Virus record (IMG/VR): IMGVR_UViG_3300043410_002361
Span: 1 to 26,151 of that record
Origin: a virus
DNA: 26,151 bases
Reading direction: 5' to 3' (one strand)
This document shows, in pieces, positions 1-26,151 of this stretch. Position 1 is the stretch's first letter; the number at the start of each line of letters is the position of its first letter. A program made the position numbers and the translations under genes. The notes under the pieces were generated by a model. That model was not told the origin of the DNA, made no database searches, and saw nothing but the letters and a program-made list of their open reading frames with translations.

Positions 1-34
1 GACGTTCTCCATTAGACAAAATATTAGTTTGCAT
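1..34 (-). CDS. Start of a truncated gene running off the left edge
   Basis: ATG at 34-32 overlaps the TAA of the upstream oxygenase gene by one base (TAATG). A purine-rich ribosome site (GAAGAGGT) lies about 6 nt upstream. Only MQTNILSNGER is visible before the window ends, so no function can be assigned. The tight coupling shows that the modification operon continues beyond the left edge. Confidence 0.55.
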   Translation of the reverse strand, partial: MQTNILSNGER

Positions 35-786
35 TATTCTACCTCTTCTGCCTTGTATCTATTCCCCGTAGGGCTGATCCTATATCCGCTTTCACGAATT
101 CCCTTCCAGTCTTCCTGCTGATCTTTTTGCATAGCTCTCACTTCAGCCAACTCTTTTGCCCATTCATCACGAACTTCCTGTGGATAATCTGATTCATCTC
201 TATCATCCCAAAATGATCCGATTGTATACCTTACTCCATGCTTAATGACAGATACCTCATGCATGTTTTTATGTCCACCATGAAAAATAGCAAACATTCC
301 AGCTTCTGGCTTAATCTCAACATCACGTTCTCCATGGTTTACCTTGAATTTAAGTAGTCCACCTTCAAAATCTCCATTAAGGTACATAAAGCCAGCATAT
401 CTACTTCTAGTAAATGCACCCATAACTCCTTCGTTGCTTGAGTTATCAGAATGAAGTGGTGCAAAAGCACCTGGAAGCCATCTTTGAACATGGAAACTAA
501 TTTTAGACATTTTAGAAACATCTACTCCAGCCACGTCAGCAGCAGCCTGCTTGTATCTATTTAATAGTGTAGACATCCAATTATTTGGCAATCCAAATTG
601 AGCTAAGATTGGGTCATTATCTTCTGGATATCCTGCTGAGTATGACTCATAAAATGAAATCGCCTTCCAAAAGTCTGGGTCTCTTTCAGCATATGCAAGT
701 AGCATATTTAACGTCTTCTCGGACTCTTCATCTGTTAAAAAATTACGATAAAGATGAATATCGTCTGCTATTTTAGTAAGTTCCAT
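34..786 (-). CDS. 2OG-Fe(II) oxygenase, prolyl 4-hydroxylase-like
   Basis: Predicted non-haem iron dioxygenase that would couple 2-oxoglutarate decarboxylation to hydroxylation of a protein or small-molecule substrate. Counting from the start used here (250 aa), the iron triad is visible as H112-x-D114 (LHSD) and H176 (MHEV), with R186 of the GVRYTIG segment as the 2-oxoglutarate ligand. The strand motif YLNGDFEGG before the distal His is typical of the P4H/2OG-FeII_Oxy_3 fold. I chose the third in-frame ATG (786) because CAGGAATCAA sits just upstream; two earlier ATGs (804 and 801) have no Shine-Dalgarno. The start overlaps the preceding gene by 14 bp, so translation is probably coupled. The C-terminal 50 residues are charged and may be a helical tail. 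Substrate unknown. Confidence 0.88.
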   Translation of the reverse strand: MELTKIADDIHLYRNFLTDEESEKTLNMLLAYAERDPDFWKAISFYESYSAGYPEDNDPILAQFGLPNNWMSTLLNRYKQAAADVAGVDVSKMSKISFHVQRWLPGAFAPLHSDNSSNEGVMGAFTRSRYAGFMYLNGDFEGGLLKFKVNHGERDVEIKPEAGMFAIFHGGHKNMHEVSVIKHGVRYTIGSFWDDRDESDYPQEVRDEWAKELAEVRAMQKDQQEDWKGIRESGYRISPTGNRYKAEEVE

Positions 787-1669
787 TTGATTCCTGACCA
801 TCATTCATTTGAGTTTTTCTAATTGCTTGCATTTCACCATAAGTGATTTGCTTTCCATCCTTAAGATAAAGCATATTACGCTTATCTTCTTCATCAATTC
901 TATCAATTTCCATTTTAGACCATCTATAAGCCCCATACTTCTTTTGATTTGCAAGCCACTCCTCTGATCCATCATAATCAAACATTACAAAGTTTCTAAT
1001 GAAGAATTTATTGCCATCTGGAATAGTTTTTACACCATGGAAATACGGTTCACCCGATGGGAAAATAACAATATCTCCCGCTTTTGGCTTATGGTTTGTA
1101 ATATCATCATTAACAAAAAATTCGATATCTCCGCCATTATAGTTATCATTAATATAAAATGTGCATGTTGTATGAAATTTTTCTCCAGGCATATCTCGTT
1201 GTGAGATAATATAGTCTGTATGATATTGCATTGTCATTTTATTTTCAAGAACATCAATCTTATTAAAATATTTGCACCAAGATTGTCCGCTATATCTTGC
1301 ACCTTCAGGAATCTTGATTCCAGTGTGCTTAAAATAATGAGACAAAGCTCTATCGTATGAAACAGCAATTTCATCAAACAATGTCTTTTCATCATCAAAT
1401 CTTTGTCCCTTTTCAGCAATTGCTTGCTCTGGCTCACTCTTGCACTGTGTATATGTTCCAAAATGTGCCCATGGTTCCCACTTTTTGAAAAAATATTTTC
1501 CTTCAGCATCAGAATCTGAGGCCATCATAACCTCATATGCTTTTTCTGGATTACTAAGCATGTTTCTGTATACAATAACTCCTGGGTATAATTCTTCCCA
1601 TTGTAGATCATCGATATCATCTCTAAGATTTAAACTATGCACCTCTTCAGTGCCTCCTTGTGGATACAT
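773..1669 (-). CDS. 2OG-Fe(II) oxygenase, prolyl 4-hydroxylase-like, with C-terminal extension
   Basis: A 298-aa P4H-type dioxygenase. The iron-binding residues are H150-x-D152 (YHTDY) and H211 (YFHGV). K221 stands where the sister enzymes have Arg; Lys at this position is the usual 2-oxoglutarate ligand of eukaryotic prolyl 4-hydroxylases. The INDNYNGGDIEF segment (about 173-184) is the conserved strand-turn before KPKAGDIVIFPS. The start at 1669 is preferred over ATG 1726 because AGGAGA lies 7 nt upstream and it falls one base after the TAG of the upstream gene. About 65 residues after the catalytic fold (AYRWSKMEIDRIDEED onwards) resemble the tail of its left neighbour and may bind substrate or partner. 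It is co-transcribed with the other oxygenases. Substrate unknown. Confidence 0.88.
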   Translation of the reverse strand: MYPQGGTEEVHSLNLRDDIDDLQWEELYPGVIVYRNMLSNPEKAYEVMMASDSDAEGKYFFKKWEPWAHFGTYTQCKSEPEQAIAEKGQRFDDEKTLFDEIAVSYDRALSHYFKHTGIKIPEGARYSGQSWCKYFNKIDVLENKMTMQYHTDYIISQRDMPGEKFHTTCTFYINDNYNGGDIEFFVNDDITNHKPKAGDIVIFPSGEPYFHGVKTIPDGNKFFIRNFVMFDYDGSEEWLANQKKYGAYRWSKMEIDRIDEEDKRNMLYLKDGKQITYGEMQAIRKTQMNDGQESNGTY

Positions 1670-1670
1670 A

Positions 1671-2417
1671 CTATTCTCCTTTTCCTGTAAACAACTTTTT
1701 ATATTCTGGATTATCAAAACCACCAATATATCCTGCTGGTGGCTGATTCTCTCCTGTGTGTCTTTCTATTGTCCAGAAAAACGGTGATGTAAACCTATTT
1801 CCAGATTTAATAGGTCTAACCCCATGTGCATAATACCTATCACCTGGGAAAAAATAAGCAGATCTTGGTTTTGGTTTAAACTCAATTCCATGCTGTGGGA
1901 AGTATAGTTCTCCACCTTCGTAATCATCATTAAAATAAAACAAAGATGCAATATCATACCAAGGGAAGTCATTCGGTCTTCCAATTTCATGCCCCACCCA
2001 AAACTCTTTATCGGCATGTGGTTCTTGTCTTGCTCCTACTGGCCACTTGACAATTGCTGGGCCTGTTTCTTTTGCATCTACTTGGAAAAATTTATCTACT
2101 TCAACCTTTAACCTAGCAATCATACTATAGATTAAATCTAGTATCGTTGGATCTGAAGCCATTAGAGACTTATATGTGCAAACACGGTCTGCCCAAATAT
2201 TATGGTCATAAAGCACCAAACCATCTTCATCAACATGTGTTTCTGTTATATCCCAAATCTTATTAGTTATAGCAAAGTTAATTAATCGTTGCTGCTCTTC
2301 TTCTGTTAAGAAGTTTTCCAGCTCAACAATATTATCTGATGATGTTCCAAAAAATCCAGAAGGAGTTATAGATTTTGGAGCTTGATGCTTATTCCACTCA
2401 TTGGAAAATTCATTCAT
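1671..2417 (-). CDS. 2OG-Fe(II) oxygenase, prolyl 4-hydroxylase-like
   Basis: A 248-aa dioxygenase with a complete active site: H134-x-D136 (EPHADKE), H198 (YYAHGV) and R208 (SGNRFTS) for 2-oxoglutarate. FNDDYEGGELYFP (162-174) and KPKPRSAYFFPGD are the standard strands of the P4H double-stranded beta-helix. The start at 2417 has GGAGAAATAAA directly upstream and begins one base after the TAA of the preceding gene; an in-frame ATG at 2471 would bury the start inside that gene. The N-terminal 30 residues (NEWNKHQAPKSITPSGFFG) precede the fold. The regular gene-to-gene junctions indicate a single operon. It could act on a virion protein made from the adjacent fibre genes, but nothing in the sequence fixes the substrate. 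Confidence 0.88.
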   Translation of the reverse strand: MNEFSNEWNKHQAPKSITPSGFFGTSSDNIVELENFLTEEEQQRLINFAITNKIWDITETHVDEDGLVLYDHNIWADRVCTYKSLMASDPTILDLIYSMIARLKVEVDKFFQVDAKETGPAIVKWPVGARQEPHADKEFWVGHEIGRPNDFPWYDIASLFYFNDDYEGGELYFPQHGIEFKPKPRSAYFFPGDRYYAHGVRPIKSGNRFTSPFFWTIERHTGENQPPAGYIGGFDNPEYKKLFTGKGE

Positions 2418-2418
2418 T

Positions 2419-3045
2419 TTATTTCTCCGATGTTTCTGTAAGGTATGACGCATAACTATTTTCATATGCATAAATTGAAGTTAGATATCTATTTCCTTCA
2501 ATAATCTCTAATACTCCGTGATCTAGGTTGCTAGAAAATACAACCATTGATCCAGTATCTGGTTTAATTTTTATATTTTCATTAGGAAAGTTAATTTCTC
2601 CACCAATATAATTATCGTTTAGGTAAAGCAAGGCCGTTACGACTGGTTTAGCAAACTGACCATCCTTCTTTATATATCCATATGCATCTTGATGAGCTGC
2701 CATTGATGATCCTGGTTGATATTCTCTTATAACAAAAGGTCCTGAGTCAAGATTATCTGACGATATCAAAATATTATTAGATTCAGCAAATCTAGAGATT
2801 AGCTCTTTAAATTTTTCATACACAGGAGTATATTGAGAAGATTCCTTGCCTATATGTGAGCATCTTCCAATTATTGTATTCCCACTACCTTTGTCATTGT
2901 AGACACCGCCATCGTTTGTGTAGCTTTGCCATTCTTGAATAGGGATACTGTTTATGATTTCATGTGAATCCAAGAAGGCATTTTTTACTTCCCATATATT
3001 AGGTCTATGATGAATAATCTCTAGACTATTATCTTGTGTTCCCAC
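2419..3045 (-). CDS. 2OG-Fe(II) oxygenase, prolyl 4-hydroxylase-like, probable GTG start
   Basis: A short P4H-type dioxygenase (208 aa from the GTG). It shows H118-x-D120 (AAHQDAY), H176 (LDHGV) and R186 (GNRYLTS), with LYLNDNYIGGEINFP in between. An ATG at 3060 opens the frame, but the bases after it read TTAGGAGGAGCA and look like a Shine-Dalgarno for the GTG at 3045; the ATG itself has no ribosome site. A TATAAT at 3083-3078 could give a short leader containing that site. The N-terminal part is unlike the other copies, so the array is not a recent tandem duplication. The gene is separated from the DUF6065-like gene by 38 bp, the widest gap in the cluster. Confidence 0.85.
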   Translation of the reverse strand: MGTQDNSLEIIHHRPNIWEVKNAFLDSHEIINSIPIQEWQSYTNDGGVYNDKGSGNTIIGRCSHIGKESSQYTPVYEKFKELISRFAESNNILISSDNLDSGPFVIREYQPGSSMAAHQDAYGYIKKDGQFAKPVVTALLYLNDNYIGGEINFPNENIKIKPDTGSMVVFSSNLDHGVLEIIEGNRYLTSIYAYENSYASYLTETSEK

Positions 3046-3083
3046 TGCTCCTCCTAACATATATATGATACCACTAAATTATA

Positions 3084-3782
3084 TTATTTGTCTTTTATAT
3101 TTAGGTCTATTTTTTTTACTTGATGTCTACCTAAAATATTACCTAAATGGTCAGTGGCATTTCGATAAAAATCTGCCCATTTGCCACTTCTATTCATTTC
3201 ATAAATTTTATTAGAATATGCATTCATATCTACACTATTAGACTTTCTGTTTTCCCATGTATCAAATACAATTGAAGATCCTTGTAGTTGCTCTAAATCA
3301 ATCGGAAGAATTGATACAACTGGGGTATTAGCTTTAATCGTAATCTCTTCATTTGGTCTAGTAATCATACAAGCTAATGGTAATTCTCCGCTATACCAAG
3401 ATGTACTTATTAGGGTAGTAAATGGCTGAAACCCATCTCTAAAATAGTTTGGAACTGGCATATGTAATAAAGTTACATTTTCATCACTTTGAAACATTAT
3501 TCCACTATGAAAGCTAATTGTTCCATTTGCTCTGCCAGAATATGCATACTTTTCACCTTTAAGTATTTTTACATGGTCTGGACTAGAATCTGAAATGCCG
3601 TCCCAAATAAAGGTAATATCTTCTGGAAACGACAGCTCCCAGCCTAGCTTATTTGCAAGACTTACTGGAAAACAATGATAAGCATGAGCTTCCCATGTAT
3701 TATCCATCCAATCTCTTTTTACGTTTAGAGGGTTTAAATTTGCATACCCTTCACGTATTTTATAAGCTTTTAGATTATACAT
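3084..3782 (-). CDS. DUF6065-like protein of unknown function
   Basis: A 232-aa soluble protein with no signal peptide or membrane segment. AYHCFPVSLANKLGWEL (about 34-50), followed by a WDG segment, resembles the conserved N-terminal block of the DUF6065 family. I recall this from memory and could not search it. The middle has FHSGIMFQ and the VPNYFRDGFQPFTTLISTSW segment, then PVVSILPIDL, which suggests a beta-rich double-sheet fold. The start at 3782 has AAGGACAAA upstream and overlaps the previous gene by 8 bp; the long upstream extension to 3866 is read-through of the other frame. It sits between two oxygenases in the same operon, so it may be a partner or a further modifying enzyme. No catalytic motif is recognised. 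Confidence 0.75.
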   Translation of the reverse strand: MYNLKAYKIREGYANLNPLNVKRDWMDNTWEAHAYHCFPVSLANKLGWELSFPEDITFIWDGISDSSPDHVKILKGEKYAYSGRANGTISFHSGIMFQSDENVTLLHMPVPNYFRDGFQPFTTLISTSWYSGELPLACMITRPNEEITIKANTPVVSILPIDLEQLQGSSIVFDTWENRKSNSVDMNAYSNKIYEMNRSGKWADFYRNATDHLGNILGRHQVKKIDLNIKDK

Positions 3783-4497
3783 TTTGTCCTTGGGCTTGTT
3801 CTTTTTGAACCCATCGTTGACGCATTTGCATAAACTCTGGATTATGAGCATGATCATTATAGTCAAGCATTGTTACAACAGAATACTTTGTTCCTGTTTG
3901 AACTGGTTGTGCAATATGAGAAAATATATAGGTAGAAGGGAAAATATATAGATCTCCAGCTTTAGGTTTAATTGTTAAGCCAAGTTTAGGAAAACTAAGC
4001 TCTCCTCCAGTATAATCATCATTTGGGTATCCAACTAGAGATACAGTTGCGCTATAAGAAAATCCATCATCTGCATGCTCCTGAAAATGCTGTCCAGGAA
4101 TGTATCTGATACAGTTCATTACTTCCCAATATGTCATCTTAATCGAATGCTTTGTGCAATAATCAGTTACTGGGTTTATCTGGGCCTTCTTAAGGTCATT
4201 CCATAAATTAGCAACTAATAACTCTGTTTTATTTGTTGGATTTTTGATTTCTCCAACCTTAATGTCATGGCAATCCCTGTAGTCTGGTCTTCTATCTGAA
4301 TAACCAACAAACCCAAAAGTCCACTTAAAGGAATCAACATTTTCTTCTTCAGCAGACATGCCGATTTTATCTAGCCTATTGATTAAGTCTAGATCTTTTG
4401 TAAACACATCCCTATAAACCCAAACACCTGGAAAAAGCTCTTCGGCATTACTCCAAGTCTTATCAATGCTATCTGCAAAACTATAGTTATATACCAT
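3775..4497 (-). CDS. 2OG-Fe(II) oxygenase, prolyl 4-hydroxylase-like
   Basis: A 240-aa dioxygenase with H141-x-D143 (QEHADDG), H194 (FSHIAQP) and K204 (GTKYSVV) as the predicted 2-oxoglutarate ligand. NDDYTGGELSFPKLG (159-173) and KPKAGDLYIFPS follow the family pattern. The N-terminal ELFPGVWVYRDVF segment (20-32) closely resembles ELYPGVIVYRNML of the 773-1669 enzyme, so these two are sister genes. A G-rich site (GGGGGT) lies 6 nt before the ATG, and a strong promoter (TTGACT/TATAAT) lies in the 33-bp gap and the end of the previous gene. This gene and those downstream may therefore be expressed apart from the fibre operon. The C-terminal tail is Gln-rich. Confidence 0.88.
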   Translation of the reverse strand: MVYNYSFADSIDKTWSNAEELFPGVWVYRDVFTKDLDLINRLDKIGMSAEEENVDSFKWTFGFVGYSDRRPDYRDCHDIKVGEIKNPTNKTELLVANLWNDLKKAQINPVTDYCTKHSIKMTYWEVMNCIRYIPGQHFQEHADDGFSYSATVSLVGYPNDDYTGGELSFPKLGLTIKPKAGDLYIFPSTYIFSHIAQPVQTGTKYSVVTMLDYNDHAHNPEFMQMRQRWVQKEQAQGQNV

Positions 4498-4516
4498 TTT
4501 TACCCCCTATTTTCAT

Positions 4517-4544
4517 ATTATATCATAAAATCAATGATAGTCAA
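4517..4544 (-). promoter_or_regulatory. Sigma70-type promoter for the oxygenase genes
   Basis: Read on the minus strand: TTGACT (4544-4539), a 16-bp spacer ending in TGA, and TATAAT (4522-4517), i.e. both hexamers plus an extended -10. The -35 lies in the last codons of the hydroxylase gene. The transcript would have a leader of roughly 13 nt containing GGGGGT before the ATG at 4497. Confidence 0.6.
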
Positions 4545-5115
4545 GCATGTCGTCTGGAAGTACATCAACTATAACATGTACTCTATCTATATTGCTTTTA
4601 TTAGATACAGAGTGTGGAAGTTGATTATTAATCTCATACCAACCACCGACCTCCATATGTATTGTATTATCCATAACTGTAAATGTTACATCTTTATGAG
4701 TAATCAGGGGGATATGAATTCTTCTAGAGTAATGAAGAATTGCACCGCCGTCAGTATGTTTATATACCTCAGAGTTTGCAGTTAATTTGATTATTTCACA
4801 TCTAATTATTTTTCCACTATAGTACTCTTCAATTTTATTATAAATATCTTGCAATTCATTTTGAGCATCTATTGTTTTTAAGTTGTTAAAATACTCGGTT
4901 TTAATAGGTGTGCCAGGTACCCATTCATAATCTGTTGCACATAATCTATACATAAAGGTATTTCTATGCGTCATACCCTTTTCTTGTCTGCTTGTATCTT
5001 CAAACCATTCATCATTAAAGCTAGATACTTCATCAATCAAGGCAGATACATTAAATGATCCTAAGTTTTGAATTGTCCACTTAGTATCTTTTTTTACTCT
5101 TTTGTACATACTCAT
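4531..5115 (-). CDS. Aspartyl/asparaginyl beta-hydroxylase-like 2OG oxygenase
   Basis: A 194-aa protein matching the Asp_Arg_Hydrox type (PF05118) of 2-oxoglutarate oxygenase rather than the P4H type. It has H120-x-D122-G-G, then SRRIHIPLITH (130-140), VGGWYEINNQLPHSV (156-170) with H168 as the distal iron ligand, and R178-V-H-V as the 2-oxoglutarate ligand. In this family the enzymes hydroxylate Asp, Asn or other side chains of peptides; in phages the substrate is unknown. Two starts are possible: ATG 5115, with AGGGG only 3 nt away, and ATG 5109, with AGGGG 9 nt away. Either overlaps the sulfotransferase gene by about 30 bp, implying coupled translation. This brings a second oxygenase class into the same operon. 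Confidence 0.85.
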   Translation of the reverse strand: MSMYKRVKKDTKWTIQNLGSFNVSALIDEVSSFNDEWFEDTSRQEKGMTHRNTFMYRLCATDYEWVPGTPIKTEYFNNLKTIDAQNELQDIYNKIEEYYSGKIIRCEIIKLTANSEVYKHTDGGAILHYSRRIHIPLITHKDVTFTVMDNTIHMEVGGWYEINNQLPHSVSNKSNIDRVHVIVDVLPDDMLDYH

Positions 5116-5785
5116 ATACCCCTAAATCCACCTGATTCAATTCTAGCACTCTATTTATTTGCTCTGGAGTGAGTTTAATTCCTATGTCTGGAGATAAATT
5201 AGAGCGATCTCTATGTTTGAATGTTGTAAAACCAAAATGCTTCGATAATGATTTATTTAAATCTTCTAAAAATAAATTATGATTATCTAGGGTATATGCA
5301 TAAAACCTATCTACATTTTCAAGAACCTTGTTTATATCTGTAGAATAGTCTTCTAGGTACCAGTTATTATTTACGGCATCCTGTATATACTTATGCCCCT
5401 CATTAAATCTTAAAATATTGGTGCTACCAGTTAAAAATTTAGACTGAGAGTTTGCTTGAATCTCAGCTTGATCTCCATAAAGCCAATCCTGTAGCTTTCT
5501 TTCAGCTTCTTCTCCCATACGTACTAAGCCAGTAGTGTAGTTAAAGTAGCTAATAAATCTATCTACAGGATGACGAATCACTGTAAAGACATCTGGGTTA
5601 TCCATGTGTTTCAATGGCATCAAGCCAAAATGACCACCAACCATTTTACTGGTCTTAATTTTATTTATATCTATATCAGTTCTATTAGATATAAAATGTG
5701 GTACCCCACCTGAAATTAGATGGGGTAAAACATTTTGCTTGACATATATCCCAGATGTTCTAGGTATATGTAAGTGGTAAATCAT
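5081..5785 (-). CDS. PAPS-dependent sulfotransferase-like protein
   Basis: A 234-aa protein with the two signatures that bind the sulfate donor PAPS. HIPRTSG (6-12) matches the 5'-phosphosulfate loop (HIPKTGG type), and VIRHPVDRFISYF (69-81) matches the 3'-phosphate loop. GGHFG (50-54) is a further conserved element of the Sulfotransfer_2/heparan-sulfate 2-O group. The predicted reaction is transfer of sulfate to a hydroxyl on a sugar or protein. The gene starts just after the Hint-domain gene (stop at 5788) with no convincing Shine-Dalgarno, so it probably depends on translational coupling, and its end overlaps the hydroxylase gene. A hydroxylated residue or a fibre glycan made by this operon is a possible acceptor; that is inference. 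Confidence 0.85.
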   Translation of the reverse strand: MIYHLHIPRTSGIYVKQNVLPHLISGGVPHFISNRTDIDINKIKTSKMVGGHFGLMPLKHMDNPDVFTVIRHPVDRFISYFNYTTGLVRMGEEAERKLQDWLYGDQAEIQANSQSKFLTGSTNILRFNEGHKYIQDAVNNNWYLEDYSTDINKVLENVDRFYAYTLDNHNLFLEDLNKSLSKHFGFTTFKHRDRSNLSPDIGIKLTPEQINRVLELNQVDLGVYEYVQKSKKRY

Positions 5786-5787
5786 TA

Positions 5788-7152
5788 TTAAGCGAATAGC
5801 TTCTTATTGTGTACCACTAGGTTGCCTGCTATGAATAAGTCATGAGGAGCTGCGTCGAATTCGTACACATTTCTCTGAGCGTCAAGCATTGTAATTTCTT
5901 TTACTTCAATTTCTGAGAAAGAGCCATCATCTTGACGTTCTACCAACATGTCTCCAATTTCTAGAGCGCCAGTTGTTCCGAAGAAGTAAACTCCATTTCT
6001 CTTCATGAACAGTGTTTGCTCAAGTGAGAATCGTCTATCGTGGTTACCATTAATAATCATTGTAACATCCTTAACGTGTGTAATGATGTTTGACACCTGT
6101 GTTGTTGTCATTTCAATGTTATTTACTGATTCACTAGACCATGTATATGGATCAAGTTCGAATTCGTTGTCTAGACCGTCCCATTTTACTGAAACAATTG
6201 TGTCTCCAATAACGACATCCTTAGCCTTCTTCCATCCATGTGAACCATCTTCTAGAATCACAGCAACTGGAGTATCTTCATCTACACAACCAAAGTATGG
6301 AGGTGAGAAGAATCCTGGAGGGCTAAAGAACCCTGGAGGTGAGAAGAATCCTGGAGGGCTAAAGAACCCTGGAGGTGCAAAGAATGCAGGTGGGAAGAAC
6401 GGTGGCGCAAAGAACCCAGGTGGGAAAAATGGCGGTGCGAAAAACCCTGGTGGAAAGAATGGTGGAGCAAAGAATCCTGGTGGAAAGAATGGTGGTGAGA
6501 AAAATGATGGAGGCAATGTAGTAACTGTATTAGAGTTAGCTGACGCTGCTGATCTTCCGTTAGCATTATCTGCATAAACGTTATAATATTGAGATGTATT
6601 TGCTGTATCTGCAATAGTTATAGATGTTGATGTAGTATTTCCAGAAGTACTATCTGAACCAAGTACATAGTAGTTTGAGATTGCCTTACCACCATTATTT
6701 GATGGAGCAGTCCAAGTTACAGTATCTGAGTCAACACCAGCTGTAGCAGTTCCAATTGTTGGAGCTCCAGGTACAGTTGTTGATAGTACTGATGCTGAGG
6801 TTGTTGTCAATCCATCTCCAAAACTATTCTTTGGTGTAATAGTAAATGTATAAGATACATTTGATGCTAATCCTTGAAATGTATATGATGTAGCTGGTGC
6901 TGTAACATTTGCTGTATATGTAGATGGTGTTGTTGTAATATCATAGGATGTTGCTGCTGTTGATGTTGATGGAACTGTCCATGCCAAAGTCATAGCTCCA
7001 CCAGTACCTGCAGCCGAAGCTGCAGATGTGGTGTTTGCTGTTGCTAAAAATGGTCTAGCCGTTCCGACATCAGTTGCAGTAAAACCTGTGACTGCTAATG
7101 GTGGGATTCTTGAATCCTGACCATCACTAAATCTACCCTGTAATTTTGCCAT
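5788..7152 (-). CDS. Virion protein with two FN3-like domains, Phe-Pro repeats and a C-terminal Hint (intein-like) domain
   Basis: A 454-aa multidomain protein. Residues about 16-127 and 128-213 look like two fibronectin type III domains (PTIGTATAGVDSDTVTWTAP, then NANGRSAAS). Residues 216-287 are Phe/Pro repeats: GFFAPPFFPP-type units, then GFFSPP units. Residues 289-449 form a Hint domain: it opens with C289-VDEDTPV, has LEIGDMLV (397-404), and ends with a typical intein C-block, EFDAAPHDLFIAG then VVH448-N449. Only KKLFA follows, so there is no real C-extein and the +1 residue is Lys, not Cys/Ser/Thr. The block-B motif TxxH seems to be S376-L-E-Q379, with Gln for His. Self-cleavage or ester formation at Cys289, as in bacterial intein-like domains, is therefore more likely than splicing. 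It is probably surface-exposed on the tail. Confidence 0.85.
   Translation of the reverse strand: MAKLQGRFSDGQDSRIPPLAVTGFTATDVGTARPFLATANTTSAASAAGTGGAMTLAWTVPSTSTAATSYDITTTPSTYTANVTAPATSYTFQGLASNVSYTFTITPKNSFGDGLTTTSASVLSTTVPGAPTIGTATAGVDSDTVTWTAPSNNGGKAISNYYVLGSDSTSGNTTSTSITIADTANTSQYYNVYADNANGRSAASANSNTVTTLPPSFFSPPFFPPGFFAPPFFPPGFFAPPFFPPGFFAPPFFPPAFFAPPGFFSPPGFFSPPGFFSPPGFFSPPYFGCVDEDTPVAVILEDGSHGWKKAKDVVIGDTIVSVKWDGLDNEFELDPYTWSSESVNNIEMTTTQVSNIITHVKDVTMIINGNHDRRFSLEQTLFMKRNGVYFFGTTGALEIGDMLVERQDDGSFSEIEVKEITMLDAQRNVYEFDAAPHDLFIAGNLVVHNKKLFA
6292..6507 (-). repeat. Phe-Pro tandem repeat array inside the Hint protein gene
   Basis: Two sub-arrays lie in frame: about four 30-nt units encoding a GFFAPPFFPP-type decapeptide (with drift), then about four 18-nt units encoding GFFSPP, which also form a 36-nt perfect duplication at 6299-6370. 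The reading frame is kept throughout, so selection acts on the peptide. Such arrays can change copy number by slippage or recombination. Confidence 0.85.
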
Positions 7153-7163
7153 AGTATATTATA
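7153..7163 (-). promoter_or_regulatory. -10 box placing the Hint gene start at the transcript 5' end
   Basis: TATAAT (7163-7158) is followed by 5 nt and the ATG at 7152. There is no well-placed Shine-Dalgarno, because the nearest AGGG is about 14 nt away. The -35 region is weak. This fits a leaderless or near-leaderless start like those of several other genes in the window. Confidence 0.4.
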
Positions 7164-7175
7164 TACCCTTCACTC

Positions 7176-9851
7176 TTAGTTAGTTAGGTCTCCGAAGATA
7201 GCCCATGTATTTGCAGCTGTCTTAAGTGCTGTTGCTACTGAGAACTGTCCTCTTAACTTTAATGCGTCTGATCCGTTGACCTTAGCCACCTGGAATGTTA
7301 CTCCAGCTGCAGCCACGAAGCTTGTTTGTCCTGCACCTAATTGCTGGAAGTCGATAGATGCTCCGACTGGATAGCTATAGGTTGCGTCTGTAGGAATTGT
7401 TACTGTGTTTGCAGAAGCAACGTTCATTTGTACAAAAGAATCTTTAACAAATGATGAGCTCAGTGTTATTGATGCTGTTTGTGCATTAATTGGTGTTAAT
7501 GAAGGTGTTGCTGCTACTGTCTGTACTGTACCATCTGAGAATGTGATACCTGTTGAATTGATTGTTGCTGCTCCAGAAAGATTTCCTTCAAGAGTTCCAA
7601 CCTTTAATGTATCATATGTAGCGCCAGTAAGTGAAATTGTTCCACCTGCAGGCTCTGTTGTTACGCCAGAAAAAAGTTTCCACTTTCCATCTGCATGGTC
7701 ACGTACAAGACCCATGTGCTGATATGTTCCAGAAATTGTTGCATGTCCGACGATACCAATATCATTAGCATTTGCTGCATTTCCTGTAGCAATATAGATA
7801 AGTGGATCTGATACCTCAAGGTTAGTTGCATTAACAGTTGTTGTTGTTCCAGCTACTGTTAGGTTTCCTGAAATTGTTACGTTAGGAACTGTTACGTCTC
7901 CTGTGAAAGTAGCTCCTGATAGAGAAGCTTTTCCACTAAGGGTTGTATTGATTGTAGAAAGATCTGATGTCAAGTTTGCAATCTTTGACTGAGCAATTGC
8001 TGCAGATGCATTAATATCAGCATTTACGATAGTTCCATCAGCAATCTTTGCAGATGTTACAGCTCCATCAGCAATGTCTCCTGTAGCTATTGTGCCGTCT
8101 GCAATCTTAGCTGAGGTAATTGCTCCATCGTTAACCTTTGCAGTTGTTACTGCAAGATCTGCAATCATTGCTGTTGCAACTGTACCTGTATCTGTTGTTG
8201 CTACAAGCTTTGATGTATCTGAGATACCATGGACACTTGTAGTAGCTGATTCGTGTGATGTAAGATTTGCAGCTGTTGCCTTAGCATTAAGCTGTGTCTG
8301 AATTGCTGATGTAACACCATTTACATATGAAAGCTCTGTAGATGAGATATCCCCAATTGTTGTTGTATTAGGAAGATTAACTGTTCCTGTAAACGATGCA
8401 TTTTCAATTGGTGCATAAGTTTGTGAAGCAACTGTTACATCTAGCTTATTATCAATTTGATTTTGAATATTAGCTGTTACTCCATTAATATATGAAATTT
8501 CTAGATCTGAAACTCCACCGACACGCTTCTGAACCTTACCAAAATCAAGAGCTGCTACGTTAGTAACCTCTGTGAATGTTGTAGAATAGCTAGATGCAAG
8601 GAATGAAACCCATTGAGCTACTGTCTTTGTCATTCCATTACTTGTTAGTGATTGTGCTGAAAGCCAAACTGTAGAATCTGCTACAGGATTTCCTTGTTCA
8701 TCTGTAAAGTCATGTGTGTATACACCTGTATTAAACGCATAGGCTGAACCAACAACATTTAATCCATATGTGCTAGATAATGATGCTTGCTTTTGTGCAA
8801 TCATTGAATTAGCATTAGACACATCTGACTGAAGAGTATTAATGTCTGATTCTGCAGTGTTTAATCTACCTGCTGCACTATCTAATTGATCTTGAATTGA
8901 GCTAGTTACACCATGAACTCTTTGTAGTTCTGCGTTTGTAACATCACCAATTTTTGCACCAGATGCTACTAGTGGACCAACTTCAAGTTGAGCTAATGGG
9001 GCATTAGCAAAATCAATAGCTGTACCTGGCTCTGACTGAAGACCATCAAAAATCTTCCACTTTCCATCTGTCGCATCACGCACAATACCTGTATGTTGAT
9101 ATGTTCCATCGTCGTATGCACCAACAACACCAATGTCTAGAGAGTTTGCAGAATTGCCAGAAGCTATGTAGATCATTGCATCTGTTACATCCAGGTTTGT
9201 TGCATTTACAGTCGTTGTTGTTCCATTTACAGTTAAATTACCAGATACTGTTACATCTGTTGCTGTTAAGGTATCATCTACAGTTAAATCTGTTGTTACG
9301 ATATTATTTGCATGTGTTGTACCGTTGAACTGTGTGCCATCATCTGTACGTGCAATATTTGCGTCCACATCAAGCTGTTCTGTAAGCGCATTCCATGTTA
9401 ATCCAACACCATCTGCAGAAGGCAATGTTGCAGCTACGTTATTAACAGCACCATCGACATAAGAAATTGTAGCTAGTTGAGCTGTATCTGCAATGCCATG
9501 AACATTTGTTGTTGCAGATGTATGACTAGATAAATCTCCAGCGACTGCATCAATATCTCCAGCTACTGTATTAAAGAAATTTGGATCGTCTCCAAGTGCT
9601 GCTGCAATCTCGTTTAGGGTATTAAGTAGCTCTGGAGCTCCATCAATAAGTCCATTAAGACTATCAATAGCTGAAGCTGCGTCAGTAAAGTATGTTAAAT
9701 CGACCCAGTGATTTACTCCATCACCGATCTTAAACTTGTTTGTATCGGACTCAAATCCAATTTCACCAGCAGCAAGGATAGGCCCGCTACCATTATTTAC
9801 AGAAATCCACTGCGCTGCAGTTCCTCTGCGCTGTTGCATTCTTGTTGCCAT
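7176..9851 (-). CDS. Large tail fibre protein
   Basis: An 891-aa protein. The N-terminus (TRMQQRRGTAAQW, then ILAAGEIGFESDTNKFKIGDG, 1-45) is the short beta domain found at the start of many phage fibres and the Mtd receptor-binding protein. The rest is repetitive. A block of about 92 residues occurs twice (201-293 and 659-752, sharing GTTTTVNATNL and YQH-G-VRD...DGKWK). An NGVTSAIQTQL-like unit occurs three times (312-323, 456-467, 511-521), and there is an ITSAKIADGTI-type repeat (570-615). These are typical of trimeric fibres. The C-terminus (about 785-891) has no repeats and may carry binding. The ATG has AAGGAGATATA upstream. It is presumably exposed on the virion and a candidate target of the downstream modification enzymes. 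Confidence 0.85.
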   Translation of the reverse strand: MATRMQQRRGTAAQWISVNNGSGPILAAGEIGFESDTNKFKIGDGVNHWVDLTYFTDAASAIDSLNGLIDGAPELLNTLNEIAAALGDDPNFFNTVAGDIDAVAGDLSSHTSATTNVHGIADTAQLATISYVDGAVNNVAATLPSADGVGLTWNALTEQLDVDANIARTDDGTQFNGTTHANNIVTTDLTVDDTLTATDVTVSGNLTVNGTTTTVNATNLDVTDAMIYIASGNSANSLDIGVVGAYDDGTYQHTGIVRDATDGKWKIFDGLQSEPGTAIDFANAPLAQLEVGPLVASGAKIGDVTNAELQRVHGVTSSIQDQLDSAAGRLNTAESDINTLQSDVSNANSMIAQKQASLSSTYGLNVVGSAYAFNTGVYTHDFTDEQGNPVADSTVWLSAQSLTSNGMTKTVAQWVSFLASSYSTTFTEVTNVAALDFGKVQKRVGGVSDLEISYINGVTANIQNQIDNKLDVTVASQTYAPIENASFTGTVNLPNTTTIGDISSTELSYVNGVTSAIQTQLNAKATAANLTSHESATTSVHGISDTSKLVATTDTGTVATAMIADLAVTTAKVNDGAITSAKIADGTIATGDIADGAVTSAKIADGTIVNADINASAAIAQSKIANLTSDLSTINTTLSGKASLSGATFTGDVTVPNVTISGNLTVAGTTTTVNATNLEVSDPLIYIATGNAANANDIGIVGHATISGTYQHMGLVRDHADGKWKLFSGVTTEPAGGTISLTGATYDTLKVGTLEGNLSGAATINSTGITFSDGTVQTVAATPSLTPINAQTASITLSSSFVKDSFVQMNVASANTVTIPTDATYSYPVGASIDFQQLGAGQTSFVAAAGVTFQVAKVNGSDALKLRGQFSVATALKTAANTWAIFGDLTN

Positions 9852-9884
9852 TATATCTCCTTGCTAGTAGATTGGAATAGTGCT

Positions 9885-9893
9885 ATTATAGCA
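9885..9893 (-). promoter_or_regulatory. Extended -10 promoter candidate before the large fibre gene
   Basis: TGCTATAAT on the minus strand (9893-9885), in the 47-bp gap before the fibre gene. Transcription would start near 9878 and give a leader of about 27 nt with AAGGAGATATA. No good -35 is visible. Confidence 0.4.
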
Positions 9894-9898
9894 TTATT

Positions 9899-10357
9899 TT
9901 AGTTAAAATTATCTATTGCTACTCCACCGTCCCATAGTGCATTCCATGATGTTAAATCATATGTACCTGCACTTGTGAGAACACCCGCTGCATTATAGAA
10001 ACCTGAATCAACGAACACGCTAACAATTAACCCATTGCCATCGATAGATGTATCGTGGATATGGTCTTGTAGAACTTCTGCATCCTGCAGGGTTGCTAGA
10101 GGTGTCCAAATTGAATTATAGAAAAAATGTACTCTTGATGTTACAGTATCAAGCCAAAACTGCCCTTCTGTAGCTGGTGATGGAGCGGTATCTCCAACCT
10201 GCATAGTTGCATTACCAGTAATTGCATCTACATACTCTTTTGTTGCTGCATGTAAATTTTCTGTTGGTGTACCGACCAAAACTGGTCCACCAAAAGATCC
10301 ACCAAGGGCAACAATTAACCCATTTTTGACTTTAAAATCTTTATCAACTGCTGCCAC
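9899..10357 (-). CDS. Small fibre or fibre-associated structural protein
   Basis: A 152-aa protein whose first 15 residues (DKDFKVKNGLIV) match the start of the next fibre upstream (AKDFKVKNGLVV), pointing to a shared attachment or trimerisation element. The ENLHAATKEYVDAI segment (33-46) is a known fibre motif of the ATKxYVD kind. SPATEGQFWLDTVTSRVHFFYNSIWTPL (59-86) looks like a beta-sandwich repeat often seen in fibre knobs. AAAGGAGAAACC precedes the ATG. It lies between two large fibre genes with short gaps in one transcription unit. The exact place in the virion is not known. Confidence 0.75.
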   Translation of the reverse strand: MAAVDKDFKVKNGLIVALGGSFGGPVLVGTPTENLHAATKEYVDAITGNATMQVGDTAPSPATEGQFWLDTVTSRVHFFYNSIWTPLATLQDAEVLQDHIHDTSIDGNGLIVSVFVDSGFYNAAGVLTSAGTYDLTSWNALWDGGVAIDNFN

Positions 10358-10379
10358 TTGGTTTCTCCTTTATTTTAAA

Positions 10380-12149
10380 TTATGCTAGTAATGTTCCAAC
10401 AACTGTAACTGTTGAGTTATTGTTAACTGTAGTTACACGAAGTCTTACATCTGTACCGCTTACATCTGCAGAGATGCTCATTGAAGAACCATTGGTTCCA
10501 ACTGTTGCATATTCTGTGATTGCAATATTGTCAGATGTATCGAGAGTAAGTATTACTTCTGATACCTCTGTATGAGTTCCATATGCTGTCTTAACAAAGA
10601 ACTTAGCTGAGCGATAGTCTGCCTTTGGGAAAGCATACGCTGTAACTGTTGAAGCAGTAGCAACAAGGCCAGTAGAAGAAGCTACCTGAGTCGCAACACT
10701 ATTAAGATCAACCTCTACGAAGTTTGGAGTAACAGCTTCAAGCGCAGAAACTGCACGTTCATCTGTGAAATATAGGTTGCTTGATCCTTCTTCAAGATCA
10801 TCAGTTGTAGAATCTGCTACACCGTTTTCTGCTGTAATAGTAAGAACACCAGCAACGTTAGCAGTAATTTGAATATTGCTCTTATTTGCATTTGTAAGAG
10901 CATCAACAACTACATCTCTTGCACGAGAATCTGTGTAGTAAAGGCTGTTTACGCCCTCTTCAATATCATCAGTTGTAAGTGCGCCGATTTCTGCATCTGT
11001 GTAAGACTTAGCATTGTTCTCCGCAGTAGTTGCTGCGCCTGCTGCATCATAATTAATTGCAAGACCGTCAGCATAGTTCTTTGCATTTTGCTCTGCAGTG
11101 TCTGCATAGTCTTGTGCTGAACTATCAAGTGCTGAAATTTCTTGATCAGTGTAAGAAACTGCGTTGCCATATGCTGCATCTGCTGCTCCTGCTGCATCGT
11201 AATTTGATGCAAGAGAATCTGCATATCCCTTAGCATTGTTTTCAGCAGTTGTTGCATAACCTTGTGCTGCTGAGTCAAGATCAGAGATTTCTGAATCAAC
11301 ATATGTTGTATCAGCCTTTGTTGCAACCAAATTAGCAACATCTGTTGCGTAGTTTGGATTATCAGCAATTGCTGCTGCCAACTCATTAAGAGTATCAAGC
11401 ATTTCTGGTGCTGAGTCTACAAGATCTGCTACTTTTTGATCAGTGTAGGCATTTGCATCTGAAAGTGCTGCATCTGCTGCACCAAGAGCATCATATGTTC
11501 CAGCAAGGTTTAGGTTAGTAATTGCTGAATCAATTGCATTATTGCGATCTGTAACTTCTGCTGAAATAGCATCATCGATTGCGTTGTTGCGATTTGTAAC
11601 TTCAGTTGAAATTGCAGAATCTGTATAATCATTTGCATTAGATTCTGCTGTATTTGCCTTAGAAGTTGCGTCATCAGATGCTGTTGAAATTGCTTCTGAC
11701 TTGGCGGTTGCAATTGCAGAATTACGATTTGTTACTTCTGTTGAAATTAATCCATCTGCATAACTTTCTGCTGCATCTTGTGCATCTGCTGCAGATCCTG
11801 CTGCATCCCAAAGACCAGCCTGAGCATCAATTGCTCTTTGATCTGTAAAGTACTTATTTGTACCTTCAGTTAAATCTGATGTTGAATGATTTGAAATATC
11901 TGATACTTGACCAGTTACATCACCAATAAGATCTGCTGTAATCTCCACTGCAGAAAATGAACCATTTTCATCACGAAGTACTACTGTATCTGGTGTAGCA
12001 TCTGATGTTGCTGATCCACCAATGAGACCAATGATGTAGTTTTGATCATCTGTGCTCTTTGTAAGAACATCATTTCCAGCAACTGTAGCTGTAGATCCTT
12101 CAACGACAAGACCATTTTTTACTTTAAAGTCTTTTGCGACTGTAGCCAT
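10380..12149 (-). CDS. Long coiled-coil tail fibre protein
   Basis: A 589-aa fibre. After the shared N-terminal DFKVKNGLVV element, residues about 110-385 are Ala/Asn/Asp-rich with many heptad-like units (SAISTEVTNRNNAID, QDYADTAEQNAKNYADG), as expected of a trimeric coiled coil. TEGTNKYFTDQRA-type units appear three times (about 93-107, 395-411, 451-466), a motif known from phage fibres. The DSAPEMLDTLNELAAAIADN segment also occurs in the 891-aa fibre as GAPELLNTLNEIAAALGDD, so the two genes have exchanged modules. The last 110 residues form a non-repetitive beta-rich tip. The start has AAGGAGATAATAA upstream. It is likely part of the host-recognition apparatus. Confidence 0.85.
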   Translation of the reverse strand: MATVAKDFKVKNGLVVEGSTATVAGNDVLTKSTDDQNYIIGLIGGSATSDATPDTVVLRDENGSFSAVEITADLIGDVTGQVSDISNHSTSDLTEGTNKYFTDQRAIDAQAGLWDAAGSAADAQDAAESYADGLISTEVTNRNSAIATAKSEAISTASDDATSKANTAESNANDYTDSAISTEVTNRNNAIDDAISAEVTDRNNAIDSAITNLNLAGTYDALGAADAALSDANAYTDQKVADLVDSAPEMLDTLNELAAAIADNPNYATDVANLVATKADTTYVDSEISDLDSAAQGYATTAENNAKGYADSLASNYDAAGAADAAYGNAVSYTDQEISALDSSAQDYADTAEQNAKNYADGLAINYDAAGAATTAENNAKSYTDAEIGALTTDDIEEGVNSLYYTDSRARDVVVDALTNANKSNIQITANVAGVLTITAENGVADSTTDDLEEGSSNLYFTDERAVSALEAVTPNFVEVDLNSVATQVASSTGLVATASTVTAYAFPKADYRSAKFFVKTAYGTHTEVSEVILTLDTSDNIAITEYATVGTNGSSMSISADVSGTDVRLRVTTVNNNSTVTVVGTLLA

Positions 12150-12165
12150 TTATTATCTCCTTAAG

Positions 12166-12612
12166 TTAAGCCTTTAAACCCATACGTGCAAAACGTACGG
12201 TTATAGGCGTGATTCCCACCACTGGAGTTACTGTAATATTCACAGTATCTGCCACTCTAGAGACATTAACGGTGCCAATATTCCCATCATTGTCTATCAT
12301 TCCATATTCGCTTACAGAGATTCCATCTCCATCAACTAATATAGTAAATTCTGTTGCAAAGTATTTGTTGTCTCCTGCAGAATCCTTTTTGATGGAAACA
12401 AGATACTTTACCATTCTCCAAACAGTTGCATCAAAGTTATCAATAACTGTTGGATTTTCAATTCCATAAATTGTATTTTCATTATTGCCAGCAGTACCGA
12501 GGTCTGTAGCTTGAGCAGAAGTGCTGTCAATCAAGTCTTCATAATCTGCTTGTGATGGACGATCACCAGATTGAAACTTGGTTTTTACTGTATATAGAGG
12601 TAGTCTGGCCAT
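12166..12612 (-). CDS. Structural protein of unknown fold, fibre operon
   Basis: A 148-aa protein without signal peptide or membrane segment. The N-terminus (PLYTVKTKFQSGDRPSQADYEDLIDS) resembles the short helical start of phage fibre or adaptor proteins. The C-terminal half (SIKKDSAGDNKYFATEFTILVDGDG onwards) reads as alternating beta strands like the tip of the 589-aa fibre (both have a KxFxxT/K...SxSEY-type run). It has no Shine-Dalgarno. Instead TGTTATAAT followed by 6 nt leads straight into the ATG, i.e. a leaderless start. Function beyond virion or fibre assembly is not recognised. Confidence 0.7.
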   Translation of the reverse strand: MARLPLYTVKTKFQSGDRPSQADYEDLIDSTSAQATDLGTAGNNENTIYGIENPTVIDNFDATVWRMVKYLVSIKKDSAGDNKYFATEFTILVDGDGISVSEYGMIDNDGNIGTVNVSRVADTVNITVTPVVGITPITVRFARMGLKA

Positions 12613-12618
12613 AGCTAA

Positions 12619-12627
12619 ATTATAACA
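12619..12627 (-). promoter_or_regulatory. Extended -10 for a leaderless start
   Basis: TGTTATAAT (12627-12619, minus strand), then 6 nt, then the ATG at 12612. The spacing puts the first transcribed base at or next to the start codon. Confidence 0.55.
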
Positions 12628-12635
12628 TACATTTT

Positions 12636-12854
12636 TTATAAAATGTAGTTACTATAGCCAATTATCTGAAAAGGGATAGCTGGAATAATTTTTTCGGACG
12701 GTACATGAACATGAGTAAACTTAACTCTAAATGGAAGCACTGATTTAAAAGATGCAGATCCTGGATTATCTTTAAAAGATGTATTAATCCTAAATGTTGG
12801 AGTAATAGATTTTGTTGCTACAGGTTGTATTTTAGATAATTCTGCAATTGCCAT
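12636..12854 (-). CDS. Small structural protein of unknown function
   Basis: A 72-aa, beta-rich, slightly basic protein (RINTSFKDN, then FRVKFTHVHVPSEKIIPAIPFQIIGYSNYIL). The ATG overlaps the TAA of the preceding gene (TAATG), so it is probably translated by coupling. I recognise no family. Its size and place between a baseplate-like protein and fibre genes suggest a small virion component. Confidence 0.6.
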   Translation of the reverse strand: MAIAELSKIQPVATKSITPTFRINTSFKDNPGSASFKSVLPFRVKFTHVHVPSEKIIPAIPFQIIGYSNYIL

Positions 12855-13270
12855 TATTCAGTCACGTCTTCCAGGACAATTAACTTACCCTGGCAAACAG
12901 TCCAAACAATTGCATCTGAGTCTAGAGATACTTCAACATCAAAAATATCATTTGTTTGTAATGTTGCTGTTTGTTCTGCAGTCAAAGAAACTGTAAACTC
13001 TCCAGTAGTATCTCCTTCACCTGGTGCTGGCGTAAGTGTATATAGCAATGTTGCAGTATCTGTAATCTGTCCAGAAATAACAGGGTTTGTAGTTGGACGC
13101 TTTATTTGCATAGAGATATTCCAATCTGGAATATTTAATGGTTGACGGGCATCATCGGTAAGATAAACACGAAATGCACTTGTATCACCCTTAACAAAAG
13201 TCCAATTAACAAATGGAGGTCTTTCTCCAATATCGTAGGTTCCTGATGAACCACCTCTGTAAGTTGCCAT
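12854..13270 (-). CDS. Baseplate-like structural protein
   Basis: A 138-aa protein with VNWTFVKGDTSAFRVYLTDD (about 22-41) near the start and IVWTVCQGKLIVLEDVT at the end. This layout matches small phage baseplate or BppU N-terminal-like domains, in which a GDT turn follows the first strand. It is a distant paralogue of the 14796-15194 protein (WVVVRGDTAKLKVEFLEND ... WTPVIGTICVLGDITP). It is the first gene of the long fibre operon. There is no Shine-Dalgarno: TGGTATAAT and 9 nt precede the ATG, giving a very short or absent leader. Family assignment is from pattern only. Confidence 0.72.
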   Translation of the reverse strand: MATYRGGSSGTYDIGERPPFVNWTFVKGDTSAFRVYLTDDARQPLNIPDWNISMQIKRPTTNPVISGQITDTATLLYTLTPAPGEGDTTGEFTVSLTAEQTATLQTNDIFDVEVSLDSDAIVWTVCQGKLIVLEDVTE

Positions 13271-13279
13271 AGTCTTATC

Positions 13280-13288
13280 ATTATACCA
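13280..13288 (-). promoter_or_regulatory. Promoter of the fibre/modification operon
   Basis: TGGTATAAT (13288-13280, minus strand) is an extended -10. Nine bases follow before the ATG at 13270, so the mRNA has at most a few leader bases. The -35 region is weak. It lies back to back with the lysin promoter (13306-13334). Confidence 0.5.
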
Positions 13289-13305
13289 TTAAATATTTTT
13301 GAAAC

Positions 13306-13334
13306 TTGACCTAAAAAATAAATCATGTTATACT
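13306..13334 (+). promoter_or_regulatory. Sigma70-type promoter of the lysin gene
   Basis: TTGACC (13306-13311), 17 bp, TATACT (13329-13334), with TG one base before the -10. It drives the only clear plus-strand gene in the late region. Transcription should begin near 13341, right at a perfect inverted repeat. Confidence 0.65.
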
Positions 13335-13339
13335 AAATT

Positions 13340-13360
13340 ATCACCAGACAACCTGGTGAT
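13340..13360 (+). promoter_or_regulatory. Perfect 8-bp stem-loop at the 5' end of the lysin mRNA
   Basis: ATCACCAG - ACAAC - CTGGTGAT: an 8-bp perfect stem with a 5-nt loop, starting at the predicted transcription start and followed by TTTGTTT. It could stabilise the mRNA 5' end, act as an operator, or attenuate the transcript before the ribosome site AGGAGG at 13370-13375. Confidence 0.6.
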
Positions 13361-13383
13361 TTTGTTTCTAGGAGGTAAAAACT

Positions 13384-13941
13384 ATGAGAGACAACAGAGT
13401 ATGGATAGGCTTAATAGCCTTAGTTGGTATTATTGCTCCTTTTAGCAATGCTGCTAATGCTACTGAGGCTAAATTTACAATGAGAACTGCAACAGTTACA
13501 CAGGATGCTCCTAAAACAGCATCTTTGGTTGCCAAACCTAGATCTATGGTAATGCTAAAAAAGTATGCAAATGCTGCTGCACTGACAGATCTAGATTTAG
13601 TAAAACTATTGCAGGCTGTGGGGTTTACAGGTAAAGGTCTTAGAACTGCCTGGGCTGTTGCCAAGTCAGAATCTAACGGACAACCAATCAGATACAATGG
13701 AAATAGAAAGACTGGGGACAGCTCTTTTGGACTTTTCCAAATTAATATGATCAGCCAACTTGGTCCTGATCGCAGAGAGCGTTACAATCTGAAATATAAC
13801 GCAGAGCTTCTTAATCCTGTGAAAAATGCACAGATCGTATTTAAGATGACACAGGGTGGTACAAACTGGAAAGCATGGAAATATGCTAAGACCCCTGCTG
13901 TTAAGAAGTGGCTCAAGAAATTTCCAGCACATTTAGTATAA
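13384..13941 (+). CDS. Secreted lysozyme/lytic transglycosylase-like endolysin
   Basis: A 185-aa protein with an N-terminal signal peptide: basic start, hydrophobic 7-20, and a likely cleavage after ANA at about residue 26. The catalytic domain spans about 60-180. KSE96SNGQPIRYNGN, then TGDSSFGLFQINM (110-122), is the goose-lysozyme/SLT-like active site, with E96 as the probable catalytic acid. W162, in NWKAW, is typical of the C-terminal groove. It would cleave the glycan strands of peptidoglycan. A strong AGGAGG lies 8 nt before the ATG. The gene stands alone on the plus strand with its own promoter, leader hairpin and terminator, so its expression is separate from the fibre operon. It could be an endolysin exported by the host or a virion-borne wall enzyme; with a signal peptide, the former is favoured. 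Confidence 0.82.
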   Translation: MRDNRVWIGLIALVGIIAPFSNAANATEAKFTMRTATVTQDAPKTASLVAKPRSMVMLKKYANAAALTDLDLVKLLQAVGFTGKGLRTAWAVAKSESNGQPIRYNGNRKTGDSSFGLFQINMISQLGPDRRERYNLKYNAELLNPVKNAQIVFKMTQGGTNWKAWKYAKTPAVKKWLKKFPAHLV

Positions 13942-13955
13942 AATAAAATATAATT

Positions 13956-13986
13956 AGCCCCTGGGAGAAATCCTGGGGGCTTTTTA
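13956..13986 (+). terminator. Rho-independent terminator after the lysin gene
   Basis: AGCCCCTGGG - AGAAAT - CCTGGGGGCT, with a ten-pair stem including two G-T pairs, then TTTTT. On the other strand the stem is followed by an AT-rich tract, so it may also stop the convergent collagen-like transcript, whose stop codon lies at 13986-13984. Confidence 0.85.
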
Positions 13987-14697
13987 TATTACAGATATAT
14001 AAATTCTTTTTGGAACCAATAATGCATCATTGTCGGTTCTAATTTGAGGTATAGCAGAAACATACTTCATATTTTCATCATCAAGATATACAGTATGCTC
14101 AAGAGAAATGTCATAGTCAAATTGATATTTTAAAGATCCAGCTAAAGTTGTTGGATATTTTGTGGTTCCATCAACAAACGTTCTAAACCAAACCTCTGTA
14201 TTATTTTGCAGTGTGGTTATTTGTACATCATAACGAATTGTTACAATTGATCCTAGCTTAAGGCCTTTTAAATTAATTTTTTGACTTGTAGGAACCCATA
14301 AAGATGTTCCAGATTCTGGCAAATATAATTCATTTACGTTTATTTTTGAATCAAATCCAAAACTAACCCAACCATCATCTCCATATTGAGATCCTAGCTT
14401 GATCTGTCTTTTATCTGAACTTCCATACACTGCCCAACCGTGTAATTGACCTGAAGGAGAAAGAGAGCTTATTCCATCTTTACCGTCTTTACCGTTTTTA
14501 CCTGGTTTCCCAGGTTCACCCTTAGGTCCTTGCTCTCCAGGCTCTCCTTTAGGCCCCTGAGGGCCTTTTTCACCCTGTGGTCCTTGTGGCCCTGGAACAG
14601 AAATAAAAGAAACTTGCTGTTCTAAAGAATATGGCTGTTTTGCACTATCTGCATATGTTTTTTTCTTAGGTTCTGGGAACTCCATGCTTGTTGCCAT
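13984..14697 (-). CDS. Collagen-like virion protein
   Basis: A 237-aa protein. Residues 36-75 are an uninterrupted run of about 13 collagen GXY triplets rich in Pro, Lys, Glu and Gln (GPQGEKGPQGPKGEPGEQ). This predicts a triple-helical stalk. The first 35 residues (EPKKKTYADSAKQPYSLEQQ) would anchor it. The C-terminal 160 residues form a beta-rich domain (GQLHGWAVYGSSDKRQIKLG ... GWVSFGF) that probably trimerises and may bind the host. Several triplets carry Pro or Lys at the Y position (GEP, GPK, GKP), the position hydroxylated in animal collagen. The five P4H-like enzymes in the window make this an obvious candidate substrate. AGGGCAAC precedes the ATG. Confidence 0.85.
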   Translation of the reverse strand: MATSMEFPEPKKKTYADSAKQPYSLEQQVSFISVPGPQGPQGEKGPQGPKGEPGEQGPKGEPGKPGKNGKDGKDGISSLSPSGQLHGWAVYGSSDKRQIKLGSQYGDDGWVSFGFDSKINVNELYLPESGTSLWVPTSQKINLKGLKLGSIVTIRYDVQITTLQNNTEVWFRTFVDGTTKYPTTLAGSLKYQFDYDISLEHTVYLDDENMKYVSAIPQIRTDNDALLVPKRIYISVI

Positions 14698-14703
14698 GTT
14701 GCC

Positions 14704-14796
14704 CTACTTTACATCTTTAACCTTAAAAACCTTTTTGCCAATTTTAACAATTGGAGGTAAATTATCTTTTACTGCTGTGACCTTAACGACTGCCAT
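14704..14796 (-). CDS. Basic 30-aa microprotein with strong ribosome site
   Basis: Encodes MAVVKVTAVKDNLPPIVKIG and ten more residues rich in Lys and Val (30 aa, TAG stop). The ATG overlaps the TAA of the preceding gene (TAATG), and AGGAGGT sits 8 nt upstream, one of the best ribosome sites in the window. Alternating polar and Val/Ile residues suggest a short beta hairpin. It lies between a baseplate-like protein and a collagen-like protein in one operon. No family recognised; it may be a small virion or assembly peptide. Confidence 0.65.
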   Translation of the reverse strand: MAVVKVTAVKDNLPPIVKIGKKVFKVKDVK

Positions 14797-15194
14797 TATA
14801 AACTACCTCCTGGAGTAATGTCACCCAATACACATATGGTTCCAATAACTGGAGTCCAAGATGTGTCCTCACCAATTCCTGGTATTGTTGCTTCAATATC
14901 AAAAGAAAGCTCTGCAACAACATTTTTATATTTATTTGCACCCCAGTTTGCTGTAATTGTAGGTGGTACTCTTAACTCGACATATCCTTCACCAGAAACA
15001 AGCGGTAGATCATCAAGGACATCTCCATTAGAGTCATAAGCTGTAGCTACATATGTCCACCCTGAAGTACTAAAATAGGTTGATTCATCATTTTCAAGAA
15101 ATTCTACTTTAAGCTTTGCAGTGTCCCCACGAACTACTACCCACTGAATATTAGCTGGGTTAGCTCCATGTTTTTCAATTGTAGATACGCACAT
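14796..15194 (-). CDS. Baseplate-like structural protein, paralogue of 12854-13270
   Basis: A 132-aa protein with NIQWVVVRGDTAKLKVEFLE (about 18-37), a middle of short strands (YVELRVPPTITANWG), and a C-terminal SWTPVIGTICVLGDITP. The spacing of the GDT turn and of the final W-x-P-x-x-G-x-I-x-V-L-x-D-x-T strand matches the 138-aa protein at 12854-13270, so the two are paralogues. The gene has TGATATAAT and 6 nt before its ATG (leaderless) and heads the three-gene unit ending with the collagen-like gene. It probably makes part of the baseplate or a fibre-attachment ring. Confidence 0.7.
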   Translation of the reverse strand: MCVSTIEKHGANPANIQWVVVRGDTAKLKVEFLENDESTYFSTSGWTYVATAYDSNGDVLDDLPLVSGEGYVELRVPPTITANWGANKYKNVVAELSFDIEATIPGIGEDTSWTPVIGTICVLGDITPGGSL

Positions 15195-15200
15195 AATAGG

Positions 15201-15209
15201 ATTATATCA
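15201..15209 (-). promoter_or_regulatory. Extended -10 for a leaderless start
   Basis: TGATATAAT (15209-15201, minus strand), then 6 nt, then the ATG at 15194. It follows the terminator-like hairpin at 15221-15272, so a new transcript begins here. Confidence 0.55.
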
Positions 15210-15210
15210 C

Positions 15211-15272
15211 AATAAATAAACTAGCACTCTAGGGGCAGTGGGGGTGGGGTAGAGAGCAACCTAGAGTGCTAG
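15211..15272 (-). terminator. 13-bp perfect hairpin with C/G-run loop and T-rich tail
   Basis: CTAGCACTCTAGG (15221-15233) and CCTAGAGTGCTAG (15260-15272) are exact reverse complements enclosing 26 nt. Read on the minus strand the stem is followed by TTTATTTATT, so it may end the transcript of the holin-like gene. The loop carries runs of four, five and four G on the plus strand (C on the minus), which could form a G-quadruplex in DNA. Confidence 0.55.
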
Positions 15273-15302
15273 CTCTCATAGTATAACATTATTTATTTAA
15301 TA

Positions 15303-15445
15303 AAAACGGACATTTAGTACAAATAGTAAGAAACCAGACAAATAGAATAAAAAGTATAAACTATGACAAACTATTACAAACAGTTTTAAATCCAGGGTAT
15401 AAGATTAAAAGTTACACAATTGTTACAATTAGATATGTCCGTTTT
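15303..15445. repeat. Non-coding segment framed by 11-bp inverted repeats
   Basis: The gap 15195-15565 carries no convincing gene. Besides the hairpin, it holds AAAACGGACAT at 15303-15313 and its exact complement at 15435-15445. A second inverted pair, ACAAACTAT (15366-15374) and ATAGTTTGT (15449-15457), overlaps it. TTACAA or GTTACA words recur between 15375 and 15430. The rest is AT-rich, ending in an ATATATTATATATATTATAT-like tract. The CGGACA core recurs in the early region. It could be a regulatory or origin-like segment, or a small RNA locus. Confidence 0.5.
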
Positions 15446-15565
15446 GTTATAGTTTGTAACTTATGCCAGGATATTGATAGTGTATACTTTTAATATATAA
15501 AGAAAAGAAGATATCTCTAAGGTTTAGATATTAGAATATATTATATATATTATATATAGGAAAAA

Positions 15566-15844
15566 TTATTTTTTATTAGAAGAAATATATTCAATAAATA
15601 AATCATATAAATGATCTATTTTATCTTTTTGTTCTTTACGAACTATTTTTGCTTCTTCTTGTTCTTTTTTAATATAACGAATCTCATCACGCATTGAGCT
15701 TCCACCATTTGTTTGTGTTTCTTTACGAACATCCTGTATTGCATCATTCAACGGTTTTAGCTGGGTATCAATGTACCACTTAATAACACCAGCTGATGCT
15801 AGAGCTATTGATAACAAAGTTAGGACTAGTTCTGGTGTATTCAT
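15566..15844 (-). CDS. Holin candidate: one TM segment plus coiled coil
   Basis: A 92-aa protein. Residues 4-24 are a hydrophobic helix (ELVLTLLSIALASAGVIKWY), followed by a highly charged coiled coil to the C-terminus (IRYIKKEQEEAKIVRKEQKDKIDHLYDLF). The TNGGSSMRDEI motif (45-55) recalls NGGSSxRD in DUF2746-type membrane proteins of actinophage lysis cassettes. The family link is from memory. By size and topology it could be a holin or an accessory lysis protein, and it lies about 2 kb from the lysin gene. The start has TGATATAAT 9 nt before the ATG and no Shine-Dalgarno. Alternatively it may be a membrane-bound tail chaperone or exclusion protein. Confidence 0.7.
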   Translation of the reverse strand: MNTPELVLTLLSIALASAGVIKWYIDTQLKPLNDAIQDVRKETQTNGGSSMRDEIRYIKKEQEEAKIVRKEQKDKIDHLYDLFIEYISSNKK

Positions 15845-15853
15845 AATGAGATT

Positions 15854-15862
15854 ATTATATCA
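15854..15862 (-). promoter_or_regulatory. Extended -10 upstream of the holin candidate
   Basis: TGATATAAT (15862-15854, minus strand), then 9 nt, then the ATG at 15844, as at the fibre-operon promoter. The leader is absent or 2-3 nt. Confidence 0.45.
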
Positions 15863-15881
15863 TCATTTGAGACAGAAGAGA

Positions 15882-16478
15882 CTATCCAATCTGATTTACT
15901 GTTAGTATTATAGATGGAATTGCTGGATGTAGTGTTGCTCCAGATCCAACTGCTGCTTCATATTCAATTACAGTATTTGAACTTGTTGAAGACCACATAA
16001 TTTCATAATAATCATTTGCTTCAGCATCTACAAAGAAATTCCATGCTGCTACATAATATGGATTATTAGCAGTAATTGCAACTTTTGTATTTGAATTTTC
16101 AACGGCTGTGCCATTTTTAGCAAGCCAAATATTTATAATTCCAGAACTATTAGTTTGATGAAGTTGTGCAGAAAACGCAATATTGTATTTACCAGCATTT
16201 GCAATAGCTATCTGAGTTTTATTGGATCCATTAATAGAAATACCGTTAGCAAAATCAGTTGTTCTAAAACACATCGCCTGAATTGAATTGGTTGTGCCAG
16301 TTTGATCTACTTCATCAAAAAATGATCCATAATAAGACGATGCAACGCTTCCAGCATCTCCTTTTGGACCTTGTGCTCCAGTAGATCCTGTATCACCCTT
16401 GTCGCCTTTTGGTCCAGTCGGTCCTGTTGGGCCAGGTACTCCATCAGTACCATCATGAGAGTCAGAAAAACGACTCAT
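15882..16478 (-). CDS. Collagen-like protein with C1q-like tip
   Basis: A 198-aa protein. Residues 10-43 are 11 GXY triplets (GVPGPTGPTGPKGDKGDTG), a short triple-helical stalk. Residues about 48-198 look like a C1q/TNF-type jelly roll: NAGKYNIAFSAQLHQTNSSG, then INIWLAKNG, PYYVAAWNFFVDAEANDYYE and a final SIILTVNQIG strand. This C-terminal domain is common at the tips of phage fibres and probably trimerises and binds host glycans. The ATG overlaps the TGA of the preceding gene (ATGA). X and Y positions hold several Pro, Thr and Lys, so it is a second candidate for hydroxylation or glycan attachment. Confidence 0.85.
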   Translation of the reverse strand: MSRFSDSHDGTDGVPGPTGPTGPKGDKGDTGSTGAQGPKGDAGSVASSYYGSFFDEVDQTGTTNSIQAMCFRTTDFANGISINGSNKTQIAIANAGKYNIAFSAQLHQTNSSGIINIWLAKNGTAVENSNTKVAITANNPYYVAAWNFFVDAEANDYYEIMWSSTSSNTVIEYEAAVGSGATLHPAIPSIILTVNQIG

Positions 16479-16756
16479 GCTCCAACTTCCAATCCAGTTT
16501 TAATAATCGCAATTTTCATGTTTGAAGTTTCGCCGATAGCATATAGAGCATCGTAACTTGGTAGTTCAAAAGCAATAGCGTGGTCTGCAGCAAGTCGATA
16601 ACCATAGTTTATAGATGACAGGTCTTCAGTTCCGCCGATATATACAACGCCAGTTGCGTTTACATTTTGAATAGTGATATCCATGCCTGAGTGAAGTCCT
16701 GGTGGAGTCAAGCGGACGGGTGTAGTTCCAATTGTTTTAAGTTCATGTTGAGCCAT
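16475..16756 (-). CDS. Small virion protein, beta-sandwich type
   Basis: A 93-aa protein from ATG 16756 (AQHELKTIGTTPVRLTPPG). The pattern TPVRLTP, then SGMDITIQNVNATGVVYIGG, then AFELPSYDALYAIGETSNMKIAIIKTG matches short phage structural proteins with a jelly-roll-like strand order, often coded next to fibre or head-decoration genes. The ATG at 16837 would add 27 basic, unlikely residues. The start chosen lies 6 nt after TGTTATAAT, so the message is probably leaderless. It is coupled to the collagen-like gene by a 4-bp ATGA overlap. Exact role unknown. Confidence 0.75.
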   Translation of the reverse strand: MAQHELKTIGTTPVRLTPPGLHSGMDITIQNVNATGVVYIGGTEDLSSINYGYRLAADHAIAFELPSYDALYAIGETSNMKIAIIKTGLEVGA

Positions 16757-16762
16757 ACCACG

Positions 16763-16771
16763 ATTATAACA
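16763..16771 (-). promoter_or_regulatory. Extended -10 for a leaderless start
   Basis: TGTTATAAT (16771-16763, minus strand), then 6 nt, then the ATG at 16756. It is the first promoter of the leftward late genes as seen in this window. Confidence 0.55.
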
Positions 16772-16881
16772 TTGTATTTTTCGGCGGGCGACGAAATAGA
16801 GCTCCCAAACACCCTTATTACCAAACAATGCATACAAGTATGCTCCTATGGTATATATCTGTGGATAACTCTTGTATACGC

Positions 16882-16887
16882 TATAAT
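16882..16887 (+). promoter_or_regulatory. -10 box for a leaderless start
   Basis: TATAAT (16882-16887), 6 nt, then the ATG at 16894. No TG extension and no clear -35. Confidence 0.45.
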
Positions 16888-16893
16888 TGAGAT

Positions 16894-16983
16894 ATGTTAG
16901 ATTTTATATTTGGTATGTCCCTATCAGGGATAATTGCGTATTTGCTGATAAAGGCGATAGAGAAGATTAGTCGTGTCAGATAA
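16894..16983 (+). CDS. 29-aa single-TM microprotein
   Basis: Encodes MLDFIFGMSLSGIIAYLLIK and nine more residues (AIEKISRVR). Residues 4-19 are hydrophobic and the C-terminus is basic, as in a small inner-membrane peptide with the tail inside. It starts 6 nt after a TATAAT, and its last 11 bases overlap the GTG of the next gene, which would couple them. Function unknown. Confidence 0.55.
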   Translation: MLDFIFGMSLSGIIAYLLIKAIEKISRVR

Positions 16984-17173
16984 AGATGTTTCTCCATTAG
17001 ATATGATTAATGGATCGCCTAAGGCGCCAGATGAACTGGCTGAATCCCGCTTGAAAATATGCCAAACATGTGAATATTTCAAACAACGCTTTCAGAGATG
17101 TTCTAAGTGTGGTTGTTTTATGACTATGAAGACTCAATTAGAGCATGCTTACTGCCCTGAAAATAAATGGTGA
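16973..17173 (+). CDS. Small zinc-ribbon protein (DUF6171-like)
   Basis: A 66-aa protein from GTG 16973. SRLKICQTCEYFKQRFQRCSKCGCFM (about 25-50) has C-x2-C, then C-x2-C-x-C, with a final C61-PENKW, a zinc-binding arrangement found in a widespread small phage family (DUF6171, from memory). Half of the protein is metal-site, so it probably binds nucleic acid or a host protein. The ribosome site is weak (AGAAG), and the gene likely depends on the overlapping microprotein gene. It ends against the convergent Cys-rich gene with no spacer. Confidence 0.75.
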   Translation: MSDKDVSPLDMINGSPKAPDELAESRLKICQTCEYFKQRFQRCSKCGCFMTMKTQLEHAYCPENKW

Positions 17174-17368
17174 TTAGCAGTTACAGTTTGAGTTCCCGCA
17201 AAGACAGCTAGACTCTGTTTTATGGTCCTTTGAGCTTTGGCATGAACAACCATTGCAGCATATATCTGTAAAAATCTTATTTGCCAGAGATGATGATTCA
17301 AACGAGAATTCCTCATCCCAAGCTGATTCTGAGTTTTTCATCATTTTGTTGAAAGTGTTTTCTAACAT
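17174..17368 (-). CDS. Cys-rich small protein
   Basis: A 64-aa protein. The N-terminal half is acidic and helical (AWDEEFSFESSSLANKIF), while the C-terminal 30 residues hold nine Cys (DICCNGCSCQSS, SSCLCGNSNCNC), so it probably binds metal. I recognise no family. Its reality is supported by TGATATAAT placed 6 nt before the ATG, the same layout as other leaderless genes here, and by the exact fit between the neighbouring stop at 17173 and the divergent promoter at 17391. Confidence 0.6.
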   Translation of the reverse strand: MLENTFNKMMKNSESAWDEEFSFESSSLANKIFTDICCNGCSCQSSKDHKTESSCLCGNSNCNC

Positions 17369-17374
17369 ATAGAT

Positions 17375-17383
17375 ATTATATCA
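17375..17383 (-). promoter_or_regulatory. Leftward extended -10 in a 35-bp divergent promoter
   Basis: TGATATAAT (17383-17375, minus strand), then 6 nt, then the ATG at 17368. Confidence 0.5.
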
Positions 17384-17387
17384 GAAG

Positions 17388-17396
17388 TGCTATAAT
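17388..17396 (+). promoter_or_regulatory. Rightward extended -10 in a 35-bp divergent promoter
   Basis: TGCTATAAT (17388-17396), 7 nt, then the ATG at 17404. It lies within 5 bp of the leftward -10, so polymerase cannot occupy both at once. Confidence 0.55.
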
Positions 17397-17403
17397 TGTT
17401 AAT

Positions 17404-17994
17404 ATGAAGCTTATAAACTATGGATATGGCATATTGGTGTTTGAAGATTTTTTAAACAAAGAAGAAGTTGCTATTATCCAAAGTGCATGTTTTGATACCG
17501 AGCTATGGAAGCATACAGAAGACTTTGTAGATGTTTCTAAGCCTTTTGTGGATAATGTTCTTTCTGTACCCTTCGATCATCCAGCTCATGAAATTTTAGT
17601 TAATGCAAACAAGAGAGTTGGAGAGATATTTCCTGTATATGGAACAAGATCTCAACAAACAGGAGCTCAGATCAATAGATTTAAACCAGAAGATGCTGAA
17701 AACAATGATATGGATGTTGCTATGCAGCTACACCATGACAAACAGAATGAATATTTTGTAAATGGAGTTGTTTATTACTTTAATGACAACTATGAAGGTG
17801 GAGAGATCGAATACCCCGATCATAATGTAGTTATTAAGCCTAAGGCTGGAATGCTAGTTACTCATCCAGCTGAGTTAAACCATTATGTCAGAAAGTTCTC
17901 TGGTGGTCCCCGATTTTTTGCTACTAATTTTATCTGTCAAACAGAGTTTGAGACAGATGATCTTGGATATAGAGTCAAATCTGACAAAATCTGA
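17404..17994 (+). CDS. 2OG-Fe(II) oxygenase, prolyl 4-hydroxylase-like, outside the main cluster
   Basis: A 196-aa dioxygenase with H110-H-D112 (QLHHDKQ), H160 (ELNHYVR) and R170 (GGPRFFATNF). YYFNDNYEGGEIEYPDHNVVIKPKAGM (124-150) is the conserved core. It is the shortest of the P4H-like set and the only one on the plus strand. It is driven by its own leaderless-type promoter at the late/early boundary, so it may be expressed at another stage or have another substrate from the left-arm enzymes. It lies more than 10 kb from them, so it was not made by recent tandem duplication. The 3' flank has two copies of an AAAATCTGAA-type word followed by T runs, without a clear hairpin. Confidence 0.88.
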   Translation: MKLINYGYGILVFEDFLNKEEVAIIQSACFDTELWKHTEDFVDVSKPFVDNVLSVPFDHPAHEILVNANKRVGEIFPVYGTRSQQTGAQINRFKPEDAENNDMDVAMQLHHDKQNEYFVNGVVYYFNDNYEGGEIEYPDHNVVIKPKAGMLVTHPAELNHYVRKFSGGPRFFATNFICQTEFETDDLGYRVKSDKI

Positions 17995-18074
17995 AAATTT
18001 TTATATTTTTCAATTTCACAAAAATCTGAATTTTTTTCGAAGATGTATGATGCAGGTTTTATAAATAAACAAAC

Positions 18075-18120
18075 AAAAAAGATAGTGAGCACACAACTAT
18101 TGAGATCGTGTGCCCCTATC
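18075..18120 (-). terminator. Terminator of the four-gene leftward operon
   Basis: On the minus strand: GATAG, two unpaired G, GCACAC, a 13-nt loop, GTGTGC, three unpaired bases, CTATC, then TTTTTT. The stem has 11 pairs with one internal loop and a clean T run, 7 bp after the stop codon at 18128. Confidence 0.8.
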
Positions 18121-18127
18121 CTTTCGG

Positions 18128-18301
18128 TTACTTAGTACCTTGTAGGTATCCGTCAAACCCTAGTAAATCACATGTGACTTTCACACGATGATTTTTGTTT
18201 AACTTAGTAGGCAATTCAGCGATGAACTTTTCTACTAGTTCTTTTGTAGGAATTTCGAGAGAACGAACTGTCCCCTCCATAGATGTAACTAGAACTTTCA
18301 C
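18128..18301 (-). CDS. 57-aa protein of unknown function, GTG start
   Basis: Encodes a small soluble protein (MKVLVTSMEGTVRSLEIPTK, then ELVEKFIAELPTKLNKNHRV and a C-terminal KVTCDLLGFDGYLQGTK). The GTG directly abuts the TAA of the preceding gene, with GAGG 9 nt upstream. A central amphipathic helix is flanked by strands. It is the last gene before a clear terminator. No family recognised. Confidence 0.6.
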   Translation of the reverse strand: MKVLVTSMEGTVRSLEIPTKELVEKFIAELPTKLNKNHRVKVTCDLLGFDGYLQGTK

Positions 18302-18466
18302 TTATTGAACCTCTATCTTTCTAATGTTAGCGGAGAACTTAACTTTCTTAGCCATATCGCTTTTGTTTAGGTCAGCGATTAACTTATCTACATCGTTAAT
18401 GTTAGTAGCGATGTTATTTACTGAGAGTAGATTGCTACCCTGCCATATTGAGAATTCTATTTTCAT
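18302..18466 (-). CDS. 54-aa protein of unknown function
   Basis: Begins MKIEFSIWQGSNLLSVNNIA and continues with a helical stretch (NDVDKLIADLNKSDMAKKV) and a closing strand (KFSANIRKIEVQ). The ATG abuts the TAA of the previous gene, and AAAGGTG lies 7 nt upstream. Its beta-helix-beta layout resembles the following gene, so the two may be paralogues. Function unknown. Confidence 0.62.
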   Translation of the reverse strand: MKIEFSIWQGSNLLSVNNIATNINDVDKLIADLNKSDMAKKVKFSANIRKIEVQ

Positions 18467-18571
18467 TTATTCACCTTTCTTAGTGCATAGACATGAGTTA
18501 ATTGTAATTGTGTTACCCTCCATGGTAACCGTTGCTAGTGTAGAGCAACTATCGCAGATAAAGATTTCCAT
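18467..18571 (-). CDS. 34-aa Cys-pair microprotein
   Basis: Starts MEIFICDSCSTLATVTMEGN and ends with CLCTKKGE. Two Cys pairs (CDSC and CLC) about 18 residues apart make a minimal zinc ribbon. It lies between adjoining genes with stop-ATG junctions on both sides (TAAATG). GGAAGG upstream is rather distant (about 11 nt), so coupling is likely. Function unknown. Confidence 0.55.
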   Translation of the reverse strand: MEIFICDSCSTLATVTMEGNTITINSCLCTKKGE

Positions 18572-18754
18572 TTACTTAGAAACCTTCCACTTAGTCCACA
18601 TAGGTAGACGCTCATAGTCGGTATCATCATACCAACGCTCAATGTTTTGTTCACATACTTCACAGAAGGTGAACTGGTCATCTCCTACCATAGAGATAGC
18701 AGACATGTTAGGTGTGTGTGTTACACACTGATTTGTTAGGGTTAATGTAGTCAT
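18572..18754 (-). CDS. 60-aa zinc-finger-like protein, first gene of leftward early operon
   Basis: A 60-aa protein with CVTHT near the start and FCEVCEQNIERWYDDTDYERL (about 30-50), giving C-x4-H...C-x2-C as a possible metal site. AAGGTGG lies 6 nt upstream of the ATG. The gene is followed directly by the 34-aa Cys-pair gene. Two tandem promoters with CRP-like boxes lie upstream (18812-18840, 18906-18934). Such small proteins in early regions often inhibit or redirect host enzymes; that is only a general expectation. Confidence 0.65.
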   Translation of the reverse strand: MTTLTLTNQCVTHTPNMSAISMVGDDQFTFCEVCEQNIERWYDDTDYERLPMWTKWKVSK

Positions 18755-18811
18755 TTGAGACCACCTTTCTTTTAGTTAATCTTATTTAATCTTATTTAAT
18801 TTTATAGGAGT

Positions 18812-18840
18812 ATCCTAGCATAGATACCTTGAAAAGTCAA
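18812..18840 (-). promoter_or_regulatory. Early promoter, proximal, leftward
   Basis: On the minus strand: TTGACT (18840-18835), 17 bp, TAGGAT (18817-18812), with TGC before the -10. The CRP-like palindrome at 18852-18867 is centred 42.5 bp upstream of the -10. Confidence 0.65.
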
Positions 18841-18851
18841 GCATTTCGGGG

Positions 18852-18867
18852 TGTGTTTCGTGTCACA
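18852..18867. promoter_or_regulatory. CRP/GlxR-like 16-bp palindrome, site 1
   Basis: TGTGT-TTCGTG-TCACA, nine of ten half-site bases matching TGTGA-N6-TCACA. It serves the proximal leftward promoter. Confidence 0.55.
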
Positions 18868-18905
18868 CTTTCTGGGGTCATTCTCTATTTAATTTGTATA
18901 GGAGA

Positions 18906-18934
18906 ATACTAGCACAGCTACCCCGAAAAGTCAA
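18906..18934 (-). promoter_or_regulatory. Early promoter, distal, leftward
   Basis: On the minus strand: TTGACT (18934-18929), 17 bp, TAGTAT (18911-18906), with TGC before the -10. ACACGGCGTGT lies 6 bp upstream of the -35. The CRP-like site 2 is centred 52.5 bp from the -10. Confidence 0.6.
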
Positions 18935-18955
18935 GTCCTAACACGGCGTGTCGCA

Positions 18956-18971
18956 TGTGATGTGTACCACA
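18956..18971. promoter_or_regulatory. CRP/GlxR-like 16-bp palindrome, site 2
   Basis: TGTGA-TGTGTA-CCACA, nine of ten half-site matches. Near it lie AAATCGGACA (18985-18994) and the GGGCCCCGGGCCCC block (18997-19010). The whole gap 18755-19227 is a divergent control region with no gene. Confidence 0.5.
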
Positions 18972-19011
18972 GGACAAAAGGGAAAAATCGGACATTGGGC
19001 CCCGGGCCCCT

Positions 19012-19027
19012 TGTGATGTAAAACACA
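19012..19027. promoter_or_regulatory. CRP/GlxR-like 16-bp palindrome, site 3
   Basis: TGTGA-TGTAAA-ACACA, nine of ten matches, one base after the GGGCCCCGGGCCCC block. Its centre is 52.5 bp upstream of the -10 of the rightward promoter at 19049-19077. Confidence 0.55.
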
Positions 19028-19048
19028 CTTAAGGTACGGCGTGTCGTC

Positions 19049-19077
19049 TTGACTTTTTGGCTTTTGTATGTTAGGAT
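19049..19077 (+). promoter_or_regulatory. Early promoter, rightward
   Basis: TTGACT (19049-19054), 17 bp, TAGGAT (19072-19077), with TGT before the -10. TACGGCGTGTCG ends 2 bp before the -35. It is nearly a mirror image of the proximal leftward promoter. Predicted leader to the ATG at 19228 is about 145 nt. Confidence 0.65.
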
Positions 19078-19110
19078 ACTCGTATCAAAATTAAATAGTG
19101 GCTAAATAAA

Positions 19111-19126
19111 TGTGAGGTAACTCACA
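19111..19126. promoter_or_regulatory. CRP/GlxR-like 16-bp palindrome, site 4 (perfect)
   Basis: TGTGA-GGTAAC-TCACA, a perfect match in both half-sites. It lies downstream of the first rightward promoter and 64.5 bp upstream of the -10 of the second one (19160-19188), so it may repress one and activate the other. Confidence 0.6.
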
Positions 19127-19159
19127 ATCCCAAATATACCAAATGTCCGAATTGTACCC

Positions 19160-19188
19160 CTAAAAATGTCAGACCCCTCTGATAGACT
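19160..19188 (+). promoter_or_regulatory. Second rightward early promoter, weak -35
   Basis: CTAAAA at the -35 place, then ATGTC, then 12 further bases to TAGACT (19183-19188), with TGA just before it. The poor -35 with a TGTC word matches the promoter at 19931-19959 (CCTAAATTTGTCAG versus CCTAAAAATGTCAG), suggesting activator dependence. Confidence 0.45.
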
Positions 19189-19227
19189 AACGCTAGTTAG
19201 AAAGTTAAAAAGAAAGGAAGTTAGAAA

Positions 19228-19446
19228 ATGACTTCAAATAATATCTCAGTAGTAGTAGAACCTAGCCACTCAATGGCTTCTTCAAATACTAAAAATAAAA
19301 ATGTGTTTCGCCTTGCTAATGGAAACTACATTAGCCGTATGGCGTATGTGTTCATGGTTGCTAGTGAGAACTTAATCTCTCACCGCTACCTTACCCCTAA
19401 CGAGTCCCAATGGGTTCGTGATTTTCAGAAAGTAGGTGCTAACTAA
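19228..19446 (+). CDS. 72-aa protein of unknown function
   Basis: A small soluble protein with a Ser/Asn-rich start (SSNTKNKNVFRLANGNYISR) and a helical end (SENLISHRYLTPNESQWVRDFQKVG). AAAGGAAG lies 8 nt before the ATG. It is the first gene of the rightward early series, and its TAA overlaps the ATG of the next gene (TAATG). No family recognised. Confidence 0.65.
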   Translation: MTSNNISVVVEPSHSMASSNTKNKNVFRLANGNYISRMAYVFMVASENLISHRYLTPNESQWVRDFQKVGAN

Positions 19447-19577
19447 TGTTTAGCCAATGTTTAAAGTGTGGTTATATCGCAGAACCACAAGATATATTCT
19501 GCGTAGTGTGTCCTTCTACTATCGTTAATGGTCGTAGAGAATTTGTTCGTATGACTAGAATGGTAGGAAATAAATAA
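19446..19577 (+). CDS. 43-aa zinc-ribbon protein
   Basis: Starts MFSQCLKCGYIAEPQDIFCV, giving C-x2-C ... C-x2-C (C5, C8, C19, C22), a classical small zinc ribbon, followed by a basic tail (NGRREFVRMTRMVGNK). Both ends are coupled by TAATG overlaps. It may bind nucleic acid or a host protein. Confidence 0.62.
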   Translation: MFSQCLKCGYIAEPQDIFCVVCPSTIVNGRREFVRMTRMVGNK

Positions 19578-19756
19578 TGACTAAAAAAGACTATATCCGT
19601 TTCGCTGGTTTGCTAAATACTATGACTCGTTTTCCATATGAGGATTTTAGTATTGACGCTAGAAAGTTTCTTGTTAATAATATGTGTGAAATATTTGAAA
19701 CAGACAATCCCCGTTTTGACCGTGAAAAATTCAAGGAGGCAGTTTATGCAAAATGA
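19577..19756 (+). CDS. 59-aa helical phage protein
   Basis: MTKKDYIRFAGLLNTMTRFP, then a helical stretch and NPRFDREKFKEAVYAK. The ending NPRFDxxxFxxA is frequent in small proteins of actinophages and other phages of unknown role (from memory). It starts inside the TAATG junction with the zinc-ribbon gene, and its end overlaps the next gene by 11 bp. Confidence 0.65.
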   Translation: MTKKDYIRFAGLLNTMTRFPYEDFSIDARKFLVNNMCEIFETDNPRFDREKFKEAVYAK

Positions 19757-19853
19757 AAAAGACCCATTCGGATTTGCTGACGCAATTAATTTAGATCATC
19801 TAACTTTAGAACAGCTAAAAGATTTAGAAAAGATTTTAGATAAAATAAAATAA
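19746..19853 (+). CDS. 35-aa acidic helical microprotein
   Basis: MQNEKDPFGFADAINLDHLT, then EQLKDLEKILDKIK. AAGGAGG lies 7 nt before this ATG, inside the end of the previous gene, whereas longer in-frame starts lack ribosome sites. The C-terminal helix has a heptad pattern of Leu and Ile. It is the last gene before a gap holding a CRP-like site. Function unknown. Confidence 0.6.
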   Translation: MQNEKDPFGFADAINLDHLTLEQLKDLEKILDKIK

Positions 19854-19883
19854 TTGAATTTTCAACAAAAATCCCGGGGCCAA

Positions 19884-19899
19884 TGTGGTGTAAATCACA
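19884..19899. promoter_or_regulatory. CRP/GlxR-like 16-bp palindrome, site 5
   Basis: TGTGG-TGTAAA-TCACA, nine of ten matches, 2 bp after CCCGGGGCC (19873-19881). Centre 62.5 bp upstream of the next -10. Confidence 0.55.
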
Positions 19900-19930
19900 A
19901 AAATAGTTCTACGACACGCCCGAAAAACAC

Positions 19931-19959
19931 CTAAATTTGTCAGTGGTCTATGTTAGGAT
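19931..19959 (+). promoter_or_regulatory. Early promoter with weak -35 and TTGTC word
   Basis: CTAAAT, TTGTC, then 12 bp to TAGGAT (19954-19959), with TGT before it. CGACACGCCCG (19912-19922) is the reverse form of the GGCGTGTCG motif. It drives the 40-aa gene at 19989. Confidence 0.5.
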
Positions 19960-19988
19960 ATTCTTATAAAGTTAAGAAAGGAAAACTA

Positions 19989-20111
19989 ATGGGATACATT
20001 GAGTTTGCTAGAATAGATAATGATGGCGTTGAGTGGGTTGACCTCAAAGACGCTACTAAAGACGAAATCTTAGATTTTGAGATTGCTCTCTTCCAAGAGG
20101 GAGCCTTGTGA
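19989..20111 (+). CDS. 40-aa acidic protein
   Basis: MGYIEFARIDNDGVEWVDLK, then DATKDEILDFEIALFQEGAL. A short strand pair followed by an acidic helix. AAAGGAAAACTA precedes the ATG. Its TGA stop lies inside CRP-like site 6, so coding and regulatory sequence overlap. Function unknown. Confidence 0.6.
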   Translation: MGYIEFARIDNDGVEWVDLKDATKDEILDFEIALFQEGAL

Positions 20112-20122
20112 GATAAATCACA
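20107..20122. promoter_or_regulatory. CRP/GlxR-like 16-bp palindrome, site 6 (perfect)
   Basis: TGTGA-GATAAA-TCACA, a perfect match in both half-sites. The TGA stop of the preceding gene forms part of the left half-site. Centre about 52.5 bp from the weak -10 TTTAAT (20167-20172). Confidence 0.6.
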
Positions 20123-20143
20123 CCCAACACGCAGGCTTTAAAC

Positions 20144-20172
20144 TTGCAAAATACAATTTAATATGATTTAAT
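20144..20172 (+). promoter_or_regulatory. Early promoter, weak -10
   Basis: TTGCAA (20144-20149), 17 bp, TTTAAT (20167-20172). The -10 is poor; TATGAT at 20162-20167 is an alternative with bad spacing. The leader contains ATATATAAAGAAAAGG before the ATG at 20201. Confidence 0.35.
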
Positions 20173-20200
20173 TAGATATATAAAGAAAAGGAAAAATAAT

Positions 20201-20404
20201 ATGTCAGCAAATGTATATTCAATCGCAGACCTGCTAATTGGCAAGGTTTATCGTTCAAAGTCAATTCAGGGAGAAATCATCTCTGCTGAATCTCACCCTC
20301 ACGCAGTTTGGTATGAGGGTTGCGATTCTTACCTTGTAGAAATTCGTCCAGAGCGTGGTTTGAAAACAACCTATCGCACAGTTGCAGTAAAGGTTGGTGC
20401 ATAA
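20201..20404 (+). CDS. 67-aa small beta protein
   Basis: A soluble protein with NVYSIADLLIGKVYRSKSIQ, then EIISAESHPHAVWYEG and VEIRPERGLKTTYRTVAVKVGA. The short-strand layout resembles the 54- and 55-aa proteins at 22993 and 23719 (TYxxGDL...VTGxI), so it may be a distant relative with an SH3-like barrel. AAGGAAA precedes the ATG and TAATG couples it to the next gene. Role unknown. Confidence 0.62.
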   Translation: MSANVYSIADLLIGKVYRSKSIQGEIISAESHPHAVWYEGCDSYLVEIRPERGLKTTYRTVAVKVGA

Positions 20405-20616
20405 TGATAGAACTAAAGCATACAGTTAATCTCGTTACAGAAATTGACGAAAACAAAATGCCTAGCCACTTTCTAACAATGCTAGTAAATATGTCTGAAA
20501 GCGATTTACACTCAATGCTTGCAAATACTTTCATGAGTGCACTAAATGAACTTGGCGTACTTAATAAACTAAATGAAAACAATCAGTACGCAACTCTAAA
20601 GTGGGGAGACAACTAA
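20404..20616 (+). CDS. 70-aa helical protein
   Basis: MIELKHTVNLVTEIDENKMP, then SHFLTMLVNMSESDLHSMLANTFMSALNELG. Two or three amphipathic helices are predicted. The start is the ATG within the TAATG junction; a longer in-frame start would overlap the previous gene by 85 bp and is unlikely. It ends in another TAATG junction. Function unknown. Confidence 0.62.
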   Translation: MIELKHTVNLVTEIDENKMPSHFLTMLVNMSESDLHSMLANTFMSALNELGVLNKLNENNQYATLKWGDN

Positions 20617-20708
20617 TGTTAATGATTTTCTTAGATAGCTTAGTTAGAATGATGATGTCAGGCGTATTAATTGCGTTTGCTTGGTTGGTTTGGACAGGGG
20701 GAAGTTGA
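20616..20708 (+). CDS. 30-aa single-TM microprotein
   Basis: MLMIFLDSLVRMMMSGVLIA, then FAWLVWTGGS. Residues 12-27 are a hydrophobic helix rich in Met, Leu, Ala and Trp. It is coupled by TAATG to the previous gene and by TGATG to a 14-codon frame. It resembles small phage membrane peptides that act on host membranes, but no function can be assigned. Confidence 0.5.
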   Translation: MLMIFLDSLVRMMMSGVLIAFAWLVWTGGS

Positions 20709-20752
20709 TGTGTGGTTGCGCTATAGGCTATTGCAAGATCCATAAGCGATAG
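20708..20752 (+). CDS. Possible 14-aa Cys-rich microprotein
   Basis: MCGCAIGYCKIHKR, with C2, C4, C9 and H12, which could bind one zinc ion. The ATG overlaps the preceding TGA (TGATG), as at other junctions in this series. It is very short, so it may be chance. Its stop is directly followed by the CGACACGCCCG motif. Confidence 0.25.
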   Translation: MCGCAIGYCKIHKR

Positions 20753-20779
20753 CGACACGCCCGACCCCGCCGGGGCCAG

Positions 20780-20795
20780 TGTGATAAACCTCACA
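20780..20795. promoter_or_regulatory. CRP/GlxR-like 16-bp palindrome, site 7 (perfect)
   Basis: TGTGA-TAAACC-TCACA, perfect half-sites, 2 bp after CCCCGCCGGGGCC (20765-20777). Centre 73.5 bp upstream of the next -10. Confidence 0.6.
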
Positions 20796-20837
20796 TTAAG
20801 TTGGGGTATTTTTTTGTCCCAATTTACGGCGTGTCGT

Positions 20838-20866
20838 TTGATTTTGTCGGACGGATAGGCTAAGAT
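20838..20866 (+). promoter_or_regulatory. Early promoter with TTGTC word
   Basis: TTGATT (20838-20843), TTGTCGG directly after it, 17 bp in all, TAAGAT (20861-20866). TACGGCGTGTCG ends one base before the -35. The leader ends TATAAAGAAAGGATAAAA before the ATG at 20891. Confidence 0.6.
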
Positions 20867-20890
20867 TACTAGTATAAAGAAAGGATAAAA

Positions 20891-21031
20891 ATGACCGACA
20901 CTTGTATTGGTTGCAATGAGAACGCAGTATCTATTACTGAACTCTATTGCCTAAATTGCTACCTTGCTAATAATGCAGAGGCAGACTATACTGAGATTGA
21001 CCTACTTTGGCTTACTAAGGAGAACGCATAA
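20891..21031 (+). CDS. 46-aa zinc-ribbon protein
   Basis: MTDTCIGCNENAVSITELYC, then LNCYLANNAEADYTEIDLLW. C5-x2-C8 and C20-x2-C23 form a compact zinc ribbon, followed by an acidic helix. AAAGGAT precedes the ATG and its TAA overlaps the ATG of the next gene. It is the first gene of a four-gene unit. Role unknown; such fingers may act as transcription or replication modulators. Confidence 0.65.
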   Translation: MTDTCIGCNENAVSITELYCLNCYLANNAEADYTEIDLLWLTKENA

Positions 21032-21246
21032 TGGAATACCTATACGCAGTAACTTCAACTAATGATAATTCTACTAGCCCTGAGTGGGTTGGTCGTTTTG
21101 ATAATGCCCTCGATGCAGTAGATGTATTCAATAAGTTTAATGACTTTGGAGATGCTTCAGAGTATCGCACAATTAACTTGTCTGAGCCTTCAGGTAAGAT
21201 GCACACTAAGATATTTTATCGTAATGGAAATGTAGGAGGTAAGTAA
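21031..21246 (+). CDS. 71-aa protein of unknown function
   Basis: MEYLYAVTSTNDNSTSPEWV, then GRFDNALDAVDVFNKFNDFGDASEYRTINL. The beta-helix-beta layout, with a strand, the helix around DAVDVFNKF and further strands, suggests a ferredoxin-like mini-fold. The start lies in the TAATG junction and the next ATG follows the stop by 1 nt. No family recognised. Confidence 0.65.
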   Translation: MEYLYAVTSTNDNSTSPEWVGRFDNALDAVDVFNKFNDFGDASEYRTINLSEPSGKMHTKIFYRNGNVGGK

Positions 21247-21247
21247 T

Positions 21248-21607
21248 ATGGGAATGGTTACAGCGTTAGGTATTCAGGATACAGTCCTAGACCTTGAAAC
21301 ACAGTTACTCTATCACTTGAAGGGTAATCACTATCCTCCAGTACCCGCTGAGATGGTTCAGCCATGTATTGATGCTATTGATGCCTACTATGATGAGGAC
21401 TATGAGCGCATGATTGATATGCCTAAGGTTGGCGACTTTCAAATTCTCTATCGTGGAGAAACTCAAGCACCAGCAAGTGCAATTGTAATGCAACACCACC
21501 TAGAGTTTTGGTTGCCTCACTCACTTGATTGTGATTGTGAAGATTGCTATTCCCCAGACGACATGGATTCTTTTCCATTATCACTAGAATATGATGAAGG
21601 AGAATAA
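21248..21607 (+). CDS. Conserved actinophage-type protein (LxYHLxxNHYPPVP motif)
   Basis: A 119-aa acidic protein. LETQLLYHLKGNHYPPVPAE (about 16-35), followed by MVQPCIDAIDAY, is a motif I know from many small proteins of mycobacterial and other actinobacterial phages. Their function is unknown. The middle (GDFQILYRGETQAPASAIVMQHHLEFWL) is strand-rich, and DCDCEDCYSPDD (93-104) holds three Cys. AGGTAAGTAAT precedes the start; the second ATG (21254) is also possible. Its presence supports an actinobacterial host. Confidence 0.75.
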   Translation: MGMVTALGIQDTVLDLETQLLYHLKGNHYPPVPAEMVQPCIDAIDAYYDEDYERMIDMPKVGDFQILYRGETQAPASAIVMQHHLEFWLPHSLDCDCEDCYSPDDMDSFPLSLEYDEGE

Positions 21608-21608
21608 A

Positions 21609-21851
21609 ATGACTGCTACAATGAACAGTATGAAGTTTGTCTACGCTGATTTACTTACACCAGGTCAATTGATGATCGGTGATCTAATTAATATTGATAA
21701 CGATATCGTTGAAGTCATTGCAATTGAAGATGATGCAACAGGCGATAACTACTCAATTACTTATCGTAACGACTATGGTGAAGAAGATGTTGTTGATTGC
21801 ACATATGAAGACATGTTCAAGCTATATGTATTTATAGACGAAGACGAATAG
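21609..21851 (+). CDS. 80-aa acidic SH3-like protein
   Basis: From ATG 21609 (TATMNSMKFVYADLL), with AAGGAGAATAAA upstream; an earlier in-frame ATG (21591) lies inside the previous gene without a ribosome site. PGQLMIGDLINIDNDIVEVIAIEDD (about 18-42) reads like a small beta barrel, comparable to the GDL element of the proteins at 22993 and 23719. Very acidic (ends YVFIDEDE). The stop is followed at once by the GGGGCCCCGG block. It may be a DNA-mimic-like or host-binding protein; no evidence beyond charge. Confidence 0.62.
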   Translation: MTATMNSMKFVYADLLTPGQLMIGDLINIDNDIVEVIAIEDDATGDNYSITYRNDYGEEDVVDCTYEDMFKLYVFIDEDE

Positions 21852-21902
21852 GGGCCCCGGGGGGTGTCCGATTTGCCACATTTACGTAGAAACTCCCCTA
21901 AT

Positions 21903-21931
21903 TTGATTTTTGCGATTAAGTTTGCTAATAT
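21903..21931 (+). promoter_or_regulatory. Promoter with leaderless start
   Basis: TTGATT (21903-21908), 17 bp, TAATAT (21926-21931), with TGC before it, then 6 nt and the ATG at 21938. Upstream are GGGGCCCCGGGGGG (21851-21864) and TGTCCGATTT (21865-21874), but no clear CRP-like site. Confidence 0.55.
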
Positions 21932-21937
21932 TATTAT

Positions 21938-22087
21938 ATGAAGCTGCAAAAAACCAAAGAAGAACTACGCAAACTAATGGAATTAAGGCGTAGTAATGCA
22001 GCGACCCCAATAGAAAACAAAAAGAAATATAAAAGAACTAGACAAACAACTAGAAAAATGTTAGACTTGTCTAAAGAAAGTGAGTAA
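21938..22087 (+). CDS. 49-aa basic helical protein
   Basis: MKLQKTKEELRKLMELRRSN, then AATPIENKKKYKRTRQTTRK and MLDLSKESE. A basic amphipathic helix followed by an Arg/Lys-rich segment predicts nucleic-acid or ribosome binding. There is no Shine-Dalgarno; the ATG lies 6 nt after the -10, so translation is leaderless. The GP88-like gene follows 3 nt after its stop. Function unknown. Confidence 0.6.
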   Translation: MKLQKTKEELRKLMELRRSNAATPIENKKKYKRTRQTTRKMLDLSKESE

Positions 22088-22090
22088 TAA

Positions 22091-22807
22091 ATGACCCTAA
22101 TACGCTCTAAAGATCGAAAAGTAACTAATGCCGTTTCCCCTAATGGTAAGACACCTACAATTGCTAATACTTTCGGGCTCCCCGCAGGTAAAGAATATTC
22201 ATGCCCTGGTCAAACACCTACATGCGCTAAAGTATGTTATGCAGGTAAATTAGAAAAGATTTATAAAGGCGTACGCAATGTCCTTATCTCTAACTGGGAA
22301 CAGCTCAAAGACGCAGACCATGAGACTATGGTTAACTTAATTAATGAAATGATTATTGATTTTAAAAAAGATTGTGATAAGCGTAGTGCAGAAAAACTCT
22401 TCCGCATTCACTGGGACGGAGATTTCTTTAATGACACTTATGCATATGCATGGAAGTCAGTGATTGATACCCATAAGGATGTTCAATTCTGGGCCTATAC
22501 ACGTGTAAAGTCTGCAGCGCTTATTCTCAAGGGTATTGATAATCTATCTTTATATTATTCTACAGATGAGGATAATACAGATACCGCCAAAGAATTGAAG
22601 ACAGAGGGGATCAAATTAGCATACCTTGCTAAGACATTCCTAGAAGGCCAAACAGACATGAAAGAAATGATTGGTAAGCCTGGTGCTAAGTGCCCTGAGA
22701 ATAAAAAGGCTATTCCACTAATCTCTCAAAAGGGTAGCGCATGCGTTACTTGTGGCTTGTGTGTTTTCAATAAATCTGATATAGTGTTTAGCGCAAGTAA
22801 AAAGTAA
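22091..22807 (+). CDS. GP88-like phage protein
   Basis: A 238-aa protein with the layout of the phage gene-product-88 family. An N-terminal Cys block, SCPGQTPTCAKVCYAG (37-52), is followed by RIHWDGDFFNDTYAYAWKSV (104-123) and FWAYTRVKSAALIL (132-145), then a C-terminal Cys block with CVTCGLCVFNK (218-228). The Cys spacing suggests zinc or an iron-sulfur site. The family is widespread in actinophages and its biochemical role is unknown. The start follows the basic 49-aa gene by 3 nt with a weak ribosome site (AAAGAAAGTGAG). Length is in the usual range for the family. Assignment from motif memory. Confidence 0.7.
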   Translation: MTLIRSKDRKVTNAVSPNGKTPTIANTFGLPAGKEYSCPGQTPTCAKVCYAGKLEKIYKGVRNVLISNWEQLKDADHETMVNLINEMIIDFKKDCDKRSAEKLFRIHWDGDFFNDTYAYAWKSVIDTHKDVQFWAYTRVKSAALILKGIDNLSLYYSTDEDNTDTAKELKTEGIKLAYLAKTFLEGQTDMKEMIGKPGAKCPENKKAIPLISQKGSACVTCGLCVFNKSDIVFSASKK

Positions 22808-22817
22808 GGGAGGGGGC

Positions 22818-22880
22818 ATGGCGCTATTCTTAATAGTCTTATTCCTGATTATCCTGATAGCAGGGCTAGGACACGAGTGA
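22818..22880 (+). CDS. 20-aa hydrophobic microprotein
   Basis: Met-Ala followed by 15 hydrophobic residues (LFLIVLFLIILIAGL) and a short GHE end, i.e. a single TM helix. A strong purine site (AAGGGAGGGGG) lies directly upstream of the ATG. Its TGA stop forms part of CRP-like site 8, as with site 6. It could be a toxin-like or holin-modulating peptide; function unknown. Confidence 0.5.
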   Translation: MALFLIVLFLIILIAGLGHE

Positions 22881-22891
22881 CCTAAATCACA
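22876..22891. promoter_or_regulatory. CRP/GlxR-like 16-bp palindrome, site 8
   Basis: AGTGA-CCTAAA-TCACA, nine of ten matches, overlapping the stop codon of the microprotein gene. Centre 71.5 bp upstream of the next -10. Confidence 0.55.
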
Positions 22892-22931
22892 TAAAAAATG
22901 TCTCAAAATGTGAGAAAATCACAAAAATAAC

Positions 22932-22960
22932 TTGAAAATGTCAGTAGAAAATGTTACACT
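22932..22960 (+). promoter_or_regulatory. Early promoter with ATGTC word
   Basis: TTGAAA (22932-22937), ATGTCAG directly after it, 17 bp in all, TACACT (22955-22960), with TGT before it. It drives the genes at 22993, 23246 and 23719, which have no other visible promoter. Confidence 0.55.
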
Positions 22961-22992
22961 TAATACATAAGGAAATAACAAAGGAGAAGAAA

Positions 22993-23157
22993 ATGGCAGT
23001 AGCAACAAATACATACAAGGTGGGCGACCTTTACACTTCACAGAAGACAAAGGTTACAGGAACAATTACAAAGATTGACCCACAGCCAAACGGAAATGTT
23101 CGTGTGGCACTTGATGTTGAAGGTAAGACACGCTGGACAACTTGGACAGCAAAGTAA
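22993..23157 (+). CDS. 54-aa small beta-barrel-like protein
   Basis: MAVATNTYKVGDLYTSQKTK, then VTGTITKIDPQPNGNVRVAL and a TRWTTWTAK end. AAGGAGAAGAAA precedes this ATG; the longer frame from 22951 lies within the promoter. It is paralogous to the 55-aa protein at 23719 (both TYxxGDLxTxxKTxVTGxIxK), and together they flank the 133-aa gene. A KOW- or SH3-like RNA-binding fold is possible. A CCTGAGCA...TGCTCA hairpin follows the stop. Confidence 0.65.
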   Translation: MAVATNTYKVGDLYTSQKTKVTGTITKIDPQPNGNVRVALDVEGKTRWTTWTAK

Positions 23158-23170
23158 CTTGCAAAAATCT

Positions 23171-23198
23171 CCTGAGCATGAGATAATTAAACTGCTCA
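23171..23198 (+). repeat. CCTGAGCA/GCTCA stem-loop element, copy 1
   Basis: CCTGAGCA (23171-23178) and TGCTCA (23193-23198) form a 6-bp stem with a 14-nt loop, 13 nt after the stop of the 54-aa gene. No T run follows. Confidence 0.5.
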
Positions 23199-23245
23199 AC
23201 AAACAAAACCCAAAATAAACAAACAGAAAGAAAAGGAAAATAAAA

Positions 23246-23647
23246 ATGGCTAGAGCAATTTCAGTAAAAGTATCAACTGCTAAGGTAATCAAGGCACTTG
23301 AAACAAAACTATCAGATAGCGCAAAGGCTATCACCAACAATGAAAAGAAGCGCAAGGAACACGAAAAAGTAAAAAAGGCTTGGGCTAAAGAAGTTGCAGA
23401 AATTGCAATTAAGCAAATCTCAAAGGCTGATGTTTCTGCTCATGAGAATTGGCGTGGAGAAGTAAATGTTCAATTTACAATTCCTGCTAATGAAGTTAAA
23501 CTTCCAAAAGAACCTGACCTAGAACTAGAGCAGGAACTTGGTCGCTATGAAGTAAATGAAATTGAAAACGCAATTCGTATTCTCAAAATGACCGACGAGG
23601 AGTTTGTAAATGCCTCAACCTTCAAGCAAGTAGCACAATACCTCTAA
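23246..23647 (+). CDS. 133-aa protein of unknown function, basic helical N-terminus
   Basis: Residues 1-60 are a basic, helical, Lys/Ala-rich region (KVIKALETKLSDSAKAITNN, EKKRKEHEKVKKAWAKEVAE) suggesting a coiled coil. NWRGEVNVQFTIPANEV (68-84) is strand-like, and a helical end (YEVNEIENAIRILKMTDEEF) follows. AAAGGAAAATAAAA precedes the ATG. It lies between two paralogous small beta proteins in one operon, with a stem-loop element on each side. No family recognised; a nucleic-acid-related role is plausible from charge only. Confidence 0.68.
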   Translation: MARAISVKVSTAKVIKALETKLSDSAKAITNNEKKRKEHEKVKKAWAKEVAEIAIKQISKADVSAHENWRGEVNVQFTIPANEVKLPKEPDLELEQELGRYEVNEIENAIRILKMTDEEFVNASTFKQVAQYL

Positions 23648-23657
23648 TCAGAACTGA

Positions 23658-23682
23658 CCTGAGCAAGTCGTTAAAAGGCTCA
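23658..23682 (+). repeat. CCTGAGCA/GCTCA stem-loop element, copy 2
   Basis: CCTGAGCA from 23658 and GCTCA at 23678-23682 form a 5-bp stem with a 13-nt loop, 10 nt after the preceding stop. Confidence 0.5.
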
Positions 23683-23718
23683 ACCGAAAACCCCTAAACA
23701 AGAAAAGGAAATAAATAA

Positions 23719-23886
23719 ATGTCAATTCAAGGATACACTTACCAGATTGGTGACCTATTCACTACAAGCAAGACAGGAGTTACAGGTCGCATTGAAAAGT
23801 TTATTCCACAAACTCGCAATGTAACTAAAGTAATGTTGCGACTTGCTAACAACCAAACAAGATTCGCTATGGTAAAAACTTACTAA
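23719..23886 (+). CDS. 55-aa small beta-barrel-like protein, paralogue of 22993
   Basis: MSIQGYTYQIGDLFTTSKTG, then VTGRIEKFIPQTRNVTKVML and RLANNQTRFAMVKTY. Alignment with the 54-aa protein holds at TY, GDL, K-T, VTG and I-K without gaps until residue 30. AAAAGGAAATAAATAA precedes the ATG. Followed by stem-loop copy 3 and the next GC block. A small RNA- or protein-binding barrel is possible; no known family was recognised. Confidence 0.62.
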   Translation: MSIQGYTYQIGDLFTTSKTGVTGRIEKFIPQTRNVTKVMLRLANNQTRFAMVKTY

Positions 23887-23896
23887 GCGAGAGAGA

Positions 23897-23923
23897 CCTG
23901 AGCAAGTCTAGGTAAACTGCTCA
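23897..23923 (+). repeat. CCTGAGCA/GCTCA stem-loop element, copy 3
   Basis: CCTGAGCA (23897-23904) and TGCTCA (23918-23923), 6-bp stem, 13-nt loop, 10 nt after the preceding stop. Confidence 0.5.
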
Positions 23924-23952
23924 CTCTAAGCTCAAATGGGGCCCCGGGATCA

Positions 23953-23968
23953 TGTGGGGTATATCACA
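23953..23968. promoter_or_regulatory. CRP/GlxR-like 16-bp palindrome, site 9
   Basis: TGTGG-GGTATA-TCACA, nine of ten matches, 4 bp after GGGGCCCCGGG (23938-23948). Centre 61.5 bp upstream of the next -10. Confidence 0.55.
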
Positions 23969-23998
23969 TTAATTATGTCTCATTATTTAAGATACAGG

Positions 23999-24027
23999 TT
24001 GCATTTGTCGGTGCCTTATACTACAAT
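23999..24027 (+). promoter_or_regulatory. Early promoter with TTGTC word
   Basis: TTGCAT (23999-24004), TTGTCGG directly after it, 17 bp in all, TACAAT (24022-24027). The leader TTAATATATAAAGAAA is nearly identical to a sequence at 15490-15505 in the late-region gap. Confidence 0.55.
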
Positions 24028-24053
24028 TAATATATAAAGAAAGAAGGACCCCA

Positions 24054-24599
24054 ATGAGCAAATGGATTAAATATTCATATGTGTGCACTGCATGCGATAC
24101 TTTGTTTGAAGTAACATGCAAGGAACCTAAAACCTATGAACCACAGTGCTGTGGCTGGGTTTGCCAAACGTCAGTGGTTGATGCTACAATTGTTAAAGAA
24201 GAAAAGAAAGAGGATACCCCAATGAACACAACAACAACATTCCTAGAGACCAAGGTTGCAGAACTAGAATCAGCGCTTAAATCACATCAGAATTGCGATT
24301 ACTGGAAGCGTGAGAACGGACGTGTACAGTCACAGATTATTGAATTAATTAATGATTCATATGACAACGGCAATGATGCAGAAGAGATTCTAACAACACT
24401 TTGCCAAATCGTAGACTACAATCCAACCAAGGAAATTGAATTCACTGCAACAATTTCATTCAGCGGTACCATTCAGGTTTCACGTGAGGACCAAGATGGT
24501 TTCGATTTGCATGACATTTTGTCAGAAGCATATGTAGATATCAATCATGGTGACGTTGTCATCGATTCATATGAATTGTATGATGCAAATGAATGCTAA
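24054..24599 (+). CDS. 181-aa protein: zinc ribbon, coiled coil and C-terminal beta domain
   Basis: Residues 1-40 have C11-x2-C14, C22, C32-C33 and C37 in a FmdB-like zinc ribbon (YVCTACDTLFEV). Residues about 62-85 form a coiled coil (FLETKVAELESALKSHQN). The C-terminal half (KEIEFTATISFSGTIQVSRED, then DINHGDVVIDSYELYD) is beta-rich. An internal ATG at codon 57 (24222) is preceded by AAGAAAGAGGATACCCCA, close to the real start's AAGAAAGAAGGACCCCA. A 125-aa product from the internal start, or a past fusion of two genes, is likely. Function unknown. Confidence 0.7.
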   Translation: MSKWIKYSYVCTACDTLFEVTCKEPKTYEPQCCGWVCQTSVVDATIVKEEKKEDTPMNTTTTFLETKVAELESALKSHQNCDYWKRENGRVQSQIIELINDSYDNGNDAEEILTTLCQIVDYNPTKEIEFTATISFSGTIQVSREDQDGFDLHDILSEAYVDINHGDVVIDSYELYDANEC

Positions 24600-24613
24600 C
24601 GGTTAACAAGATG

Positions 24614-24648
24614 TGCGGGCCCCTTTCATCCTTTCTTTAGGGCCTGCA
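24614..24648 (+). other. GC-rich hairpin in the gap before the DUF932 gene
   Basis: TGCGGGCCC (24614-24622) pairs with GGGCCTGCA (24640-24648), nine pairs including one G-T, with a 17-nt pyrimidine-rich loop. The 100 bp from 24613 to 24710 are far richer in GC than the surroundings and hold no gene on either strand that looks real. No T run follows, so it is not a standard terminator; a structured RNA is possible. Confidence 0.4.
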
Positions 24649-24704
24649 GCTCCTGGGCACGAGGGTAAAAGGCCTAGCACACCCAAAGAAAATCCCGGGG
24701 GCCC

Positions 24705-24720
24705 TGTGATCAAGATCACG
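24705..24720. promoter_or_regulatory. CRP/GlxR-like 16-bp palindrome, site 10
   Basis: TGTGA-TCAAGA-TCACG, nine of ten matches, directly abutting CCCGGGGGCCC (24694-24704). TGTCCGATTT follows at 24729-24738. Centre 72.5 bp upstream of the next -10. Confidence 0.55.
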
Positions 24721-24761
24721 TTTAAGAATGTCCGATTTATCCCAATGTCTATTAAGGCTAT

Positions 24762-24790
24762 TTGACTTTGTCCCCCCTGTCTGTTAAACT
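24762..24790 (+). promoter_or_regulatory. Early promoter of the DUF932 gene
   Basis: TTGACT (24762-24767), TTGTCC directly after it, 17 bp in all, TAAACT (24785-24790), with TGT before it. The leader of about 22 nt contains GAAAGGAAAAAA before the ATG at 24819. Confidence 0.6.
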
Positions 24791-24818
24791 TAAGTAATAA
24801 CAAAACGAAAGGAAAAAA

Positions 24819-25796
24819 ATGGCTCACGAAATCGAATCGTTTGCGTCACTACGAGAACCAGCATGGCATGGTCTTGGCACAGTGTTCACAGAAGAAAAAA
24901 CAACCTCAGAAATGTTGGAGACAGCAAATCTCTCAAATTGGAATGTACGTCTTGAAGATGTAGAAGTTCCTGCTCACTTATCTTCCGATAAGTCTTATCA
25001 ATATGTAATTCGTAATAACCCATTCAATGCTGAGCAGACAGATGTTCTTGGTGTTGTCGGTGAGCGCTATGTTCCACTACAAAATGAAGACCTCTTCTCT
25101 TTTGGTGATAACATTCTAGATGGTGGAGGACGTTGGGAGACAGCGGGCTCACTTAAAAATGGTCGTGTTGTTTTTGGTTCTCTTGCACTAGAGCGTGAAA
25201 CAATTCTAGACCCTAACGGCGTATCTGATAAGGTAAAGACTTATCTTCTCATCAACACATCACACGATGGCTCAATTGCAATTCAGGCATCAATTACACC
25301 TGTTCGTGTTGTCTGCGCTAATACTCTTAATCTTGCACTAAAGGGCAAGGCTAAGCAGTCTTTCAAGATTCGTCACACTCAAACCGCAAACGGTAAGGTA
25401 CAAATTGCTCGTGAGACTCTTGGTCTTGCTAATAAGTACATGGACGAATTCGACAAGATGGCACACGCCATGATTCAAAAGGAAGTAGATGCGAAAATGT
25501 TTAACGACATTCTTCTCGCTGCTTATCCAAAGCCTGACAAAGATGCTAAGGGCGCAATCAAGAAGTGGGAAAAGAAAATTGACCTCGTAAATGATATTTA
25601 CACAGGTGAATTTAATGGCATGATTGCTGGCACAGCGTGGGGTGCGTTTAATGCACTTACTGAGCGAATCGATTGGTACCGCACTGGTCGTGGTGGTTCT
25701 AACGAATCGATTCTTGCAGGTGCATCTGGTTTTGACCCAGTTGTAAATGCAGAAAAGAATCGCTTGCTGAAAATTGTGCAAACAATAGCAGCGTGA
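24819..25796 (+). CDS. DUF932 phage/plasmid-like protein
   Basis: A 325-aa protein of the DUF932 (TIGR03299) type. The N-terminal FASLREPAWHGLGTVF (8-23) is the family hallmark, followed by VVGERYVPLQNEDLFSFGDNIL (79-100), then ITPVRVVCANTLNLAL (158-173) with the invariant VCxNTL. Length is typical. The family is common on phages and conjugative plasmids of many bacteria and is usually expressed early. Its biochemical role is unsettled, though links with DNA recombination or protection have been suggested. AAAGGAAAAAA precedes the ATG. The gene is followed by stem-loop copy 4 and tRNA-Asp, apparently on the same transcript. Confidence 0.9.
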   Translation: MAHEIESFASLREPAWHGLGTVFTEEKTTSEMLETANLSNWNVRLEDVEVPAHLSSDKSYQYVIRNNPFNAEQTDVLGVVGERYVPLQNEDLFSFGDNILDGGGRWETAGSLKNGRVVFGSLALERETILDPNGVSDKVKTYLLINTSHDGSIAIQASITPVRVVCANTLNLALKGKAKQSFKIRHTQTANGKVQIARETLGLANKYMDEFDKMAHAMIQKEVDAKMFNDILLAAYPKPDKDAKGAIKKWEKKIDLVNDIYTGEFNGMIAGTAWGAFNALTERIDWYRTGRGGSNESILAGASGFDPVVNAEKNRLLKIVQTIAA

Positions 25797-25805
25797 TACA
25801 ATTAT

Positions 25806-25830
25806 CCTGAGCACGATATAAAAAGGCTCA
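25806..25830 (+). repeat. CCTGAGCA/GCTCA stem-loop element, copy 4
   Basis: CCTGAGCA (25806-25813) and GCTCA (25826-25830), 5-bp stem, 12-nt loop, 9 nt after the DUF932 stop and 3 nt before the tRNA. Its position suggests a possible processing site for tRNA release. Confidence 0.5.
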
Positions 25831-25833
25831 CAC

Positions 25834-25910
25834 GATCTCATAGCTCAATTGGTTAGAGCGCTACCCTGTCACGGTAGAGGTTGCGGGTTCAAGTCCCGTT
25901 GGGGTCGCCA
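25834..25910 (+). tRNA. tRNA-Asp (anticodon GUC)
   Basis: A 77-nt cloverleaf. The acceptor stem GATCTCA pairs with TGGGGTC, including G-T pairs. The D arm is GCTC...GAGC. The anticodon arm CTACC-CTGTCAC-GGTAG has anticodon GTC. A five-base variable loop follows, then the T arm GCGGG-TTCAAGT-CCCGT, discriminator G and an encoded CCA. The encoded CCA and normal loops suggest a working tRNA. Phage tRNAs often match codons frequent in phage genes; Asp GAT/GAC is abundant in the fibre genes here. Confidence 0.96.
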
Positions 25911-25962
25911 AGCGTAAATGGGGCCCCGGGGCAAATCGGACAAAACGGACATTTTAAGAAAC

Positions 25963-25978
25963 AGTGTTATTTATCACA
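25963..25978. promoter_or_regulatory. CRP/GlxR-like 16-bp palindrome, site 11
   Basis: AGTGT-TATTTA-TCACA, eight of ten matches. GGGGCCCCGGGG (25920-25931), AAATCGGACA (25933-25942) and AAAACGGACA (25942-25951) lie just upstream. Centre 51.5 bp upstream of the next -10. Confidence 0.45.
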
Positions 25979-25998
25979 AAATCTTTATTAAGGGGGAC

Positions 25999-26027
25999 TT
26001 GTATTTTTCTCCGAAGTTCGCTACAAT
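25999..26027 (+). promoter_or_regulatory. Promoter with leaderless start
   Basis: TTGTAT (25999-26004), 17 bp, TACAAT (26022-26027), then 6 nt and the ATG at 26034. There is no Shine-Dalgarno. Confidence 0.5.
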
Positions 26028-26033
26028 AATAAT

Positions 26034-26151
26034 ATGCCAAAATGCCTAGATTGTTCAAACACTAAAATGTTCTCATATACTGAGAATTCCTATAATGAAG
26101 CTGAATATGATACAGAGGGTAATCTTGTAGATGTTTATTATAAGAATTACT
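26034..26151 (+). CDS. Start of a truncated gene, possible zinc-ribbon protein
   Basis: Thirty-nine codons are visible before the window ends (MPKCLDCSNTKMFSYTENSY, then an acidic and Tyr-rich stretch). C4-x2-C7 could be the first half of a zinc ribbon. It begins 6 nt after a TACAAT box, i.e. leaderless. The C-terminal part is missing, so the family cannot be named. Confidence 0.6.
   Translation, partial: MPKCLDCSNTKMFSYTENSYNEAEYDTEGNLVDVYYKNY

Follow-up and report, generated by a model that had tools for sequence, protein, structure and literature searches.

An array of 2OG-Fe(II) oxygenase genes accompanies an aromatic/proline-repeat fibre gene in a group of uncultured phages and probably serves its hydroxylation

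The window, i.e. the whole stretch of viral DNA that was analysed (26,151 nucleotides), contains an array of 2OG-Fe(II) oxygenase genes that probably represents a dedicated peptidyl-prolyl hydroxylation system for the PP repeats in a fibre of the virion; the proposed substrate is encoded next to the array. Directly supported are the genes themselves, their intact active sites, the prolyl-hydroxylase fold of ox5, purifying selection and the association of repeat and array in both search directions. A preliminary description of the DNA had suggested the modification of virion proteins. This is still the best-supported reading, since aromatic/PP repeats go with the array whichever of the two is searched for, but its sulfation step does not apply as a general scheme. 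The relevant features are:

34-804, - strand: ox1, P4H-like 2OG-Fe(II) oxygenase, 256 aa (PF13640, 34.7 bits), kept in syntenic arrays
773-1669, - strand: ox2, P4H-like 2OG-Fe(II) oxygenase, 298 aa (PF13640, 35.2 bits)
1671-2417, - strand: ox3, P4H/P3H-like 2OG-Fe(II) oxygenase, 248 aa (PF13640, 30.0 bits)
2419-3060, - strand: ox4, P4H-like 2OG-Fe(II) oxygenase, 213 aa (PF13640, 44.3 bits)
3084-3782, - strand: DUF6065 protein (PF19541, 115.8 bits)
3775-4497, - strand: ox5, P4H-like 2OG-Fe(II) oxygenase, 240 aa (PF13640, 43.1 bits)
4531-5115, - strand: AspH-like oxygenase, 194 aa (PF05118, 38.5 bits)
5081-5785, - strand: PAPS-type sulfotransferase, 234 aa (PF03567, 28.4 bits; motifs HIPRTSG and RHPVDRFISYF)
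5788-7152, - strand: fibre protein, proposed as the substrate, that combines two fn3 domains (fn3, 42 bits) with (FFxPPx/FFPPG)n repeats and, at its C-terminus, a Hint domain
6295-6504, - strand: aromatic/proline repeat segment FFSPPFFPPGFFAPPFFPPGFF...FFSPPYF (translation)
7176-9851, - strand: tail-fibre-like protein, 891 aa, upstream of the repeat gene (PHROG tail fibre/structural, e.g. 1.4e-13 and 3.4e-13)
17404-17994, + strand: ox7, stand-alone diverged 2OG-Fe(II) oxygenase outside the array (PHROG 61, 3.4e-12)

The eight reading frames of the array are all located on the - strand and either overlap by 8-35 bp or are separated by 1-33 bp. As had been described, six 2OG-Fe(II) oxygenases are encoded end to end with a PAPS-type sulfotransferase at 34-5785, directly after fibre genes; five of the oxygenases belong to PF13640 and one to PF05118. 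It is the repeat fibre gene (5788-7152) that adjoins the sulfotransferase gene. The fn3, (FFxPPGFFxPP)n and Hint make-up of this adjacent gene had been missed, and the DUF6065 gene within the array (3084-3782) had not been mentioned. Collagen-like fibres are encoded elsewhere in the window (13984-14697, 15882-16478). The array extends past the window by at least two genes: contig L001, which shows 100% protein identity to the window across the genes in common, possesses two more 2OG enzymes after ox1 (9868-10527, 10561-11430). Orthologues of ox2 (64-81% identity) were detected in more than 30 contigs, ox5 usually comes first among the core enzymes behind the repeat gene, and ox4 is an accessory gene present in few relatives. 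The DUF6065 protein is a core member of the array, occurring in 84 of the 93 loci that have the repeat gene and ox5. Its AF2 model (pLDDT 84) weakly matched a dUTPase/dCTP deaminase-like beta-clip fold (Foldseek, best E 5e-4), and a role as a further 2OG enzyme was ruled out. No paper on DUF6065 was found in the openly licensed literature.

All five P4H-like enzymes exceeded the curated Pfam cut-off for PF13640 (30-44 bits versus 27), and so did the AspH-like enzyme for PF05118 (38.5 versus 22.6 bits) and the sulfotransferase for PF03567 (28.4 versus 22 bits). The seventh oxygenase of the preliminary description is indeed present at 17404; it lies alone on the + strand, is far more divergent than the array enzymes and reached 17.4 bits with PF13759, under the Pfam cut-off, and E 3.4e-12 with PHROG 61. 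The intact HxD...H triads with an Arg/Lys 2-oxoglutarate ligand claimed for the six array enzymes were located residue by residue, as was that of ox7: H118/D120/H182/R192 in ox1, H150/D152/H211/K221 in ox2, H134/D136/H198/R208 in ox3, H123/D125/H181/R191 in ox4, H141/D143/H194/K204 in ox5, H120/D122/H168/R178 in the AspH-like enzyme and H110/D112/H160/R170 in ox7, the ligand lying approximately 10 residues past the distal histidine in each. Across orthologues of ox1, ox2, ox3 and ox5, the triad residues are at least 95% invariant. Values of dN were 0.08-0.35 and dS exceeded 1 in almost all pairs (one saturated), so purifying selection acts on these genes. In the sulfotransferase, HIPRTSG and RHPVDRFISYF are the 5'-phosphosulfate and 3'-phosphate binding motifs, whose positions are kept across 14 sequences.

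The fold was tested for ox5, while ox3 was assessed by sequence profile and the other enzymes by Pfam/PHROG family. Profiles of ox5 and ox3 matched best to prolyl 4- and 3-hydroxylases, ox3 for instance to prolyl 3-hydroxylase 1 (6e-7) and prolyl 4-hydroxylase (9e-7). According to its AF2 model (pLDDT 86.5), ox5 is predicted to adopt a double-stranded beta-helix most similar to that of prolyl hydroxylases. The best fold matches were almost all peptide-acting prolyl hydroxylases, headed by an algal P4H solved with a (Ser-Pro)5 peptide; these structural matches have 14-20% identity and TM values of about 0.5-0.6, come from a PDB rich in prolyl hydroxylases and do not fix the substrate. The best solved match of the AspH-like enzyme was L-proline cis-4-hydroxylase (E 1.6e-4), so its assignment to the aspartyl/asparaginyl beta-hydroxylases (PF05118) denotes the family and not a substrate.

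The link between array and repeat was analyzed in both directions. In a blind DNA pattern search of IMG/VR for FFxPPGFFxPP, 67 repeat genes had 3 kb or more of sequence downstream, and 64 of these were followed within 3 kb by an oxygenase gene on the same strand (63/67 loci and 45/46 clusters at 90% identity by a stricter count). Upstream of the repeat gene, an oxygenase was never found (0/53). One exception is the first repeat copy of L067, which has no oxygenase; a second copy in the same genome has the array. The repeat copies of L124 and L158, likewise without downstream oxygenase, are Cys-rich-tailed and of the same kind as this first copy. For the converse test, loci were picked by DUF6065 or ox3 profiles and at least 2.5 kb of upstream sequence was required; all 85 loci (43 clusters) revealed an aromatic/proline repeat gene upstream. 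Since diverged repeats (FFPPHFPP, PPYFPPFF, FFPFFPP) among these loci still accompany the array, the conserved element is PP plus aromatics.

The 236 viral loci used as controls (2.16 Mb) contained a single aromatic/proline repeat gene, and reversed proteins gave no pattern matches. Collagen GXY proteins were rejected as general partners of phage oxygenases, as an oxygenase occurred in 6/120 (PPG)4 collagen-type loci, in none of 59 downstream, and in 8/120 GPxGPx loci. A bacterial origin of the repeat was also rejected: 84,980 species genomes yielded only nine stretches, and the one inspected (L284) was unlike a coding repeat array. The same phage genomes carry further oxygenases without a proline-rich neighbour, so their oxygenases serve more than the repeat substrate. 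In several contigs of 115-120 kb, five of the eleven PF13640 genes are located at the repeat gene; others lie by replication genes.

On the proposed reading, the core oxygenases (ox5, ox3, ox2, ox1 and those beyond the window) would act during virion assembly on the prolines of PP pairs within the (FFxPPx)n part of the fibre protein encoded just upstream, and the DUF6065 protein would assist them. The diverged enzymes probably share out the prolines according to which P of the pair is modified, whether at the 3- or the 4-position, and which residues flank it, and hydroxyproline would stiffen and solubilise the very hydrophobic repeat segment. In a minority of phages including that of the window, the AspH-like enzyme and the sulfotransferase are present in company with one particular C-terminal Hint domain, the tip that they probably modify; in a few others a PF11397 GlcNAc-transferase takes the place of this pair. 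The pair is optional: of the 93 loci that combine the repeat gene with ox5, only 9 have it. All 9 have the same C-terminal Hint subtype, outside which the pair was not seen (Fisher p = 1e-12). An ordered hydroxylation and sulfation of the fibre, as previously put forward, is therefore unsupported as a general scheme, and the simple 'hydroxylate then sulfate' pathway was rejected as such, the sulfotransferase being rare and tip-linked. The Hint region of 5788-7152 scored 21.1 bits with the Pfam intein splicing family (cut-off 35.8); Cys and VVHN are present and the +1 residue is Lys. From these residues, cleavage is possible and splicing unlikely.

It might be argued that array and repeat fibre gene merely travel together in the tail module of one lineage, without any enzyme-substrate relation. 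The 67 forward loci form only five loose megablast groups of limited phylogenetic independence and the counts are consequently inflated by inherited linkage. Moreover, the stretch lies in a structural module: fibre genes precede it and a portal gene often follows. However, the pairing persists despite inversion of ox3, many different C-terminal tips and exchange of accessory genes, on fn3, PASTA-like, Ig-like and S74-tailed fibre scaffolds, and through repeat divergence that keeps PP and aromatics, whereas collagen-type phage fibres lack oxygenases. Linked inheritance alone is for these reasons regarded as unlikely. It is also improbable that the oxygenases act on other virion parts, for example the variable tip at the C-terminus or adjacent fibres, instead of the proline repeats. 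Several fibre genes lie upstream, the window encodes the two collagen-like fibres, and the AspH-sulfotransferase pair tracks one tip subtype, but the tips are highly diverse, including several Hint types as well as S74, Cys-rich and very short ones, whereas the set of core enzymes does not change.

For cyanomyoviruses, an auxiliary metabolic role has been proposed in which consumption of 2-oxoglutarate shifts host nitrogen signalling (PMC3037559). Transferred to the array, this explanation has very little probability, because it leaves unexplained the fixed synteny with the repeat fibre, the many diverged intact enzymes and the peptide-hydroxylase fold. An activity on small metabolites, or on nucleobases as in TET/JBP or AlkB enzymes, is suggested by a sub-threshold Tet_JBP match of ox4 (E 0.007), by some PHROG relatives labelled DNA endonuclease and by the dUTPase-like DUF6065 model. 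Yet the best full matches are peptidyl-prolyl hydroxylases, the array is located among fibre and not replication genes, and the weak DUF6065 fold match is uninformative on activity, making this reading highly improbable.

A hydroxylation system for the repeats, as preferred here, would have relatives among known systems. The prolyl hydroxylase vCPH of PBCV-1 (PDB 5c5t) is virus-encoded, has the same fold and ranked fifth for ox5, but it is a single gene of an algal giant virus without array or FFxPPx fibre. The chlorovirus P4H hydroxylates proline peptides and hydroxyproline was undetected in chlorovirus virions (PMC7019647), a precedent that calls for caution regarding virion hydroxylation. 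Mimivirus modifies a structural repeat protein of its own: its collagen is hydroxylated and glycosylated by a lysyl hydroxylase/glycosyltransferase (PMC8968730). Lysyl hydroxylase 6ax7 was among the fold matches of ox5; however, this eukaryotic virus modifies lysine in collagen GXY, while the phage array combines PP/aromatic repeats with many separate P4H-like enzymes. Bacterial collagen-type P4H (PDB 3itq, 5hv0), which hydroxylates (PPG)n peptides (PMC8968730), is, among solved proteins, the nearest to ox5 in sequence and also close to ox3, but is cellular, single-copy and directed at a collagen-like substrate.

Phages of aquatic habitats very often carry 2OG oxygenases (PHROG 61), and a survey stated that the viral use of prolyl 4-hydroxylase 'remains cryptic' (PMC9301287). 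For one large group of uncultured phages, the repeat-array pairing provides a specific combination of enzyme and substrate that can be put to the test. Close isolates were found neither with DNA of the window nor with the sulfotransferase, DUF6065 or the PASTA-type repeat protein. Among 50,697 phage records, the PASTA-type protein had no match and the repeat protein of the window matched one record, only through its Hint domain. No paper on hydroxylated phage fibres was retrieved from the openly licensed literature. If the reading is correct, phages build fibres rich in hydroxyproline, a modified residue familiar above all from animals, plants and algae. In that case the (FFxPPx)n repeat would also represent a novel type of modified structural protein that might be of use for materials. 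Only tentatively can a new class of hydroxyproline-rich phage fibres be envisaged, in which a non-collagen aromatic/proline polymer would be modified by position-specific prolyl hydroxylases and then capped, depending on the phage, by a glycosyltransferase or by AspH-sulfotransferase action on a self-processing Hint tip.

The cyanophage 2OG-Fe(II) oxygenases (PHROG 61) belong to the same family, occur in several copies per genome and are structurally near human EGLN3 (PMC12774648); their published role is speculative. An FFxPPx gene was absent from the five cyanophage records examined. In one cyanophage record (L298), an oxygenase gene follows a collagen-like PPG fibre gene at a distance of 47 bp.

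Glycan capping, also raised in the preliminary description, is possible only in a few relatives that encode a PF11397 GlcNAc-transferase in the corresponding position, but none is encoded in the window. The transferase lies beside the repeat gene or an oxygenase in L030, L032, L051 and L058. PF11397 is also the family of the hydroxyproline GlcNAc-transferase of Dictyostelium, which is paired with Skp1 P4H. The likeness to this system is restricted to some relatives, whose membership is at Pfam family level with no solved match. L034 has a PF11397 transferase too, without a visible repeat gene.

The oxygenase array of this virus record (26,151 bases) consists of eight genes on the minus strand at 34-5785 with almost no spacing. 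Pfam matches above the curated cut-off were obtained for five P4H-like oxygenases (PF13640), one AspH-like enzyme (PF05118), one sulfotransferase (PF03567) and one DUF6065 protein. This bears out the packed operon of oxygenases and a sulfotransferase given in the preliminary description, which had, however, left out the DUF6065 gene. The HxD...H motif and the Arg/Lys ligand, claimed there to be intact, are retained in every oxygenase; in the core families, their positions show at least 95% invariance across orthologues. For the array genes, dN values range from 0.08 to 0.35, while dS exceeds 1 in nearly all comparisons. A contig having the same sequence over the shared genes (L001) extends beyond the window edge and adds two further 2OG enzymes. 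Directly after its oxygenase array (11444-14393), a luciferase-like monooxygenase-type gene and a ribonucleotide-reductase-like gene follow (names by eye).

Two bases from the sulfotransferase gene lies the gene of a 454-aa fibre protein, whose aromatic/proline repeats (FFxPPx type) are the proposed substrate of the oxygenases. The protein possesses two fn3 domains, the repeat segment and a C-terminal Hint domain:

6295-6504: repeat segment of the 454-aa fibre protein (FFSPPFFPPGFFAPP...)
5788-6294: Hint (intein-like) domain, C-terminal part of the fibre gene, beginning at Cys and ending VVHN|KKLFA

Since the +1 residue of the Hint domain is Lys, splicing is unlikely, and the domain may instead undergo cleavage or ligation. 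An IMG/VR search with the P4H-like oxygenase ox2 yielded 34 contigs, nearly all of which share one gene order as far as their sequence extends: the repeat fibre gene, optionally sulfotransferase and AspH genes, ox5, one or two copies of DUF6065, ox3, ox2, ox1 and more oxygenases. The tip of the fibre is swapped in relatives for several other Hint types or for S74-like, Cys-rich or very short ends. Even with a quite different C-terminal domain, the repeat gene stays beside the array in the relatives found with ox2.

The association was also recovered by an enzyme-blind search with a degenerate DNA pattern for FFxPPGFFxPP, which matched at least 119 stretches; oxygenases were detected by an iterated HMM seeded with those of the window, which gave zero matches to reversed proteins. 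Among the matches listed, 67 repeat genes had at least 3 kb of downstream sequence, and 64 of them were followed within that distance by an oxygenase on the same strand; upstream, the count was 0 of 53. A strict count per locus, again among the matches listed, gave 63/67 loci and 45/46 clusters at 90% identity. Of the four failing loci, L067 has the array at another repeat copy on the same stretch, L124 and L158 contain a Cys-rich-tailed repeat copy of the same kind as that of L067 and may likewise be second copies, and in L121 the oxygenase frame is overlapping. L067 (892-1377), L084, L124 and L158 each encode a small PASTA-like repeat protein that ends in a Cys-rich tail and has no oxygenase gene next to it; on L067 and the L066/L084 contig, this protein is a second copy alongside the array-linked one. 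As the loci of this search, among the matches listed, form only five loose groups, shared ancestry makes up much of the count.

Conversely, in loci picked by DUF6065 or ox3 profiles and having at least 2.5 kb of upstream sequence, an aromatic/proline repeat gene was found upstream in 85 of 85 (43 clusters), by a criterion defined after diverged repeats had been seen. Among 236 control loci (2.16 Mb), a single gene of this kind was present. Fourteen of the converse loci lack an exact FFxPP and contain FFPPHFPP, PPYFPPFF or FFPFFPP instead. Thus, the repeat varies while PP pairs and aromatics persist, as would be expected if the enzymes need PP pairs. The link does not reflect a trait shared by fibre genes or proline-rich proteins in general, because oxygenases are rare both at (PPG)4 loci encoding proline-rich collagen-type fibres (6/120; downstream 0/59) and at GPxGPx loci (8/120).

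Two of the enzymes, ox5 and ox3, resemble prolyl hydroxylases. The ox5 profile matched prolyl 4-hydroxylase (1.6e-7), that of ox3 prolyl 4-hydroxylase (9e-7) and human prolyl 3-hydroxylase 1 (6e-7). Structural matches of the predicted ox5 model (pLDDT 86.5) were almost exclusively prolyl hydroxylases, headed by an algal P4H solved with (Ser-Pro)5, with the PBCV-1 and bacterial collagen enzymes next. DUF6065 (3084-3782) is near-constant in the array (84/93 loci); its predicted model (pLDDT 84.3) weakly resembles dUTPase/dCTP deaminase (E 5e-4), suggesting a dUTPase-like beta-clip fold. Another family within the array in 39 loci (representative L105, 3007-3747) looks by eye like a distant DUF6065 paralogue.

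Among eukaryotic viruses, both P4H enzymes and the modification of collagen have precedents, and oxygenases are widely annotated in phages. For cyanophage oxygenases, a role in 2OG signalling has been proposed (PMC3037559), and the viral use of prolyl hydroxylase has been called cryptic (PMC9301287). In the chlorovirus P4H precedent, hydroxyproline was not detected in virions (PMC7019647). In the open-licence literature searched, no account was found of the FFxPPx repeat, of an oxygenase array linked to it or of DUF6065 in such a setting.

Hydroxyproline as the oxygenase product is supported, though not proven, by PF11397-type GlcNAc-transferases, because this family includes the enzyme adding GlcNAc to hydroxyproline of Skp1. 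Such a gene (two called by Pfam, the rest by a profile derived from these) adjoins the repeat gene or the first oxygenase in four relatives; in the contig L034 it adjoins an oxygenase. Sulfotransferase and AspH genes occur in 9 of the 93 loci having the repeat gene and ox5, exactly those with the Hint tip CxDxDT...VVHNxK, and in 0 of the 84 others (Fisher p = 1e-12). They are contiguous with this tip and form one cassette, which therefore fits co-inheritance as well as enzymatic action on the tip. In a related phage genome (L290, 5243-7001), a second sulfotransferase-AspH-like pair is located apart from the repeat fibre, on a segment also encoding a protein with a signal-peptide-like start.

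Other oxygenase clusters of the same genomes have no proline repeats beside them but lie next to replication genes and various further proteins; therefore, the proposal accounts for about half the PF13640 oxygenases of several such genomes. Three tandem oxygenases of 337-362 aa in a related genome (L289, 3741-6890) are located between RecA-like and single-strand-binding-like genes (names by eye) and probably have a role other than that of the fibre array. The window itself contains two possible further substrates, listed with a neighbouring gene:

13384-13941, plus strand: lytic transglycosylase/lysozyme-like gene (by eye; PHROG search without match)
13984-14697: collagen-like (GXY) tail-fibre protein
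15882-16478: collagen-like (GXY) tail-fibre protein

In a marine cyanophage of the Kyanoviridae (L298, MH319751.1, 4461-6696), an ox5-like oxygenase gene follows a collagen-like PPG-rich fibre gene after 47 bp, possibly an independent pair of prolyl hydroxylase and substrate.
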